From Virgibacillus sp. 7505 (GTDB lineage: Bacteria; Bacillota; Bacilli; Bacillales; Amphibacillaceae): 64,000 nucleotides of DNA. Of the stretch, positions 1-64,000 are shown piece after piece. Where the stretch lies: positions 1 to 64,000 of the forward strand of contig NZ_NPBF01000026.1 in assembly GCF_002272135.1 (NCBI RefSeq). Direction: 5' to 3'. The translations under genes and the position numbers were made by a program. The notes below the pieces were generated by a model that was not told the origin of the DNA, did not search any database, and worked only from the letters and a program-made list of their open reading frames with translations. Each line of letters starts with the position of its first letter. Positions within the stretch are counted from its first letter, which is position 1.

Positions 1-14
1 TATACTTTTAACGT

Positions 15-96
15 GCCGGTGTGGCGGAATTGGCAGACGCGCACGACTCAAAATCGTGTTCCGTAAGGAGTGCCGGTTCGACCCCGGCCACCGGTA
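15..96 (+). tRNA. tRNA-Leu (anticodon CAA)
   Basis: Class II tRNA with a variable arm. The acceptor strands at 15-21 and 89-95 pair with one G-U pair, the anticodon stem CACGA/TCGTG encloses the loop CTCAAAA, giving anticodon CAA (reads UUG), and the T arm GGTTCGACCCC is canonical. CCA is not encoded. A terminator follows directly, so it is the last or only gene of its transcript. Confidence 0.95.
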
Positions 97-132
97 TCAC
101 ACAGATTATCGCATTGCCAAGCGATGATAAAG

Positions 133-160
133 GACTTCAGAATTTCTGAAGTCTTTTTTT
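133..160 (+). terminator. Terminator after tRNA-Leu
   Basis: Perfect 8-bp stem GACTTCAG/CTGAAGTC (133-140, 146-153) with a 5-nt loop, followed by seven T. Confidence 0.9.
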
Positions 161-206
161 GTGGGAAAAAAGACTTTAGTAAGGTTAAACGAAGGGGGAA
201 ACAAAA

Positions 207-833
207 ATGAAAAAATCGGCTTATATTCTTTTCTTATTATTACTTACCTTTCTTGCAGCGTGCTCATCAAATGATGATACTGTGAGCAGCTCAGAGAAGG
301 AAACAGCAAAAGCCTCAGCGAGTGAAGCAAGTGATGAAGAAGGTGGCGTTGAAGTAGATAAAAACCTGCTTAGTGTTGAAGTATCCTTGCCGGCTTCGTT
401 TTTTGAAGGGCAAAGCGCAGAAGATGTTATAGCAGATGCAAAAGATAAGGGAATAGAAGTTACAGCAAATGACGATGGGTCTTATACATATAAGATGTCT
501 AAATCAGAACATAAAAAATTGATGGACGAAATGAGTGCTGAACTTGAAAAATCCACTGCTGAGATGGTATCAAGCGGTGACTATCCATCAATTAAAGATA
601 TCAGCTATAACAAAGATTTCTCAGAATTTACTATGGTAGTGGATAAAGAAGCTTATGAGAATAGCATGGATGGATTTGCTAGTTTCGGGTTAGGAATGTC
701 CGGAATGATGTACCAGCTATTTAACGGAGCTGATCCTGATGAATATTCTATAACTATCTCTATAGAAGATGAAGCAAGCGGCGAAGTTATTGGTGAAGTT
801 GTGTATCCAGATGCAATGGAAGATGTGGAATGA
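207..833 (+). CDS. Secreted lipoprotein of unknown function
   Basis: 208 aa. The N-terminus MKKSAYILFLLLLTFLAAC is a lipoprotein signal with lipobox LAAC, so the mature protein should be anchored outside the membrane by a diacylglyceryl cysteine at residue 19. A Ser/Glu-rich linker (about residues 20-50) leads into a mixed domain rich in Asp, Glu and Lys that I do not recognise. A good Shine-Dalgarno (AAGGGGGAA) precedes the ATG. Monocistronic: the tRNA terminator lies upstream and its own terminator at 851. Function unknown. Confidence 0.85.
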   Translation: MKKSAYILFLLLLTFLAACSSNDDTVSSSEKETAKASASEASDEEGGVEVDKNLLSVEVSLPASFFEGQSAEDVIADAKDKGIEVTANDDGSYTYKMSKSEHKKLMDEMSAELEKSTAEMVSSGDYPSIKDISYNKDFSEFTMVVDKEAYENSMDGFASFGLGMSGMMYQLFNGADPDEYSITISIEDEASGEVIGEVVYPDAMEDVE

Positions 834-850
834 ATAATAGACTACCTACA

Positions 851-884
851 GCACTATGACTTTTTGTCATAGTGCTCTTTCTTT
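851..884 (+). terminator. Terminator after lipoprotein gene
   Basis: Perfect 10-bp stem GCACTATGAC/GTCATAGTGC with a T5 loop, then TCTTTCTTT. Confidence 0.85.
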
Positions 885-966
885 ATATTATAGATGATAG
901 GAAATAGTCAGTACCAATTAGTATTACGATAAAGTAATTTGCGTTGAAAAGAGTAAGTACAAATAA

Positions 967-1000
967 AGAGATCCCAGTTTTTTTTAGAGCTGAGATCTCT
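967..1000 (-). terminator. Terminator of aldo/keto reductase gene
   Basis: Stem AGAGATCTCAG/CTGGGATCTCT on the minus strand just after the stop codon, followed by a short T-rich run. Confidence 0.65.
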
Positions 1001-1010
1001 ATGTTTAGGA

Positions 1011-2081
1011 TTAGCCATCCAATCCCATCGACTGCTTATAACCCTGCAAATAAGTCATTTCCGCTGGGCTTCCTTTTTCAAAGCTGCTCATAGCGCGGTG
1101 CCAGAGCGGGTAAATTGGTACTGGACGGGCTGCTGATTCAATAAGGTCATGCTCTTCTTGTGTTAGTTTTATTTCGAATGAAGCAATGTTTTCCTTCAAT
1201 TGTTCTTCATTGCGAGCTGCAATAACAATCGGCTCTACGTTTGGACGGTCTCTGACCCATGCGTAAGCGATTTGCGGCACAGAAGCATTATGATTTGCTG
1301 CTACTTCTTCCAGTGCATCAATCACCTTATAGAGTCGTTCCTGATCCTGCACATAAGGCTCTGACCAACCGCCGCCTTGGCGGGTGTTTTCGGGTGCAGT
1401 TTTATTCCGTCCGATTTTACCGTTTAGCAGTCCTTCACCGAGCGGACTCCAAATCATATTGCCAATGCCGAGTTCCGTTCCTGCTGGAAGCAGCTCATAT
1501 TCTGATTCACGAGCTTCTGGTGTGTAATAGATTTGCTGCGTGATCGGCGGGATATATCCAGGCTGCTGAGCAACAGTGAAAGTTCTCGCAAGTGCCCAGC
1601 CGCTGTAGTTAGAAACACCCCAGTAACGGATTTTTCCTTTTCTAATGAGGTTCGTCATCGTTTCAATCGTTTCCTCGACTGGTGTCTGTCCGTCCCATAG
1701 ATGGACAAAATATAAATCAAGGTAATCCGTACCAAGTCTTTGCAGCGATTGATCGATGCTTGCTTCAATATTAATGCGCGAAGCCCCTCCATTGTTTGGA
1801 CCATCTCCTAGTTGGAAGCCCGTCTTCGAATTAATTAGAACTTCGTCCCGGCGTCCCTTGATAGCAGCACCTAGTACGCGTTCTGAATCTCCCTCGGAAT
1901 AAAGGTTCGCGGTATCAAACATATTGATCCCAGCCTCTAATGACATATCCACCATTCTGCGTGCTTCATCTTCTTTTACATTACCGGCAGCTTCAAAGCC
2001 ATTCGTACCGCTGAATGGGATCGTTCCGAGTATATACTTTGGAACTCGAAGACCGGAGTTTCCTAAGTTAATATATTCCAT
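1011..2081 (-). CDS. Aldo/keto reductase
   Basis: 356 aa, NAD(P)H-dependent oxidoreductase with a TIM-barrel fold, related to the YrpG/IolS and potassium-channel beta-subunit branch. The catalytic tetrad is visible: Asp and Tyr in FDTANLYSEG (about 55-62), Lys in LINSKTG (about 87) and His in YFVHLWDG (about 127). The start ATG has a strong AGGAGG seven bases upstream. It stands alone between a minus-strand terminator and a divergent permease gene. Physiological substrate cannot be told from sequence; detoxification of aldehydes or ketones is the family's usual guess. Confidence 0.9.
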   Translation of the reverse strand: MEYINLGNSGLRVPKYILGTIPFSGTNGFEAAGNVKEDEARRMVDMSLEAGINMFDTANLYSEGDSERVLGAAIKGRRDEVLINSKTGFQLGDGPNNGGASRINIEASIDQSLQRLGTDYLDLYFVHLWDGQTPVEETIETMTNLIRKGKIRYWGVSNYSGWALARTFTVAQQPGYIPPITQQIYYTPEARESEYELLPAGTELGIGNMIWSPLGEGLLNGKIGRNKTAPENTRQGGGWSEPYVQDQERLYKVIDALEEVAANHNASVPQIAYAWVRDRPNVEPIVIAARNEEQLKENIASFEIKLTQEEHDLIESAARPVPIYPLWHRAMSSFEKGSPAEMTYLQGYKQSMGLDG

Positions 2082-2424
2082 GGTCGCCTCCTAATTAAAA
2101 GTTGTTTAATATCATGCATCTTAGCTACAATACCCGACCTCCAATTTAGTAAAACTATCCAATGACTAGTGTATATAACTCTCCATTATGCTGAGAAATT
2201 GGGCATGCTGTCCTTTCATAATAGGGAAAGAGAAATCCAGAAAAAAGTGTTGTTAGGACAATAATACGGAAAGACTCAAATTGTAAAAGGATATCCAAAA
2301 ATAATGAAAAGAAAAATTTAAATTGACTGAAAACTTGAAATATATTATCATTCATACATGTCTTTATTTGAATATTAACTATTCAATTGTTTTAAAAATA
2401 CAGCAAGAAGATAGGAGACCCCTC
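2082..2424. other. Intergenic region, AT-rich
   Basis: 343 bp between divergent genes. I see no gene in it. The plus-strand promoter at 2323-2351 is the only clear element. Confidence 0.6.
2323..2351 (+). promoter_or_regulatory. SigA-type promoter for permease-hydrolase operon
   Basis: TTGACT, 17-bp spacer, TATCAT; about 75 bp upstream of the permease ATG. Confidence 0.6.
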
Positions 2425-3618
2425 ATGTCACAAATGCTAGCGTTAGTAATACTTACCCTTATTTTATTTATTGGTGATTTAGTCGCGGTTCGGACGAAGG
2501 CTTGGGTGCCATCTATATTCATTTGTGCAATTTTATTTCTTGTAGGTTATTGGACTTTCTTCCCTGCAGATATCGTGGCAGTGGCTGGTGTTCCTCCAGT
2601 TGTGGCGACGATGATGATGTACCTTTTGATTACCAATATGGGGACATTGCTGTCAGTTAAAGAATTGAAAGCGCAGTGGAAAACGATTGTGATTGCACTG
2701 TCTGGTATTTTGGGAATCGTTGTTTTGCTGCTATCGGTTGGAACACTTATTTATGGCTTTGAAACAATGGTCGTTGCAATTCCGCCTTTAGTCGGCGGAG
2801 TAGTTTCTGCCCTGATCATGTCTGATGCAGCTAGTGCGGCAGGTCTTTCATCATTAGCGGTGTTTGCTATCGTCATTTACGTGATGCAAGGGTTTGCCGG
2901 CTATCCGATTACATCTTTTGTATTGAAGAAAGAAGGGAAAAGACTGTTGAAGCTTTACCGGAATGGAGAGCTTCAGGTGGACGTGACTGATAAAGCAAAA
3001 GAAGAAATAGCTGCTACTGTGGAAGCAGCACCATCCAAATGGAGATTGCCTGAAAAATACAACACGGATTTCCTTAAGTTCTTTAAGCTGGCACTAGTTT
3101 CTTATGCAGCCTATCTTGTATCAACTCTGGTGGCACCATTATTCGCAGTCAGTCCATTCGTCCTTTGTTTGTTGTTCGGAGTTATTGCCTCTAGTGCCGG
3201 TTTCCTTGAGAAACAGGCATTGCAAAAGGCAAATGGATTTGGAATTGCAATCTTAGTGCTGATGCTCTTCATCTTCGACGGATTGAACCAGGCTACACCA
3301 AGCATGATGCTTCAGATCTTGTATCCGCTGGTTGGAACTATCGTTATCGGAGTTATTGGCATGTACATCTTCTCCTTTATTGCAGGTAAAATTTTAGGAG
3401 TAAGCAAGAATATGGCATTTGCGGTTTCCTTGACGGCTCTTTACGGTTTCCCAGCTGATTACATTATCACAAACGAAGTTATCAAGTCCTTGACCGAAGA
3501 TGAAAAAGAAAGAGAAGTATTAACAAGCCGGATGCTGCCGCCAATGCTTGTCGGGGGCTTTATCACAGTAACCATCGTGTCAGTCATACTAGCAGGAATC
3601 TTTGTTGGTTTCTTGTAA
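2425..3618 (+). CDS. Multi-pass membrane permease-like protein
   Basis: 397 aa. The ATG at 2425 is chosen because AGGAGA sits just upstream; the open frame extends further but lacks a start signal. About ten hydrophobic segments, in two halves separated by a hydrophilic loop around residues 165-205 (KKEGKRLLKLYRNGELQ). Gly/Ala-rich segments (PPLVGGVVSALIMSDAASAA) look like ion-coupled anion carriers, but I cannot assign a family with confidence. The next gene starts 15 bp later and encodes a carbamoylase-type hydrolase, so the likely role is uptake of that enzyme's substrate. Confidence 0.8.
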   Translation: MSQMLALVILTLILFIGDLVAVRTKAWVPSIFICAILFLVGYWTFFPADIVAVAGVPPVVATMMMYLLITNMGTLLSVKELKAQWKTIVIALSGILGIVVLLLSVGTLIYGFETMVVAIPPLVGGVVSALIMSDAASAAGLSSLAVFAIVIYVMQGFAGYPITSFVLKKEGKRLLKLYRNGELQVDVTDKAKEEIAATVEAAPSKWRLPEKYNTDFLKFFKLALVSYAAYLVSTLVAPLFAVSPFVLCLLFGVIASSAGFLEKQALQKANGFGIAILVLMLFIFDGLNQATPSMMLQILYPLVGTIVIGVIGMYIFSFIAGKILGVSKNMAFAVSLTALYGFPADYIITNEVIKSLTEDEKEREVLTSRMLPPMLVGGFITVTIVSVILAGIFVGFL

Positions 3619-3633
3619 TAGGGAGAGAATAGC

Positions 3634-4863
3634 TTGAGTAAAACAAAAGAACGTATCGAACAGCATATAGAAGCATTAGAAAAGTTTACAGCAACACCTG
3701 GAAATGGTACGACTCGGCTCACATACAGCCAAGAGGATGTAAAGGCCCGCAGCTATATTAAAAAACAAATGAAAGCATCAGGATTGAATGTAACGGAAGA
3801 TGGATTTGGCAATATTTTCGGAAAGCTGGAGGGCACTCTGGAGGATGCACCTAGTGTAATGATCGGTTCCCATTTCGACTCCGTACCAAATGGAGGAGCG
3901 TATGACGGACCAGCTGGAGTGGTGGCAGCACTCGAGGTTGCGAATCTTTTCCAAGAATATGATTTGAAACCGAAGTATCCGCTTGAAATTGTAGCATTAG
4001 TGGAAGAAGAAGGCTCCCGTTTTGGCGGAGGGCTGATGGGTTCACGAGGAATTACTGGACTGCTAAGTGAAGACGATTTTACTAGCCTAAAAGATAGGGA
4101 TGGAGTTTCTACAGTAGAAGCGATGCAAAAAATAGGGCTGGACCCTTCGCTACCAAAGGGAAGAGACTCCAAAACGATGAAAGCTTTCCTTGAGCTCCAC
4201 ATTGAGCAAGGGCCGATCTTAGAGGAAAAGAATATTCCTATCGGTGTTGTTGATGCAATCGTTGGGTTGACTCAATATGAAGTGACGGTCAAAGGGCAGG
4301 CAGGCCATGCAGGGACCACTCCAATGGACCGTCGTGCGGATGCTTTGATAGCAGCAGCCAAAATCATCAGTCAATTGCCAGAGCTTGCTGTGGAAGAAGG
4401 GAACGGCACGGTTCTCACTATAGGGCGGCTGAATGTGTTTCCAAATGGTGCTAATGTGATTCCTGACAAAGTTGTATTCACAGTCGATTTAAGGTCAGGG
4501 AAAGAAGAACATGTACGGAATGTGATTGAGAGGATGAAGGAATGCTTAAACACGCATCAAATGGATGGGATTGAGATATTGGCTGAAGAGCAGTTGTACA
4601 TCCAGCCTAAAGCATTAAATGAAAACATCCGTACACTTCTAGAAAATAAGAGCAGAGAAAGTAATGTATCATATTGCTCCATCAATAGCGGCGCGGGACA
4701 TGATGCAATGATCTTTTCTGACTTTACAGATGTTGGCATGCTATTCATACCGAGTCGGGCGGGACTAAGTCACTGTCCTGAAGAATGGTCTGATTCAGAA
4801 CACATTGCAAAGGCCACCGAAATCTTCTACGAAGCTGCGAAGGAGTTAACGGAGGCTGAATAA
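3634..4863 (+). CDS. M20 family N-carbamoyl-amino-acid/allantoate hydrolase
   Basis: 409 aa, TTG start with GGGAGAG eight bases upstream. Hydantoinase/carbamoylase branch of metallopeptidase family M20 (AllC, HyuC, AmaB). Metal-site motifs: GSHFDSVPNGGAYDGP (about 80-95), VEEEGSRFGG (about 127), LELHIEQGP (about 191) and SGAGHDAM (about 353). The dimerisation-domain motif GQAGHAGTTPMDRRADAL is present. It should hydrolyse an N-carbamoyl or ureido bond and release ammonia and CO2 or an amino acid. It shares an operon with the preceding permease. Whether the substrate is allantoate, a carbamoyl amino acid or ureidoglycine is not decidable here; no other purine-catabolism gene is nearby. Confidence 0.88.
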   Translation: MSKTKERIEQHIEALEKFTATPGNGTTRLTYSQEDVKARSYIKKQMKASGLNVTEDGFGNIFGKLEGTLEDAPSVMIGSHFDSVPNGGAYDGPAGVVAALEVANLFQEYDLKPKYPLEIVALVEEEGSRFGGGLMGSRGITGLLSEDDFTSLKDRDGVSTVEAMQKIGLDPSLPKGRDSKTMKAFLELHIEQGPILEEKNIPIGVVDAIVGLTQYEVTVKGQAGHAGTTPMDRRADALIAAAKIISQLPELAVEEGNGTVLTIGRLNVFPNGANVIPDKVVFTVDLRSGKEEHVRNVIERMKECLNTHQMDGIEILAEEQLYIQPKALNENIRTLLENKSRESNVSYCSINSGAGHDAMIFSDFTDVGMLFIPSRAGLSHCPEEWSDSEHIAKATEIFYEAAKELTEAE

Positions 4864-4876
4864 ACTTCTATTTATG

Positions 4877-4910
4877 AGCTAGACGCCACGAAGCGTCTAG
4901 CTTTTTATTT
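4877..4910 (+). terminator. Terminator of permease-hydrolase operon
   Basis: 10-bp stem AGCTAGACGC/GCGTCTAGCT then TTTTATTTT. Confidence 0.85.
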
Positions 4911-5069
4911 TATAAACATAAAACTTAGAAATTATATATATTATTCACAATATTTTAATGATAAATTAATAGTATACTTCTACAATTATGTAGAAGAGTC
5001 GACAATCTTGCATGGTGGATAAGTGTGTATATTGTCGGCGATTCATTAAAAATTTGGGGGTATCTATTT

Positions 5070-7151
5070 ATGAAAGGTAAGAAGCGTTTCCGTTTTCCAC
5101 TGCGTACTGCCGCAATTATTGCTATTCTATCATCAATAGTTCTACCGACTAGTACATACGCAGCTGATGAAAATGGAGAAGATTTTTCTTTGACGATCAT
5201 GCATATGAATGATACGCACGCGCGTGTAGAGCCGCTGGCGAATATGGTGACAGCGGTAAAAGAAGTTCGGGAAAATAAGCCAGGGGCTTTGTTATTTAAT
5301 GCCGGAGATGTTTTTTCTGGGACACTTTATTTCAACCAATTCCAAGGGCAAGCGGATTTGGCGCTTTTAAATATGATGGATATCGATGCAATGACATTCG
5401 GTAATCATGAGTTCGATCTTGGTTCCAGTGAGAACGGTCATGCTTCTTTGAATAAATTTATTGAAGGTGCGAACTTCCCATTTGTGTCTGCGAACGTAGA
5501 CTTATCTGCTGATCCTTTTGCCGGTGGCCGAGTGAGCAGCACATTTACAGAAGATGCGCAGGATAGCACTGTATACGATGGAATGGTGAAAGAAATAAAC
5601 GGAGAGAAGATTGGTATCTTCGGACTCACTACGGAAGAGACTTTGATGACATCCAGCCCAGGTGCTGCAAAAATCACGAATTACGCAGCCGAAGCAGAGC
5701 GGGCTGTTGCAGCGTTTGAAGACATGGGAGTCAATAAAATCGTTGCTATCTCCCACCTTGGCTATGACAGCAACCCTTCAGTCGGTAATGATTTGATGCT
5801 GGCAGAGCAGGTTGACGGGATTGATGTCATTGTTGGCGGTCATTCTCATACACAGTTAAACGAGCCGACTGTCGTTACGACGGATGAAAATGGTGCTGCA
5901 AAAGATCCGACAGTTATTGTACAAGCATATCAGTATGCGCAATATCTAGGAGAGCTTGATGTAAACTTCAACGAGCAAGGGGTTGTAACCGGCTCCTCTG
6001 GCCATTTAATCGATGTAACACAGAAACAAGCTGATCCAGAAGCACTTAACACACTTAGTGCTTATAAATCGGAAGTTGATCAGTTATCTAATCAAGAGAC
6101 AGGTGCAGTAGCACAAAAACCTCTTACCAATCCAAGACTTACTGACAGTGATGTCAGTGTGCGTGCAAACGAAACGGAACTAGGTAACTTAATTACAGAT
6201 GCAATGCTCACTAAAGCACAGGAAAAAATGCCGGAAGTATCCATTGCTATGCAAAATGGCGGCGGAATCCGGGCAGCAATCGATCAAGGGCCGATTACAG
6301 TCGGTGAAGTTATTACAGTTTTACCATTCGGAAATGACCCAGCAGTTGTGCAATTGACTGGAGATGAAATCAAGCAGATTCTGGAGTACAGTGTTCGCCT
6401 GGCACCGGAAGAAAGCGGCGGTTTCCTGCAGGTTTCCGGTATGAAATTTGCTTATGACAGCACGAAGGAAGCAGGTTCCCGTGTTGTAAGCATGCAAGTG
6501 AAAAATGGTGAAGAATATGTGGATATCAATCCTGACCAAACCTATTTAGTAACAACCAATAACTTCACTGCCAAAGGCGGGGACGGTTATGAGGTATTCG
6601 CCCAAGCGTATGCAGAGGGACGTGTACAGGATCTTGGTGAAATCGATTGGGAACAATTCCGTGACTACATGGTGGAAGATTTGAATGGTGTGGTTGATCC
6701 TGTCATCGAAGGTCGTATTACTGATTTATTAGGAGCTGATCCAGCACCGACAGAACCGCCGGCCGAAGATCCGAATGATGAAACACCAGAGGATCCAGGA
6801 ACTCCAGTAACGCCTGATCCAAATGATGACGGTAATGATCAAGATGAGAATCCAGGGGACAAACCACAGGAAGATCCTAAAGATGATACTAAACCTTCAG
6901 ACGAAGATAAAGATAATCCAGACGATAAAGACAGCACACCCCCGCCGGGCAGTCAAAATAATGGCGGTGACGGCAGCAACTCAGGTGGCAGTATTGTAAA
7001 AGTTTCTGATGACAAAACTAGCCCGATCAGCAGTGGAAGTAAGCTTCCAAAAACGGCTACGAATATGTATACGTACATGCTGGCGGGAGCAGTGTTGCTT
7101 GCGGCAGGTGCAGTTCTCTTTATCTTTAAGAGAAAGAAAGCGAAAGCTTAA
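5070..7151 (+). CDS. Cell-wall-anchored 5'-nucleotidase / 2',3'-cyclic phosphodiesterase
   Basis: 693 aa; ATG at 5070 follows TTGGGGG and begins a signal peptide (residues 1-31, cleavage near TYA-AD). The metallophosphoesterase domain has MNDTHARVEP (about 43), NAGDVFSGT (about 77), FGNHEFDLG (about 112), ISHLGYD and GGHSHTQL (about 255). The 5'-nucleotidase C-terminal domain (about 345-560) carries NGGGIRA. An acidic Pro/Asp-rich stalk (about 565-640) leads to a sorting signal: LPKTA, a hydrophobic helix and the tail KRKKAKA. It should release nucleosides and phosphate from extracellular nucleotides while covalently bound to peptidoglycan by sortase. The first genome-typical G of LPXTG is replaced by A. 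Confidence 0.93.
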   Translation: MKGKKRFRFPLRTAAIIAILSSIVLPTSTYAADENGEDFSLTIMHMNDTHARVEPLANMVTAVKEVRENKPGALLFNAGDVFSGTLYFNQFQGQADLALLNMMDIDAMTFGNHEFDLGSSENGHASLNKFIEGANFPFVSANVDLSADPFAGGRVSSTFTEDAQDSTVYDGMVKEINGEKIGIFGLTTEETLMTSSPGAAKITNYAAEAERAVAAFEDMGVNKIVAISHLGYDSNPSVGNDLMLAEQVDGIDVIVGGHSHTQLNEPTVVTTDENGAAKDPTVIVQAYQYAQYLGELDVNFNEQGVVTGSSGHLIDVTQKQADPEALNTLSAYKSEVDQLSNQETGAVAQKPLTNPRLTDSDVSVRANETELGNLITDAMLTKAQEKMPEVSIAMQNGGGIRAAIDQGPITVGEVITVLPFGNDPAVVQLTGDEIKQILEYSVRLAPEESGGFLQVSGMKFAYDSTKEAGSRVVSMQVKNGEEYVDINPDQTYLVTTNNFTAKGGDGYEVFAQAYAEGRVQDLGEIDWEQFRDYMVEDLNGVVDPVIEGRITDLLGADPAPTEPPAEDPNDETPEDPGTPVTPDPNDDGNDQDENPGDKPQEDPKDDTKPSDEDKDNPDDKDSTPPPGSQNNGGDGSNSGGSIVKVSDDKTSPISSGSKLPKTATNMYTYMLAGAVLLAAGAVLFIFKRKKAKA

Positions 7152-7200
7152 TTAATACAAACAAGGATGCTGCAACGCGCAGCATCCTTGTTTGTATTAA
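7152..7200 (+). terminator. Terminator with 22-bp perfect stem
   Basis: Inverted repeat 7152-7173/7179-7200, perfect over 22 bp with loop AACGC, starting inside the stop codon region of the nucleotidase gene. The T-rich run is part of the right arm, so it could end transcription from either side. Confidence 0.8.
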
Positions 7201-7540
7201 TAAGGACCCTATTCATGATTGCTGTGACTGTTGCTGAGCGTCAGCCTAGGTTTACAACCATTGAGGGTATCTTGTTTGGAACTATAGGATCAAAGTCTAT
7301 TCTCACTAAACAACACGCATCTAAAATAACACAGAAATTCATCCTTTTAATAAAGTACACTTATTTAGAAAGGTAACCATTTATGTGCAGCATAATATTG
7401 ACGTCTATTACAAGTGTATTGTCACTGAATGCTAATTACTTAACTAGATAATATATTTAAAATAAAAATTGCTATCCCCTTAACTAATCATGCTGATTCA
7501 CTATCTGCAATAATGGGTTGATAGATAGAGAGGTACATAT
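7201..7540. other. Intergenic region without recognisable gene
   Basis: About 340 bp, AT-rich toward its right end. No start codon with a Shine-Dalgarno and no protein-like reading was found. The right end presumably holds the promoter of the AraC-type gene. Confidence 0.5.
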
Positions 7541-8569
7541 ATGACTTTACATAGTTATATTAGGATTCCGGATGGACTCTGGGCAGGATTTACACAGCTT
7601 GGGATTTCGGCTCAAGAGGTAGTTAGAAAAGCAAAAATGCCACTCACTGTGATCACAGATTCAGAGGTGACTACGGAACAATATATCGCTATATGGAGAG
7701 CTTTTTCCGACATTATGGGGGACAAAGAAGATGGAATGCTTATGCTTCCCCAAGTCATTGAAACTACTCAATATCCACCACCTGTCCTGGCAGCTTATCA
7801 TGCTCGTGACTACAGAGATGCTCTTAACAGGATGGCCCGTTACAAAAAAATGTGCCCTCCGGAAAATATTCGAATTGTAGAAGAAGGAAGGCAATGCACG
7901 ATTGAAATTAATTGGCAGAACACCGATCAACCTATTCCGCTAGTACTGATTGGAACATTACTTGTATTTCTGCTGGAACTAGGACGTCGCGGCACTGGGT
8001 TACCTATAAAAGCAACTTCAGTAGAATTTACACACTCAATGAATCACGTACAAGTGCTTGAGAATTACTTTGGTTGTCCTATTCAAGTGGGGGCAGAACG
8101 CAACCGATTAATACTGGATAGAAGAGAACTTGATCATCCATTTGTTTCTTACAATGATGAATTACTGAAGATTTTAACCCCGGTATTGGACGAAACATTA
8201 AAAAAGCATAGACGCAGTAACTCTTTGAAGGAAATAGTTAAATGGATTTTAGAACGCAGCTTAACGAAGGAAAAACTAGACTTACAAGATGTAGCAGGTG
8301 AGTTGGGTATGAGCGAACGAACCTTACAACGGCGGCTGACTGGTGAACAAACCAGCTTTAAAGAATTAGTAAGAGATGTGCGCCACAAGCAGGCAAGAGA
8401 ATATTTAGCAGATCCATCTTTAGATCTTAAAGAGGTAGCTTTTCTTTTAGGTTATAAAGATCAAAGCTCATTCTATCGGGCATTCCGTTTCTGGGAAGGA
8501 AATACACCCTTGAAATGGCGAGCTGAACATAAAATGAAACAGCTTAAAATGATATCAAAGGAGAAATAA
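7541..8569 (+). CDS. AraC-family transcriptional regulator
   Basis: 342 aa. The C-terminal 100 residues carry two helix-turn-helix motifs (LQDVAGELGMSERTLQRRL and LKEVAFLLGYKDQSSFYRAF, about residues 250-325) typical of AraC. The long N-terminal part resembles the arabinose-binding-type sensor domain of OruR/ArgR-like members. AGAGAGG precedes the ATG. The next gene, a short-chain dehydrogenase, begins 2 bp after the stop, so the regulator probably controls that enzyme as part of its own operon. Effector unknown. Confidence 0.88.
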   Translation: MTLHSYIRIPDGLWAGFTQLGISAQEVVRKAKMPLTVITDSEVTTEQYIAIWRAFSDIMGDKEDGMLMLPQVIETTQYPPPVLAAYHARDYRDALNRMARYKKMCPPENIRIVEEGRQCTIEINWQNTDQPIPLVLIGTLLVFLLELGRRGTGLPIKATSVEFTHSMNHVQVLENYFGCPIQVGAERNRLILDRRELDHPFVSYNDELLKILTPVLDETLKKHRRSNSLKEIVKWILERSLTKEKLDLQDVAGELGMSERTLQRRLTGEQTSFKELVRDVRHKQAREYLADPSLDLKEVAFLLGYKDQSSFYRAFRFWEGNTPLKWRAEHKMKQLKMISKEK

Positions 8570-8571
8570 AA

Positions 8572-9366
8572 ATGGAAATGGGATTAAACAATAAAACTGC
8601 ATTAGTTACTGGTTCTACAAAAGGAATAGGGAAGGCAATTGCATTAGAACTGGCTAAGGAAGGAGTGAACGTCCTTGTAAATGGTCGGAATAACGAAGAA
8701 GCAGAACAAATAGTCAAGGAAATCAAATCAGCTTATCCCACAACTTCTCCGCAAAATGCTGCAGCCGACATCGTTGATATGCAACAAAGAGAAGCATTAT
8801 TAGAAAAGTTTCCTTATGTAGATATTTTAATTAACAGCATGGGTATCTATGAAATTATGCAATACGAAGATATAACCGATGAAATATGGGAGAAATACTT
8901 CCGTACCAACGTATTAGCTGCAAACAGCTTGTCCAAATATTATTTGCCAAAGATGTTGGAAAAGAATGATGGCCGCATTATCTTCATAGCAAGTGAGGAA
9001 GCCATAATGCCTTCGGGGCTGATGCCTCAATATGGTATGACAAAATCTATGCTTTTATCATTAGCTAAAAGCATATCAATGCTGACAAAAGGATCCGAAG
9101 TTACAATTAATACAATTATGCCTGGGCCTACTCTTTCTGAAAATGTGCAGCAAATTATCGAGGGAATATACGCTAATGAAGAGATGACGTTTGCAGAAAA
9201 AGAAAAACATTTTATGATCCATAATCAACCCCAATCTGCCATACAGCGATTTATCAGACCAACCGAGGTAGGAAGACTAGCTGCTTTCTTGTGCAGTCCA
9301 TATGCTTCTGCTTTTAAGGGATCACCAATCCGTATGGATGGAGGAATGATTCCGACTATTTATTGA
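8572..9366 (+). CDS. Short-chain dehydrogenase/reductase (SDR)
   Basis: 264 aa classical SDR. The nucleotide-binding motif TGSTKGIG is at about residues 14-21; NGRN after the second strand suits NADP(H). The active site has Ser (ASEEA) 13 residues before Tyr in YGMTK (about 155-159). The C-terminus DGGMIPTIY is family-typical. AAGGAG lies upstream of the ATG. Translationally close-coupled to the AraC gene (2 bp). Substrate unknown; sugar-, ketone- or 3-oxoacyl-type reductions are all possible. Confidence 0.88.
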   Translation: MEMGLNNKTALVTGSTKGIGKAIALELAKEGVNVLVNGRNNEEAEQIVKEIKSAYPTTSPQNAAADIVDMQQREALLEKFPYVDILINSMGIYEIMQYEDITDEIWEKYFRTNVLAANSLSKYYLPKMLEKNDGRIIFIASEEAIMPSGLMPQYGMTKSMLLSLAKSISMLTKGSEVTINTIMPGPTLSENVQQIIEGIYANEEMTFAEKEKHFMIHNQPQSAIQRFIRPTEVGRLAAFLCSPYASAFKGSPIRMDGGMIPTIY

Positions 9367-9408
9367 CAGGAAAGAGCAACTATATGAACGCTCATAGCAA
9401 AACAAAAA

Positions 9409-9430
9409 GCAGAGTTCCGATGAACTCTGC
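9409..9430 (-). terminator. Terminator of DUF4317 gene (possibly bidirectional)
   Basis: 8-bp stem GCAGAGTT/AACTCTGC. On the minus strand it is followed by CTTTTTGTTTT, a good T run; on the plus strand it may also end the SDR transcript. Confidence 0.8.
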
Positions 9431-10615
9431 TTATTCTTCATTTACTTTATTGACCAAAGCTTCCTCCGCCATCTTAAACCCTTCAATAACAGTGTCTTCC
9501 TCAACCTCAATCATAATACAGCGTTTGTTATTGAAAACAACTTGCCGTACATAACGCAGATCTTCTGGGCTTATTGCGATATTGGCAACCTTCGTTTTGA
9601 TTTTAATGGATTTGGAATTGTACTTCGGCAATACACTGGTTGCCTTCATTTCATATTTCTCATCGTCAATAACCTTTTGATAAGCAGTTTCGACTTTTTC
9701 CGGGGTCACGTCTTCTACGCCGCTCATAGTCAGGACGCGCTGGATATCCTGTTTATCAAGCTTCGGTGCTTCATCTTCTTCATTTTCTTCTACTACACGA
9801 TTAATTTCCTCATATACACTAGCAAGGGCAGAGGTATTAAGCTGATCGCCAGTTATATCTTTGACTATCTCTTCAAAGACACTTTTATCATCTCTTGCGG
9901 TCATGATTTCTTCAGCATTTAAAACATCCTCGATAAATGCCGTGTCTGGCTCGAATGCTTTTGCTGTAGAGTAGAGCACATGATTCACATCAGCGGCGCT
10001 GTCGTTGAAGCATGGGAACAAGAATCCTGATAGCGGTGCTTGCAGATTGATAACAGGATTTACTGTGACATTGTATTTGAATTCTCTTTCCACATAATCA
10101 AATTCCAATTCTTTTTTCGGTTCCTGTGTCTTGTTAATACTGCACAGCAGGAAGGAGTGGGAGTACATTGTATCATTGGCGCTTTCCTCTGGATCATCAC
10201 CCTGGCGTTTCTGGGCTTTCAGGTATTCTGCCTTGATGAATGAGATGACCACATCATGCTCATACTGTCTGTCTTCTAGCATCTTAGCAACAAGCTTCAG
10301 CATGTCGTTCGTCCATTCTTCTACATCATTTGTTAGTAAGCCGCGGTGCAGGATGAATTGGCTGCTGTCCTCCACATCCCGTTTGAATTTCAGTTCAAAT
10401 AGTTTCTCATCAGGCTGACCTGCTAGTACTTTTTTGAAATTGCCCAAGAACAGCTCCTGTTGATCTTCATCCAGCATGCCAAACGGCATACTTTCGTGAT
10501 GATAGATGTCACTGGATTCTTTCATGATATATACATTGAAAATATCAGAGATTTTAAGTTTATCATTGCCTTTTTTAAATTGCCTGCGAATCGTTGCGAT
10601 GTCCTTTTTATTCAT
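9431..10615 (-). CDS. DUF4317 family protein
   Basis: 394 aa cytoplasmic protein with no signal or membrane segment. The opening MNKKDIATIRRQFKKGNDKL and the pattern SGFLFPCFNDSAADVNHVLY (about 205) match the DUF4317 family known from Firmicutes; no biochemical role is established to my knowledge. It is acidic, with an EENEEDE stretch near residue 275. Single gene with its own terminator. Confidence 0.85.
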   Translation of the reverse strand: MNKKDIATIRRQFKKGNDKLKISDIFNVYIMKESSDIYHHESMPFGMLDEDQQELFLGNFKKVLAGQPDEKLFELKFKRDVEDSSQFILHRGLLTNDVEEWTNDMLKLVAKMLEDRQYEHDVVISFIKAEYLKAQKRQGDDPEESANDTMYSHSFLLCSINKTQEPKKELEFDYVEREFKYNVTVNPVINLQAPLSGFLFPCFNDSAADVNHVLYSTAKAFEPDTAFIEDVLNAEEIMTARDDKSVFEEIVKDITGDQLNTSALASVYEEINRVVEENEEDEAPKLDKQDIQRVLTMSGVEDVTPEKVETAYQKVIDDEKYEMKATSVLPKYNSKSIKIKTKVANIAISPEDLRYVRQVVFNNKRCIMIEVEEDTVIEGFKMAEEALVNKVNEE

Positions 10616-10890
10616 ATCGTTTCCCGTTCCTTATTGATAGAGTGAAAAGCATGTTCACTTATTTTAACATAGAGATAGATTGCGAAACGGGACTTTTAAT
10701 GTAGGTTTTTGAAATAAATAAGATTAGAAGTTCAAGTAATGAGTATAAGGAGTTTCAAATGAAGCCAAATTCTAAGAGATGATTTGCTTCTAAACAAACG
10801 AGGAAAATCTAGTTTTATTTTTGTGAAAGAAATAGAGAGCTAAAAAATAGTATAGAATAATCTGCTATCATGGAAGCTTATTAAGTTAAA

Positions 10891-10913
10891 ACAGCCCATA
10901 TTAAATGGGCTGT
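10891..10913 (-). terminator. Terminator of sfnG-like gene
   Basis: Stem ACAGCCCAT/ATGGGCTGT spans the stop codon; the minus-strand sequence continues with TTTAACTT. Confidence 0.7.
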
Positions 10914-11983
10914 GTCACATCTTCCAGTGCTGCTTCTTTCTCACGTACAAGTGGAATGACTTCACGGCCGAAGCGCTCTAGATCTTCTTCGTAATGGAAG
11001 TGACCAGTTAGAACAAGATCGACACCAATTTGCTTCAGACGAATGATTTGCTCAGCCACTTGTTCTGCCGTACCTAACAGACCGGTTTTGAAACCGTCAT
11101 TATATTGAACAAGATCCTCATAGGAAGAGTCTGCCCACATGCCTTGCTTGCTTTGGGTTGCTTGACCAGCGTCCTTGACGGACGCACGAAAGCCTTCGAC
11201 TGCTTCCGTATCGGCATGGCTGACAATATCACGCAGCAGTGATACTGCTTCTTCTTCTGTGTCACGGACGATGGCGAAGCCGTTTACAGCGAACTTTACA
11301 TCACGGCCTTGTTTGGCTGCACGGGCTTTCACGTCTTGGATTTGCTGCTGTAAGCCTTCGAGTGTATTGCCGTTCATGAAATAATAATTGGAAACACGAG
11401 CAGCCATGTCACGAGCTACATCGGAATTGCCGCCTTGGAATATAGGAATCTGCTTTTCTGGTTTTGGTTTTAAAGGGGCGTCTGATAGCCTGTAAAAGTC
11501 TCCTCGATAGGTAGCTTGTTCTTCCTCCCACAACGCCCGGAGCACACGGATGAACTCTTCGGAACGACGGTAGCGTTCATCATGATCGAGCCAATGCTCA
11601 CCGTAGCTGATGAATTCTTGTTTGAACCAGCCGCTGACGACATTGACAGCGGCGCGACCTCCGCTAATATGGTCCAGTGTAGCGAGCATTTTGGCGTAGA
11701 CGCCTGGATGCCAAAGACCTGGGTGGACTGCCGATATTAAGTTTAATTTTTCGGTGACGCTTGCTAGGGCAGAGGCGAGGGTTATTGCTTCAAGCTGTTT
11801 ATCAGCGCCGTAGCTTGCGATAAAACGTGTTTGCAGAAGGGCATATTCAAAGCCGTTCTGCTCAGCGATTTGCGCGTAGCGTTTATTCGCTGCAAAACTC
11901 CAGTCCGTTTTCTGCGGCAGCTTGGATATGACTAGCCCGCCGCTCACATTCGGTACCCAATAAGCAAATTTCACTTTTGTCAT
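10901..11983 (-). CDS. sfnG: Dimethylsulfone monooxygenase SfnG-like (FMN-dependent)
   Basis: 360 aa luciferase-like monooxygenase. The beginning KVKFAYWVPNVSGGLVIS, the segment VNVVSGWFKQEFISYGEHWLDHDERYRRSEEF (key residues V, G, W, D, R; about 135-165) and IFQGGNSDVARDMAA (about 200) fit the SfnG group, which oxidises dimethylsulfone to methanesulfinate with reduced FMN. A SAM riboswitch lies in the leader, which fits a role in sulfur supply when methionine/SAM is short. No flavin reductase gene is adjacent, so reduced flavin must come from elsewhere. Other LLM-family alkanesulfonate monooxygenases are the alternative. Confidence 0.85.
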   Translation of the reverse strand: MTKVKFAYWVPNVSGGLVISKLPQKTDWSFAANKRYAQIAEQNGFEYALLQTRFIASYGADKQLEAITLASALASVTEKLNLISAVHPGLWHPGVYAKMLATLDHISGGRAAVNVVSGWFKQEFISYGEHWLDHDERYRRSEEFIRVLRALWEEEQATYRGDFYRLSDAPLKPKPEKQIPIFQGGNSDVARDMAARVSNYYFMNGNTLEGLQQQIQDVKARAAKQGRDVKFAVNGFAIVRDTEEEAVSLLRDIVSHADTEAVEGFRASVKDAGQATQSKQGMWADSSYEDLVQYNDGFKTGLLGTAEQVAEQIIRLKQIGVDLVLTGHFHYEEDLERFGREVIPLVREKEAALEDVTQPI

Positions 11984-12020
11984 GCTTTACCCTCCAGCAG
12001 CTCACTTATCAAGAGTGTAC

Positions 12021-12186
12021 GAAAACAGCCCTTCTCCATAAAAGAGAAGGGCTGCGGGTATGTAACTACCATCCGTTCACGCTTCTCATCTTCAGGATGT
12101 AATATCCTTCTGAAATTGGCACCGTGCTAGTAACAGTCGGTTGCCGAGGCTTCACTGGGTCAGTCCCTCCGCCTCTCTTGATAAGA
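12021..12186 (-). promoter_or_regulatory. SAM-I riboswitch (S-box) upstream of sfnG
   Basis: Read on the minus strand. The aptamer (12186 down to about 12081) opens with CTTATCAAGAG, then GGCGGAGGGACTGACCC, GTGAAGCC, CGGCAACC and GGTGCCAATT, and closes with GATGAGAAG. These are the conserved S-box blocks. A terminator follows: stem CAGCCCTTCTC/GAGAAGGGCTG (12026-12054) then TTTTC. SAM binding should therefore stop transcription before sfnG. Confidence 0.95.
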
Positions 12187-12203
12187 AAACTATTTTTTTA
12201 GTG

Positions 12204-12232
12204 ATTGTAAACAAATTATTCAGACTTGTCAA
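12204..12232 (-). promoter_or_regulatory. SigA promoter of S-box/sfnG transcript
   Basis: TTGACA (12227-12232), 17-bp spacer, TACAAT (12204-12209) on the minus strand; starts the riboswitch RNA a few bases before the aptamer. Confidence 0.85.
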
Positions 12233-12314
12233 CCTATTTTGTGCAATTGCTGGATTGTTCTGTTAAGCTGGAGGTAGAAAGACACTTTTGCTTTGTATTA
12301 GAGGAGGATAACCA

Positions 12315-14057
12315 ATGAAAAAAATCATTAACCGACCTGAGGATGTTGTCCTGGAGATGTGTCACGGATTGGTATTGGCTCACCCGGAACTCGAATTATT
12401 GAAGAAGTATAAAGTGATCAAAAGAAAACAGCCGCAAACAGATAAAGTTACCTTGATCAGCGGCGGTGGCAGTGGGCATGAGCCGTCCCATGCAGGCTTT
12501 GTCGGAGAAGGTATGCTGGATGCAGCGGTTTGTGGCGATATGTTTGCTTCTCCTTCTCAAATACAAGTGTATCAAGCTATCAAGGAGACGGCAGGAGAGA
12601 AAGGTACACTTCTTATTATCAAGAATTACAGCGGGGATATTATGAACTTCAAGAACGCGGCCCACCTCGCTAAGGAAGATGGGCTGGAAGTGGATTATGT
12701 GAAGGTAGATGATGATATCGCAGTGGAGGATAGTCTGTATACAGTTGGAAGACGTGGTGTTGCTGGAGTGGTACTTGTACATAAAGTCGCTGGAGCAGCT
12801 GCGGCTGAAGGGCGTGACTTACAGCAGGTAAAAGCGGTAGCGGAAAAAGCTGTCTCTCGGACACGCAGTATCGGTGTGGCCTTGACATCCTGCACATTGC
12901 CAGGAGGTGAACCGACCTTCAAGCTTGCAGAGGATGAAATGGAGTATGGCGTCGGGATCCATGGGGAACCTGGTATCCGACGGGAAAAGGTTCTATCAGC
13001 TGACGAATTAGCCAAACGGATGGTCGAGGATCTGCTGAAGGAAGGACAGCCAGAGGAAGATGCAGCTTTATTGATTAACGGATTTGGCGGGACACCATTA
13101 CAGGAATTGTATCTGTTCAATCAATCGGTCAATCGTGAACTGGCTGAACGGAATATAAAGGTAAACCGGATATTCGTAGGAAACTATATGACCAGCATTG
13201 ATATGGCAGGTGTTTCCGTTACAATCATGTCACTGGATGATGAGCTGCGTACACTGCTTTCCAGCCAGTCTGATACACCGGCCTTCAAGATTGATGGACC
13301 TGTGGAGCAGCCAGCATTTTCTGATTTCAAAGAAATAGCAGATAATACCGATGTATCCTACCAAGTAGAAACGGATAATTCATATGCAATAGTAAAAGAG
13401 GACTCTATCACACTGGAAAACATCATCTATTTAGTGGATAAGATGAGTGAGATTATCATTGAAAATGAAGCTGCCTTCAACAAGCTGGATACACATGCTG
13501 GAGATGGGGATTTCGGTAATAGTGTGGCAAAAGGCTTCCGTCAATTGAAACGGGAATGGAAACATATTCTCGATGAAGACAACCTTACGATTGGCAGCTT
13601 CCTTGATGCCTCTTCCATGGTGATCATGGAGCATTGCGGTGGTGCTTCAGGTCCAATATGGGGTGGCGCATTCCGTGCTGCCGGAAAAGCAGCTGGTGAG
13701 AGGAAAGAGCTCACTGTAACAGAATTCGCAGATATCCTGCAGCGTGTCGTAACGGCAATCCAGGATATTGGAGAACGCTCCTTTGGCCGCGGAGCTGAGG
13801 TCGGGGATAAGACATTGATTGATGCACTCGCACCATGTGCGGATAGCTGGAAGCAGAGTGCTGCAGCTAATGAAGATGTGAAGACAGCCTTCAAAAAAGG
13901 CGCAGAGGCTGCTGTTACTGGTGCGGAGAAGACGAAGGAAATCGTTGCACGGATGGGTCGTGCTGGAACGGTAGGAGAGCGCAGTCTTGGTTATCCGGAT
14001 GCTGGAGCGCATGCACTGGGGGTCATTTTTACTAAATTAGCTGCTGCATTGAAATAA
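12315..14057 (+). CDS. Dihydroxyacetone kinase, fused DhaK-DhaL
   Basis: 580 aa ATP-dependent enzyme joining both halves in one chain. The DhaK part (1 to about 325) has GGGSGHEPSHAGFVG (about 50) and the substrate-binding His in IHGEPG (about 215). The DhaL ATP part (about 370-580) has DTHAGDGDFG, GGASGPIWGG, VGDKTLIDAL and the ending AGTVGERSLGYPDAGAHAL. It makes dihydroxyacetone phosphate from dihydroxyacetone for glycolysis. GAGGAGGA precedes the ATG. Monocistronic; no glycerol dehydrogenase gene is nearby. Confidence 0.93.
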   Translation: MKKIINRPEDVVLEMCHGLVLAHPELELLKKYKVIKRKQPQTDKVTLISGGGSGHEPSHAGFVGEGMLDAAVCGDMFASPSQIQVYQAIKETAGEKGTLLIIKNYSGDIMNFKNAAHLAKEDGLEVDYVKVDDDIAVEDSLYTVGRRGVAGVVLVHKVAGAAAAEGRDLQQVKAVAEKAVSRTRSIGVALTSCTLPGGEPTFKLAEDEMEYGVGIHGEPGIRREKVLSADELAKRMVEDLLKEGQPEEDAALLINGFGGTPLQELYLFNQSVNRELAERNIKVNRIFVGNYMTSIDMAGVSVTIMSLDDELRTLLSSQSDTPAFKIDGPVEQPAFSDFKEIADNTDVSYQVETDNSYAIVKEDSITLENIIYLVDKMSEIIIENEAAFNKLDTHAGDGDFGNSVAKGFRQLKREWKHILDEDNLTIGSFLDASSMVIMEHCGGASGPIWGGAFRAAGKAAGERKELTVTEFADILQRVVTAIQDIGERSFGRGAEVGDKTLIDALAPCADSWKQSAAANEDVKTAFKKGAEAAVTGAEKTKEIVARMGRAGTVGERSLGYPDAGAHALGVIFTKLAAALK

Positions 14058-14271
14058 TCCTATGCAGCAGAGAGTGAGTTTCCTAGATTAGTTCAGGTTT
14101 TGGGTTGCTTTGGTTAGTAAGTAGTATATCTTTGTCAAAAACCTTGTAAAGGGAAGGTGACAAAAGCTATCTTTTCCCGACAAACTAGGTCTTTCTTTCC
14201 CAATCCAGATAGACAGGAATCTGACAGAAAATCATAGAATTCTACTTTAAATCTATTTAAGGAGGATTCAT

Positions 14272-15075
14272 ATGAAAAAGAAATCGATTCTTGCTGGAGC
14301 TCTGCTTATCACGTCCTTATTATCAGTCCCTTCTGTATCGTTAGCTGACGAAGTGCATGATCATGGGCATAACCATGAAACAGTCGGTTTTGACCATATT
14401 GGAGACAAGCTCCCTAAAGCAGGGGATTTCAAAGACTTGGAGTCTGCACCGTCTATTGAGCAATCAACGGATGTAGTCGAGTTTAACAGTAAAGGAAAAG
14501 AAGTGGAAAAACACCGGACAGAAAGTAATACAGGCGGATTTAGTATAGCGGATACAGGCAGCCAAAAGGTGACAGTCCTGGCTGTTGCCGATGAAGAATA
14601 TCGAGCTGCTTATCCAGATTGGCAGCAAAGGATTATTTCAATTGTGGAACAAGCAGACAATGCTTTCAACCGTGATCATGATGTGGACTACGTCGTCGAG
14701 GCTGTTGGACAATGGTCGTCCAGCGGATCAAATAGCTCTGCTTTGCTGCAGGACTTACAGCGTGACTGGGATGGACGCGGGTATGATTTTGTTGCTGGTT
14801 TTACAAGAGACAGCCGATTTGATGCAGGTGGTATTGCATATGTTTATAGCGGAGCACCTTCCGGAAGTGCGATTAGTGTAAACCTTGATCAAGGAACAAG
14901 AAATACTGCATACGCAGCACAGCATGAATTTACGCATAACTATGGCATCGGTCACGATGCGCAGGGAAGCGGAATCCGCTGCATCATGAACTATGATTAT
15001 TCATACACAGTAGACTACTGGGATGAAGGTCATGATCGTGTGCTGTCACAAAATAAATTCTGGTACGGATCTTAA
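14272..15075 (+). CDS. Secreted zinc metalloprotease (metzincin, M84-like)
   Basis: 267 aa. Signal peptide at residues 1-25 (cleavage near SLA-DE). A His-rich propeptide (HDHGHNHE) follows. The catalytic motif HEFTHNYGIGHD (about 225) is the metzincin HExxHxxGxxHD, and CIMNYDYS (about 245) supplies the Met-turn. Size and layout resemble the Bacillus MpriBi-type proteases of family M84; this is by motif only. AAGGAGG precedes the ATG. Likely an extracellular endopeptidase; monocistronic with a strong terminator. Confidence 0.82.
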   Translation: MKKKSILAGALLITSLLSVPSVSLADEVHDHGHNHETVGFDHIGDKLPKAGDFKDLESAPSIEQSTDVVEFNSKGKEVEKHRTESNTGGFSIADTGSQKVTVLAVADEEYRAAYPDWQQRIISIVEQADNAFNRDHDVDYVVEAVGQWSSSGSNSSALLQDLQRDWDGRGYDFVAGFTRDSRFDAGGIAYVYSGAPSGSAISVNLDQGTRNTAYAAQHEFTHNYGIGHDAQGSGIRCIMNYDYSYTVDYWDEGHDRVLSQNKFWYGS

Positions 15076-15083
15076 GAAAAGCG

Positions 15084-15107
15084 GCGGCCGATATGGCCGC
15101 TTTTTTT
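15084..15107 (+). terminator. Terminator after metalloprotease gene
   Basis: GC-only stem GCGGCC/GGCCGC with loop GATAT followed by seven T. Confidence 0.9.
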
Positions 15108-15113
15108 ATTTTC

Positions 15114-15128
15114 TATTTTCAGAAAATA
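15114..15128. promoter_or_regulatory. CodY-box candidate
   Basis: TATTTTCAGAAAATA matches the CodY consensus AATTTTCWGAAAATT at 13 of 15 positions. It lies 70 bp upstream of the VOC gene, so it would place the following four-gene cluster under nutrient (GTP/branched-chain amino acid) control. Candidate from sequence only. Confidence 0.45.
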
Positions 15129-15197
15129 CTTTCAATCTTTTTTTATGATGGATTTTTTGTTATATATTGGTAGTGGGGCGAGGGAGGAGCGGAACTA

Positions 15198-15680
15198 ATG
15201 ATAGAATGTTTGTACGAAGCACAACTCCCAGTTAGTAATCTGCAAAAATCTATTACATTTTATCAGGGGTTAGGTATAGAGCTATCACATATTCATGAAG
15301 ATAGGCTAGCTTTCTTTTGGATTAAAAAGGACCGTAGCTGGCTTGGTCTCTGGGAATCGGATAAAGCGGAGCTTGTCTATCATCCATCCATAAGACATGT
15401 CGCATTTCAAGTGAGTTTAGAAAATCTAAAAGGTGCATCCGGATGGTTAAGAGATAGAGGCTATCAGCCGAGAGAGGCTTTCGGTTTTGGGCCTCATGAA
15501 CCTTTTGTGATGGCGCATGATGGAATGGCACATGCTAAGATTCATTTCAATGATCCAGATGGAAACAGTCTGGAGCTGATTACGAAGATAGGCAACCCAA
15601 ACAATGTCACTTCCAGGATGTATTTGAGTGAATGGGAGAAAGAGAACGCTAATAAGCAGAGTAGGGATAGAAGTTTGTGA
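15198..15680 (+). CDS. VOC family (glyoxalase/bleomycin-resistance fold) protein
   Basis: 160 aa with two beta-alpha-beta-beta-beta modules. Metal-ligand positions typical of the vicinal-oxygen-chelate fold are His in IRHVAFQV (about 66) and Glu in DPDGNSLELITK (about 126). GAGGGAGGAG precedes the ATG. The following nitronate monooxygenase ATG is only 16 bp away. Could be a lyase, dioxygenase or drug-binding protein; substrate unknown. Confidence 0.82.
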   Translation: MIECLYEAQLPVSNLQKSITFYQGLGIELSHIHEDRLAFFWIKKDRSWLGLWESDKAELVYHPSIRHVAFQVSLENLKGASGWLRDRGYQPREAFGFGPHEPFVMAHDGMAHAKIHFNDPDGNSLELITKIGNPNNVTSRMYLSEWEKENANKQSRDRSL

Positions 15681-15696
15681 AGGGAGAAATCAGAGA

Positions 15697-16752
15697 ATGG
15701 CAAATCGTTTATTTGAAGCCTTATCTATTACTCATCCAATTATTCAGGCACCTATGGCGGGAGGAATAACAACAGCAGAATTAGTGATAGCTGTATCTGA
15801 AGCGGGCGGATTAGGGATGATTGGTGCTGGTTATCTAAATGCGGAAAGTACGCGGCATCAAATACGGGAAGTGAAAGCTAGTACAGACAAGCCCTTTGGT
15901 ATCAATTTGTTTGTACCGAGTCCTTACAAAGAAGAAAAGGACGCAATTGCCAGGGCGCAACAATCACTAAAGCCCTTCTTAGATAAACTAGGCTCAACTA
16001 GAATGGGAAGTGGATTCATATCTTATGAACAGACCATAGAAATCTATCATAAACAGGTGGATGTTATCATTGAAGAAAAGGTCCCCGTTTGCTCATTCAC
16101 ATTTGGTATGCCTTCATCTGTAGTAATCAACTCTTTAAAGCAAGCGGGCACATTCATTATTGGCACAGCAACTACTCTGTCAGAGGCGTTAGCAATCGAG
16201 GCCGCTGGAATGGATGCGGTTGTCCTTCAGGGGAGTGAGGCAGGAGGCCATCGCGGCAACTTCTTAGCTGGAGTGGAACAAAGCATGATTGGACTGATGG
16301 CTCTCATACCCCAAACTGTCGATCAAGTGAATATCCCAGTCATTGCAGCAGGAGGTATAATGGACCGTCGCGGTGTTCGTGCGGCTCGCTGTTTAGGCGC
16401 ACAAGCAGCGCAGCTCGGCACCGCATTTTTAACATGTAAAGAAAGCGGTGCAAACCCCTTACATAAGCAAGCAATTCTGGAGGGGCAGCAAGAAGACAAG
16501 ACAACATTAACGAAAGCTTTCTCTGGCAAGGCGGCCAGAGGCATCGAAAATGATTTCATCCGTGAAATACGGGAAGTTGAGACGGAACTGCCGGAATTTC
16601 CTATCCAGAATACATTGACAAAGCCTATTCGATCCGCTGCTGCACAAAACAATGATAGAAACATGATGTCCTTATGGTGCGGGCAAAACCCAAATTTAGC
16701 AGAGCCTATCACTGCTAAGGAACTGGTGCATAAACTAGTAGACGAGGAATGA
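15697..16752 (+). CDS. Nitronate monooxygenase (NPD/FabK-like flavoprotein)
   Basis: 351 aa; ATG at 15697 follows AAGGGAG. TIM-barrel FMN enzyme with the N-terminal signature HPIIQAPMAGGITTAELV (about 11-28), the catalytic-His region GSEAGGHRG (about 177) and the FMN phosphate site IPVIAAGGIMD (about 213). Members oxidise propionate-3-nitronate or other nitroalkanes; some related proteins are enoyl-ACP reductases II. The lack of an adjacent fatty-acid locus favours nitronate monooxygenase. Second gene of the VOC cluster. Confidence 0.87.
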   Translation: MANRLFEALSITHPIIQAPMAGGITTAELVIAVSEAGGLGMIGAGYLNAESTRHQIREVKASTDKPFGINLFVPSPYKEEKDAIARAQQSLKPFLDKLGSTRMGSGFISYEQTIEIYHKQVDVIIEEKVPVCSFTFGMPSSVVINSLKQAGTFIIGTATTLSEALAIEAAGMDAVVLQGSEAGGHRGNFLAGVEQSMIGLMALIPQTVDQVNIPVIAAGGIMDRRGVRAARCLGAQAAQLGTAFLTCKESGANPLHKQAILEGQQEDKTTLTKAFSGKAARGIENDFIREIREVETELPEFPIQNTLTKPIRSAAAQNNDRNMMSLWCGQNPNLAEPITAKELVHKLVDEE

Positions 16753-16782
16753 AATACGATAACGGGATAATAGGTGATAGTC

Positions 16783-17397
16783 TTGGAAAAATGGCTCGAA
16801 TGGGCAAGAAGAATACAGGCGATTTCCCAGGCAGGACTGCATTTCTCTAAAGATGTATTCGACCAAGAGAGATACGCGGAACTGCAGCAGCTCAGTGCGG
16901 AGATTATCGCAAACTACACAGGCCAGCCGGAAGATGAGATCGGGGAAGTTCTTGCTGCTGAAAAAGGGTATCCGACACCAAAGCTGGATATCCGAGGAGT
17001 TGTGTTTCAGGATGGAAAGCTGCTGTTGGTGAAGGAGAAGATGGATGAACGCTGGTCGCTGCCAGGCGGTTTTTGTGAGGTTGGGCTATCGGCCAGTGAG
17101 AATGCTGTGAAGGAAATCAAAGAGGAGTCGGGGTACGATGTTGTACCTAAGAAGCTTTTAGCGGTGCTTGATTCGGATAAGCATACCGACAAGCCGCAAA
17201 TGTTCCATTACTACAAGATTTTCCTGCAATGCGAGCTTGTCGGCGGAGGAGCACAGGAAAGTGTGGAGACGAGTGAAATAGGCTTTTTTGGTGAATCGGA
17301 GCTGCCGCCATTGTCGTTGAAAAGAAATACAGAAGCTCAAATCAAGATGCTGTTCGAAGCTCTGCGCAATCCGAGGAAAGAGAGTGTATTTGATTAA
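16783..17397 (+). CDS. NUDIX hydrolase with N-terminal helical domain
   Basis: 204 aa from a TTG at 16783 (reads MEKWLEWARRIQAISQAGL, the usual start of this group); a GTG at 16774 would add three residues. The NUDIX helix (about 98-120) reads GGFCEVGLSASENAVKEIKE with ESG following: the EE metal ligands are kept while the first Glu and the Arg of the classical box are Leu and Lys. Related members hydrolyse ADP-ribose-type or other nucleoside-diphosphate compounds. It abuts the phosphatase gene. Confidence 0.85.
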   Translation: MEKWLEWARRIQAISQAGLHFSKDVFDQERYAELQQLSAEIIANYTGQPEDEIGEVLAAEKGYPTPKLDIRGVVFQDGKLLLVKEKMDERWSLPGGFCEVGLSASENAVKEIKEESGYDVVPKKLLAVLDSDKHTDKPQMFHYYKIFLQCELVGGGAQESVETSEIGFFGESELPPLSLKRNTEAQIKMLFEALRNPRKESVFD

Positions 17398-17448
17398 GTG
17401 AATTCTGCCCTGGAGCTGATAAGTTATTTAAAGATTGGAGGTGCAAAC

Positions 17449-18042
17449 ATAACTACTATAATTTATTTGGTTAGACATGGTGAATCGCCTAAGCAAGGTA
17501 ATGAAAGAACAAGAGGTTTGACTGAAAAAGGAAAGCAGGATGCTTTAAAAATTGCCGAATCTTTAAAGGACGAAGGGATAGAGGTCTTTGCTTCAAGTCC
17601 TTACACGCGTGCAGTTGAAACAATCCGAGGCTTGGCAGAACATGCGGGAAAAGAAGTAGATGAAATCGAAGATCTGCGGGAGCGCGTCTTTGTTTCCGGT
17701 GATGCGCGGATTTCTGATAAGGAGCTATTACCTTTGTTGAAGAAATCTTTTGCTGATCCAAACTTCTGTTTACCAGGAGGCGAGTCGAATGCTGCTTGTC
17801 AAAAGAGGGCTATAGCAGTATTGGAGGATTTATTGAAAACCTATCAGGGATCTAAAATAGCGATAGGCACACATGGTGCTGTTATGACCTTGATGATGGG
17901 GTATTATGACAGTCAGTATGGTTTGGATTTCTTATTACAATCGTCTAAGCCGGATTTATATAGGATGGAGTTCAATGGTTATAAACTGACAGGGGTAGAA
18001 AGATTATGGATGAATCCATGGGAGAATGGTTATAGTACATAA
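17449..18042 (+). CDS. Histidine phosphatase family protein (probable ATA start)
   Basis: 197 aa if it starts at ATA 17449, where TGGAGGT (17436-17442) sits six bases upstream and the protein then reads TTIIYLVRHGE, the family's normal N-terminus. The alternative GTG at 17398 adds 17 residues and has no well-placed Shine-Dalgarno. The RHG catalytic motif is at about residue 8, and IGTHGAVM (about 142) holds the second catalytic His. It probably removes phosphate from a small metabolite (phosphoglycerate-mutase-like fold). Last gene of the cluster, before a shared terminator. Confidence 0.82.
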   Translation: MTTIIYLVRHGESPKQGNERTRGLTEKGKQDALKIAESLKDEGIEVFASSPYTRAVETIRGLAEHAGKEVDEIEDLRERVFVSGDARISDKELLPLLKKSFADPNFCLPGGESNAACQKRAIAVLEDLLKTYQGSKIAIGTHGAVMTLMMGYYDSQYGLDFLLQSSKPDLYRMEFNGYKLTGVERLWMNPWENGYST

Positions 18043-18044
18043 AA

Positions 18045-18068
18045 AGCAACCTGCCAACGCAGGTTGCT
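18045..18068. terminator. Bidirectional terminator
   Basis: 10-bp stem AGCAACCTGC/GCAGGTTGCT. On the minus strand a TTTTTATG run follows, ending the ABC-importer operon; on the plus strand it ends the phosphatase cluster. Confidence 0.85.
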
Positions 18069-18075
18069 ATTCAAT

Positions 18076-19077
18076 TTATAACGTAATTCTCGCTTTCTCC
18101 TCCGCTCCAACAGGATAGAAGCAAGCCACTTCCTGTCCAGGTACGCCGCGTTCTTCCGGAACGGGGACGTTGGTCTTACAGAACTCAGTTGCTTTCGGAC
18201 AGCGAGTATGGAAAACGCAGCCCGATGGCGGATTAGCAGGGGAGGGCAGTTCTCCTTTTAGGACGATGCGTTCTCGCGCGCGTTCTTTGTCTGGATCTGG
18301 CAGCGGCACAGCGGATAGCAGTGCATTTGTATAAGGATGCTGCGCATGTGTCTGGAATGAATCCCGATTGGATCTTTCCATCACTTTGCCGAGATACATG
18401 ACGGCGACACGGTCAGCAATGTGATTAATGACGGAAAGGTCGTGTGCAATGAATACATACGTCAGATCCAACTTTTTCTGAAGATCCTGGAATAAGTTGA
18501 TCACTTGGGCCTGGACGGATACATCAAGCGCACTGACTGGTTCGTCACAGACGATCAGCTGCGGCTCCAGAGCAATAGCGCGGGCAATACCAATCCGCTG
18601 GCGCTGACCGCCTGAGAATTCATGAGGCAGCCGGTTATAATGGTCATCTGGATTCAAGCCGACGAGTTCCATCAGCTCTTTCACGCGCGATTCCAGGTTC
18701 TTAGTCTTTTTGTACGCTTTAAGCGGAGCGGCGATGCTCTCGCTCACTTTCATGCGCGGATTCAAGCTTGTATACGGATCCTGGAACACCATTTGCATAT
18801 TGCGCCGCAGCTCGTATAGCTCTTTGGCAGATGCGTCTGTATATGTGTTTCCTTCAAAAAGAATGTCTCCAGAAGTAGGCTTTTGCAGTCCGACGATGCT
18901 TCGGGCGAGTGTGCTTTTCCCGCAGCCGGATTCGCCTACAATTCCTAGTATTTCCCCTTTTTTTACTGTCAAATCTATGCCATTCAAGGCTTTCACATGA
19001 CCTGTTGTCCTTTGTAAAACACCGTTCTTAATTGGGAAATGGACGTGAAGATCCTTTATTTCCAATAATGCAGTCAT
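18076..19077 (-). CDS. Peptide-type ABC importer ATPase (OppF/DppF-like)
   Basis: 333 aa. Walker A GESGCGKS (about 48), signature FSGGQRQR (about 158) and Walker B LIVCDEPVSALD (about 180). The C-terminal oligopeptide-transporter extension has the cysteine-rich CVFHTRCPKATEFC (about 288). It energises the importer with the OppD-like partner. Its ATG overlaps the previous gene's stop by four bases. Last gene of the S-box operon. Confidence 0.92.
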   Translation of the reverse strand: MTALLEIKDLHVHFPIKNGVLQRTTGHVKALNGIDLTVKKGEILGIVGESGCGKSTLARSIVGLQKPTSGDILFEGNTYTDASAKELYELRRNMQMVFQDPYTSLNPRMKVSESIAAPLKAYKKTKNLESRVKELMELVGLNPDDHYNRLPHEFSGGQRQRIGIARAIALEPQLIVCDEPVSALDVSVQAQVINLFQDLQKKLDLTYVFIAHDLSVINHIADRVAVMYLGKVMERSNRDSFQTHAQHPYTNALLSAVPLPDPDKERARERIVLKGELPSPANPPSGCVFHTRCPKATEFCKTNVPVPEERGVPGQEVACFYPVGAEEKARITL

Positions 19078-20090
19078 GACAGCAGCACTCCTTTACCTTC
19101 GGCTACAGCTCGTTTTTCTTTATCGAATTCAGGCTTGCTGAGCATACACGCAGCCAAATGATTTGTTCCGCGTTCCGAGAGCGGCGGGTCAGTCTGAAGG
19201 CAAGCATCTCTCGCAAATGGACAGCGAGGATGGAAGTTGCAGCCTTTTGGCGGGTGAATCAGATTCGGCGGATGCCCCTCGATATGGAGCAGCCTCTCGG
19301 GAGCCCCTGCATCGAGTCTTGGGATTGAGCGCAGCAGCGACCATGTATATGGCATTGCCGTTTTATAGAAGATGTCAGCTGTACTGCCGGATTCAATAAT
19401 TTTACCGGCATACATGACAAGAATCCGGTCTGCTAGATTTGCCACAACGCCTAAATCATGGGTGATCATTATTATTGCGGTACCATATTTCTGCTGAATG
19501 CTTTTCAATAACTCGATGATTTGAGCTTGGATTGTTACATCCAGTGCTGTTGTCGGCTCATCAGCTATAAGCAGTTTCGGTCTGGCAGCCAGTGCAATGG
19601 CGATCAGAACGCGCTGGCGCATACCGCCGGAGAATTGGTGCGGATAATTTTGCATACGTCGTTCGGGATCCGGGATGCCGACATCTTTCAGTAACTCGAT
19701 TGCTTTTTGCCGAGCCTCTTTTTTAGGGAGTTTCTGATGCGTCTGGATGGCCTCCATAAGCTGTCTGCCAATCTTGAAAACAGGATTGAGGCTCGACATT
19801 GGATCCTGAAAGATCATGGCGATTTCTTTTCCACGCAAATTGCGCAGGCGTTTTTTATCCATTGTCAGGATGTTCTCGCCTTCGAACAGAATTTCACCCT
19901 TTGGATAGGTTGCGGGCGGTTCTGGATTAAGCTTTGTCAGCGAGTGGGCGAGTACACTTTTCCCGCTGCCGGATTCCCCGACAATGCCGACTGTCTGCCC
20001 GGCTTCCAGCCGGAAGGATACACCATCAACTGCTTTGACGAGGCCAGCTGCGGTATCCAGGTGTACATGCAGATCATTTACTTGTAGCAT
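19074..20090 (-). CDS. Peptide-type ABC importer ATPase (OppD/DppD-like)
   Basis: 338 aa from the ATG at 20090, which has GAGGAGG nine bases upstream; longer readings add an out-of-family N-terminus. Walker A GESGSGKS (about 41), signature FSGGMRQR (about 152), Walker [13 protein letters not shown] (about 175) and the C-terminal [14 protein letters not shown]. Partner of the OppF-like ATPase in the cytoplasmic ATP-hydrolysing pair. Confidence 0.92.
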
Positions 20091-20103
20091 AATGAAACCT
20101 CCT

Positions 20104-20952
20104 CTAGGCAGCTGGTGCTGTCTGCTTTGGTTTTCGTTTCCGTTTTTTCTTGACGCTATGCGGATCAAAAGCATCCCGTAGCCCGTCCCCGAGTATGTTC
20201 AACGACAAAACAGTAATGACGATCGCTATACCAGGGAAGATCGAGAACCATGGAGCTATCGTGATATAAATTTGTGATTCCTGCAGCATATTTCCCCATG
20301 TCGGTGTGGACGGATTCACTCCGACACCAAGAAAGCTCAGGGCTGCTTCAGCCAGGATTGCTTTAGCAAAGATGAATGTGCTTTGCACAATGATTGGAGA
20401 GAGTACATTCGGCAGGATATACCGGAAAATGATCACCATATTATTCGTTCCTGTCGTTCTTGCAGCTTCAATGTATTGTGCGTTTTTTATTTGCAGCACG
20501 GCAGAGCGTACGACTCGAGCCATGACTGGGAAGAAGGCAATTGTCAGGGCGATGACGATATTCGTAATGCTTCCGCCTAAAGCTGCAACTAGTGCTAATG
20601 CAAGCAAAAGGGCAGGGAAGGCGAGAAAGCCATCCACAATCCGCATCAGAATGAAATCTGTCTTACGGAAATAGCCGGATACAAGTCCGATCAGTGTGCC
20701 AATCACAGTTGCTACGACGGCTACTATGACGCCGACAGCCAGTGACACGCGTGCAGCTACAATAACCCGTGCAAAGATGTCCCGGCCAAAATCATCTGTA
20801 CCAAACCAATGGGTGCCAGATGGTGAAAGCAGACGCTGGTTGGCATCTATCGCCGCAGGGGAGACCGGCAGCCACAGATTTGCCGTTATGGTTGCCAATG
20901 CAACGAGTAAGAAAATAGTAAGTGCAATTATATTTCGTTTCTTGGACATCAT
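20104..20952 (-). CDS. Peptide-type ABC importer permease (OppC/DppC-like)
   Basis: 282 aa with about six membrane helices. The N-terminal cytoplasmic OppC_N segment is followed by HWFGTDDFGRDIFARVI (about 49-65), a hallmark of DppC/OppC. The EAA-type loop EAARTTGTNNMVIIFRYILP (about 160) contacts the ATPases. AAGGAGGT lies upstream. Two adjacent ATGs are possible starts. Confidence 0.92.
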   Translation of the reverse strand: MMSKKRNIIALTIFLLVALATITANLWLPVSPAAIDANQRLLSPSGTHWFGTDDFGRDIFARVIVAARVSLAVGVIVAVVATVIGTLIGLVSGYFRKTDFILMRIVDGFLAFPALLLALALVAALGGSITNIVIALTIAFFPVMARVVRSAVLQIKNAQYIEAARTTGTNNMVIIFRYILPNVLSPIIVQSTFIFAKAILAEAALSFLGVGVNPSTPTWGNMLQESQIYITIAPWFSIFPGIAIVITVLSLNILGDGLRDAFDPHSVKKKRKRKPKQTAPAA

Positions 20953-20973
20953 CGTGTATGTACCTCCTTCGGC

Positions 20974-21918
20974 TCAATCATAGCGGATTCTCGGATCAAG
21001 GAATGCATACAAAAGATCGACGATCAAGTTGACCAGGACATAAATCGCGGCGATGAATAGCACGACACCTTGAATCACAGGGTAATCCCGTCGGTGAATC
21101 GAATCGATAAGCAGCTGTCCGATCCCAGGGATGGTGAAAAGTGTTTCAATAATAACCGTTCCGCCAAGCAGACCAGCCACTGTGGCACCTAGAACAGTTG
21201 TTGTCGGGATAAGCGCATTGGAGAATACGTGCTTCATCAATACATCACGTTCACGGACGCCTTTCGCCCGTGCTGTTTTTGTATAATCCTGGTTCACGGA
21301 ATCAAGCATGCTGTCGCGCAGCATTCGGGCAATGATGCCGATTTCCACTAATGCCAGCACTAAAGCAGGCAGCAGCAAATGATAAATCCATGGACCAAAG
21401 CCTTCCGCAAGCGGCATATAGCCTGCAACCGGGAAAATCGGGAATGTTACGCCAAAAACGAGTACAAGCAAAATCGCAAGCCAGAATTCCGGAATTGATA
21501 CGCCTAGAAGGGAAGCGTTAGTAAATAACGGATCCAGAATCGTCTTACGCAAAGACACAATCAGGATTGCAAGCGGAATGGAGATGACCAAAATAAAGAG
21601 CAGGGACAATACCATCAAGCTGATTGTCGGTCCAAAGTTGCCAAAAATCAGTTCCGTCACTGGCTGGGCAGAATAGACACTCGTCCCGAGGTCGCCGGTG
21701 ATGACTTGTTTGAGCCAGTCGAAGAATTGGATATACAAAGGCTCATTCAAACCAAGCTGCTCTTCCAGCTGCGCAATAGCTTCAGGAGAAGCGTCTTCAC
21801 CAAGGATGATGAAGGCTGGATTTCCTGGCGTTAGGTGAACGAGCAGGAATACAATGATGCTGACGACTAGCATAACCGGTACAACAGATAACAGTCTTCG
21901 GATCGTGTAACGAAGCAC
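20974..21918 (-). CDS. Peptide-type ABC importer permease (OppB/DppB-like)
   Basis: 314 aa from GTG 21918, eight bases after GAAGGAG; an upstream GTG at 21927 overlaps the Shine-Dalgarno and is less likely. Six membrane helices, N-terminal MLRYTIRRLLSVVPVMLVV and the EAA loop YTKTARAKGVRERDVLMKHV (about 215). Pairs with the OppC-like permease to form the channel. Confidence 0.9.
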   Translation of the reverse strand: MLRYTIRRLLSVVPVMLVVSIIVFLLVHLTPGNPAFIILGEDASPEAIAQLEEQLGLNEPLYIQFFDWLKQVITGDLGTSVYSAQPVTELIFGNFGPTISLMVLSLLFILVISIPLAILIVSLRKTILDPLFTNASLLGVSIPEFWLAILLVLVFGVTFPIFPVAGYMPLAEGFGPWIYHLLLPALVLALVEIGIIARMLRDSMLDSVNQDYTKTARAKGVRERDVLMKHVFSNALIPTTTVLGATVAGLLGGTVIIETLFTIPGIGQLLIDSIHRRDYPVIQGVVLFIAAIYVLVNLIVDLLYAFLDPRIRYD

Positions 21919-21947
21919 GTGCGTCACTCCTTCATTTAGAAATGGAA

Positions 21948-21979
21948 GAAAATCGCCAGCGGTAACGCAGGCGATTTTC
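21948..21979 (-). terminator. Intra-operon attenuator after the binding-protein gene
   Basis: 10-bp stem GAAAATCGCC/GGCGATTTTC between the binding-protein stop and the permease start. Such hairpins usually protect or terminate the upstream message so that more binding protein than permease is made. Confidence 0.65.
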
Positions 21980-21987
21980 TCGGGGCA

Positions 21988-23574
21988 TTACTGTGATTTC
22001 CATGTATTCCAGAAGCGAGGACCATACCAATCATCATAATCCTGCAGCTTGGAAGTTCGTGCATCCAATGTGGAAAGGTTGCTTACTTTCTCAAATGGAA
22101 GCTCGTCATAAATCGTCTTATTCAGCTCAGCGAGTATTTCTTGCTGAGCAGCCTCATCTTCCGCTTCACCCCACTGGGCGATTAGCTCCTGCCAGCGTTC
22201 GCTGTTGTACCAGCCGCTGCTGTTGGAATCCTGGCTCACTACACCAGCTTGGTTTGGCGAGAAGAAAGGAGACCAGCCTACTACGACCATATCCCAGTTA
22301 GCGCCATCGCTCCATTTTTCCAGGTAAGTTGCCCATTCATAGGACTCCAGCTCGACGTTGAATCCAACTGCCTCAAGCTGCTGTTCTGCGATTTCGGCAA
22401 TTTTCTTATACTCTGCATGGTCATTGGAGAAGATGATTTTCACCGGCTGCCCATCATAGGAGCTGTCTTCAAGCAGTTTTTTAGCTTCATCCTGATCAAA
22501 CGCGTCGAAATTATCAATGTTTTGATCTGAGTAAAGAGCTGTCTGATCTGGTGTGAACAAGGCGCCGTCCAGATTATAAAATTCGCTGTTGCCATATGTT
22601 GCTTTCGCGATTGCTTCTTTATCCAGTGCAGCATGCAGTGCTTCTCTGACCTTGATGTCATCGAAGGGTGCTTCTGATTTATCCGGTGTAATGACGGAAT
22701 AGCCATTGCTGGAAATAGCTGGTTCAACATTCGGTGTCGTATCAACTACATCATATAAATCAAGCGGAATGGACTGTACGTAATCATAAAGATCTGTCTT
22801 CAGACCATTGAGCATTACTTGCGGGTCTTTTACGATTTTAAAGTGAATCGTATCCAGGTATGCGGTCTTCTTACCAGTCAAACCTCCCCAGTCTTCCTCC
22901 TCACGAGATTGATAGTCTTCGAATTTGGATAATACAATCTCATTCCCGCGCTTCCACGAATCAAATTTGAATGGACCTGTACCGATCAGCTGCTCGTTTG
23001 TCAGCGGCTGTTCACCTGCAGCTTCCGCAATGTCAGCTGGAAGGATGACAGCTGATGCTTTTGGTGCAGACATATCAGTAAGCAAAGCGGTATACGGATC
23101 GTTAAGCGTAATGACCAATGTCAGGTCATCCGTTGCTTCTACGGAATCAACATGCGTTGCAGTGATCTTACCGACAGAGGAGACCTTCAGCCAGCGGTCG
23201 ATAGATGCTTTTGCGTCTTCCGCTGTTACGTCTTGCCCGTTATGGAACTTAAGTCCGTCACGAAGCGTGATCGTATAGGTTTTCTTATCATCACTAACGG
23301 TATAATCATCAGCAAGCAAAGGGCGTACTTGATAATCATGATCTAGTGCAAATAAACCTTCGTAAATATGCCAGCCAATTTTTCTGGTGGCACTTTCTCC
23401 GGAATACATCCAGTCAAGCGTATCAGGATCAGCAGTCATGGCAACGTTCAAGTCACCGCCTTCAACGGGCTCTCCGCCGCTTGCGCCGGAACTGCTGCTG
23501 GAACTGCTGGAGCACCCGAACAGGGCGATGGTGGCCATCAGGCCGAATAATATAAGTGCAAGCTTCTTATTCAA
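21988..23574 (-). CDS. Substrate-binding lipoprotein (SBP family 5)
   Basis: 528 aa, TTG start seven bases after AAGGAGGA. Lipoprotein signal with lipobox ALFGC (Cys about 21), then a Ser-rich linker. The body matches peptide/nickel-type binding proteins (family 5): DPDTLDWMYSGE, YTITLRDGLKFHNGQDVTAEDA (key GLKFHNG) and LIGTGPFKFDSW. It would capture the substrate at the outer membrane face. The gene sits between the M20 deacylase (12 bp) and the permeases. Ligand unknown: peptides, acylated amino acids or other small molecules are all possible for this family. Confidence 0.9.
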   Translation of the reverse strand: MNKKLALILFGLMATIALFGCSSSSSSSSGASGGEPVEGGDLNVAMTADPDTLDWMYSGESATRKIGWHIYEGLFALDHDYQVRPLLADDYTVSDDKKTYTITLRDGLKFHNGQDVTAEDAKASIDRWLKVSSVGKITATHVDSVEATDDLTLVITLNDPYTALLTDMSAPKASAVILPADIAEAAGEQPLTNEQLIGTGPFKFDSWKRGNEIVLSKFEDYQSREEEDWGGLTGKKTAYLDTIHFKIVKDPQVMLNGLKTDLYDYVQSIPLDLYDVVDTTPNVEPAISSNGYSVITPDKSEAPFDDIKVREALHAALDKEAIAKATYGNSEFYNLDGALFTPDQTALYSDQNIDNFDAFDQDEAKKLLEDSSYDGQPVKIIFSNDHAEYKKIAEIAEQQLEAVGFNVELESYEWATYLEKWSDGANWDMVVVGWSPFFSPNQAGVVSQDSNSSGWYNSERWQELIAQWGEAEDEAAQQEILAELNKTIYDELPFEKVSNLSTLDARTSKLQDYDDWYGPRFWNTWKSQ

Positions 23575-23586
23575 TATACTTCCTCC

Positions 23587-24783
23587 TTAGCTTCCCAATA
23601 ACGAGAATACGATTTTCGTGAATGCTTTTTCCGTGATGAGCAAAGCTCGCTCATCGATGTCGAATTTAGGGTGGTGATGCGGATAATGGGTGCCTGTATC
23701 GTCATTGCGGGAGCCGACTTTAAAGAAGCTTCCCGGTTTCTCTTGCAGATAGTAAGCGAAATCCTCTGCTCCCATCCCGGTTTCAAGTGGAATAACCTGT
23801 TCTTCACCGAATTGTTCGCTAAAAAGACGCTGCAGAAGTGCAGTTTCTTCTGGATAGTTATAAAGAGCAGGGTAGCCATGTAAATAATCGATGGAATAGG
23901 TTGCGCCGAAACCAGTTGCGATACCAGCTACAATGGACTCTATTTGTTTCCTTACCTGCTGGCGTATGTCTGCGTTGAATGTCCGTACTGTTCCTTCCAA
24001 TCTGGCGGTATCCGGAATAACATTGAATGCTTGGCCAGATTGAAACACACCAAGTGTCACAACTGCTGATTCCAGCGGATTGACTCTGCGGCTGACAATT
24101 TTTTGCAGGGCGCTGACGATATCACTTCCGATGACAATTGGATCGACAGCCTCATGAGGAGCTGCACCATGACCGCCTTTTCCTTGGATAGTAATCGCGA
24201 ATTTATCTACTGCTGCCATCTTGAAGCCTTCGCCCACACCGATCTTTCCGATAGGGGCAGCTGAATTAAGGTGGGCACCATAAACATAATCCACACCATC
24301 AAGTGCACCATCTTCAATCATCGCTTTTGCGCCGCCTGGAGGAACTTCCTCAGCCGGCTGGAACAGGAAGACTACTTTACCTTTCAGGCTATCCTTATGC
24401 TTGATCAGTGCTTTGGCAGTTCCAAGCAATGCCGCTGTATGGCCGTCATGACCGCAAGCATGCATCACGCCAGGAGTCTTGGATCGATAGGCTGTTTCTT
24501 TTTCATCTTCTATCGGCAGGGCATCGAAATCTGCTCGCAGCGCAATCGTCGGACCTGCTGCCTTACCTGATAGGGAAGCGACGATACCAAATCCGCCAAT
24601 ATTTGTCTGGATATCTTCATAGCCGAAGCTGCGCAGCTTGTCGGCGATAAAACGGGCAGTCTCTGTCTCCTGGAAACTCAATTCTGGATGCTGATGCAAA
24701 TAACGTCTCCACTCCACGACTTCTGCGAAATTGTCTTCCAGCTCCGTATGTACTTCCGCAAGTGTCTGCTTGATCTGTTCCAT
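23587..24783 (-). CDS. M20D-type amidohydrolase (N-acyl-amino-acid deacylase/aminopeptidase)
   Basis: 398 aa from ATG 24783 with AGGAGG upstream. Metal-binding motifs of family M20D: ACGHDGHTAALLG (about 103-115), PAEEVPPGGAKAM (about 138), YGAHLNS (about 163) and the His-rich HYPHHHPKFDIDE (about 370). Relatives remove acyl groups from amino acids (acetyl-cysteine, hippurate, indole-acetyl-amino acids, N-acetyl-diaminopimelate). First gene of the SAM-riboswitch operon, which argues that the product is methionine, cysteine or a precursor. Confidence 0.88.
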   Translation of the reverse strand: MEQIKQTLAEVHTELEDNFAEVVEWRRYLHQHPELSFQETETARFIADKLRSFGYEDIQTNIGGFGIVASLSGKAAGPTIALRADFDALPIEDEKETAYRSKTPGVMHACGHDGHTAALLGTAKALIKHKDSLKGKVVFLFQPAEEVPPGGAKAMIEDGALDGVDYVYGAHLNSAAPIGKIGVGEGFKMAAVDKFAITIQGKGGHGAAPHEAVDPIVIGSDIVSALQKIVSRRVNPLESAVVTLGVFQSGQAFNVIPDTARLEGTVRTFNADIRQQVRKQIESIVAGIATGFGATYSIDYLHGYPALYNYPEETALLQRLFSEQFGEEQVIPLETGMGAEDFAYYLQEKPGSFFKVGSRNDDTGTHYPHHHPKFDIDERALLITEKAFTKIVFSLLGS

Positions 24784-24841
24784 TTTCAAACCTCCTGTAA
24801 CAATCTTGATATTTCCAATGAAAATAATCGGGATTAAGATC

Positions 24842-24995
24842 AAAAAAAGACCCTCTTCTAGACAGAAGAGGGTCTTTTAAAGATTTTCCGCTCTTCTTAT
24901 CTTCAGTGTTAAACACCTGGAATTAGCACAGTACTGCGGCTTGCAGCCTGTTGCTTTGGTTTCGTTGGGCCATTCCCTCCACCAATCTCGATAAG
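24842..24995 (-). promoter_or_regulatory. SAM-I riboswitch (S-box) of the M20-ABC importer operon
   Basis: Read on the minus strand. The aptamer runs from 24995 to about 24892: CTTATCGAGA, GGTGGAGGGAATGGCCC, GAAACC, GGCAAC-like core as AGCAACAGGCTG, GTGCTAATTCCAG and the closing GATAAGAAG. The terminator stem AAAGACCCTCTTCT/AGAAGAGGGTCTTT (24846-24877) is followed by TTTTT. High SAM should block the operon. Confidence 0.93.
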
Positions 24996-25015
24996 AAATA
25001 TCAGTTGTAAGGAAA

Positions 25016-25044
25016 AGGATAGACTGAAAAGTTCTAGGTGTCAA
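25016..25044 (-). promoter_or_regulatory. SigA promoter of the M20-ABC operon
   Basis: TTGACA (25039-25044), 17-bp spacer, TATCCT (25016-25021) on the minus strand, just upstream of the S-box. Confidence 0.75.
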
Positions 25045-25138
25045 TCCTATTTTTTTTTGCTATTTCTCCTGATCGGCATGACTACGCCAAAAATTCCATT
25101 AGTAAAAGAGTTATTTGGCAGAAAATTTTAAATACTGC

Positions 25139-25166
25139 TTGACTGTTCATTCTTTTGTGATAACAT
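25139..25166 (+). promoter_or_regulatory. SigA promoter of the metI operon
   Basis: TTGACT, 16-bp spacer, TAACAT, about 30 bp before the plus-strand S-box. A weak CodY-like match (12 of 15) lies at 25113-25127. Confidence 0.6.
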
Positions 25167-25196
25167 AGCTTTAATATAAAAATTATATAGAACTTT

Positions 25197-25356
25197 TCTT
25201 ATCAAGAGAGACGGAGGGACTTGGCCCAGTGATGTCTCAGCAACCAGTCTGAGAAGACACGGTGCTAAATCCAAAAGGTATCCGCCTTAAAGATAAGAAG
25301 CTGATTCGGTCATGACTGAACCTTCTTCCTTTTTGGGGAGAAGGTTCTTTTTTTGT
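25197..25356 (+). promoter_or_regulatory. SAM-I riboswitch (S-box) of the metI-metC operon
   Basis: Aptamer 25198-25300: CTTATCAAGAGAG, CGGAGGGACTTGGCCC, GTGATGTCTCAGCAACC, GGTGCTAAATCC and AGATAAGAAG. Terminator stem from 25318 (GAACCTTCT/AGAAGGTTC) then TTTTTTT. Same control as B. subtilis metIC (yjcIJ). Confidence 0.96.
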
Positions 25357-25379
25357 TGAAGAGGAGGGGGAGAAGCGGT

Positions 25380-26480
25380 ATGGGAAATAGTTTAGAAACA
25401 GCATTTGTACAGCTTGGAAATCGCAGTGATGGAGTAACTGGGGCAGTCAACCCGCCAGTTTATCTGTCCACGGCTTATGCACACACAGGAATCGGCGAAT
25501 CTACAGGATATGATTATTCACGGACGAAGAACCCCACTCGATCAGTTCTGGAAGAAGGGTTTGCAAAGCTGGAAAAAGGCGATCAGGCATTTGCGTGCAG
25601 CTCAGGCATGGCGGCAATCCAGCTTGTATTGTCACTTTTCCGTTCGGGCGATTCCCTGCTGGTGCCGGAGGATATTTATGGAGGCACCTATCGGCTGTTT
25701 GATTTCTATTCAGACGCCTATGACGTCTCGCCAATTTATACACCATTTCATTCCGTCGAAGAGACTGCGATATTGATAACGGACGATACAAAAGCAATTT
25801 TCCTTGAAACACCGACAAACCCGCTCATGCAGGAAATTGATATTGCTGCCTATGCGCAGCTGGCAAAAGCAAACAACCTGCTGTTAATTGTGGATAATAC
25901 GTTTCTGACACCTTATTACCAGCAGCCGCTTACAGAAGGAGCAGATATTGTCATCCATAGTGCAACGAAATATATTGGCGGCCATAACGACGTTTTAGCC
26001 GGAATTGTTGTGAGTAAAGGCATCGAGCTATCAGACCGGTTAGCTGCATTGCATAACGGTACGGGAGCTGTCTTGTCTCCGCTCGATTCCTGGCTTCTCA
26101 TCCGAGGCTTGAAGACGCTGCCGCTTCGAATGCGGCAGCATCAAGCAAATGCACAGCGCATCGCAAGTTATCTTGCAGAGGAGCCGAAAGTGAAAGACGT
26201 CCTGTATACAGGAAAAGGCGGCATGCTTTCCTTCCGGGTCCAGGAAAGCAGCTGGGTCGATCCATTCCTTCGAAGCCTGGAAATCATCACCTTTGCCGAA
26301 AGTCTTGGCGGAGTGGAAAGTTTTATCACATATCCTACAACCCAGACACATGCAGACATCCCTGTTGAGGAACGGGAGGCCAGAGGAATTTGCGATTGTC
26401 TGCTTCGTTTCTCGGTCGGGATTGAAGAAGCGGAGGATTTGATTGGTGATTTACAGCAAGCATTCGCCAAACTGGATTAG
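25380..26480 (+). CDS. metI: Cystathionine gamma-synthase / O-acetylhomoserine thiolyase
   Basis: 366 aa, ATG 25380 after GAGGAGGGGG. PLP-dependent Cys/Met metabolism enzyme; the cofactor Lys is in SATKYIGGH (about 193), and YDYSRTKNPTR (about 42) is a substrate/PLP-site motif. It joins an activated homoserine to cysteine (or sulfide), making cystathionine (or homocysteine). First gene behind the S-box; metC follows 14 bp later, as in B. subtilis metIC. Confidence 0.92.
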   Translation: MGNSLETAFVQLGNRSDGVTGAVNPPVYLSTAYAHTGIGESTGYDYSRTKNPTRSVLEEGFAKLEKGDQAFACSSGMAAIQLVLSLFRSGDSLLVPEDIYGGTYRLFDFYSDAYDVSPIYTPFHSVEETAILITDDTKAIFLETPTNPLMQEIDIAAYAQLAKANNLLLIVDNTFLTPYYQQPLTEGADIVIHSATKYIGGHNDVLAGIVVSKGIELSDRLAALHNGTGAVLSPLDSWLLIRGLKTLPLRMRQHQANAQRIASYLAEEPKVKDVLYTGKGGMLSFRVQESSWVDPFLRSLEIITFAESLGGVESFITYPTTQTHADIPVEEREARGICDCLLRFSVGIEEAEDLIGDLQQAFAKLD

Positions 26481-26494
26481 GAGGCCATCATCAT

Positions 26495-27799
26495 ATGGGA
26501 GAACAACATTCAGAAACGACATGTATACGGGGATTACACAAAGAGCAGCAAACAGGTGCGGTGAACGTCCCGATTTATCTATCGTCTACCTTCCACCAGG
26601 AAAGCTTCGATGATTTCGGTCCATTCGATTATAGTCGTTCTGGTAACCCGACACGAGAAGCGCTGGAGCAGAAGGTAGCTACACTAGAGGGAGGTACAGA
26701 TGCTTTCGCATTTTCATCTGGCATGGCAGCAATATCCTCCGCATTCATGCTGCTGTCAGCAGGGGATCATGTGATAGTGACCGAGGATGTGTACGGCGGA
26801 ACGTATCGTTTTGTGACAGAGATCCTTCCGAAATTCCAGATCAGTCATTCCTTTGTTGACCTAACCGATTTGGATGCTGTAGAAGCAGCTGTACGACCAA
26901 ACACGAAGGTCATTTACTTGGAGACACCGTCCAATCCGTGTTTGAAGGTGACTGACATTCGGGCCGTGGTCCAGATAGCAAAGCAACATGATTGTTTAAC
27001 TTTCTTGGACAACACATTTTTGACGCCGCTGTATCAGCAGCCATTGGCATTCGGTGTGGATGTAGTCATCCATAGTGCAACGAAGTTTCTTTCAGGGCAT
27101 AGTGATATTATCGCAGGACTGCTGATCACTAAGGATACAGAACTCGCAGGAAGACTGGCTTTCATCCAGAACACATTTGGTGCTATTCTCGGAGCTCAAG
27201 ATAGCTATTTGCTGCTCCAAGGAATAAAGACGTTAGGTACAAGATTGCGTCAGTCATCGGAATCGGCGGAGAGGATAGCTTTGTTCCTGCAGGAGCATTC
27301 GCTTGTGGAAGATGTCTTCTACCCTGGCTTGCCCACTCATAAAGGACATGACATACATACCGGGCAGGCCAGTGGAAATGGAGCAGTAGTATCATTTGCT
27401 CTGCCAAGCAGGGAACACGCAAAGATTTTTGTTGAACAGCTTCGCATTCCTATTTTCGCTGTCAGTCTCGGCGCTGTGGAATCCATCCTTTCCTATCCAG
27501 CTTCGATGTCACATGCTTCCATGCCTGAAGCTGAGCGAAAGAAACGAGGTATAACAGATGGGCTCTTACGTTTATCTGTTGGCCTGGAGCATGTGGAGGA
27601 CCTCATGGAAGATCTGCTGCAGGCCTTGAAGGCTGCTGAAGGCGTAATAGAAAAAAGTAGAAAACTAAAAAATGGGAGAGATGAACATGACAACGAAAAC
27701 AAAAACGGCACCATTCAGAGCAGATCACGTAGGGAGCCTGCTTCGTCCAGATGTACTGCACAAGGCCAGACAGCAATTCAAAGAAGGCCAAATCAGTAA
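26495..27799 (+). CDS. metC: Cystathionine beta-lyase with unusual C-terminal read-on
   Basis: 434 aa; family members are about 390. PLP lysine in HSATKFLSGHSDI (about 192). It cleaves cystathionine to homocysteine, pyruvate and ammonia. AGGAGG precedes the ATG. The homologous part ends near LLQALKAAEGV (about 388). The remaining 45 or so residues are low-complexity and basic, and they run 113 bp into the next gene in another frame. In the neighbouring frame TAATAG occurs at 27645-27650, so a one-base shift near 27644 may have removed the original stop. The enzyme domain itself looks intact. Confidence 0.88.
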   Translation: MGEQHSETTCIRGLHKEQQTGAVNVPIYLSSTFHQESFDDFGPFDYSRSGNPTREALEQKVATLEGGTDAFAFSSGMAAISSAFMLLSAGDHVIVTEDVYGGTYRFVTEILPKFQISHSFVDLTDLDAVEAAVRPNTKVIYLETPSNPCLKVTDIRAVVQIAKQHDCLTFLDNTFLTPLYQQPLAFGVDVVIHSATKFLSGHSDIIAGLLITKDTELAGRLAFIQNTFGAILGAQDSYLLLQGIKTLGTRLRQSSESAERIALFLQEHSLVEDVFYPGLPTHKGHDIHTGQASGNGAVVSFALPSREHAKIFVEQLRIPIFAVSLGAVESILSYPASMSHASMPEAERKKRGITDGLLRLSVGLEHVEDLMEDLLQALKAAEGVIEKSRKLKNGRDEHDNENKNGTIQSRSRREPASSRCTAQGQTAIQRRPNQ

Positions 27800-28793
27800 A
27801 CAAGATCTTCGCGAAATCGAAACGTCAGAGATCAAAAGAATCGTAGACAAGCAAATTGAAGTCGGCTTGGAGCTTGTGACAGACGGAGAATTCCGGAGAA
27901 GATTCTGGCATACAGACTTTTTGGAACATCTTAACGGCATCACAGGTTATGTTCCGGACACTGGTTACCTGTTCAAAGGAGAAGAAACAGAACGATATAA
28001 CATTAAAAATACGGGCAAAGTTTCGTTCAATCCTGATCATCCTTTCCTCGAGGACTATAAGGTATTCCAAGACATCGTTGCGGGAAGGGCGGTAGCTAAA
28101 CAGACAATTCCTAGTCCGAATCAGCTCTTCCATACAGATATTCGTGATCACTCCATTTATCCGGATATTGAGGATTTTGCAGCTGATGTTATTCAGACTT
28201 ACAAAGATGCCATCCAAGCATTTTATGATGCAGGGGTACGCTATTTGCAGCTAGATGATGTTTACATTGCTACACTATCTTCTCCTGATGCGAAATTCGA
28301 TGGAGAGCATTCCAGAGAGTTCTTGATTGATTTGGCACGCCGGGTGATCAATGGTGTATTGGAAGGTAAGCCGGAGGATCTTACTGTGACGACGCATCTC
28401 TGTCGAGGAAACTATCGCTCTACATATATGTTCGGGGGCAGCTATGACTTGATTGCAAAGGATCTGTTAGCAAAAGAGAAAGTCGATGGTTTCTTCCTAG
28501 AGTATGATGATGAGCGATCAGGTACATTCGAACCGCTTCAGTATATCCCGCAGGATGGTCCAAGAGTCGTTCTAGGCGTTGTAACTTCAAAATTTGGGGA
28601 ACTGGAAGATAAGGATGCTGTAATCAGCCGGATTGAAGAAGCAACAAAGTATATCCCTCTTGATCAGATTTGCTTAAGCCCGCAATGTGGCTTTGCCTCC
28701 ACACATCATGGCAATAAATTGACTGAAGAAGAACAATGGGAGAAACTGCGCTTCATCGTCGATGTTGCGAAGACTGTTTGGCCCCAAGCGTGA
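27687..28793 (+). CDS. YxjG/YxjH-like cobalamin-independent methionine synthase family protein
   Basis: 368 aa; ATG 27687 is chosen since GGGAGAG ends six bases upstream. It corresponds to the C-terminal catalytic half of MetE: FRADHVGSLLRP at the start, LVTDGEFRRRFWHTDF (about 62), zinc ligands in THLCRGN (about 238) and SPQCGF (about 332). Relatives in B. subtilis are S-box-regulated and are thought to methylate homocysteine or use another methyl donor. Third gene of the metI operon, giving a logical metI-metC-methyltransferase route. Confidence 0.88.
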   Translation: MTTKTKTAPFRADHVGSLLRPDVLHKARQQFKEGQISKQDLREIETSEIKRIVDKQIEVGLELVTDGEFRRRFWHTDFLEHLNGITGYVPDTGYLFKGEETERYNIKNTGKVSFNPDHPFLEDYKVFQDIVAGRAVAKQTIPSPNQLFHTDIRDHSIYPDIEDFAADVIQTYKDAIQAFYDAGVRYLQLDDVYIATLSSPDAKFDGEHSREFLIDLARRVINGVLEGKPEDLTVTTHLCRGNYRSTYMFGGSYDLIAKDLLAKEKVDGFFLEYDDERSGTFEPLQYIPQDGPRVVLGVVTSKFGELEDKDAVISRIEEATKYIPLDQICLSPQCGFASTHHGNKLTEEEQWEKLRFIVDVAKTVWPQA

Positions 28794-28796
28794 GAA

Positions 28797-28824
28797 AAAG
28801 CCGTCCATTTTGACGGCTTTTTTA
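28797..28824 (+). terminator. Terminator of metI operon
   Basis: Stem GCCGTC/GACGGC flanked by A5 and T6. Confidence 0.9.
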
Positions 28825-28999
28825 CTTGCCATAAGATCCTCACAGTTAAGTAAGTACTCTGGGAATTGGTAAGTAATTGGGAGTATTTAATCCTAGTAGG
28901 AAAGTAGGCTTTTGAGAAAGCGGTTGCTTCACCGTCTTGCCGTTCGTTAGAATTGAATTGTTAATATTATTTGAACTTTGTAAATGAGAAGGTGACAGC

Positions 29000-29809
29000 G
29001 TGCGGAAATGGGTTTTCTGGGACGACGGTGATCATTCGCCTGCCTTTAATATGGCGGCGGATGAAATGCTTATGCAATGGCACCGCGAGGGACGGATCGC
29101 CCCAGTGTTACGTTTTTACGGTTGGAATCCTGGCGGGTTTTCCGTTGGGTATTTCCAAAAGACAAACAAATTCAATTTAGAAGAAATCGAGAAGCGAGGA
29201 TTTGAACTGGTCCGACGGCCTACTGGCGGCCAAGCAGTACTGCATCATCAGGAACTGACGTACAGCATTATCGTATCGGAGGATTATCCAGGAGTACCAT
29301 CGACTATCAAAGAAGCGTACAAAGTTTTATCACAAGGGCTGCTGATCGGCTTTGAAAATCTGGGCATCAAAGCGGAATTCGCTTTACCTGCTGACTCGAA
29401 GCCGAAGGGGACAGCAAATTGCTTTGAGGAAGCTTCTTGGTATGAGATCAATGTGGACCGAAAGAAAGCAGCCGGAAGTGCTCAGACGAGGCAAAAAGGT
29501 GTCATCCTCCAGCACGGATCGATTCCAATATGGCTGAAGCAAGAGGATTTGCTGGAATTGTTCCTATACCCAAGTGACCGTGTCAAAGAGCGTGCTTACA
29601 AGAGCTTTAGGAACAAAGCTGCCAGTCTGCAGGAGTTTATCTCTGTGCAGACAACTATGGAAGATATAAGAGGTGCCTTTTATGATGGTTTTCAAAAGGG
29701 ATTAGGTGTAACATTCGAAAGACTTGAACTGGATGAAGTACAACTAAAAACAATCGAAGAACTTGCCAAAGAGAAATACCAAAATCACGAATTCTTATAT
29801 GCACGTTAA
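29000..29809 (+). CDS. lipM: Octanoyltransferase LipM
   Basis: 269 aa, GTG start after GAGAAGG. Lipoate-ligase fold closely following B. subtilis LipM: FYGWNPGGFSVGYFQ (about 38), RRPTGGQAVLHHQELTYS (about 72), catalytic Cys in ANCFEEASWYE (about 139) and the acyl-site Lys region KKAAGSAQTRQKGVILQHGS (about 153). It moves octanoate from acyl-carrier protein to GcvH, the first step of lipoate synthesis. lipA follows 12 bp downstream, so both steps are in one operon. Confidence 0.93.
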   Translation: MRKWVFWDDGDHSPAFNMAADEMLMQWHREGRIAPVLRFYGWNPGGFSVGYFQKTNKFNLEEIEKRGFELVRRPTGGQAVLHHQELTYSIIVSEDYPGVPSTIKEAYKVLSQGLLIGFENLGIKAEFALPADSKPKGTANCFEEASWYEINVDRKKAAGSAQTRQKGVILQHGSIPIWLKQEDLLELFLYPSDRVKERAYKSFRNKAASLQEFISVQTTMEDIRGAFYDGFQKGLGVTFERLELDEVQLKTIEELAKEKYQNHEFLYAR

Positions 29810-29821
29810 GGAGGAACGAAA

Positions 29822-30742
29822 ATGGTAAAAAAAACGATGGCGCAACGTCGGGAAGGTATGCTCCGTAAGCCCGAGTGGCTGAAGATTGATTTCAACACGA
29901 ATGAAGACTATATGGATTTGAAGAAAATGATGCGGGAAATGAATTTACATACTGTATGTGAAGAGGCGAAATGCCCCAATATCTATGAATGCTGGTCGGT
30001 CCGGAAAACGGCAACATTCATGATCCTTGGTTCCATTTGTACAAGAGGCTGCCGCTTCTGTGCGGTTACTTCAGGCAAGCCGACAGAACTGGACTGGGCA
30101 GAACCAGAGCGTGTCGCGGATTCTGTTGCTAAAATGGGACTGCGTCATGCCGTTGTCACAGCTGTTGCCAGAGATGACTTGGAAGATGGAGGTTCAGCAG
30201 TATTCGCGGAAACAGTACGTGCCATTCACCGGAGGATGCCTAATACAACAGTAGAGGTACTGCCGTCCGATATGAAAGGAACGTATGAAAGCATCAAGAC
30301 ACTGATGGATGCCAAGCCGGATATTTTCAACCATAATATCGAGACAGTACGACGATTGACTCCTTCTGTCCGTCATCGTGCAACATATGACCGCTCACTC
30401 GAATTACTTGACCGTGTCAAAACAATCTCTCCGGACACACCAACAAAATCAAGCATCATGCTGGGCTTGGGAGAGACAAAAGAAGAGATTGTGCAAGCCA
30501 TGGATGATTTGCTGGAACATCGTGTTGATATCATGACAATCGGCCAATACTTGCAGCCATCATTCAAGCATCTGAAAGTACAGAAGTACTACCATCCAGA
30601 TGAATTTGCTGAACTGAAGGAAATTGCCCTGCAGAAGGGCTTCCGTCACTGCGAATCAGGCCCGATGGTACGATCCTCCTATCATGCAGATGAACAAGTA
30701 AATCCAGAAGCGAGACAGCGCCAGTTCGGCGGCTGTTCGTAA
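29822..30742 (+). CDS. lipA: Lipoyl synthase
   Basis: 306 aa radical-SAM enzyme that inserts two sulfurs into protein-bound octanoate. Auxiliary cluster cysteines [12 protein letters not shown] (about 40-51) and the radical-SAM motif CTRGCRFC (about 66-73) are intact, as is the C-terminal RSSYHADEQ region (Arg-Ser-Ser). AAGGAGG precedes the ATG. Full length for the family. Confidence 0.97.
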
Positions 30743-30743
30743 A

Positions 30744-30778
30744 AAAGAGGTCATGCATATCATGCATGACCTCTTTTT
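30744..30778 (+). terminator. Terminator of lipM-lipA
   Basis: 12-bp stem GAGGTCATGCAT/ATGCATGACCTC with A and T flanks. Confidence 0.92.
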
Positions 30779-30875
30779 ATCAAAAGTTAAAATTTTATCA
30801 AGACAATTTGGCAAGCGAAGAGCTAGAATGAATGTACTCGATATCATTATTATAAAGCTTGAGAAGGGGCTGCAT

Positions 30876-31781
30876 ATGAAACAAAATCAAACTGCCATTT
30901 TATTAGTTATATCCATCGTGGCCATTTCTTTCGCGGCCATCTTCGTCAAATGGTCTGATGCACCGGCTACTATCCTCAGTATGAATCGAATGTATTTAGC
31001 GTGTCTTTTGCTGGCTCCGATTGTATGGATAAAAAGAAAGGAGTTTAAAAAGATTGGAAGAAGAGAAGCGCTGGCCTTCATATTATCAGGTGCATGTCTT
31101 GCAGCGCATTTTGCTCTCTGGTTCAGTTCCTTGAAACTGACGACTGTGGCAAGCTCGACGATCATTCTTTCACTTCAGCCGATTGTCGCGATGATAGGGG
31201 GATTTCTGATTTATAGAGAGAGGGCGTCAAAAGCTGTAATCTTGACTATCGGTATCTCGATTATTGGAGTTGTGATGGTAGGGTGGGGAGATTTCGGTTT
31301 GCAAACGCCATCCGTTTTGATCGGTGACCTCTTATCCTTGCTATGTGTAATTGCTGTTGTTGGCTATTTATTAATCGGGCAGAACAATGTAAAAAAAGTA
31401 TCACATTGGATATACAGTTTCTGTGTCTTCCTTTCAGCAGCTGTATGGCTCAATATCTATAATCTAGTGACCGGGGTTCCTGTTCGCGGTTATGACTTCG
31501 ATGAGTGGAAGATATTCTTACTGTTAGCTATTTTCCCGACAGTAGCGCATGTCATATTCAATATGCTCTTGAACTATGTGAATTCGACTACGATTTCGAT
31601 GAGTGTTTTGGGTGAACCGGTAGGTGCAACCCTTCTGGCTGTCTGGTTATTAGGGGAGAAGCTAAGTCCATTGCAAATTGTTGGGGGAGCCATTGCATTG
31701 GTTGGAGTTCTTATGTTTTTGATTCGACAAAGTAGTGAGTATCGTGTGGTGGAAGAAGAAAGTAAACAGGAAGTACGTTAA
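30876..31781 (+). CDS. EamA/DMT family transporter
   Basis: 301 aa from ATG 30876 (AAGGGGC upstream); the open frame extends leftward through the previous terminator and is not used. Ten hydrophobic segments in two EamA repeats. N-terminal FAAIFVKWSDAPATILSMNR is typical of the metabolite/drug exporter group. The C-terminal repeat has YVNSTTISMSVLGEPVGA. Probably exports or imports amino acids or related metabolites; substrate unknown. Monocistronic. Confidence 0.88.
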   Translation: MKQNQTAILLVISIVAISFAAIFVKWSDAPATILSMNRMYLACLLLAPIVWIKRKEFKKIGRREALAFILSGACLAAHFALWFSSLKLTTVASSTIILSLQPIVAMIGGFLIYRERASKAVILTIGISIIGVVMVGWGDFGLQTPSVLIGDLLSLLCVIAVVGYLLIGQNNVKKVSHWIYSFCVFLSAAVWLNIYNLVTGVPVRGYDFDEWKIFLLLAIFPTVAHVIFNMLLNYVNSTTISMSVLGEPVGATLLAVWLLGEKLSPLQIVGGAIALVGVLMFLIRQSSEYRVVEEESKQEVR

Positions 31782-31801
31782 CAGATAAGAACTAATAGTA
31801 G

Positions 31802-31838
31802 AAAGGAAGCACGCCCGCAAATGGGACTGCTTCCTTTT
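31802..31838 (+). terminator. Terminator after DMT transporter
   Basis: Stem AAAGGAAGCA/TGCTTCCTTT then TATTTG. Confidence 0.8.
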
Positions 31839-32115
31839 ATTTGTCTGATTAATAAGAAGACAATACTGGAACCAAAGAGATAGTTTAGAAATTCACATTA
31901 CATAGGGAAATTCATAAGTTACAAATTGACAAATATATCTAGTTAATGTTTAAATAGCAGTAGATATTTAGTCATCTGATGACTAGATGATTAGATGTCA
32001 AAAAAAGGAAAGGTGGTTAAAGCTGACCGTATAAACGAAACGATAAAAATAACTATTTTACCTCCTCGAAAATCTTTCTAATTGAACTATCTAGAAGGAG
32101 CTATGTACTTTTTTC

Positions 32116-32138
32116 TCCTGACCCCTTAGATGAATTTG
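32116..32138 (+). repeat. Direct repeat copy 1 (partner at 32251-32273)
   Basis: TCCTGAC plus two variable bases plus CTTAGATGAATTTG; identical to the copy at 32251-32273 in 21 of 23 positions. Spacing 135 bp. Could be an operator pair or a remnant of local duplication. Confidence 0.7.
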
Positions 32139-32250
32139 GCATACGCAGTTTTTCAACTAAACTTCTTTGACTAGTACAGCATCGTTTATAAAAGATAAGC
32201 AGTACTTAATATCTTTTCGGCCCCTAAAAGAACCTGACTCCTTTTTTATT

Positions 32251-32273
32251 TCCTGACATCTTAGATGAATTTG
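32251..32273 (+). repeat. Direct repeat copy 2
   Basis: Second copy of the 23-bp repeat at 32116-32138, about 85 bp upstream of the aldA-like start codon. Confidence 0.7.
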
Positions 32274-32314
32274 ACTATATAAGTCAGTTAAAACGTATCA
32301 ATGATACTAAAAAA

Positions 32315-32328
32315 TGACAGCGCTTGCA
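32315..32328. promoter_or_regulatory. cre (CcpA) site candidate upstream of aldA-like gene
   Basis: TGACAGCGCTTGCA fits the cre consensus TGWNANCGNTNWCA with one mismatch, 31 bp before the start codon. Suggests repression when preferred sugars are present. Confidence 0.6.
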
Positions 32329-32358
32329 TTGAGTGCGATATTTGAAAGGAGAAAAACT

Positions 32359-33819
32359 ATGGAGATTACTACGAAGAAGTATCAAATGTTCATAGATGGT
32401 GAATTTGTAGACTCTAGTTCCCAGGAAACACTAAACGTTGTGAATCCTGCTACTGAGGAAATTATTTCAGAGATTCCTAGAGGAACTGTTACAGATGTAA
32501 GAGCAGCAATTGACTCAGCTAAGCGTGCACAGAAAAAGTGGAAGAAAATACCCGCCTTTGAAAGAGGGAATTACTTACTGGAAATTTCTAAAGAGATACG
32601 TAATAACGAAGAAATCTTAGCACAAACAATATCAGAGGAAATGGGAAAAACGCTGGCTCTAGCTAAAACAGAGGTAAACTTTACAGCCGATTACATCGAT
32701 TATATGGCTGGGTGGGCAAGACGCTATGAAGGAGAAATAGTCCAAAGTGATCGGCCAAATGAACAGATATTTGTTCATAAAGAGCCTATTGGAGTTATTG
32801 CCGGTATTTTACCTTGGAATTTTCCTTTTTTCCTCGTTGCTCGTAAAGCAGCGCCTGCTTTAGTCACGGGGAATACAATTGTCTTGAAGCCAAGTGATTT
32901 ATCCCCTAATAATGCTTTGGAGTTTGCAAAGATTATTGAAAAAGTGGGTCTGCCTAAAGGTGTTATCAATATCGTAACAGGCAGTGGACGTACCGTTGGT
33001 CAAGAATTGGCGAAAAATGAAGATATAGGCATGGTTAGTTTGACAGGAAGTTATAATGCTGGAGCAGCTGTGATGCGTGCTGCGGCAGATAATATTACAA
33101 AAGTATCGTTGGAATTGGGAGGGAAAGCGCCAGCGATTGTTATGGATGATGCTGATCTGGATCTAGCGGTGCGTTCCGTTATCGATTCTCGCATCATTAA
33201 TACAGGGCAGGTATGTAACTGTACGGAACGTGTATATGTTCATGAAAATATTGCTGAAGAGTTTATCTCAAAGGTAACAAAAGCAATGGCAGAAGTAAGC
33301 TATGGTAACCCATTAGTTGATGGTGATATTGATATGGGACCTCTTATTAGCAATGATGCGCTTGAATCTGTAGATCGAATGGTGCAAGAGGCAGTAGCTG
33401 ATGGTGCCAAGATTTTGACAGGCGGTAAACGTGCTGCCCGAGATAAAGGGTACTTCTATGAACCAACTGTTCTCGTAGATGTAACCAATGAGATGAACAT
33501 TATGCAGCAAGAAATTTTCGGTCCTGTTCTTCCTATTGCGACATTCACGGATTTAGACGATGCCTTAAAACAGGCAAACGATTGTGAATTTGGCTTAACG
33601 TCATCTATCTATACACAAAACCTTGATGTAACCATGCGTGCAAGCAAGGAATTGGAGTTTGGAGAGACATATGTCAATCGTGAAAATTTTGAAGCAATAC
33701 AAGGATTCCATGCCGGATGGAAAAAATCCGGTATTGGCGGAGCTGATGGAAAACACGGACTAGACGAGTACCTGCAAACACATGTTGTGTATCTGCAGTA
33801 TAACCAAGAGAAGAAATAA
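32359..33819 (+). CDS. aldA: Lactaldehyde/glycolaldehyde dehydrogenase (AldA-like)
   Basis: 486 aa from ATG 32359 (AAAGGAG upstream). Reads along almost the whole length like E. coli AldA: FTADYIDYMAGWARRYEGE (about 101), ILPWNFPFF (about 150), LELGGKAP with catalytic Glu (about 252), catalytic Cys in GQVCNC (about 285), and GETYVNRENFEAIQGFHAGW (about 435). It oxidises L-lactaldehyde to lactate, or glycolaldehyde to glycolate, with NAD. The next gene is FucO-like, 133 bp downstream, giving both fates of lactaldehyde. Confidence 0.92.
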   Translation: MEITTKKYQMFIDGEFVDSSSQETLNVVNPATEEIISEIPRGTVTDVRAAIDSAKRAQKKWKKIPAFERGNYLLEISKEIRNNEEILAQTISEEMGKTLALAKTEVNFTADYIDYMAGWARRYEGEIVQSDRPNEQIFVHKEPIGVIAGILPWNFPFFLVARKAAPALVTGNTIVLKPSDLSPNNALEFAKIIEKVGLPKGVINIVTGSGRTVGQELAKNEDIGMVSLTGSYNAGAAVMRAAADNITKVSLELGGKAPAIVMDDADLDLAVRSVIDSRIINTGQVCNCTERVYVHENIAEEFISKVTKAMAEVSYGNPLVDGDIDMGPLISNDALESVDRMVQEAVADGAKILTGGKRAARDKGYFYEPTVLVDVTNEMNIMQQEIFGPVLPIATFTDLDDALKQANDCEFGLTSSIYTQNLDVTMRASKELEFGETYVNRENFEAIQGFHAGWKKSGIGGADGKHGLDEYLQTHVVYLQYNQEKK

Positions 33820-33952
33820 TTTTGTCATTAAAAACAAGCTGGAATTTTCTACATCGTATGACGGGAAGTACAAGAGGTCAATATGCACATAGCTATATGA
33901 AGCAACAAAAAGGAATTAACTAGTCTATTAAAAAAAATGGAGGTCTTTGAAA

Positions 33953-35125
33953 ATGGCTTATCGTTTTATCTTGAATGAAACTAGTTACCATGGTGCTGGA
34001 GCTATTAACGAAATCGTTGGTGAAGTGCAAAATCGCGGATTCCAAAAAGCATTGATTGTTACGGACGCTGATTTAGTTAAGTTCGGTGTAGTAAAAAAGG
34101 TAACTGATTTACTAGATGACGCTAACCTGCCATATGACATCTTTGACCAAGTGAAAGCTAATCCGACTGTTGCTATCGTTAAAGCTGGTGTCGAGGCCTT
34201 TAAAAATGCGGGTGCCGACTATATTATAGCTATTGGGGGAGGTTCTCCTCAGGATACTGGAAAAGGTATCGGTATTATCATCAATAACCCGGAATTTGCA
34301 GATGTTGTTTCCTTGGAAGGCACTGCTCCAACAAAAAACAAAGCAGTTCCGATGATTGCTGTTGCTACAACAGCCGGAACAGCTGCTGAAACTACCATCA
34401 ACTATGTTATTACGGATGAAGAGAAACGCCGGAAATTCGTTTGTGTCGATCCGCACGACATTCCAATCGTTGCTGTCGTTGATCCTAACATGATGTCCTC
34501 CATGCCGCATGGGTTATCTGCTGCCACTGGGATGGATGCGCTGACACATGCCATTGAAGGTTATACGACACAAGCTGCTTGGGAGCTTGCTGATACGTTA
34601 AACTTAAAGGCTATCGAATTGATTTCCCGTTCGCTTCGGGATGCTGTCAATAACGATCCAAAGGGCCGCGAAGACATGGCTCTTGGTCAATATATGACAG
34701 GCATGGCTTTCTCTAACGTAGGTCTTGGCGTGGTTCACGGTATGGCTCATCCATTAGGCGCATTCTATAATACGCCTCACGGTATAGCCAATGCTGTACT
34801 GCTGCCATATGTATTGGAATTCAACAAGGATTACACTGGTGAAAAGTTCAAGGAAATCGCTCGTGCAATGGGGGTTGAAGGAGTTGATGATATGACGCAA
34901 GACGAATATCGTCAGGCTGCTATCGAAGCTGTCCGTCAATTATCCATTGACCTTAATATTCCTCAAACATTGGACGAAATTGGTGTGAAAGAGGAAGATC
35001 TCGATGCGTTGGCAGAAGCTGCTATGGCTGATGTGTGTACAGGAGGTAATCCTCGTCCATGTACAAAAGAGTCGATTCTTGAGGTTTATAAAACTGCCTT
35101 CTCACTTCCTGTGAAAAATAAATAA
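33953..35125 (+). CDS. fucO: Lactaldehyde reductase / 1,2-propanediol oxidoreductase (FucO-like)
   Basis: 390 aa from ATG 33953, eight bases after GGAGGT. Iron-containing alcohol dehydrogenase; NAD site GGGSPQDTGKGIGI (about 96), iron ligands in TGMDALTHAIEGY (about 193) and VVHGMAHPLGAFYNTPHG (about 259). Matches E. coli FucO closely, including EEKRRKFVCVDPHDIP. Reduces lactaldehyde to propanediol or the reverse. With the aldA-like gene it suggests use of fucose/rhamnose breakdown products or of propanediol; no fucose or rhamnose genes are in this window. Confidence 0.93.
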   Translation: MAYRFILNETSYHGAGAINEIVGEVQNRGFQKALIVTDADLVKFGVVKKVTDLLDDANLPYDIFDQVKANPTVAIVKAGVEAFKNAGADYIIAIGGGSPQDTGKGIGIIINNPEFADVVSLEGTAPTKNKAVPMIAVATTAGTAAETTINYVITDEEKRRKFVCVDPHDIPIVAVVDPNMMSSMPHGLSAATGMDALTHAIEGYTTQAAWELADTLNLKAIELISRSLRDAVNNDPKGREDMALGQYMTGMAFSNVGLGVVHGMAHPLGAFYNTPHGIANAVLLPYVLEFNKDYTGEKFKEIARAMGVEGVDDMTQDEYRQAAIEAVRQLSIDLNIPQTLDEIGVKEEDLDALAEAAMADVCTGGNPRPCTKESILEVYKTAFSLPVKNK

Positions 35126-35240
35126 GTTCTGAATTTATCAATATGTCAACCTAACAAAATGTTAGAGGTATAGGTAATATGTCTAAACTTTATCACTTAG
35201 AAGTTAAATAAATAAAATGTCTTTAAATTTCTAGATGAAG

Positions 35241-35283
35241 AAAAGGTATACGCAAACACAAACGTTTACGTATACCTTTTTTA
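35241..35283 (+). terminator. Terminator of aldA-fucO
   Basis: Stem AAAAGGTATACG/CGTATACCTTTT with an inner AAAC/GTTT extension, then TTATT. Confidence 0.85.
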
Positions 35284-35399
35284 TTGGTGGATTTATTATA
35301 ATTTATCAACTTCAGATAAGTTATTGCTCTTTAAAAGAGCATGATGTGTACGTTTAGGTAGTCTTATTGGAAATATAGAAAAAATAATAACAGAATAAA

Positions 35400-36644
35400 T
35401 TAATTAGGATACAAGACATGTGTACCATCAAAGAACATCCAGAAGGGACTTTCCCCCTTTTGCGTCAACGCTGTTGTGACAGTTATTTGTCCATCGCCAA
35501 ATACGAAGTGGATATCTCCCTGGTTCCCTTGACCGTCCTCATCATAATGAAGTGTAGCTTGATTATCAGTGATTGCAATTGTTCCCTCCACAGATGCCAT
35601 GCGGATTGCGTTTGGTGGTTGATCGGATGTAACCCTCACTTGAGCTGTATTTTCATCAATCGCTTCAAAGTTCATGTAAGGTGATCCGTCATTATTACCT
35701 GTGCTCCAGAAACCATTATAGTCGGAAAGATTCTCCGTTGTAGTTTCCTCTGATACAGTTTCTGATTTTGTAGGTTCAGCGGCTTCTTCCGGTTCCACTG
35801 AGTTATCTTCTTCAGATGTTTCGGTTTCATTAGATACTTCTTCAACTGACTCTTCCTCTGTTTCTTGCTCTTCTGTAACAGTAGAATCACTTGCAGAGGC
35901 ATCGTTATCAGTAGTCTCTTGTTCAGCAGTACTTTGTGTCAGCATGCCATTTGTCGAGTTGACGCCTATTTCCCAATTGGTGCTATTAGTGAAAACGTAA
36001 ATCTTGTCTCCATCTGCATCATATTCGGAGATACTTTCAAAATCATCTTCGTATGTAGCTTGCAGAAGTGCAGCAGCTTCATCAGAAGTCAATTTAAGAT
36101 CCTCTTTGGGTTGTTCGGATGACCAATCATCTAATTTCAACTTGTTCTTGTCATTAACTAGTTTTATCGTGTAGACATATGCATTATTGTCCATATCATT
36201 CCCAGCCGCTATTGCTGTCACAATATAATTCTCATTTTTTTTTGTAATCTCTACCCGTGAATCGAAAGCAAGGTTCGGTTTTGGATTTGCATCGCATTCA
36301 CAATATGTAGCTTCGGCTAATTCTGGCATTTTATTTTCTAAGAAACTTTCCGTTGCAACAGGCTGGATAATCTCATTCAATTTATCTATATCATAATTGC
36401 CTTTTACAAAACCGTATTCCTCTTGTCCTTTTTGGAATGCGTCATACACTTGCTCAACACTTTTCTCAGCTGCTGTTTTAACTTCATCATCTGTGAATTC
36501 TTTTACTTTTTCTTCTTCTTTTGCAGCGGGTGTTTCTGCTGCAGCTTCCTTTTTTTCAGGATTGATAATTTCAGTGTACGTGTAATAACCTCCTGCACCA
36601 AGTACTGCAGCTGCTATTATTACAGTCAATAACTTTGAGAACAT
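35400..36644 (-). CDS. Membrane-anchored extracytoplasmic protein, unknown
   Basis: 414 aa from ATG 36644 (AGAGAGGGA upstream); an ATG nine codons earlier lacks a ribosome site. One N-terminal membrane helix (about 5-22), then an outside region. A first globular part (about 45-225) contains TYCECD, a rare Cys pair. An acidic linker rich in Glu, Ser and Thr (about 235-305) follows, and a beta-rich C-terminal part (about 310-414) with YNGFWSTG and FWMFFDG. No family recognised. It stands alone; a weak minus-strand hairpin lies at 35326-35340. Confidence 0.8.
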   Translation of the reverse strand: MFSKLLTVIIAAAVLGAGGYYTYTEIINPEKKEAAAETPAAKEEEKVKEFTDDEVKTAAEKSVEQVYDAFQKGQEEYGFVKGNYDIDKLNEIIQPVATESFLENKMPELAEATYCECDANPKPNLAFDSRVEITKKNENYIVTAIAAGNDMDNNAYVYTIKLVNDKNKLKLDDWSSEQPKEDLKLTSDEAAALLQATYEDDFESISEYDADGDKIYVFTNSTNWEIGVNSTNGMLTQSTAEQETTDNDASASDSTVTEEQETEEESVEEVSNETETSEEDNSVEPEEAAEPTKSETVSEETTTENLSDYNGFWSTGNNDGSPYMNFEAIDENTAQVRVTSDQPPNAIRMASVEGTIAITDNQATLHYDEDGQGNQGDIHFVFGDGQITVTTALTQKGESPFWMFFDGTHVLYPN

Positions 36645-36815
36645 ATGTCTTTTGTCCCTCTCTATTTTCATTTTGGTTCATAATACCTATTATAGAGGGA
36701 AGTATTTATTTTAAGTAAATAATTTTCCTTTTTTAATTAAAATTAGTAGATAATGATGGTGTATATCAATATCTTTACGGAACGATTAATAAACAGAATA
36801 TACAGAGGTAAAAAA

Positions 36816-37361
36816 ATGACTATATTTAACATGAGAATAGAAACACAATATTGGCTTTCCAATGAGGAAGAAGATTTATGCTCACATGGAGAATTATATT
36901 TAGAAGTGGATGGTACTGTCATTACACAAGCTGGCAGGGGAGAAGAATGGGGAATTAGTGAATCAGCACTAGCTTTACTTCGGACCTTGGATGCGGACTA
37001 TATTAGTCATCCAGAGTGTGAGGAAGGGTTAATTCTCCATGGTTGTGGGACGATGCTGATGTCTGGATGTCCAATCTCTATCCACTGGTCAGTTCAGCAC
37101 AAAGGTGACGAAGTGTTTTTGTCAGACTTCGTTAAATTTACAAGCACTAGTCTGACAGAAGGAAAGGTCGTATACCAAAATGTAAGTGTATCTGTTAAGA
37201 AAACTTTGTATAAACAAAAGATCTTGCAGTTTGCTAAACAAGCAAAAGTATTATTCGAGAGTTCGCAGGAGAAAAAGATAGACGAGGAGTTCGACCTGGA
37301 AATGTATGAAGATTTCTGGAAAGAATACAACCACCTTCTGCAAAAGCATTCAACAGATTGA
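36816..37361 (+). CDS. Hypothetical protein
   Basis: 181 aa from ATG 36816 (CAGAGGT upstream); a longer reading from 36753 lacks a ribosome site. Soluble, acidic, with [31 protein letters not shown] (key residues V, T, G, E, W near 25-50) reminiscent of a small beta domain. No signal or membrane segment and no family recognised. Its stop lies just before the putative PdxR sites of pdxS. Confidence 0.75.
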
Positions 37362-37363
37362 AT

Positions 37364-37409
37364 TGTTATACTCCAACCTTGCGTGTTATACCCTGATGAT
37401 ATGTACAAT
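37364..37409 (+). promoter_or_regulatory. pdxST control region with TGTTATAC repeats
   Basis: Two copies of TGTTATAC (37364-37371 and 37384-37391) exactly 20 bp apart, followed by TACAAT (37404-37409), a plausible -10 box. The same TGTTATA half-site occurs twice in front of the MocR gene at 42781, which suggests that regulator binds both places. Confidence 0.6.
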
Positions 37410-37458
37410 ACCCCTATCAAACTTTTCCGACAACGGAAGAGAAATAGGAGGAGTCAAC

Positions 37459-38343
37459 ATGGCGAAAACAGGAACTGATTTAGTAAAACGTGGTATGGCG
37501 GAAATGCAAAAGGGCGGCGTCATCATGGATGTCATAAATGCAGAACAAGCAAAAATTGCTGAAGAGGCGGGTGCAGTAGCGGTTATGGCACTTGAGCGTG
37601 TGCCTTCTGATATTCGTGCTGCTGGCGGCGTTGCGCGCATGGCGGATCCGACAATTACAGAAGAGGTATTGAATGCTGTTTCTATCCCGGTCATGGCTAA
37701 GGCTCGAATCGGACATATTGTGGAAGCTCGTGTGCTGGAAGCGATGGGCGTTGATTATATAGATGAAAGTGAAGTGCTAACACCGGCAGATGAAGAGTTT
37801 CACTTGAACAAGCGGGAATTCACTGTACCGTTCGTATGCGGAAGCCGCGATCTTGGTGAAGCTGCCCGCCGTATCGGGGAAGGTGCTTCCATGCTTCGTA
37901 CAAAAGGAGAACCCGGAACAGGTAATATCGTAGAAGCTGTACGTCATATGCGTAAGGTGCAATCCCAAGTACGCAAACTAATATCCATGGATTTGGATGA
38001 AGTGATGACATTCGCGAAAGATCTTGGTGCACCATATGATGTATTGCTACAAATTCGTGAAGCAGGCAAGCTTCCGGTCGTAAACTTTGCTGCTGGCGGT
38101 GTGGCGACTCCTGCAGATGCCGCACTGATGATGCAGCTTGGAGCGGATGGCGTCTTTGTTGGTTCTGGTATCTTTAAGTCAGATAACCCAGCGAAATTTG
38201 CGAAAGCCATCGTTGAAGCAACAACACATTATCAGGATTATAAACTGATTGCTGAGCTTTCCAAAGGACTTGGCACACCGATGAAAGGAATCGACATCGC
38301 AAGCCTATCTCCAGAAAACAGAATGCAAGAACGCGGCTGGTAA
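37459..38343 (+). CDS. pdxS: Pyridoxal 5'-phosphate synthase, synthase subunit
   Basis: 294 aa from ATG 37459 (GGAGGAG upstream). Starts [20 protein letters not shown]; catalytic lysines in [10 protein letters not shown] (about 81) and [10 protein letters not shown] (about 149); phosphate site [25 protein letters not shown] (key GG, GADG, GSG). Makes PLP from ribose 5-phosphate, glyceraldehyde 3-phosphate and ammonia supplied by PdxT, in a 12+12 complex. Full length, highly typical. Confidence 0.98.
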
Positions 38344-38361
38344 GGAAAGGAGATCTGCTCA

Positions 38362-38943
38362 ATGAAAATTGGTGTGTTGGCACTTCAAGGTGCAGTGCAG
38401 GAGCATGCGCGGACAGTAGAAGCCGTCGGAGCAGAAGCTATTCTCGTCAAGCGAGTGGAACAGCTGGCAGAATTGGACGGTTTGATTTTGCCAGGCGGTG
38501 AGAGTACTGCCATGCGCAGGCTTATCGATCGGTATAATTTCCTGGAGCCATTGAGAGCTTTTGGTGAAGGGGGAAAACCAATCTTCGGTACTTGTGCAGG
38601 TATGATCCTGCTGGCAAAACGGATCAACAATCAAGATTCGAGTCATCTTGGCTTGATGGATGTGACAGTGGAACGAAATGCTTTTGGCCGTCAGGTGGAC
38701 AGCTTTGAAACGAATCTTGAAATCAAAGGTGTGGCAGAGGATTTCCCAGCAGTATTCATTCGCGCGCCCTATATTCTCGAGGCAGGACCAGGAGTGGAAG
38801 TGCTGAGTGAAGATACGGGCCGCATCGTTGCAGCAAGAGATGGCCACTATTTGGCGACTGCTTTTCATCCGGAGCTTACTGCAGATACTCGGTTGATGGG
38901 GTACTTCCTAGAGATGGTAAAAGAAACGGCTGTAAAAGTATAA
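38362..38943 (+). CDS. pdxT: Pyridoxal 5'-phosphate synthase, glutaminase subunit
   Basis: 193 aa. Class I glutaminase with [11 protein letters not shown] (about 46), nucleophile Cys in GTCAGMIL (about 78) and the His/Glu pair in HPELT (about 170). Releases ammonia from glutamine and channels it to PdxS. AAGGAGA precedes the ATG; 18 bp from pdxS. Confidence 0.97.
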
Positions 38944-38957
38944 AATAGCATTTTTCC

Positions 38958-38988
38958 AAAAAGAAGATCATTTTGTGATCTTCTTTTT
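38958..38988 (+). terminator. Terminator of pdxST
   Basis: 13-bp stem AAAAAGAAGATCA/TGATCTTCTTTTT, loop TTTTG. Confidence 0.9.
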
Positions 38989-39133
38989 GTTGTGTGGATC
39001 ATTTCCCTTCCAATTCGTATCCCTTGCAATCTATTCTGCTGTGTATTATATTTTTCCTCGTTGAATATTTGATACGTCAACTAATTGGATGCAATGAGGT
39101 GGATCATCTCAACATTGCAAAGGAGACCTTAAG

Positions 39134-40429
39134 ATGGAAAACTATCAGGACCTTTTAATGAGTCAGCGTACTTTCTTCAGAAGCGGACAAACGAAAGATG
39201 TACAGTTTCGTATAGATACATTAAATAAATTGAAAAATTTAATTCAGACGCATGAACAGAGCATCCTGGACGCAGTGAAGCAGGATTTGAATAAATCTGA
39301 AATGGAAGCTAAACGGGCAGAGGTAGGGCTGGTTTTGGCTGAAATCAACTTTACTATAGAGAATTTGGAATCATGGGCTGAAACAAAAGAAGTCCCTACA
39401 GCTGCCTCCCATGAAGGTGCAAAAAGCTTCATCAAGCCAGAACCTTATGGATCTGCACTCGTAATCGCACCTTGGAATTATCCATTCCAGCTGGCGGTAT
39501 CCCCATTGGTAGGAGCAATTGCTGCTGGAAACACTGCTGTATTGAAACCGTCTGAATTGACGCCGAAAACATCAGCAATACTTTCAACAATATTCAATGA
39601 TAACTTCCCGGAAGAATATCTCCATGTAGTGGAAGGGGAAGTGGAAACAAGTACAGCACTGCTCAAAGAAGACTTTGATTACATTTTCTTCACCGGCAGC
39701 ACGGGAGTCGGTAAAATTGTAGCAGAAGCTGCAGCTAAGCATTTGACTCCTATGACATTGGAGCTTGGCGGTAAAAGCCCGACAATTGTTCATAAGGATG
39801 CAAATTTGGATGAAGCAGCACAGCGAATTGCTCGCGGCAAATTCGCAAATGCAGGCCAAACATGTGTAGCACCAGATTACCTTCTTGTTCATAGCAGTGT
39901 GAAAGAAACACTGTTGGAAAAACTGAAGGATGTAATAACTGCAACATACGGCGATAACATCGTCCAAAACCCGAACTTCGGACATGTGGTCAGCGAAAGA
40001 CATTTTGATCGACTAGCAGGATTCCTGAACAATGGAACAATTGCGGCAGGCGGACAATCCGACCGTTCACAGCTTATTATTGAGCCGACAATTCTTGATT
40101 CCATTTCGTGGGATGATCCAATCATGCAGGATGAGATCTTCGGGCCAATCTTACCAGTTATCACATATGATGATCCAGCTGACATCATCGATCGAATTGT
40201 AAAACGGCCAAAACCGCTTGCACTTTATCTATTCTCAGAAGATGAAAAATTCCAGGATGAAATCGTAAACAGCATTTCATTCGGCGGTGGTGCAATCAAC
40301 GATACAATCAGCCATATGACTTCCCACTACCTTCCATTCGGAGGAGTCGGGGCAAGCGGTATGGGAGCATATCACGGTAAAGCAAGCTTTGATACTTTCT
40401 CTCATTACAAGAGCATTTTAAAACGCTGA
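39134..40429 (+). CDS. Aldehyde dehydrogenase (YwdH-like, class 3 type)
   Basis: 431 aa. PWNYPFQL (about 107), catalytic Glu in LELGGKSP (about 208), catalytic Cys in NAGQTCVAP (about 242), and FGGVGASGMGAYHGKASFDTFSH near the end (key G-G-V, Y-H-G). Oxidises medium or long-chain aldehydes with NAD(P). It ends right after HYKSILKR, about 25 residues shorter than typical YwdH proteins, whose hydrophobic tail may be missing. AAGGAGA precedes the ATG. Monocistronic. Confidence 0.88.
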   Translation: MENYQDLLMSQRTFFRSGQTKDVQFRIDTLNKLKNLIQTHEQSILDAVKQDLNKSEMEAKRAEVGLVLAEINFTIENLESWAETKEVPTAASHEGAKSFIKPEPYGSALVIAPWNYPFQLAVSPLVGAIAAGNTAVLKPSELTPKTSAILSTIFNDNFPEEYLHVVEGEVETSTALLKEDFDYIFFTGSTGVGKIVAEAAAKHLTPMTLELGGKSPTIVHKDANLDEAAQRIARGKFANAGQTCVAPDYLLVHSSVKETLLEKLKDVITATYGDNIVQNPNFGHVVSERHFDRLAGFLNNGTIAAGGQSDRSQLIIEPTILDSISWDDPIMQDEIFGPILPVITYDDPADIIDRIVKRPKPLALYLFSEDEKFQDEIVNSISFGGGAINDTISHMTSHYLPFGGVGASGMGAYHGKASFDTFSHYKSILKR

Positions 40430-40440
40430 TATAAAAATAA

Positions 40441-40482
40441 AAAAAGAGGAGTATGGCCGATAGGGACTGACTCCTCTTTTTT
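40441..40482 (+). terminator. Terminator after aldehyde dehydrogenase
   Basis: Stem AAAAAGAGGAGT/ACTCCTCTTTTTT with a 17-nt loop. Confidence 0.8.
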
Positions 40483-40523
40483 ATTTGACTACTATGAATG
40501 GGAGAAATAAGAAATAAGTAAAT

Positions 40524-40892
40524 TCAACCTAGCATTTTATCTTTTAATTTTTTGGCTAATCGAATAGCGATTACCTGAGGAATCAAAAATAGAACACTAG
40601 CAAAGATTAATAGTTGATTTGGAGTTAGAGGCTTGAAGTAGCCTCCCCAGTCTTCATTCCATGCCATTTGGCTAATGAAATAAAATGATATTATTACCGA
40701 AAAAATATTACCGATTATAAGATAGATTGGATGGCTAAAAAGTTTCCCTAAGAAGGAAAGAAGTAAAGTTGCCACAAGCATAAGTAAATAGCCAAGCATA
40801 GAACGGTAAGTAAAATCTTGATACATCGAATTATAAACATAAGGAAAACAGTATAAACAAACTATTAGAATACCAACTACTGCTTTTTTCAT
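40524..40892 (-). CDS. Small four-helix membrane protein, unknown
   Basis: 122 aa from ATG 40892; a second ATG at 40937 would add 15 residues but neither has a strong ribosome site. Four hydrophobic segments (about 4-20, 30-50, 55-75, 92-110) and a basic tail KKLKDKMLG. No family recognised. Single minus-strand gene between two plus-strand genes. Confidence 0.6.
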   Translation of the reverse strand: MKKAVVGILIVCLYCFPYVYNSMYQDFTYRSMLGYLLMLVATLLLSFLGKLFSHPIYLIIGNIFSVIISFYFISQMAWNEDWGGYFKPLTPNQLLIFASVLFLIPQVIAIRLAKKLKDKMLG

Positions 40893-41029
40893 AGTTTCAC
40901 TCACTTTATGTATTATATTAAATTTGTTAGATTTCATATTGTATCATTTATGTAATGATTTGGATATAATTTGAAACCTTGATTCTACTTTCTGCGTATA
41001 ATTAATAAAAAATAAAGGAAGTGGCATAC

Positions 41030-41233
41030 ATGCAAGAAAGAGGCTGTGTGAAGTGTGGCGGGACAGAGGTTTCTGAAAGGGAAGTTGCGATGACAGGAAC
41101 TGGTCTATCGAAATTATTTGATGTACAGCACAATCAGTTTCTTGTGATTTCTTGTACGCAATGCGGTTATTCGGAATTTTATAATAAGCAATCTTCACAG
41201 GGCAGCAATCTTTTGGATCTATTTCTTGGTTAA
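41030..41233 (+). CDS. Small zinc-ribbon protein
   Basis: 67 aa from ATG 41030 (AAAGGAAG upstream). Two CxxC knuckles, CVKCGG (about 6-9) and CTQCGYSEFY (about 43-46), give a zinc ribbon of the type annotated as nucleic-acid-binding Zn-ribbon proteins. No other domain. Role unknown. Confidence 0.8.
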   Translation: MQERGCVKCGGTEVSEREVAMTGTGLSKLFDVQHNQFLVISCTQCGYSEFYNKQSSQGSNLLDLFLG

Positions 41234-41260
41234 AAGCTATCCGATTAGGGATAGCTTTTT
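41232..41260 (+). terminator. Terminator after zinc-ribbon gene
   Basis: Stem AAAAGCTATCC/GGATAGCTTTT then TTCC; overlaps the stop codon. Confidence 0.8.
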
Positions 41261-41303
41261 CCTTGGCATTGAAAAAACATATCCCTATAGGAGAGCCGAG
41301 TTG

Positions 41304-42764
41304 TTAGAAAGTAGGCGAAGAAGAGCTTGCCGGGTGCATTGCCTGCATAATATCGCATAAAATCATGACACCTTCTTGTAATAGCTTTTCATTTGCATAT
41401 GAATAGCTGAGACGGAATGTACTATGCTCATTTTCGATGGCAAAACAAGCTGATCCTGTCAGAAAAGAGACGTGGCGCTTGTTCGCTTCATATAAAAGAA
41501 CGTTGCTGTCGATCCATGCGGGCAGCTGAATCCAGATATTCAAGCCACCCTTTGGAATGTGCCATGTAACGCCTGAAGGTGCCTGCTCTGACAGTACTGC
41601 CAGCACGGTATCCCGCCGGCTCTTCAGTGCAGCTCGCAGTCGTTTCAAATGCTGCTCCATTTTGGTAGAATCCACTAATGGGAGGATTACCTTCTGCGGC
41701 AGGAGCGGGCTGCCAAGATCCATATTTGCTTTTGCGGCATAGAGCCGCTTAAAAATCGATCCAGAAGCTGCAATAAGTCCGATCCGGCATCCTGGAGCAA
41801 TCGTTTTGCTTAAGCCTTTTAAATAAATGACATGTCCTGTTTTATCCATACTTTTGATCGGCAGCGGGGGCTTGCGGTCAAAGTAGATATCACTGAATGG
41901 ATCATCCTCCATGATCAGGCAATGATGGCTCTCTGCGATGTCGAGCAATACTTTACGACGCTGCAGCGGCATGATAGTTCCAGTCGGGTTATGGAATGTT
42001 GGTGTTGTGTAAATCAGTTTTGGTTTGTGTTTTTCACATAAGCTATGGAGCATATCTACGCGCATGCCATTTTCATCAACCGGAACCGTAAGGATTGTTG
42101 CGCCGCGGCTGCGGAAAACATCAATGGCACCTGGATAGGTCGGTGCTTCCATGATGACAACATCCCCAGGGCCGATAAACGTACGGGCGACAAGGTCGAT
42201 ACCTTGCTGGGATCCGCTTGTGATCAGCAAATTTTCTGGCGTGGTTATGATTTTGGATTTCTCCATGTTTTGAGCCATTTTCTCACGTAGTGCCAGATCT
42301 CCTTGTATGCCGCCGTACTGCGAAAGAATACGGGGATTTTGCATAAATACTTGTGCAATCAACTGATCCATGTATTGATTCGGAAATAAAGCTGGATCTA
42401 TCATAGAGGAAGAGAAATGATAACTCGCATTCGAATCTTGAAAACGCGCATATTGGGAACGATGCAAATAATCGGGTATGCTCAGCTGCCAGTCAAAATC
42501 CTGTCCAGGTATACTTGGTTCTGATTGCTGCTGTGTTTTTACATACGTGCCTTTTCCCTTGCTTAATTCCAGAAATCCATCTTCTTCAAGCTGTTTATAC
42601 GCCTTCATAACCGTGACGAGACTAACCTCAAGATCTTTAGACAGCTGTCTTACAGTTGGCAGCTTTGTTCCGCCTGATAATAAACCAGAACGGATCTTAT
42701 CTACGAAAGAAACATATATTTGTTTGGAAAGCGGAATAGCTTCATTTTTATTGATTGTAATCAT
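41304..42764 (-). CDS. pdxR: MocR/GntR-type PLP-dependent regulator, probable PdxR
   Basis: 486 aa. N-terminal GntR winged helix (about 1-75: PLSKQIYVSFVDKIRSG, LPTVRQLSKDLEVSLVTV), a linker, then a fold-type I aminotransferase-like domain (about 120-480) with the PLP-binding Lys in YLKGLSKTIAPG (about 312). MocR proteins of this kind called PdxR sense PLP and control pdxST. Support here: TGTTATA repeats occur both before this gene and before pdxS, 3.8 kb away. AGGAGCAG precedes the ATG. Without the shared sites the call would only be MocR family. Confidence 0.85.
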   Translation of the reverse strand: MITINKNEAIPLSKQIYVSFVDKIRSGLLSGGTKLPTVRQLSKDLEVSLVTVMKAYKQLEEDGFLELSKGKGTYVKTQQQSEPSIPGQDFDWQLSIPDYLHRSQYARFQDSNASYHFSSSMIDPALFPNQYMDQLIAQVFMQNPRILSQYGGIQGDLALREKMAQNMEKSKIITTPENLLITSGSQQGIDLVARTFIGPGDVVIMEAPTYPGAIDVFRSRGATILTVPVDENGMRVDMLHSLCEKHKPKLIYTTPTFHNPTGTIMPLQRRKVLLDIAESHHCLIMEDDPFSDIYFDRKPPLPIKSMDKTGHVIYLKGLSKTIAPGCRIGLIAASGSIFKRLYAAKANMDLGSPLLPQKVILPLVDSTKMEQHLKRLRAALKSRRDTVLAVLSEQAPSGVTWHIPKGGLNIWIQLPAWIDSNVLLYEANKRHVSFLTGSACFAIENEHSTFRLSYSYANEKLLQEGVMILCDIMQAMHPASSSSPTF

Positions 42765-42780
42765 ATAAACTGCTCCTATG

Positions 42781-42816
42781 TGTTATAGCTTGTTATAGTG
42801 TGCTGTTAGTATAGCA
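42781..42816 (-). promoter_or_regulatory. Promoter and operator of the MocR gene
   Basis: Read on the minus strand: extended -10 TGCTATACT (42808-42816), then two TATAACA copies 10 bp apart (42791-42798, 42781-42788), placed at or after the expected transcription start. That position fits autorepression. Confidence 0.55.
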
Positions 42817-42863
42817 TGTTTCTTGTATACTAGGTGTGATGAACGAGGGAGCAGGTGGATGAC

Positions 42864-43388
42864 ATGACAGAAAAGCATTATTTAGCCGCTAATAAAAGAC
42901 TCAAGCAAGGTGATTATGGGAGCAATCCGTTGTGGATTCTTGCTGAACAAATAGATGAAAATGAGCTGAGAAAAGTCTATTTTAGACAGATGCATGAGTG
43001 GAAGGGACAGAAGTACTGGCTTATTTATAAGACAAAAGATGATTGTCTTGGTATAACGATAGAACGTCGAAAGGAACTTGTCCTACCGCATGTTACCAAT
43101 AAGTTTGTGTATGAATTGGAATGTGCTGATGAAAGACACTCTTATGAAGCTCTCTTCCGCTTTGTAGATGAGCAACTGTGTTATGGAGAGAAGGTAGAGC
43201 TATATACTTGCTGGGATGGGGAAGAAGATGCTGACCGACTTACAGAGTGTGATACTGTGATTCAATTGGCTGCTGGTCTATACATTTCCGGAGGAGCGTC
43301 TTTTCCGATAAGCAGAGAAAATCAGATAGCTGATCTGGCTCGGAAATTCAGATGGCGTGATCGGCAGTATGTTGTGATACAACGTTGA
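42864..43388 (+). CDS. Hypothetical protein
   Basis: 174 aa from ATG 42864 (CAGGTGG upstream); a GTG at 42855 would add three residues. Soluble, charged, no signal peptide. Contains VELYTCWDGEEDADR and YISGGASFPISREN. No family recognised. It diverges from the MocR gene and might share its control region. Confidence 0.72.
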   Translation: MTEKHYLAANKRLKQGDYGSNPLWILAEQIDENELRKVYFRQMHEWKGQKYWLIYKTKDDCLGITIERRKELVLPHVTNKFVYELECADERHSYEALFRFVDEQLCYGEKVELYTCWDGEEDADRLTECDTVIQLAAGLYISGGASFPISRENQIADLARKFRWRDRQYVVIQR

Positions 43389-43516
43389 TAGAGAATTACT
43401 TTTTTTATAATTTGCATTCATTGTATCAAGACTTATGCGCAAATCATGCTTCTATGGCCTGAGCTTCATCTGTTCCATCTGCTGTCACTTTAAAAGTTTT
43501 ATGTTATATATACTTA

Positions 43517-43549
43517 AAAAGAGAAAGAGCATCAGCCTTTCTCTCTTTT
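43517..43549 (-). terminator. Terminator of TetR gene
   Basis: Stem AAAAGAGAGAAAG/CTTTCTCTTTT on the minus strand, ending in TTTTAAG; may also end the plus-strand hypothetical gene. Confidence 0.7.
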
Positions 43550-43553
43550 GCAT

Positions 43554-44096
43554 TCATTTCTTTAGAGCCGAACTAGGAAGGGAATCTATGATCATTGCCG
43601 CGACGGACTGAGGAGACTCTTGCAAGTCATTCTTGAACCACTGGATGATGATACTGAACATGCCGCCTGCTATGAATAACACCTCTGAGTGGTTCAGCTT
43701 TTTGCTGAAGACGGTATCTGCTTGCGAAAGGCGACTGATTGCATGTATGAAATAATCAAGAATCACCCCATGCGTATTAGCGTTTATCTGACGCTGAAGG
43801 GAAGTCGGATTGGCAGCTATTCCAGCAGTAATGTCTGCAATGACATCCTGTATATTATCTGTTGTGTTTATGTTAGAGAGCTGCTCTATTGCACGCTTGA
43901 TACTTACTTCTACAGATGCATTCATCACATCATAAATTGTGTGGTAGTACTTGTAAAACGTAACCCGGGCAACTCCCGCTTTCTTACAAATCTCCGTTAT
44001 CGTGATATCTTCAAGAGCGTTTTCTTCCAGTAATTGATTCAAAGCTTCCATGATATATTGCTGCGAATATAAGCTATCCTGTCTCGATTTCCTCAA
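43554..44096 (-). CDS. TetR/AcrR family repressor
   Basis: 180 aa, TTG start after GGGAAG. The N-terminal helix-turn-helix (about 12-60) shows ALNQLLEENALEDITITEICKKAGVARVTFYKYY, key residues I-T-E-I-C, G-V, T-F-Y-Y. The C-terminal ligand-binding part has two helices ending IQWFKNDLQESPQSVAAMI. It is divergent from an MMPL exporter, which it most likely represses through the palindrome at 44176. Confidence 0.88.
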   Translation of the reverse strand: MRKSRQDSLYSQQYIMEALNQLLEENALEDITITEICKKAGVARVTFYKYYHTIYDVMNASVEVSIKRAIEQLSNINTTDNIQDVIADITAGIAANPTSLQRQINANTHGVILDYFIHAISRLSQADTVFSKKLNHSEVLFIAGGMFSIIIQWFKNDLQESPQSVAAMIIDSLPSSALKK

Positions 44097-44175
44097 AAAC
44101 TAACACTTCCCTTCGTTCTGTTCGTTTTATGTTCAATTTATCACATATTTATTGAAAGATATTGATACGTTAGTA

Positions 44176-44193
44176 TACTTACAAATGTAAGTA
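44176..44193. promoter_or_regulatory. Palindromic operator, probable TetR site
   Basis: TACTTAC-AAAT-GTAAGTA, perfect 7-bp arms, in the 223-bp gap between the TetR and MMPL genes. Flanked by ACGTTAG repeats. Confidence 0.65.
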
Positions 44194-44319
44194 CAAACGT
44201 TAGCGTTAATGATGAAGCAAGTTTATCCGAATGTGTAAGCAGAGTCAAACGTGCTGTGATCACAGCATCCTTACTACTAACATGTTTGTATGCAATAGAA
44301 GACACTGGAGGAGATTACA

Positions 44320-46500
44320 ATAGCAAAACTTCTATATAGGTTAGGGAAATGGGCAGTAAACTATAAAAAAAGCGTCGTATTCGGAGCTTTGGCACTTCTT
44401 ATTGCCTTAGCTATCGTAACAGTCAGCTTGGGAACGGCATTTAATGAGGATTTGAGTATACCCAATACACCGGCGGAAGAAGCCAATGATTTGCTGAGAG
44501 ATGCATTCCCTGATTCAGAAGCGGGAGCGCAAGTACAGGTTGTTTTCAAAGCCTCGGATGGTGAGGCACTCGATTCGGAAGCATCCAATAAAGTTATTAC
44601 AGATATGCTGAACAGCATCCAAGAAGATGATTCGGATGTTGTCTCCGTAGCAACACCAGTTCAGCTGCAAAATCTGAATGAAGATAAAACGGTCGGTTAC
44701 GGTACTGTTACTTTCAAGGATGAAGCAGCAGAAGTAACACAAGAGTCGATCGATAATGTGACGGAGAAAGTCGAAGAAGCACGCGATGCAGGAATCCAGA
44801 CAGAATTGACTGGGGACGTAGAATTCTCTGGCATGCATTTGGGTGCAGGGGAGATTGTCGGAATCATTGTTGCCTTCCTTGTGCTTGCAGTGACGTTCAC
44901 TAGCTTCTTGGCGGCAGGTATGCCAATTCTATCAGCATTGATTGGATTGGGAATAAGCTTGCTGACAATCGTGATCGGTTCCAACTTCTTTGAAATGCAG
45001 AATGTCTCGCTGACGCTGGCAGCGATGCTCGGTATTGCGGTAGGAATAGATTACGCTTTATTCATCATGACTCGATTCAGACAGCAGCTGGCTGAGGGTA
45101 ATTCTGTCAAGGAGTCAGTGGCTATTGCTATAGGTACTTCCGGCAGTGCCGTTGTATTCGCAGGATTGACAGTTATTATCGGTCTGTTGGGACTTGCTGT
45201 AACAGGAATTCCATTCTTGACTGTAATGGGAGTAGCGGCTTCCATCAGTATCCTGTTGTCTGTAATAGTATCGATTACGGTACTGCCTGCTATCCTTGGA
45301 ATGCTTGGTCACAGAATTGCTCCTTCTAAAGGAAATCGACTCCTTAAGAAAATCACGCGGACGACAGAAAGCAAGCCTGGCAGCAATAAATGGGGTAAAT
45401 TTGTTACGAGACGGCCATTGCTTGTTACATTACTTGCTGTAGCAATCCTTTTGGTTATTGCTATTCCATTCACACATATGAATCTAGGTCTCCCGGATGA
45501 CGGAACTGCAAAACAAGAGGATACAACAGAACGGAAAGCTTACGATATACTGGCGGATGCTTATGGCGAAGGCTTCCATTCTACCTTAGTCGTTGCTGCT
45601 AAAATCGATGATGATGAAAATATCGAAGAAGTCCAACAGGATTTACAAGGAGTCAGCCAGGATATCAGCGAGCTGGATGACGTAAAAACAGTCACCCCAG
45701 CAATGCCGAATGAAGCCGGGGATGTATTTATCATAAGTGTGACACCGGAAACCGGACCAAATGACCAGGAAACAAAAGATATCGTAAATGAAATCAGGAA
45801 CTTGTCCAATGAAGATATGGAATTGCTTGTCACAGGTACTGCTGCCGTCAATATTGATATTGCACAGAAACTGAACGATGCACTGCCAATCTTCGCATTA
45901 CTAATCGTGGGGCTTGCATATGTCCTTCTTGTGCTAGTATTCAGATCTATTCTTCTGCCGCTTAAAGCAGTTCTAGGATTCCTGCTTTCCATCGGTGCAA
46001 CATTAGGGTTTGTTACGTTTGTTGTTCAGGACGGGAACATGATCAACCTGTTCGGATTTCCAGGAGAAAGTCCGATACTGGCCTTCCTGCCTATCATTGC
46101 GATTGGTATCCTATTCGGTTTAGCGATGGACTATGAAGTATTCCTTGTAAGCCGGATGCGCGAGGTGTACTCCCAAACTCGTGATCCGAAAGAAGCGATA
46201 CTTGCGGGTATGCGAGATAGTGGTAAGGTTGTCGTTGCAGCTGGATTGATTATGATGTCGGTATTCGTCGGCTTTATGGTTACTCCTGATGCGATGATTA
46301 AATCAATCGGGATGGCACTGACATTTGGTGTCCTATTCGATGCCTTCGTTGTACGGATGACAATCGTTCCGGCTGTTATGTCCATAATGGGCAATGCGGC
46401 GTGGTATATGCCGAAATGGCTCGATAAGATTTTACCGAACATTGATATAGAAGGGGAAGCACTCCTTCATGATAAAGAAAAGGAAAGAAAAACAAGCTGA
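44320..46500 (+). CDS. MMPL family RND-type exporter (probable ATA start)
   Basis: 726 aa if started at ATA 44320, six bases after GGAGGAG. The first residues then read AKLLYRLGKWAVNYKKSVV, the usual cytoplasmic start and first helix of YdfJ-like MMPL proteins. A TTG at 44389 cuts into the first membrane helix. Twelve helices in two halves, each with a large outside loop; GIDYALFIMTRFR (about 225) and AMDYEVFLVSRMRE (about 605) are the conserved proton-relay segments. Exports lipids, peptides or drugs by proton motive force. Probably repressed by the adjacent TetR protein. Confidence 0.88.
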   Translation: MAKLLYRLGKWAVNYKKSVVFGALALLIALAIVTVSLGTAFNEDLSIPNTPAEEANDLLRDAFPDSEAGAQVQVVFKASDGEALDSEASNKVITDMLNSIQEDDSDVVSVATPVQLQNLNEDKTVGYGTVTFKDEAAEVTQESIDNVTEKVEEARDAGIQTELTGDVEFSGMHLGAGEIVGIIVAFLVLAVTFTSFLAAGMPILSALIGLGISLLTIVIGSNFFEMQNVSLTLAAMLGIAVGIDYALFIMTRFRQQLAEGNSVKESVAIAIGTSGSAVVFAGLTVIIGLLGLAVTGIPFLTVMGVAASISILLSVIVSITVLPAILGMLGHRIAPSKGNRLLKKITRTTESKPGSNKWGKFVTRRPLLVTLLAVAILLVIAIPFTHMNLGLPDDGTAKQEDTTERKAYDILADAYGEGFHSTLVVAAKIDDDENIEEVQQDLQGVSQDISELDDVKTVTPAMPNEAGDVFIISVTPETGPNDQETKDIVNEIRNLSNEDMELLVTGTAAVNIDIAQKLNDALPIFALLIVGLAYVLLVLVFRSILLPLKAVLGFLLSIGATLGFVTFVVQDGNMINLFGFPGESPILAFLPIIAIGILFGLAMDYEVFLVSRMREVYSQTRDPKEAILAGMRDSGKVVVAAGLIMMSVFVGFMVTPDAMIKSIGMALTFGVLFDAFVVRMTIVPAVMSIMGNAAWYMPKWLDKILPNIDIEGEALLHDKEKERKTS

Positions 46501-46509
46501 TTAGGAAAA

Positions 46510-46545
46510 GAGATGCTCTCACGGAGAGCGTCTCTTTCTTTTTAC
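46510..46545 (+). terminator. Terminator after MMPL gene
   Basis: 10-bp stem GAGATGCTCT/AGAGCGTCTC then TTTCTTTTT. Confidence 0.85.
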
Positions 46546-46661
46546 AGACAATGTTCATAAAGATATACTGAGAACCTGACCAATCCTGCTAAAATGGAAA
46601 CAGGGCAGGCCGTCTTCTGTCGTCATAACATTCTGTGCAGCAAGAAGAAAGGAACGTTAAC

Positions 46662-47426
46662 ATGCAGCCACTGACACATGAGAATCTATCGCAGCTTAAA
46701 GAACTGAAAACAGAACTTACAAGATTTACTGCCGTATACAAATTCGCTCTGGATGAAGTGAATACGAAAATCAATATCTTAAAAGAAGAATTTTCTATTA
46801 TTCATGATTACAATCCAATCGAACACTGCAGTTCACGATTGAAATCACCAGAAAGTATTCTGAAGAAGATCTTTAAAAAGAATATAGATTTTTCATTGGA
46901 AGCAATAAAGGAAAATATTAAAGATATTGCTGGGATTAGAATCACTTGTTCGTTTAAGTCTGATATCTATGCATTGAGCGAAATGATTGAAAAACAAAAA
47001 GATATCGAAGTAATAGAAAGAAAAGATTATATAAAGAACCCAAAGCCAAATGGCTACCAAAGTCTGCACCTCATCGTGAAAGTACCCGTCTTTTTGTCGG
47101 ACCGGGAAGAAAGCGTGTGTGTGGAGATACAAATAAGAACAATCGCTATGGATTTTTGGGCAAGTCTTGAACACAAAATATACTATAAATATGAGAAAGA
47201 TATACCCAGCCGGCTGGCAAGCGAGTTAAAAGCAGCGGCTGATTCTGCGTCCGCATTGGATGATAAGATGGAGAAAATCCATAATGAAGTGAAAGAGCTT
47301 AAGAATGAAAGCTTAAGCGAACAATTAGATGAAGTTCTCGATTTAAGCAGTTTGACTGCAACCCGGGACAAGATTATGCAGGGAATACTGCAGCAGCTAA
47401 TAGATAAGCCAAAGAAACTAAACTAA
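46662..47426 (+). CDS. Small alarmone synthetase (RelA/SpoT synthetase domain)
   Basis: 254 aa from ATG 46662 (AAAGGAAC upstream). Single (p)ppGpp-synthetase domain: DIAGIRITCSF (about 95), NPKPNGYQSLHL (about 127) and VEIQIRTIAMDFWASLEHK (about 149-167). No hydrolase, TGS or ACT domain, so it is of the SAS type (RelQ/RelP). About 40 residues longer than B. subtilis YjbM/YwaC, the excess being a charged C-terminal coiled-coil-like tail. Makes alarmones from ATP and GTP/GDP. Monocistronic. Confidence 0.88.
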   Translation: MQPLTHENLSQLKELKTELTRFTAVYKFALDEVNTKINILKEEFSIIHDYNPIEHCSSRLKSPESILKKIFKKNIDFSLEAIKENIKDIAGIRITCSFKSDIYALSEMIEKQKDIEVIERKDYIKNPKPNGYQSLHLIVKVPVFLSDREESVCVEIQIRTIAMDFWASLEHKIYYKYEKDIPSRLASELKAAADSASALDDKMEKIHNEVKELKNESLSEQLDEVLDLSSLTATRDKIMQGILQQLIDKPKKLN

Positions 47427-47430
47427 TTGA

Positions 47431-47470
47431 AAAAGGTCCGTTCATGTAATTTGATGAATGGACCTTTTCT
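47431..47470 (+). terminator. Terminator after alarmone synthetase gene
   Basis: 15-bp stem AAAAGGTCCGTTCAT/ATGAATGGACCTTTT with one G-T pair, then CTTT. Confidence 0.85.
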
Positions 47471-47491
47471 TTATCTGTATTAAAATATTAA

Positions 47492-47740
47492 CTATTTCCG
47501 AGAGGTTTTCTGCATGTTCCTAAGTTGACCCAATTCCCACTTTACATTTACAATTGGGGAACCATTGTAGATGGCGTTTAAGGTGGCAGTTATAATATCC
47601 AGTTCTTCCTGTTGTATGGTGTTTCCTGACAACAGATTTTCAAGCCATGATTGAATTTTAATAGGAGCTATATTGCCGGCAATTCCGTCGTCTTGAAATG
47701 CCGTAGGTACAGCGATATGATAGTTTTTCTTCAACAAGGG
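47492..47740 (-). pseudogene. DapA-family (dihydrodipicolinate synthase-like) remnant
   Basis: Open frame of 81 codons from a TTG, no ribosome site. The first 15 residues (YHIAVPTAFQDDG) look like the N-terminus of DHDPS/N-acetylneuraminate-lyase proteins. The rest (GIAGNIAPIKIQSWLENLLSG, key G-N-I-A-P, and then NGSPIVNVKWELGQL) looks like their C-terminal third. About 180 residues including the active-site Tyr and Lys are absent. Upstream the frame is closed by a TAG two codons after an ATG. I read it as a gene with a large internal deletion; family call by motif only. Confidence 0.5.
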
Positions 47741-47841
47741 CTAACTCATCCTGATAAATTATAAGGATCTGCTGCTCCACCATAACCTAGTTCATCAAGA
47801 TTTATATAGAAGATAATTGGGCAGAAAAAACCTCATCATTT

Positions 47842-47855
47842 TGAAAGCGTTTACA
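47842..47855. promoter_or_regulatory. cre (CcpA) site upstream of PTS IIC
   Basis: TGAAAGCGTTTACA is a full match to TGWAANCGNTNWCA, 35 bp before the ATG of the PTS gene. Expected to repress it in the presence of glucose. Confidence 0.8.
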
Positions 47856-47889
47856 TAAACTGCTGTAAATCCGCTGAGGAGGTACAGTC

Positions 47890-49203
47890 ATGAGTAAAGT
47901 GAATCAGTTCCTGGAGGAGAAAGTAATGCCAGTTGCTGCGAAGGTAGCGCAGCAGCGACACTTGAATGCACTCCGTGATGGACTTATTTTATCAATGCCG
48001 CTTATCATCATCGGTTCTTTCTTTTTAATTCTTGCCAATTTCCCGATACAGCCGTATATGGATTTCCTAGCTGAGCGGCCGCAGCTTAAGGAGAGCTTAT
48101 TGTACCCATATCGCGGCACGTTTGAATTGATGACTTTGATTGCCGTTTTTGGGATCGGCTATCGTTTGGCTGAGTCATATAAAGTGGATCCTCTTGCGGC
48201 TGGTGCTGTATCTTTATCAGCATATTTCGTCGGCACACCATATGTAACGTATATAATAGGCAAGACACCAGAAGGCGTGGATATTACCGAAACAGCGTAT
48301 CAGACAGCGATGTTCACAAGTAAGGGACTATTCGTGGGGATGCTGATTGCGCTGCTTTGTACAGAAATTTATCGATTCATTGTACAGCGCAATTTGGTCA
48401 TCAAGCTGCCAGATGGAGTACCGCCGGCAGTCGCTCGCTCTTTTACCGCTTTGATACCAGGATTCTTTGCCATCATAGCTATCTGGGTTATCCGCTTACT
48501 CGTGGAAAACGTCGGTTCATTCGGCAGTATCCACAACGTCATCACTGTACTGCTTCAAAAACCGCTCACATCCATCGGAACGAGTCTTGCTGGTACACTG
48601 ATTATTTTCTTATTGATCACATTGCTTTGGAGTACTGGTTTACATGGAGCGACAATTGTCGGGGCAGTAACAGGGCCAATTTGGCTGACGTTGACAGCAG
48701 AAAACGCCAAATCCTTCGAGCTTGGCGAACCTGTTCAGCATATCGTCACGAACGAAATCAATGATATTGTCTTTATCGGAGGTTCTGGAACAACCCTGGG
48801 CCTTGTGCTGGCAATGCTATTGTTCGCGAAAAGTCAGCAGATGAAGCAGCTTGGCAGACTAAGTATAGGTCCTGGTATATTCAATATCAATGAACCGGTA
48901 CTATTCGGGATGCCTATCGTCATGAACCCGCTATTGATTGTACCCTTTATAGTGACACCCCTCATATCGGTACTGATTACGTATTTGGCTATGGACTGGG
49001 GAATCGTTGCAAAGCCAATCGGAATCGTACCTCCGTGGACAATGCCGCCTATATTACAAGGCTATTTGATTACGGGCAGCATATCCGGTGCAATTCTGCA
49101 GATTGTCATTCTAATTCTATCCTTCCTTATTTATTACCCATTTTTCCGACTGTGGGATAAACAAAAAGCAGCGGAAGAAAGAGCAGGAGGAGAAGAGCAG
49201 TAA
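47890..49203 (+). CDS. PTS system IIC component, lactose/cellobiose family
   Basis: 437 aa, about ten membrane helices. Opens MSKVNQFLEEKVMPVAAKVA and has GTFELMTLIAVFGIGYRLAE (about 77), TGLHGATIVGAVTGPIW (about 250) and NINEPVLFGMPIVMNP (about 337), all typical of CelB/LicC. It is an orphan: no IIA, IIB or glycosidase gene is near, so it must use partners encoded elsewhere. GAGGAGG precedes the ATG and a cre site controls it. Likely substrates are beta-diglucosides or chitobiose-type sugars. Confidence 0.9.
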   Translation: MSKVNQFLEEKVMPVAAKVAQQRHLNALRDGLILSMPLIIIGSFFLILANFPIQPYMDFLAERPQLKESLLYPYRGTFELMTLIAVFGIGYRLAESYKVDPLAAGAVSLSAYFVGTPYVTYIIGKTPEGVDITETAYQTAMFTSKGLFVGMLIALLCTEIYRFIVQRNLVIKLPDGVPPAVARSFTALIPGFFAIIAIWVIRLLVENVGSFGSIHNVITVLLQKPLTSIGTSLAGTLIIFLLITLLWSTGLHGATIVGAVTGPIWLTLTAENAKSFELGEPVQHIVTNEINDIVFIGGSGTTLGLVLAMLLFAKSQQMKQLGRLSIGPGIFNINEPVLFGMPIVMNPLLIVPFIVTPLISVLITYLAMDWGIVAKPIGIVPPWTMPPILQGYLITGSISGAILQIVILILSFLIYYPFFRLWDKQKAAEERAGGEEQ

Positions 49204-49218
49204 CTGCTCTTCTTGTTA
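49191..49218 (+). terminator. Terminator formed across the PTS stop codon
   Basis: Stem AGAAGAGCAG/CTGCTCTTCT whose three-base loop is the TAA stop codon itself, followed by TGTTAC. Confidence 0.7.
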
Positions 49219-49371
49219 CATAGAAAAGCCTAAATCTGAAGAAGCTGTGAAAAGATAAGGATTGTGGAATGGTAACTTAGGGAATCTTTCAATATAGAAA
49301 AATTGAAATATTTGCAGGAAATAGCACAATCAATCGAGAAACAAGTAGAAAAAGGCTATAGGAGGGGAATT

Positions 49372-49956
49372 ATGACGACGTCGTACGAGGCATTAGTGGC
49401 AGAGATGGAACGCATTTCGACAGTGATACAGAAGTTTCCGGAAAATCTGCAAGGCAAGGTTTTCGACATAATGGTAAAGAGCTATCTTGGGGAGCAAGGT
49501 TTTGGATATGAAGCGGCAGCAGCAGAGGAACCAGAAACAGAAACAGTACAGCACATATCGGTCGTCGACTCCAATCGAGTCCAATCAATCAAGAAGCGTC
49601 CGATCCGCCGGAATAAGGACTCCTATAGCATGGTGAAAGATCTTGACCTGCTAGGTAAAAGCGGTGTGGAACCATTCCGTGATTTCCTGGAGCGATATGA
49701 AGTGAATTCTAATATCAAGTTCAATACAGTGGCAGTCTACTATTTGAAGAATGTCCTGCATATACCGGATGTGACAATCGATCACATCTATACATGCTAT
49801 AAAAATGGCGAGCGGAAGGTGCCAGGCAATCTCAGACAAAGTATTACAGATACTTCCAGTTCTAAATATGGCTATATCAATATGAGTGACAATCATATTA
49901 CACTCAGTGTCCTAGGAGAAAATCTTGTGGAGTTCGAACTGAAGCAGGAAGCATAA
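49372..49956 (+). CDS. Hypothetical protein
   Basis: 194 aa from ATG 49372 (AGGAGGGG upstream); the frame is open back to 49303 but without a ribosome site. The N-terminal helical part (1-40) and an acidic Glu/Thr linker (about 44-60) precede a basic stretch KKRPIRRNKDS (about 71) and a C-terminal domain with FRDFLERYEVNSNIKFNTVAVYYLKNVL, key residues F, L, F, Y. The latter resembles helical DNA/protein-interaction domains, but no family is recognised. Confidence 0.75.
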   Translation: MTTSYEALVAEMERISTVIQKFPENLQGKVFDIMVKSYLGEQGFGYEAAAAEEPETETVQHISVVDSNRVQSIKKRPIRRNKDSYSMVKDLDLLGKSGVEPFRDFLERYEVNSNIKFNTVAVYYLKNVLHIPDVTIDHIYTCYKNGERKVPGNLRQSITDTSSSKYGYINMSDNHITLSVLGENLVEFELKQEA

Positions 49957-50040
49957 TTCTAGTTTGAAGAAAGCGCAAACAAGGAATATATAATCAGAGC
50001 GTTACTGAATCATCACAAATGAGTGGAGGGAAGTAACAAG

Positions 50041-50328
50041 ATGAAGAAAACGAATATTGGATGGATTGCAGGAGGAACAGTCGCAGTAGCCGCAGCAGCA
50101 GGTACCTTTTCATATTTAAAACGCAAGAAGGATGATCCGGACGTGACTGGATCGAATTTGCAGGGGAAAGAGCGAGAGGATAAGATTCCTAGTCCGGATG
50201 CTGAAAAAGACGACGCAGAGAAAGGCTTGACTGCATTGGACCACCATTATCGGGAAGAATGGGTGGCTAATACAATCACACCAACTGAAGAAGAGATCAA
50301 AGCAGCAGAAGAAAAAGTGAACAAATGA
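50041..50328 (+). CDS. Small membrane-anchored protein, unknown
   Basis: 95 aa from ATG 50041 (TGGAGGGA upstream). One N-terminal hydrophobic segment IGWIAGGTVAVAAAAGTFSYL (I6-L26), then KRKK as stop-transfer and a hydrophilic acidic tail of about 65 residues facing the cytoplasm. No family recognised. Confidence 0.7.
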   Translation: MKKTNIGWIAGGTVAVAAAAGTFSYLKRKKDDPDVTGSNLQGKEREDKIPSPDAEKDDAEKGLTALDHHYREEWVANTITPTEEEIKAAEEKVNK

Positions 50329-50333
50329 ACCTA

Positions 50334-50369
50334 AGCCGGCTATGAACTTATCTCATAGCTGGCTTTTTG
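50334..50369 (+). terminator. Terminator after small membrane protein
   Basis: Stem AGCCGGCTATGA/TCATAGCTGGCT then TTTTG. Confidence 0.85.
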
Positions 50370-50553
50370 TGTGCATATCAACTACAAACAAAGATATTGT
50401 GTGGCGGTTTGGAATTATTTCAAGCTAGCCTTCCTATCTAGTCAAATTAATCCCTGTAACTGTACGAAGCTATAATTTGTAAGATGTTCTTGGTTTTCCA
50501 TATGTTTTATATCTATAATGGAATTAAATTTGAGATAGAGAGGTCAAAATCCC

Positions 50554-50715
50554 ATGACAGCAATATCCTTTTATACCGTTGCCATCATTGCGCTTATTCT
50601 GGTGATTGTGATAGGAGTTATCACCGGTATCTATCTAGTATTCAGAACGTACAACCGAAGACGGCAGCAGGCATATATGGCAGAATGGCAAGCAGCTCGG
50701 AGACAGCGAAAATGA
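50554..50715 (+). CDS. Small single-span membrane protein (53 aa)
   Basis: MTAISFYTVAIIALILVIVI starts a single hydrophobic helix (to about residue 28), followed by a basic tail RTYNRRRQQ and AARRQRK. AGAGAGGTC precedes the ATG. Its stop overlaps the start of the next gene (ATGA), so the two are translationally coupled. Too short for family assignment. Confidence 0.7.
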   Translation: MTAISFYTVAIIALILVIVIGVITGIYLVFRTYNRRRQQAYMAEWQAARRQRK

Positions 50716-51186
50716 CAAAGTATCAGATTGTACCTATGACACAGCTACAGGCAGTATCGATTGCGAACACATGGAGATATGAAGGTATCTATGCTTTTTA
50801 TGATATGGACCAAGATGAAGAAGACATGGCTGAATTCCTCGACCCTGCAGCCAGAGAAGGAAAAGTTTTTGTGGTGACACAGATGGAAGAGGTCATCGGA
50901 TTTTGCAGTATCGAATCAGAAAAGGAGGAAGTAGAAATTGGATTTGGTATGCGGCCTGATCTGACCGGGAAAGGCAACGGGAAAGATTTTGTGTCATTTC
51001 TGGTTGATTACATCACAAAAGCATATCATCCGAAAAAGATCTGTCTTGCCGTAGCTGGTTTCAAGCAAGCGGGCTATTACGTTGTACGAGCGAATTGGTT
51101 TCCAGCAGACGGAGTACTTTGATCAGTCCACAAATGGTGATGTATATCCTTTTGTACGGATGATACTGGAAAGCAAAAAGGATTAG
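50712..51186 (+). pseudogene. GNAT acetyltransferase interrupted by a +1 frameshift
   Basis: From ATG 50712 the frame gives a GNAT N-terminal half: FYDMDQDEEDMAEFLDP and EVEIGFGMRPDLTGKGNGKD, the last holding the acetyl-CoA loop. It stops at 51122. One base off, from about 51068, the expected C-terminus reads RAITLYERIGFQQTEYFD and continues NGDVYPFVRMILESKKD to a TAG at 51184. The total length is one base more than a multiple of three, so a single inserted base near CAAGCGGG (51065-51072) explains it. The truncated form ends before the last strand and is probably inactive; a sequencing error is the alternative. Confidence 0.8.
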
Positions 51187-51261
51187 TTGCTGTTACATCT
51201 AGATTCTACTAGGATCAAAAACAAGCAAGACACCAATAGAAATCAGATATGGGGAATTTAA

Positions 51262-52248
51262 ATGGAGACAAAAATAACGTCAGCTATCGAAGTCGCTAAA
51301 TTAGCAAATGTATCACAGTCAACGGTATCACGAGTTTTTACACCAGGTGCTAGTGTATCCGAAAAAACCCGGATAAAAGTAATGAAAGCTGCTGAAGAGT
51401 TGAATTATCAGCCTAATGCCTTGGCTCGCGGACTCATTACTAAGAAAACAAATATGATCGGCTTGGCTATGAAAGATATCCAAAATCCCTTCTACCATGA
51501 AGTATTAGGTCTGTTTACTAAAAAGCTTAAGGAAAAGGGGTATTCCGTGTTATTTGTGTATACGGAGAATGAGGAAATCCAGCAAGAAGAGATCAACCAT
51601 TTCCTAGAATACAATGTGGAAGCAATAATTGTGACTGATGCACTTTTGTCGTCAAATGTTGTAACCCGTCTTAAAGCAAATAACATTCCAGTTATATTAT
51701 TTAACCGTCATGATAAGGATCTCGAGTGCCATTCCGTTGTTTGCGATAATGTAAATGCTTCAAAGAAAATAGGTGCCTACATTTACGATCTAGGAGTACA
51801 GGACATAGTATTTATCACTGGAAAAGTGAACACATCAACAAGCCGTGATAGACAGAAAGGTTTTACTGAATTCTTTAAAGACAAAAATACTGACATCACT
51901 ATTTTGGAAGGCGATTACACCTACGAGAAATCTTTTTTTCTTACACGGGATCTGATTCAAAAAGGTAATACGCCGGAGGTAATATTCGGTGCAAATGATA
52001 TAACAGCATTAGGAGCATTAGATGCCTTGAAAGAATGCAGCGTTCACGTACCTGAACAAACAATGGTTATTGGTTTTGATGATATAAAGATGTCTTCTTG
52101 GCCCAATTACTCTTTGTCTACTTGGGCCCAGCCAATCAAGGAAATGGTAGAAACAACAATTGAATTGATTACACGGAAAGAAGAAAAGCATGGGCCCGAA
52201 TTCATCAAATTAGAGGGAAAGTTCATTCGCAGGACAACAACAAGATAA
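51262..52248 (+). CDS. LacI/GalR family transcriptional regulator
   Basis: 328 aa. N-terminal headpiece (about 5-55) SAIEVAKLANVSQSTVSRVF with the hinge-helix NALARGL; periplasmic-binding-like sensor domain behind it (NMIGLAMKDIQNPFY, VIFGANDITALGALDA, VIGFDDIKMSSW). It precedes, in the same direction, a HisD-like dehydrogenase and a GntP permease whose leader carries two matching palindromes. Effector presumably the pathway substrate. Confidence 0.9.
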   Translation: METKITSAIEVAKLANVSQSTVSRVFTPGASVSEKTRIKVMKAAEELNYQPNALARGLITKKTNMIGLAMKDIQNPFYHEVLGLFTKKLKEKGYSVLFVYTENEEIQQEEINHFLEYNVEAIIVTDALLSSNVVTRLKANNIPVILFNRHDKDLECHSVVCDNVNASKKIGAYIYDLGVQDIVFITGKVNTSTSRDRQKGFTEFFKDKNTDITILEGDYTYEKSFFLTRDLIQKGNTPEVIFGANDITALGALDALKECSVHVPEQTMVIGFDDIKMSSWPNYSLSTWAQPIKEMVETTIELITRKEEKHGPEFIKLEGKFIRRTTTR

Positions 52249-52254
52249 AATAGT

Positions 52255-52283
52255 TTGACAAATGAAAGCGTTTCAATTAATAT
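52255..52283 (+). promoter_or_regulatory. SigA promoter with embedded cre-like site
   Basis: TTGACA (52255-52260), 17-bp spacer, TAATAT (52278-52283). TGAAAGCGTTTCAA (52263-52276) inside the spacer resembles a cre site, so CcpA or a LacI-type protein could block RNA polymerase here. Confidence 0.7.
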
Positions 52284-52300
52284 ACTGACTGTAATTAATT

Positions 52301-52318
52301 TTTGCATACGTATGCAAA
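52301..52318. promoter_or_regulatory. LacI-type operator O1
   Basis: TTTGCATACGTATGCAAA, a perfect 18-bp palindrome with central CG as bound by LacI-family proteins, 23 bp past the -10 box. Confidence 0.75.
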
Positions 52319-52332
52319 TTCATGTTAGGTGT

Positions 52333-52350
52333 TTTGCATACGTATTCATT
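52333..52350. promoter_or_regulatory. LacI-type operator O2
   Basis: TTTGCATACGTATTCATT, an imperfect copy of O1 centred exactly 32 bp downstream (about three helical turns), just before the dehydrogenase ribosome site. Confidence 0.7.
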
Positions 52351-52369
52351 TCACTGGGAGGGATTTAGC

Positions 52370-53650
52370 ATGGCTGTTTATTTTAAACAAGGTAAAGTTG
52401 ACGAAGATATTAAGCGTGATGATGAGAAAATTGCAGAGATAGTCAGATCAACGATCCAAAGGATTGAGGAGGAAGGGGACAAAGCAATCAGAGAATTGTC
52501 TCTTCAGTTCGATAAGTGGACACCAGAAAGCTTCCGTCTTACAAAAGAAGAAATCGAGGAAATTTGCGCTTCTATACCTGAACAAACGAAGCAGGATATT
52601 GAATTCGCTCAGAATAATATCAGACGTTTTGCAGAGGAACAAAAAAAATCAATGAAAGATATTGAAGTGGAAACGATGCCGGGAGTAATTCTGGGGCACA
52701 AAAATATCCCGGTTGGCAGTGTGGGCTGCTATATCCCAGGCGGACGATATCCAATGGTTGCTTCTGCTCACATGAGTGTATTGACGGCTAAAGTAGCAGG
52801 CGTTAATAGAGTGATTGCATGTACACCACCGATTAATGGTGAAGTACCTGCGGCTACTGTTTATGCGATGCATAAGGCTGGAGCGGACGAGATATATATC
52901 CTAGGCGGTATCCAAGCTATGGCGGGAATGGCAATTGGTACCAAAACGATGGAGCCAGTAGATATGATTGTTGGACCAGGGAATGCTTTTGTAGCCGAAA
53001 CGAAGAGACAGCTGTATGGTCGTGTAGGTATTGATCTTTTTGCAGGTCCGACAGAAACACTAGTAGTTGCTGATGAAACAAGTGATCCAGAATTTATTGC
53101 GACAGATTTGCTCGGACAAGGAGAGCATGGGCCAACTTCCCCTGGTGCATTGATTACTACATCTAAAGAAATAGCTGAAAAAACTGTAGAAGAAATTGAA
53201 AGACAGTTAAAGATTCTTCCAACTGCGGATGTGGCAAGTGTCTCATGGAATGATTATGGACAAATAATCATTGTAGAAGATGAGCAAGAAGCGTTAAAAG
53301 AAGCAGACAGATTGGCTTTTGAGCATGTTGAGATACTTACTAAAAATCCTGATTTCTTCTTGGAGAACATGAAAAACTACGGCTGTCTATTCCTCGGACC
53401 TGAAACAAATGTTGCGTATGGTGACAAAGTTATAGGAACAAATCATACGTTACCAACTAAAGGGGCAGCTCGATATACTGGCGGACTTTGGGTCGGTAAG
53501 TTTTTGAAAACGGTTACTTATCAGCGGATCGAATCCAAAGAGCAAAGTGCCTTTATTGGGGAATATGCTGCTAGACTATGTCAGCTGGAGAACTTCGCTG
53601 GTCATGCAGAACAAGCATTACTGAGAGTGAGAAAATACAAATCAAACTAA
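52370..53650 (+). CDS. Histidinol-dehydrogenase-like NAD-dependent dehydrogenase
   Basis: 426 aa from ATG 52370 (GGGAGGGA upstream). HisD-superfamily fold with its catalytic set: [11 protein letters not shown] (about 117), [17 protein letters not shown] (about 202), zinc ligands in GQGEHGP (about 250), the Glu-His pair in FEHVEI (about 316), Asp in [10 protein letters not shown] (about 353) and His in FAGHAEQA (about 411). HisD oxidises an alcohol to a carboxylate in two steps. Paralogs such as HpsN do this on dihydroxypropanesulfonate. The lack of his genes and the LacI/GntP context argue for a catabolic paralog, not histidine synthesis; the substrate is open. Confidence 0.87.
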
Positions 53651-53686
53651 GAAATCACACTTCAATTATGGGAATAGGTGACCACT

Positions 53687-55006
53687 ATGTTAAGTATGAT
53701 AGGTCTTATTGGTGGTTTAGTATTACTGACGATTCTAGTTATGAAAGGTATGAATCTGTTAGTTGTCGCACCGATATCTGCATTATTCGTGGCAATTTTG
53801 AATGGTATACCAATATTCCCTCAGTTTGCCGATGAGGGTCAGGTAGATTTTATAACCGGCTATATGGATGGTTTTGCCGGATTCATCACCTCTTGGTACC
53901 TTATGTTTTTGGCCGGTGCTATTTTCGGGAAAGTGATGGAAGATAGCGGAGCAGCTGATAGTGTTTCGCATTGGATTATCACAAAGATAGGAATTAAGCA
54001 TGCTGTACTTGCAATAGTACTCGCATCTGCTGTATTGACATATGGCGGGGTTAGTTTATTCGTAGTTGCATTTGCAGTATATCCGATGGCGGTCAGCTTA
54101 TTTAAGGAAGCGGATTTACCAAGAAGGTTCATACCAGCAGCATTGGCGTTCGGCTCTACCACATTTACAATGACATCTGCAGGATCACCTGAGATACAAA
54201 ACTGGATCCCGATTCCCTTTCTCGGAACAAGTCCTTATGCAGGGTGGGAAGTCAGTATACTGACAGCTGTATTCATGATTGTCTTTGGGTATTGGTGGCT
54301 GATGAAAATGATCAGAAAAGCCACTAAAAAAGGGGAACGTTTCATTGCAAGAGATGCAGATCAAATAGAAATAAGAAAAGATCTCCCGAATCCGTTAAAA
54401 AGCATAATTCCATTATTAATAGTTTTAATTATTGCTTTTGCTTTCCATAATACATTAGCCCAGTCAGCATTGATTCTTGCTTTGCTTGGCGGGATTATCT
54501 CTACATGGTTATTAAACAGAAAGTACTTTAGGAACTTCTGGAATGCAGTGGGTGAAGGTACGACTGGAGCAATTATTGCAATCGGTAACACGTCAGCAGT
54601 AGTCGGTTTTGGCGGAGTTGCAAAGATAACCCCAGCTTTCGATGATGCAGTGAACTTTATGACTAGTATTCCAGGATCACCATTAATAGGCGGAGCATTA
54701 GCTGTAATGGTTATTGCGGGATTGACTGGTTCATTATCAGGGGGCCAATCGATAGCCTTGCCAATCTTGGCTCCGCATTATTTGGATATAGGAGTAGATC
54801 CAGAAGCTCTTCATAGGACGGTATCAATTTCTTCCGGTACTTTAGATTCTCTGCCGCACGGAGGTTATGCCGTTACTACGATAAGAGCGATTGCGGGCGA
54901 AACACATCGAGATGCATATCCCGCATTTGGAGCAATGACAGTAATCGTTCCATTAGCAGCAGTTATCTTAGCTGTATTATTATTTAGTTTGGGATTAGGC
55001 ATTTAA
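53687..55006 (+). CDS. GntP family permease
   Basis: 439 aa from ATG 53687, following TAGGTGA; a GTG at 53678 would add three residues. About twelve membrane helices. AALAFGSTTFTMTSAGSPEIQNW (key T-S-A-G-S-P, about 163) and SGTLDSLPHGGYAVTTI (about 387) are typical of the gluconate/short-chain-acid symporter group. Co-transcribed 36 bp after the dehydrogenase, so it most likely imports that enzyme's substrate, a small acidic or polyol-type compound. Confidence 0.88.
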   Translation: MLSMIGLIGGLVLLTILVMKGMNLLVVAPISALFVAILNGIPIFPQFADEGQVDFITGYMDGFAGFITSWYLMFLAGAIFGKVMEDSGAADSVSHWIITKIGIKHAVLAIVLASAVLTYGGVSLFVVAFAVYPMAVSLFKEADLPRRFIPAALAFGSTTFTMTSAGSPEIQNWIPIPFLGTSPYAGWEVSILTAVFMIVFGYWWLMKMIRKATKKGERFIARDADQIEIRKDLPNPLKSIIPLLIVLIIAFAFHNTLAQSALILALLGGIISTWLLNRKYFRNFWNAVGEGTTGAIIAIGNTSAVVGFGGVAKITPAFDDAVNFMTSIPGSPLIGGALAVMVIAGLTGSLSGGQSIALPILAPHYLDIGVDPEALHRTVSISSGTLDSLPHGGYAVTTIRAIAGETHRDAYPAFGAMTVIVPLAAVILAVLLFSLGLGI

Positions 55007-55029
55007 TAGTTGTCCGCATAGATACAAAA

Positions 55030-55059
55030 AAGAGCCCCTTCATTATTGAAGGGGCTCTT
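55030..55059. terminator. Bidirectional terminator
   Basis: 13-bp stem AAGAGCCCCTTCA/TGAAGGGGCTCTT; a T6 run follows on the minus strand. Shared by the GntP gene and the convergent STAS gene. Confidence 0.85.
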
Positions 55060-55063
55060 AGCA

Positions 55064-56074
55064 TTAGATGATCTGTTTACCCATTTGCCCTAAAGCATAA
55101 TGAATCCCGTGCTGCAATGTTTGGAAACAGTCGAATGTTGCAAGTGAGATGCCGGAGTTGGTAATTTGCAAGCCAAGCTCAGGTGAAATTCCGACAAGTA
55201 ATGTCTGCGTACCAATCAAGGATGAAGCCGATCCAACCTTGCTTATAAGGTTCGCGGTATACTGGCTGACGTCCTTATCCAGTCCTGTCAAATCGAGGAG
55301 CAGGTATCTTGCTTTATATGCAGGCAAATTCTCGAGCGTTTTAAATAGCAGCTCCTCGGATCGTTCTTCGTCATATTTTCCAATCAAGGGAACGACAACA
55401 ACATGATCGAGTACAGGAATGATCGGTGATGATAAATCACGCACCAGCTTTTTCAATTCCCTTGTCTTATCTTCGACAGTCGCTTCCAATTCCATGATTT
55501 TCTGTGATTCTTTTTTCCGTGCTAACTGATGGATATTCTCTGAAACTGTAACATCTGAAGGAAAGTAATGGATGATGGTGCTTTGATAGCCTTCCAATTG
55601 ATAATGCTCCACCTTATACCACACATTTGTTCCGAACATACCGCTGAAGATGCCAGCGTAATGGGCTGGCAAGAAGCGGCCGCCTTCGGTCTTTCCTTGA
55701 GAAACATTTATTTTATGTTCCCAGCTGTCAACCAGCTCTGCTGTCAATGTATGGTTTTCGGGATCAAGATCTTTGATTATAGTCCTTCCCCAGCCTGCTG
55801 AAGCATACGTGTTTGTAATGAGTTCCGCAGCTTTATGGATTCCAACATCAGGTTTGTTTTGGAAATACTCTCCAACAACAATTCCTTGCCGATATCCTGT
55901 TGTTTCAAAAACAAGGTTGGAAACCTCTTCTCCGGAAATCTCCTCTATGGTATCAAAAAATTCACGCATAGCACTGGAAATCCAAAATAGTACTGCATCT
56001 TGTTCTTCATATATGAATCTGCCTTTATCCAGTTCCCAACCAAACTGGAGGCCGCCAATTTCTATCTTGTCCAA
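55064..56074 (-). CDS. Sensor-STAS protein (V4R/RsbR-like)
   Basis: 336 aa. The C-terminal STAS domain (about 215-336) reads LSSPIIPVLDHVVVVPLIGKY then DEERSEELL, LLLDLTGL and LIGTQTLLVGISPELGLQI, as in the RsbR stressosome proteins. The usual phospho-acceptor Asp-Thr region is replaced by KDVSQYTANLI. The N-terminal part (about 1-180), FETTGYRQGIVVGEYFQ and GIFSGMFGTNVWYKVEHYQL, resembles V4R-type ligand-sensing domains rather than the globin-like one of RsbR. A helical linker (about 185-210) joins them. Probably feeds a signal into a stressosome; partners are not in this window. Confidence 0.8.
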   Translation of the reverse strand: MDKIEIGGLQFGWELDKGRFIYEEQDAVLFWISSAMREFFDTIEEISGEEVSNLVFETTGYRQGIVVGEYFQNKPDVGIHKAAELITNTYASAGWGRTIIKDLDPENHTLTAELVDSWEHKINVSQGKTEGGRFLPAHYAGIFSGMFGTNVWYKVEHYQLEGYQSTIIHYFPSDVTVSENIHQLARKKESQKIMELEATVEDKTRELKKLVRDLSSPIIPVLDHVVVVPLIGKYDEERSEELLFKTLENLPAYKARYLLLDLTGLDKDVSQYTANLISKVGSASSLIGTQTLLVGISPELGLQITNSGISLATFDCFQTLQHGIHYALGQMGKQII

Positions 56075-56325
56075 TGGTTCCGTACTCCTTTTTCGGGCGA
56101 ATTATAGTCCAAGTATCATTATAAATTTTATGTAGATACAATGCCAGTTCTTTGCGGTCACGCAGTAAGTCTATACTATCATTTCTCTATATCGTGCCAA
56201 TATACTAACAATAGCACATATTATGGATGGTTGCTGGCATGCAATCCATAATCCTTAATACGATTTACGAGTAATACGTACGATAATTACCGTTGGCTAA
56301 CTGCACAGGAGAATATGTATAAAAT

Positions 56326-56350
56326 AAGAGCGTGCCGAATGGACACGCCC
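56326..56350 (-). terminator. Terminator of yitT-like gene
   Basis: GC-rich hairpin GGGCGTGTCC/GGCACGCTC on the minus strand with one bulge, followed by TTATTTTAT. Confidence 0.65.
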
Positions 56351-56355
56351 TTGAC

Positions 56356-57204
56356 TCATTTTGTAATATCCATAAATCCTTCACCGAAAACGTCTCGTAC
56401 GTCGTATAACGTAATGAATGCTTTCGTATCGATAGAGCGGACTATTTTCTTCAATGGAAGCAGTTCCTGTTTATTGATGACAACATACAGAATTTCTTTC
56501 TGGTTCTGTGTATAATACCCACGTCCTTCCAGCAGCGTAACACCTCTGTCGAGCTGCGTGGAAATTGTTTTGGCGATCGTATCTTTCTGATTGGAAATGA
56601 TGAACACAGCTTTCTTTGGATTTAACCCTTCAATCACGAATTCCATTACCTTAGTTGCGATATATAGCATAATTACAGTAATCAAAAGCTTCTCAGTACC
56701 GATGATGAACCATGAAGCTGCCACTACGATCAAATCGAAGAACAGCAGGGCAAAGCTAGTGTTCCAATCAAGATACTTATTCGCAAGACGGGCAAGAATT
56801 GCAGTGCCTGCTGTCGTGCCGCCTACTTTAAGTACAAGTCCAATGCCGACACCTGCAAATAAACCGCCGAAAACTGCGTTTACTAGTACTTGATCAGAAG
56901 CTATTTCCCAGCTCTCAGTTATATGAAGGAAAATAGAATTGAGTATGACGACGATAATTGTATAAAAAACAGTCTGTTTGTCTAGGAATCGATATCCTAT
57001 GATAAGCAAGAGTCCATTCAAAATTAAGTTCATGATACTCGGAGCCCAGCCAAGAGCATAAAATAAGATTATAGTAACACCTGTTACACCGCCTTCACCC
57101 AGCTCACTTGGAATAGCGAAGATATTCACTGCCAGGGCAAATAGAAAGGATCCAGCTATGAGGAATACGAGGTCTTTGAGGAAGTGCTGCTTTATCTGTT
57201 TCAT
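56356..57204 (-). CDS. YitT family membrane protein (DUF2179)
   Basis: 282 aa from ATG 57204 (AAGGGGG upstream). Five or six membrane helices, the first with FLIAGSFLFALAVNIFAIPS and GEGGVTGVTIILFYALGW (typical YitT motif, about 36). The C-terminal cytoplasmic DUF2179 domain (about 195-282) has VFIISNQKDTIAKTI and GRGYYTQNQKEILYVVI. Transport function suspected in the family but not established. Monocistronic. Confidence 0.9.
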   Translation of the reverse strand: MKQIKQHFLKDLVFLIAGSFLFALAVNIFAIPSELGEGGVTGVTIILFYALGWAPSIMNLILNGLLLIIGYRFLDKQTVFYTIIVVILNSIFLHITESWEIASDQVLVNAVFGGLFAGVGIGLVLKVGGTTAGTAILARLANKYLDWNTSFALLFFDLIVVAASWFIIGTEKLLITVIMLYIATKVMEFVIEGLNPKKAVFIISNQKDTIAKTISTQLDRGVTLLEGRGYYTQNQKEILYVVINKQELLPLKKIVRSIDTKAFITLYDVRDVFGEGFMDITK

Positions 57205-57436
57205 CTGATAACCCCCTTTTATAATGTTGTTTCTTCTCTGATAGACCACGAGATTATATCACACTGCATTATAGCTTGCCATATTACTTGACAAGATTCT
57301 GAAAGAATATCTGTCGGTTTCATTGCAGATAAAGAAAGGGTAATGGAATATGAAAAGTGAAATATTTAGCAAAATGCGCATAAATTGTGTCTGATTATGA
57401 AAAAGATTAGTATGTAGATAGTAGGAGGGTATGCAG

Positions 57437-58435
57437 ATGAATGAAACATTTAAAGCGTTAATTGCAGATAAACAGGGAGAAGACTTCTCGGTCCAGGTGA
57501 AGGAATTGACCGTTGACCAGTTGCCGGAGGGAGAAGTATTAATCAAGGTCCACTATTCTGGCGTCAACTATAAAGATAGCCTAGCAACGATACCAAATGG
57601 AAATGTAGTGAAGTCTTACCCGATCGTACCGGGGATAGATTTAGCTGGAGAAGTTGTCACTTCCGAAGATGAGCGATTCCAGCCGGGGGATCAAGTGATT
57701 GCCACGAGCTATGAAATCGGGGTTGCTCGTCATGGTGGTTATAGCGAGTACGCAAGGGTGCCAGCCGAATATATTGTCCCAGTGCCGGAAGGGATGACGA
57801 CGAGAGAAGCAATGATCATTGGTACAGCAGGGTTTACAGCTGCACTTTCCGTTCAGCGCTTGTTGGAGAATGGTTTGAATAAAGAAAACGGACCAGTACT
57901 TGTTACAGGAGCGACCGGAGGAGTCGGAAGCTTCGCTGTAGCTATATTGTACAAGCTTGGCTTCGAAGTGGAAGCAAGCACAGGTAAAATAGAGGAGCAG
58001 GAATACCTCAAGGAGCTTGGCGCTACCCGTATTATTTCGCGTGATGAGGTGTATGACGGCAACCTCAAACAGCTTGCCAGCCAAAAATGGGCAGCAGCAG
58101 TCGATCCTGTTGGCGGAGAACCTTTAGCGGCGGTCCTCAGCCAGCTCAAGTATAATGGATCTGCTGCAGTGAGCGGATTGACAGCAGGAGGTAAGGTTCC
58201 GACTAGTGTCTTCCCATTCATCCTGCGCGGAATCAACTTGCTTGGAATTGATTCGGTCTATTGCCCGAAACCAACTCGCGATAAAGTATGGATGCAGCTG
58301 GCAACCGCTTTTAACCCAGGAGATTTGGAACGATTCGTGATAGAAGATTTGACACTGGAGCAATTGCCAGATGCATTACCTAATTTATTGAAAGGTCATG
58401 CCCGAGGCAGATACCTTGTCCGTATCGGAGAATGA
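57437..58435 (+). CDS. YhdH/YhfP family quinone oxidoreductase (acrylyl-CoA reductase-like)
   Basis: 332 aa from ATG 57437, seven bases after AGGAGGG. Zinc-free MDR fold: GVNYKDSLATIPNG (about 46), VPGIDLAGEV (about 65), NADP site VTGATGGVGSFAVAIL (about 155) and ELGATRIISRDE (about 194). Closest in feel to B. subtilis YhfP and E. coli AcuI, which reduce acrylyl-CoA or activated double bonds. Monocistronic. Confidence 0.88.
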   Translation: MNETFKALIADKQGEDFSVQVKELTVDQLPEGEVLIKVHYSGVNYKDSLATIPNGNVVKSYPIVPGIDLAGEVVTSEDERFQPGDQVIATSYEIGVARHGGYSEYARVPAEYIVPVPEGMTTREAMIIGTAGFTAALSVQRLLENGLNKENGPVLVTGATGGVGSFAVAILYKLGFEVEASTGKIEEQEYLKELGATRIISRDEVYDGNLKQLASQKWAAAVDPVGGEPLAAVLSQLKYNGSAAVSGLTAGGKVPTSVFPFILRGINLLGIDSVYCPKPTRDKVWMQLATAFNPGDLERFVIEDLTLEQLPDALPNLLKGHARGRYLVRIGE

Positions 58436-58470
58436 GTGTGACATTTGTGTGTCAGTGAAATTTGAACTGT

Positions 58471-58488
58471 TTGTGAACGTCGTCACAA
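58471..58488. promoter_or_regulatory. Rex/Fnr-like operator
   Basis: TTGTGAACGTCGTCACAA: 6-bp perfect arms TTGTGA/TCACAA in the spacing of Rex (TTGTGAACGCGTTCACAA in actinobacteria) and also of Fnr (TGTGA-N6-TCACA). It lies 65 bp upstream of the 46-residue membrane protein gene. Confidence 0.55.
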
Positions 58489-58552
58489 ATTGTTTTCCTC
58501 TGCGATCAATCATGGCATAATCATAATCAAATGACTATGTGAGGTGCACAAA

Positions 58553-58693
58553 ATGATTTATCTATTAATTGTGTTCGCGGTGGCTTGTGTTGTTGGCTGT
58601 TTTGCAACTTGGATGAAGATGGTCAAACAAGACGAAAAACAATTTGCAAATGTGACGGAAACTCAGACAGAAGCATATAAAAAGGCTAATTAA
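58553..58693 (+). CDS. Small membrane protein, 46 aa, possibly redox-regulated
   Basis: One hydrophobic helix MIYLLIVFAVACVVGCFATW with two Cys, then a basic-acidic tail ending YKKAN. GAGGTG stands eight bases before the ATG and a terminator follows at once, so this is a real short gene. The Rex/Fnr-like site upstream suggests expression at low oxygen or high NADH. No family recognised; a small respiratory-complex subunit is one speculation. Confidence 0.7.
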   Translation: MIYLLIVFAVACVVGCFATWMKMVKQDEKQFANVTETQTEAYKKAN

Positions 58694-58700
58694 GTAAAAA

Positions 58701-58729
58701 GCGCGCTGTTCAATCAGCGTGCTTTTTTT
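58701..58729 (+). terminator. Terminator after 46-aa gene
   Basis: Stem GCGCGCTG/CAGCGTGC with one G-T pair, flanked by A5 and seven T. Confidence 0.9.
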
Positions 58730-58764
58730 ATGTGACAATATTACTAACTTTTCTTCATAAAATG

Positions 58765-58791
58765 GGTTATAACATTAGCTGATTAGGGTAA
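58765..58791 (+). promoter_or_regulatory. SigB-like promoter candidate
   Basis: GGTTAT, 15-bp spacer, GGGTAA resembles the general-stress promoter (GTTTAA N13-15 GGGTAT), 43 bp before the GAF-STAS gene. Confidence 0.35.
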
Positions 58792-58834
58792 AGGTATGAT
58801 ATTCGAATGATGCTTAAGGAGAAAGGTACTGGAA

Positions 58835-59701
58835 ATGAAAACAGTTGCGGAGATGACCAAAAGTGTAAGTGCTTTTGATAATTTCGATGAAGCGGCACAG
58901 GGTGTGCTGGATATTATCAGTGAATTCGTGAAGATTAATACACTATTTATCGCTAAAAATGATAGCGTCCATAATGAAATCATCAAAGTTGTAAATCAGA
59001 AAGAGACGCTCCTCCAGGAAGGAGAAAAGCTTCCCTTTAGTGAAACATTATGCAAGCTTAGTGTGGATCACGGGAGAAAAATACTAATAATTCCCGACTT
59101 GGCGAAAAGCGAACTTTCTCACTCGCTTGAGGTAGCAAAGAATCTTGGAGGCGGCAGCTTTATCGGGATTCCGATCTATTTTGAGAACGGACAGAATTAT
59201 GGAACCATTTGCGGACTTGACTCGAACTCATTTCCGTTTACAGAGGAACACATCCGACTATTTGAAACGATGGCTTCGCTTATGACTTTTGTACTTGAGC
59301 TTGATAATGCAAACAAGCAGATACAAAATTTATCAGCACCATTTGTTCCGATTACTTCTGGGGTAGCAGTGCTTCCGATTATCGGATTCATCAATGAAGA
59401 TAGAGCAGAAAAAATAATTCAGCTATCTCTGCAAAAGAGTCTGGAGCTGAATTTGGACTATCTTGTCATCGACTTATCTGGTATCTCACAGATTGATCAT
59501 GTGGTGAGCAGCTCACTGCTAAAGATAGCCACCTTGCTGAAGCTTATCGGTGTGACCCCTATTCTGACCGGATTCCATCCGGATTTAGCATTGAAAGCAT
59601 TATCTCTGCAGATGGAATTAAAGGACATTCTTATTGAAGCCAATTTGGAGCGTGCATTGAATAAGATCGGATTAAAATTGGAAAAACGTGATAGTTTGTA
59701 A
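58835..59701 (+). CDS. GAF-STAS sensor protein
   Basis: 288 aa. GAF domain (about 15-155) with FSETLCKLSVDHGRKILIIP and GGGSFIGIPIYFENGQNYGTICGLD (key residues G-G-S-F, G-T-I-C-G). C-terminal STAS domain (about 170-285) with VAVLPIIGFINEDRAEKIIQ, VIDLSGISQIDHVV and LIGVTPILTGFHPDLALKAL. The STAS part is RsbR-like; the conserved Thr after Asp is His-Val here. GAF may bind a small ligand or chromophore. GGAGAAAGG precedes the ATG. With the minus-strand V4R-STAS gene 2.8 kb away it may supply alternative inputs to a stressosome. Confidence 0.83.
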   Translation: MKTVAEMTKSVSAFDNFDEAAQGVLDIISEFVKINTLFIAKNDSVHNEIIKVVNQKETLLQEGEKLPFSETLCKLSVDHGRKILIIPDLAKSELSHSLEVAKNLGGGSFIGIPIYFENGQNYGTICGLDSNSFPFTEEHIRLFETMASLMTFVLELDNANKQIQNLSAPFVPITSGVAVLPIIGFINEDRAEKIIQLSLQKSLELNLDYLVIDLSGISQIDHVVSSSLLKIATLLKLIGVTPILTGFHPDLALKALSLQMELKDILIEANLERALNKIGLKLEKRDSL

Positions 59702-59702
59702 G

Positions 59703-59729
59703 CCAGACAAGGATATTTGTCTGGTTTTT
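59703..59729 (+). terminator. Terminator after GAF-STAS gene
   Basis: Stem CCAGACAA/TTGTCTGG then TTTTTG. Confidence 0.9.
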
Positions 59730-59985
59730 GTTTTAGGTTGGGACCAGATTTGAATGAATTTGGCAATTGATGGAAAGGGAGAAGTGTAGCGCTGTTAACA
59801 AGTTTCATCTTAGCTGGGGTTTTCAGCGGCAGGCTGGCTTCTTGGTAAGTCTTATGCATTTGTTTCAGGAGGCGTTATCTATCATGCTATCAAGGTACAA
59901 ATGCAGGAACAAGGAAAATTTGCGGCGTTTTTGTATTTCTGTATACCTTGTATTCTCTATACATTTGTTTGGATAATGGTAAAAT
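59730..59985. other. Intergenic region, nothing clear
   Basis: About 255 bp. A 69-codon open frame at 59767 has no ribosome site or protein-like composition. GATAAT near 59972 may be the -10 box for the acetyltransferase transcript. Confidence 0.4.
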
Positions 59986-59995
59986 AAGGAGGGTA

Positions 59996-60142
59996 CCTAA
60001 ACAGAAGGAAATACTGCTTGCTGATCCAAGTATTGCAGGAGTATGCGCGTTTACATAGTACGAATCAGATCCGGAGCATGACGGAATGGCTCTAAGTAAC
60101 GAGCCGATTTTCGAAAGGAAAGCATATGAGGTGGAAGTATGA
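59996..60142 (+). pseudogene. Degenerate small ORF coupled to the acetyltransferase
   Basis: After a strong AAGGAGGG (59986-59993) one frame reads PKQKEILLADPSIAGVCAFT, a TAG stop at 60056, then YESDPEHDGMALSNEPIFER and KAYEVEV to a TGA at 60140 that overlaps the next ATG. The composition is protein-like and the coupling looks genuine, but there is no ordinary start codon and one internal stop. Probably a decayed small gene, now serving as leader. Confidence 0.35.
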
Positions 60143-60609
60143 GAATCAGGGAAATTGAAGAAAAAGATAATCAGCAAGTCGAGCAGCTGATTCGGACTTG
60201 CTTAAAGGAGTTCGGTGCCGATAAGCCTGGAACAGCTTGGAGTGATCCAGATTTAGGTCGTTTCTATTCCTTGTATCAGCAGCCAGGTTCGAAGTATTGG
60301 GTTGTGGAGGAGGAAGGAACGATTGTTGCCGGATGCGGTATTGGTCCGATCGAAGGACACCCGGAAGTTTGTGAGCTCCAGAAGATGTATACAGCCAAGA
60401 ATACACGCGGGACAGGCATTGCACACGATTTGCTGCAAACAGCACTTACTTTTGCTAGCCAGCATTATAGTCGCTGTTACTTGGAAACGCTGAGCAACAT
60501 GACTGCAGCAAATCGTTTCTATCTGAAGACAGGCTTTCAGCGTTTGGACAGGCCTCTGAGCGAAACAGAACATTATGCTTGTGATGTTTGGTATATCAAG
60601 GATTTATAA
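60139..60609 (+). CDS. GNAT family N-acetyltransferase
   Basis: 156 aa. Begins MRIREIEEKDNQQVEQLIR; acetyl-CoA loop in LQKMYTAKNTRGTGIAHDLL (about 80-99), and the C-terminal YLETLSNMTAANRFYLKTGF (about 114). Resembles small GNATs annotated as acyltransferases in Bacilli; substrate unknown. AGGTGGA precedes the ATG. A nucleotidyltransferase-like gene follows 23 bp downstream. Confidence 0.88.
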   Translation: MRIREIEEKDNQQVEQLIRTCLKEFGADKPGTAWSDPDLGRFYSLYQQPGSKYWVVEEEGTIVAGCGIGPIEGHPEVCELQKMYTAKNTRGTGIAHDLLQTALTFASQHYSRCYLETLSNMTAANRFYLKTGFQRLDRPLSETEHYACDVWYIKDL

Positions 60610-60632
60610 TGTAACGAAAGGAAGGCGAACTC

Positions 60633-61169
60633 TTGCACGTCAAACCAATCGTAACGCTGCTGGAAGCGAATGAGATAGTTTATGCTGTTGGGGGTTCACT
60701 GCTGCTGTACTTAAAAGGGCTGCCAGTTAGTCCAAATGATATGGATATACTAGTAGAGCCTGAGCAGTTTGCCCGTGCAAAAAGAACACTTCAAAACATG
60801 GCGGTCATATCGGAAGATAAGCTGCCGCAGGACCGGTTTCAAACGAAGTCATGTACAACCTTCACTATGTCAGATGGTGTACAAGTGGACTTGATGGCAG
60901 GTTTTGCCGTTTCCTATGGAGGTAATGTTTTAGAGATGCCTTTTACTGCTGTAAGGGATCAGACAATTGCCGGTGTACTGCCGCTAAGCAGTATGGAGGC
61001 ATGGTACATTATGTACTGGCTGTTGCCCGGAAAAGAAGGTAAACGTTCTGTAATGGAGCAATACTTCCGCAGTAGCGGGCTAAAGGATCGGCATTATTTA
61101 CAGCAAGCACTCGAATTTGAATTACCGGAAGGTGCCTCCGCGGCAATTCAGGATTTATTAACAATATGA
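60633..61169 (+). CDS. Nucleotidyltransferase-fold protein
   Basis: 178 aa, TTG start after GAAAGGAAGG. VGGSLLLYLKGL (about 19) and NDMDILVEP (about 34) give the GGS and DxD signature of the pol-beta nucleotidyltransferase superfamily; VDLMAGF (about 88) offers the third acidic residue. Related to small proteins such as antibiotic or MNT-type nucleotidyltransferases; substrate unknown. Likely co-transcribed with the acetyltransferase. Confidence 0.75.
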   Translation: MHVKPIVTLLEANEIVYAVGGSLLLYLKGLPVSPNDMDILVEPEQFARAKRTLQNMAVISEDKLPQDRFQTKSCTTFTMSDGVQVDLMAGFAVSYGGNVLEMPFTAVRDQTIAGVLPLSSMEAWYIMYWLLPGKEGKRSVMEQYFRSSGLKDRHYLQQALEFELPEGASAAIQDLLTI

Positions 61170-61217
61170 AGAAACAGAACTCAATTTAAGTCAAAATAAA
61201 TTCATAGCTACTACTTG

Positions 61218-61245
61218 AAAATCCCTTTCTAAAGGGATTTTTTTG
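61218..61245 (+). terminator. Terminator upstream of cyd operon
   Basis: Stem AAAATCCCTT/AAGGGATTTT followed by TTTTG. Confidence 0.85.
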
Positions 61246-61259
61246 TTTGTTAACAAAGC

Positions 61260-61357
61260 TGTGACGATTACGCCACAAATTGTTCAATATTTCACAATCC
61301 CAAATAGGAAGACAGGAGTATACTAAATGTAACAGGACATTGTGACTAATTTCACAT
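61260..61357. promoter_or_regulatory. Three Rex-like operators upstream of cydA
   Basis: TGTGACGATTACGCCACA (61260-61277), TTGTTCAATATTTCACAA (61280-61297) and TTGTGACTAATTTCACAT (61340-61357). All show the TTGTGA-N6-TCACAA architecture with 0-3 arm mismatches. In B. subtilis cydABCD is repressed by Rex, the NADH sensor, through several such sites. The last one also fits Fnr spacing. Confidence 0.7.
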
Positions 61358-61396
61358 AGTTTCCGATAAAATTATGAAAAGAAAGAAGGCGGCAAA

Positions 61397-62797
61397 ATGG
61401 ATGTTGTAGAGCTTTCGCGTATCCAATTTGCATCAACGACGTTGTTCCACTTCCTATTCGTTCCGTTAAGTATAGGATTGGCATTCATCATTGCAATCAT
61501 GGAAACATTGTATGTTGTCAAAAAAGACGATAAATATAAAAAAATGGCGAAGTTCTGGGGACATATATTCCTGATCAACTTCGCAGTCGGTGTTGTCACC
61601 GGTATATTACAGGAATTCCAATTCGGGATGAACTGGTCGGAATACTCCCGTTTTGTAGGGGATGTTTTCGGTGCACCGCTTGCTATTGAAGCGCTGCTGG
61701 CATTCTTCATGGAGTCCACTTTCCTAGGTCTGTGGATTTTCGGTTGGGATCGCTTGCCAAAATGGGTGCATGCATTATGTATTTGGCTTGTATCCCTAGG
61801 TACGATTTTCTCTGCATTCTTCATTCTGTCTGCGAACTCATTCATGCAGCATCCAGTCGGAGAAGTATTGCAAAATGGCAGACTTGAGATGAATGACTTT
61901 CTGGCAATCATGACAAATGGTCAGCTTTGGGTCGAATTCCCGCATACAGTCTTCGGTTCGTTCGCGACTGGTGCATTATTCATCGTTGGTATTAGTGCCA
62001 TAGCTCTTTTGCGTAAGAAACATGTGGAATTCTATAAAGGTTCCTTTAAGGTTGCTATTGTTGTCGCTTTGATCAGTGGTATCGGTATCGCTTTATCCGG
62101 TCATGAGCAGGCATTATATCTTGTGGAAACACAGCCAATGAAAATGGCTGCCAGTGAGGGTCTTTGGGAAGACAGTGCCGATCCTGCACCTTGGACAGTA
62201 TTTGCCAATATCGATACCGAAGCGAAGGAAAATACGGGAGAACTTAAAATCCCTTATATGTTAAGTTTCTTATCTTATGGTACATTCAGCGGTTCAGTAG
62301 AAGGCATGAATTCCTTGCAGGAACGTTATACAGAGCTATACGGACCTGGCAATTACATCCCGCCTGTCAAAACGACATTCTGGAGTTTCCGTGTCATGAC
62401 GGTACTAGGCGGAGCAGTTTTAGCTCTATCTATCTGGGGTGCTTATCTTTATGCACGTAAAAAACTCGTTAATAGCAAATGGTATCTGCGCTTGATGATC
62501 GTTGCAATCAGCTTCCCGTTTATCGGCAACTCTGCTGGTTGGATCATGACTGAAATCGGTCGTCAGCCATGGGTTGTATTTGGATATATGAAAACAGAGG
62601 ATGCGGTCAGTGCTGGTGTCACAGCTGGAGAAGTTCTTTTCTCCCTCATCACTTTCTCGGCCATGTACTTGATTCTGTTCGCGGTCATGATTACTTTGTT
62701 CGTCCGTGAAATCAAAAAAGGGCCGGAGCATGATGTAGAAGAAACAGAACCAATCGCAGACCCATTCACGAAGGAGGGTCAACATGCTTTCTCTTAA
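61397..62797 (+). CDS. cydA: Cytochrome bd ubiquinol/menaquinol oxidase subunit I
   Basis: 466 aa with nine membrane helices. Heme b595 ligand His18 in SRIQFASTTLFHFLFVPLS, a heme ligand His in EFPHTVFGSFATGALF (about 178), and the GRQPWVVFGYMKT loop (about 389). The quinol loop is the short version usual in Bacilli. It reduces oxygen to water using quinol at the cytoplasmic membrane, with high oxygen affinity. GAAAGAAGG precedes the ATG. Overlaps cydB by 14 bp. Confidence 0.97.
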   Translation: MDVVELSRIQFASTTLFHFLFVPLSIGLAFIIAIMETLYVVKKDDKYKKMAKFWGHIFLINFAVGVVTGILQEFQFGMNWSEYSRFVGDVFGAPLAIEALLAFFMESTFLGLWIFGWDRLPKWVHALCIWLVSLGTIFSAFFILSANSFMQHPVGEVLQNGRLEMNDFLAIMTNGQLWVEFPHTVFGSFATGALFIVGISAIALLRKKHVEFYKGSFKVAIVVALISGIGIALSGHEQALYLVETQPMKMAASEGLWEDSADPAPWTVFANIDTEAKENTGELKIPYMLSFLSYGTFSGSVEGMNSLQERYTELYGPGNYIPPVKTTFWSFRVMTVLGGAVLALSIWGAYLYARKKLVNSKWYLRLMIVAISFPFIGNSAGWIMTEIGRQPWVVFGYMKTEDAVSAGVTAGEVLFSLITFSAMYLILFAVMITLFVREIKKGPEHDVEETEPIADPFTKEGQHAFS

Positions 62798-63800
62798 TGA
62801 ATTTTGGTTTATCCTTGTCGCTGTTTTGTTCGTTGGCTTCTTCTTCCTGGAAGGCTTCGACTTCGGCGTCGGGATTGCAAGTAAATTTGTAGCTAAAGAT
62901 GATTTGGAAAAACGCGCTTTCATCAATTCGATCGGCCCATATTGGGATGCGAATGAAGTATGGCTCATCACAGCTATCGGAGCGATGTTCGCAGCTTTTC
63001 CGAACTGGTATGCGTCTATGCTAAGCGGTTTTTATCTTTGCTTCGCTTTCATTTTGTTCGGTCTGATCGGCCGCGGGGTGGCTTTCGAGTTCCGAGGCAA
63101 AGCGGAGCACCCGACGTGGCGCAAGACTTGGGATTGGGTGATTCTCTTCGGCAGTATCATTCCGCCGCTTGTTTTCGGTATCATGTTCACTGCGTTGATC
63201 CAAGGTGTACCGATTGACGAGAATATGCACATGCATGCTGGTGTGTCCGATGTCATCAATGTCTATACAGTTCTTGGCGGTGTGACGTTGACAATGCTTT
63301 GCGTATGGCACGGTCTTATCTTCGGAACACTACGTTTAATGGATACGTTACGTGAACGCTGCCGCAGTGCAGCAAAAAAATTGCTGCCAATCAACGCAAT
63401 TTTATTGGTTGCATTCCTTGGAATGACATTTTTTAAGACAGATATGTTCAGTGTCCATGGAAATATTTTAGAGTATCTATTCATGGTCGGTATTCTTGTG
63501 TATATCGCATCTGGCTACTTCATCACACGAAAACGTGATGGCTGGGCATTCCTGATGTCTGGTTTAATCATGATCCTGTTGATTGCTTCTGTGTTCATTG
63601 GTCTATTCCCTCGGGTAATGATCAGTTCTATCAGTGAAGCTTACAGCTTGACTGTACAGTCAGCATCATCAGGAGATTATTCATTGAAAGTCATGACCTA
63701 TATCAGTTTGGCATTGCTGCCATTCGTGTTAGGCTATCAAATTTGGAGCTACTACGTTTTCCGTAAACGTGTAGATCATAAGGAGCATATGGAATACTAA
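62784..63800 (+). CDS. cydB: Cytochrome bd oxidase subunit II
   Basis: 338 aa, eight membrane helices. EGFDFGVGIASKFVA (about 24) and SIGPYWDANEVWLI (about 50) are the standard CydB motifs, as is GRGVAFEFRGKAEHPTWRKTWD (key residues G-R-G-V-A-F-E-F-R). AAGGAGGG precedes the ATG. Its stop TAA shares one base with the next ATG. Confidence 0.97.
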   Translation: MLSLNEFWFILVAVLFVGFFFLEGFDFGVGIASKFVAKDDLEKRAFINSIGPYWDANEVWLITAIGAMFAAFPNWYASMLSGFYLCFAFILFGLIGRGVAFEFRGKAEHPTWRKTWDWVILFGSIIPPLVFGIMFTALIQGVPIDENMHMHAGVSDVINVYTVLGGVTLTMLCVWHGLIFGTLRLMDTLRERCRSAAKKLLPINAILLVAFLGMTFFKTDMFSVHGNILEYLFMVGILVYIASGYFITRKRDGWAFLMSGLIMILLIASVFIGLFPRVMISSISEAYSLTVQSASSGDYSLKVMTYISLALLPFVLGYQIWSYYVFRKRVDHKEHMEY

Positions 63801-64000
63801 TGGGCAGAAATTTAATGGCTTACAAGGGAATAAAAACGGTGCTGGTAGGGCTATCCGCATTGACGCTGCTGCAAGCTGTGGCCATTATCTTTCAAGCGAA
63901 ATGGCTGGCGGAGGCCATCACGCACCTATTCCATGGGGAAAGCTTTGTTTCCCAAATACCACTGATAGGCTGCTTTATAGCAGCCTTTCTTGCTAGGCAG
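63800..64000 (+). CDS. cydD: CydD, ABC exporter subunit for cytochrome bd assembly (partial)
   Basis: Only the first 67 codons lie in the window. They read MGRNLMAYKGIKTVLVGLSA followed by a first membrane helix and FQAKWLAEAITHLFHGE, as in CydD proteins of Bacilli. CydDC exports glutathione- or cysteine-type thiols and is needed to assemble cytochrome bd. Start overlaps the cydB stop (TAATG), so translation is coupled. The right edge of the window cuts the gene; cydC should follow. Confidence 0.88.
   Translation, partial: MGRNLMAYKGIKTVLVGLSALTLLQAVAIIFQAKWLAEAITHLFHGESFVSQIPLIGCFIAAFLARQ

Follow-up and report, generated by a model that had tools for sequence, protein, structure and literature searches.

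What would a bacterium gain by placing an oligopeptide-type importer and an amidohydrolase downstream of a SAM riboswitch? The question is raised by six minus-strand genes in a 64,000-nt stretch of DNA from a Terribacillus (the window). They encode an M20D amidohydrolase of 398 aa (23587-24783; TIGR01891, PF01546, PF07687), a family-5 substrate-binding lipoprotein of 528 aa with a TTG start and the lipobox LFGC (21988-23574; PF00496, 264.7 bits), an OppB-like permease (20974-21927; PF00528, PF19300), an OppC-like permease (20104-20952; PF00528) and the OppD-like and OppF-like ATPases (19074-20090 and 18076-19077; PF00005 and PF08352 in both), the OppD-like start being set at MLQVNDLHV in an open frame listed as 19074-20174. 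Gaps of 12, 60, 21 and 13 bases separate the genes from M20D to OppD-like, the two ATPase genes overlap by 4 bases, and a terminator-like site with a 10-pair stem occurs at the operon end (18045-18068, minus strand; listed on both strands). By Pfam matches (an SBP_bac_5 protein, two BPD permeases and two oligo_HPY ATPases) the Opp/Dpp-type ABC importer is complete; the OppB-like permease scored under the cut-offs of 17 of 17 matched NCBIfam families, and the OppC-like one under those of the 25 of 28 matched families shown. The original prediction of a SAM riboswitch (S-box) with a terminator ahead of these genes is confirmed by an RF00162 match of 81.5 bits and the six-gene arrangement; the interval it gave (21988-24995) holds the S-box and the M20D and lipoprotein genes, but the operon extends to about 18045.

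The S-box aptamer (24894-24997, minus strand) covers the full RF00162 model (1-108), with a score well above the cut-off of 44.4 bits (E = 1.2e-17 in a scan of the whole window). Its J1/2 AGA and P3 GCAAC/GUGC are those of the RF00162 consensus, and G11, A12, GCA.C and GTGC were invariant across 19 aligned S-boxes. We take these J1/2 and P3 letters to be the SAM-contacting positions, and by them the element belongs to the common SAM-I class. A spermidine SAM-I variant is described as altered in J1/2 and the P3 internal loop (PMC10853860); the ordinary S-box letters found here rule out that type. The aptamer is followed by an intrinsic terminator (24845-24878, minus strand; 15 pairs, a 4-base loop and a T run; hairpin mfe -22.7 kcal/mol), whose 5' arm (~24862-24873) is able to form a helix with the 3' strand of P1 plus the linker (~24888-24898), a candidate antiterminator (approximately 24862-24898, minus strand; duplex -11.6 kcal/mol by folding alone). 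The leader (24784-24997) folded better than 200 of 200 shuffles (z -3.1). Eight leaders were folded, drawn from Terribacillus and four further genus-level groups, and every one has a terminator with a 5' arm pairable to the P1 3' strand. A promoter-like TTGACA-17-TATCCT (25016-25044, minus strand; 10/12 matches in a consensus scan) is suggested by position only, because such sites are as frequent in the region as in shuffles (11 versus 10.7).

The S-box link is conserved among relatives, as the gene-neighbourhood comparison called for by the original prediction bore out. Among 24 orthologous loci, defined by a binding protein of at least 43% identity, 21 carried a same-strand upstream S-box. 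Among the 37 loci from more distant relatives the count was 0, where one S-box search behind it left out 20 of the 37 listed loci (L068, L070, L072, L074-L076, L078, L080-L092). The link is common to five genus-level groups, Terribacillus and four others with binding proteins at 52-70% identity to the window protein, and the binding-protein gene occurs in 10 of 10 Terribacillus genomes. Plasmid-borne relatives were also seen, at about 35% identity for the best listed, with Rhizobium accounting for 138 of 193 records.

The M20D gene is less tightly bound to the locus. Of the 24 orthologous loci, only 14 have it next to the importer, which makes the importer the core to which the S-box is tied; the 10 loci without it, which include all 8 from Planococcus, rule out M20D as an obligatory partner. 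Conversely, two genomes keep M20D and importer without an S-box while carrying S-boxes elsewhere (at least 13 in G294 and at least 16 in G355), and in G355 no T-box or other known leader RNA was detected upstream of the M20D gene at E 1 or better. Both kinds of exception count against strict pairing of importer and deacylase. In another genome (G014), the S-box importer has no adjacent M20D, and two other S-boxes precede M20D genes (TIGR01891, 353.7 and 360.8 bits), one standing alone and the other ending an operon of Cys/Met-type genes as read by eye; the same genome has a second M20D-Opp operon without an S-box, its importer genes likewise read by eye. In the one Planococcus genome examined for such genes (G757, L226), no S-box-led M20D was found elsewhere; the best M20D copy and the S-box nearest to it are on opposite strands.

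Back to back with the importer operon lies a set of methionine genes (25380-28793, plus strand) under a divergent SAM riboswitch (25196-25299; RF00162, 87.7 bits) with its own terminator (25318-25347): a MetI/CGS-like gene (25380-26480; NF006095, 621.2 bits, cut-off 585), a MetC-like gene (26495-27799; NF005976, 623.7 bits, just under the cut-off of 627) and a short MetE-like gene (27672-28793; NF005085, 451.5 bits, cut-off 313). A sulfur-supply role for the importer operon, read from sequence, is well supported, because the SAM aptamer is intact, the attenuator is conserved, the S-box link spans five genus-level groups and a methionine operon adjoins; on this point the earlier assignment to methionine/cysteine supply stands. 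The source genome contains at least 19 S-boxes (per-genome totals are lower bounds, 150 first-look candidates having been scored in each genome), including one ahead of another operon, which encodes an M20 enzyme of the HmrA type (418.8 bits to 3ram), and four MetNPQ-type cassettes judged by eye, so that uptake of free methionine looks already covered.

We tentatively favour a scavenging operon, repressed by SAM, that frees methionine or cysteine from an imported derivative, most likely one that is N-blocked, for example N-acylated. The operon appears to be switched on at low SAM in this soil bacterium: when SAM is scarce the aptamer would not close, the P1 3' strand would pair with the 5' arm of the terminator and transcription would run on into the six genes, a scheme drawn from sequence and folding. 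Judging from its family, the lipoprotein would capture an external compound, the Opp-type importer would carry it in, and a cytoplasmic M20D enzyme would cut an amide bond to yield the free amino acid. That the cargo is such a derivative, its amino group blocked by an acyl residue for example, is the weakest step of the scheme. The order of import and then internal hydrolysis, also part of the original prediction, is in keeping with the lipobox on the binding protein and with the M20D protein, on which no signal peptide is visible by sequence reading; strict pairing of the two steps did not survive the comparison of loci.

The M20D protein scored 413.6 bits to TIGR01891 (cut-off 153.75) and, in alignment to YxeP, retains the motifs HACGHD, PAEE, GxH and HHP, whose residues are presumably the metal-binding sites. 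M20D enzymes cleave the alpha-amide bonds of N-acyl amino acids. The closest solved chains are 4ewt and YxeP/ScmP (1ysj), and the match to the carboxypeptidase CpsA (NF040868) was below cut-off (413.4 bits versus 500). In a 58-sequence FastTree, read for topology alone, which left out YhaA and YtnL and included YxeP as its aligned stretch only, the enzyme fell in a clade separate from ScmP/YxeP. This rules it out as a ScmP/YxeP orthologue within that tree, and the N-acetylcysteine activity of the tested enzymes therefore cannot be carried over to it.

The binding protein gives fewer clues to the ligand. Its structure model (pLDDT 88.4) matched 8vdx with Z 41.3, but many family-5 proteins score within a few Z units of one another despite differing in ligand, so that the match does not settle the ligand. 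The NCBIfam scores were below cut-off for GsiB (139.7 bits versus 594, the best match), NikA (130.8 versus 393), CntA (105.4 versus 800), OppA (88.5 versus 947) and DppA (72.7 versus 1005). DppA residues R383 and D436 (precursor numbering, consistent with the PDB title of 8z1z), which we take to hold the dipeptide ends, are N and P in the window lipoprotein, where the alignment is gapped; in 11 aligned relatives the first is N or S and the second P or T. The missing charges allow an N-blocked or non-peptide ligand and prove neither. The argument is a weak one, because both residues are likewise absent from GsiB, a binding protein for the peptide glutathione, and because in the gapped alignment 0 of 19 distant relatives have Asp at the D436 column, while 14 of 19 have Arg at that of R383.

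Three other readings have to be weighed. The importer might take up cysteine, cystine or short sulfur peptides with free ends, with M20D acting as a dipeptidase or carboxypeptidase on the imports. We consider this unlikely, although ten orthologous loci keep the importer without M20D and the lipoprotein model resembles the structure of CtaP (5isu; Z 37.4, rmsd 3.0, 467 aligned): the DppA end-binding residues are absent, identity to CtaP is only 24%, and other family-5 proteins match equally well or better. CtaP (Lmo0135) is a possible orthologue, its structure 5isu ranking fifth among the matches by sequence (111.3 bits). Also in favour of this reading, the available text on Listeria monocytogenes describes CtaP as a family-5 high-affinity cysteine uptake protein that, with the two Opp-type permeases CtpP1 and CtpP2, serves sulfur amino acid supply downstream of a predicted SAM riboswitch, and mentions no M20D gene (PMC10269559); the window operon also holds two ATPase genes.

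It is improbable, in our judgement, that a module for scavenging amides or peptides in general, with cargo not specific to sulfur, came under the S-box by chance in this lineage: M20D and Opp-type genes do occur without an S-box in G294, in G355 and in the second G014 operon, but a chance capture would hardly be so retained across Terribacillus and four further groups at the divergence seen. A further reading has the importer take up glutathione-like thiols, or others that are gamma-linked or S-conjugated, and M20D act further down their breakdown; it seems very improbable. GsiB tops the NCBIfam matches and shares the lack of both DppA residues, and the structure of GbpA with glutathione disulfide is among the close matches (Z 37.2), but the GsiB score is far under its cut-off, the six genes include no gamma-glutamyl hydrolase, and the alpha-amide specificity of M20D enzymes argues against a gamma-linked cargo.

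In its narrower form, the favoured scavenging reading, namely SAM-gated Opp-type import with matching M20D deacylation of a methionine or cysteine derivative that bears an N-acyl group, in several Bacillales genera, is one that we hold more guardedly still. If it is true, the N-acylated source could be a product of plants or of other microbes, or simply occur free in the surroundings, and would be a new nutrient source for the methionine regulon; it would represent an organosulfur scavenging pathway of which we found no description in the literature searched, and would help to assign M20D genes that now carry a family name alone. The analysis also names a binding-protein family that, to judge by its regulation, would serve the supply of sulfur amino acids.

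Partial precedents exist. In Escherichia coli, by annotation, the isoaspartyl dipeptidase gene iaaA adjoins the family-5 importer gsiABCD; the hydrolase family and the ligand, glutathione, differ from the window operon, and to our knowledge that locus is not S-box controlled. Bacillus subtilis ScmP, YhaA and YtnL are described as N-acetylcysteine deacetylases of the M20 type, which release cysteine from its acylated form (PMC12757645), whereas the window enzyme lies outside the ScmP clade (in the tree without YhaA and YtnL) and its operon has no acetyltransferase or monooxygenase gene. In Lactobacillus delbrueckii a methionine-specific leader RNA precedes oligopeptide transport genes, but it is a Met-T-box rather than an S-box, and the portion of the paper available states no hydrolase (PMC3771891). 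We found no report of a SAM riboswitch with an Opp-type importer and M20D, though a 2004 study of Gram-positive methionine regulons may mention the combination. The route, first put forward as undescribed, is so for the combination in the literature searched, but not for its elements, in view of the predicted riboswitch before Listeria ctaP (PMC10269559) and of metNIQ operons with amhX (COG1473), which place an M20D-family enzyme and an ABC importer under tandem SAM riboswitches or T-boxes (PMC12452182). The importer of those operons, called metal-ion transport by the authors, is of the MetNIQ type, as opposed to the Opp type here. The HmrA-type M20 operon in the source genome, judged by eye to be of the MetNPQ type, resembles these amhX-metNIQ operons.

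The Rfam scan of the whole window detected three SAM riboswitches. Behind the middle one (24894-24997, minus strand) come a 15-pair terminator (24845-24878, minus strand) and, on the same strand, genes for an M20D amidohydrolase, a family-5 lipoprotein, two permeases and two ATPases, a six-gene run bounded downstream by a terminator-like site at 18045-18068. The original prediction had described this succession of S-box, terminator, M20D gene and family-5 importer, and Rfam, terminator and protein-family searches confirmed it. Among named species, those of Terribacillus are closest at this locus. A neighbouring S-box on the opposite strand (25196-25299, plus strand) precedes MetI-, MetC- and MetE-like genes; there, the MetC-like frame (26495-27799, 434 aa) overlaps the MetE-like gene (27672-28793) by 128 bases, and the alignment of its product with that of T. 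aidingensis (locus L060) spans only 373 aa.

A rare SAM-I variant that senses spermidine has been described (PMC10853860), but the operon aptamer is unlikely to belong to it, because it matched RF00162 over its full length (81.5 bits) and carries the common S-box letters in J1/2 and P3. We folded eight leaders, from the window, T. aidingensis, T. halophilus, two Planococcus and the sampled genomes G188, G147 and G014. In all eight, a terminator hairpin lies downstream of the aptamer, and its 5' arm is able to pair with the 3' strand of P1 and the linker (predicted duplexes of -7.3 to -11.6 kcal/mol). As predicted from sequence and folding, the architecture of the leader is that of the usual SAM-off attenuator.

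The distribution of the lipoprotein gene was surveyed in two overlapping samples, one drawn from the order (397 genomes) and one from the class (398). A lipoprotein at 52% identity or more occurred in 9 of the 397 genomes, four of them Terribacillus. At E values of 1e-150 or better, the gene was present in all 10 Terribacillus genomes, in 8/46 genomes of the genus holding the Planococcus maitriensis locus, and in 1/12 and 2/17 genomes of the families of G188 and G294, respectively; it is thus core in Terribacillus and patchy in the other groups. The orthologous loci numbered 24 (10 from Terribacillus, 8 from the Planococcus genus, and those of G188, G147, G014, G294, G355 and G617, the last with a binding protein of 43-45% identity), and 21 of these were preceded by an S-box in the same orientation. 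Five S-boxes, at the window, L150, L151, L154 and L063, were confirmed by Rfam, and the remainder were called by model R1, built from 19 S-boxes of the source genome. None was found upstream on the same strand at the loci of G294, G355 and G617, genomes whose other S-boxes number at least 13, 16 and 10, respectively. As a control, we took 37 loci of distant relatives (31 loci, L156-L186, at 29-37% identity and six more at 26-29%), and none had an S-box upstream of the binding protein within the stretch searched, which at some loci was shorter than 9 kb (about 2.4 kb at L185). The sole S-box in this set, at L172, lies more than 5 kb from the binding protein gene and on the opposite strand. The operon was also present, with a lipoprotein of 92% identity, on a contig labelled Bacillus haynesii NRRL B-41327 (L059), where it adjoins what by eye are sulfonate-type importer genes rather than a met operon; possible reasons are a mislabelled record or a move of the operon.

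Across the 3.66 Mb source genome, genes behind the other S-boxes were assigned from translations of 17 fetched stretches, by family search or by eye. Family searches identified a luciferase-like monooxygenase (L025), an MFS transporter with an acyl-CoA-dehydrogenase-like protein (L020), a further acyl-CoA-dehydrogenase-like protein (L027), a Na+/H+ antiporter-family protein (L030), an iron-containing alcohol dehydrogenase (L031), a Cys/Met enzyme (L032), a cyclase (L034), an M20 enzyme with an HmrA match of 418.8 bits (L022) and an M42 peptidase (L029, 132-1151), to our knowledge an unusual S-box target. By eye, we recognized four MetNPQ-type cassettes (L021, L022, L024 and L028), more luciferase-like monooxygenases, MetX, MetK and homoserine dehydrogenase. 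Together these look like a wide S-box-controlled sulfur regulon. The third S-box of the window (12083-12187, minus strand) precedes a luciferase-like monooxygenase (10901-11983, minus strand; PF00296, 247.6 bits), possibly acting in organosulfur oxidation. At the Planococcus locus L063, the S-box of the binding-protein operon has just upstream of it a second S-box-led unit (4074-7591), encoding an amino-acid-type ABC importer (by eye) and a homocysteine S-methyltransferase (NF007020, 439.3 bits), which may serve S-methylmethionine use.

Precedents exist for the separate elements: a predicted SAM riboswitch upstream of Listeria ctaP (PMC10269559), metNIQ operons that include COG1473 (amhX) and are controlled by tandem SAM riboswitches or T-boxes (PMC12452182), and a Met-T-box preceding oligopeptide transport in L. 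delbrueckii (PMC3771891, Table 1). In the portions of the literature searched, we found no description of an S-box upstream of an M20D-Opp operon. We consider it likely that the operon functions in methionine or cysteine supply.

The leading, still tentative, reading of the cargo is an N-blocked sulfur amino acid. The M20D gene lies directly upstream of the lipoprotein gene at 14/24 loci (10 Terribacillus, G188, G147, G294 and G355), whereas the importer has no M20D gene beside it at the loci of G014, G617 and all 8 from the Planococcus genus. In the topology of a 58-sequence FastTree tree, the window M20D clusters with its operon orthologues and with the M20D proteins of L191 and L169, themselves encoded next to Opp-type importer genes, apart from YxeP/ScmP of Bacillus subtilis. 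According to PMC12757645, ScmP cleaves N-acetylcysteine; its activity towards N-acetylmethionine is about 1%, and towards N-acetyl-S-(2-succino)cysteine none was detected. G014 has two additional S-boxes with M20D genes downstream, one standing alone (L225, 2898-4461) and one last in an operon of Cys/Met-type genes assigned by eye (L229, 2724-9486), and the tree places both proteins on the side of YxeP/ScmP; at an M20D-Opp operon of the same genome (L230, by eye), no S-box was found. Another M20D copy of the source genome (L042, G000:C21:234013-235128) has an in-frame TAG stop, which could reflect a pseudogene or an assembly artefact. At L165 (5736-17211), a distant binding-protein relative sits among M20, GNAT-like, enolase-family, MlrC-like and M20D genes (mostly by eye), a set that resembles an N-acyl amino acid pathway.

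The AlphaFold2 model of the lipoprotein (mean pLDDT 88.4) best matched 8vdx in the PDB (Z 41.3, rmsd 2.4, 484 aligned), followed among the other best matches by 5u4o (Z 38.3), CtaP (5isu, Z 37.4) and the glutathione-binding GbpA (3m8u, Z 37.2), a common fold from which the ligand cannot be inferred. In the alignment, R383 and D436 of DppA, which hold the dipeptide ends, are N and P in the window lipoprotein; the 11 aligned relatives have N or S at the first position and P or T at the second. Both residues are also missing from GsiB, and among 19 distant relatives Asp occurs at the D436 column in none and Arg at the R383 column in 14; the loss is therefore compatible with an N-blocked ligand but is not specific to one. 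After a conserved GW, the lipoproteins read GWSPFFSPNQ in Terribacillus, Planococcus, G188 and G147, and GWSTRFSP[SN]EL in G294, G355 and G014, with G617 unlike either form. The ligand pocket may differ between these groups.
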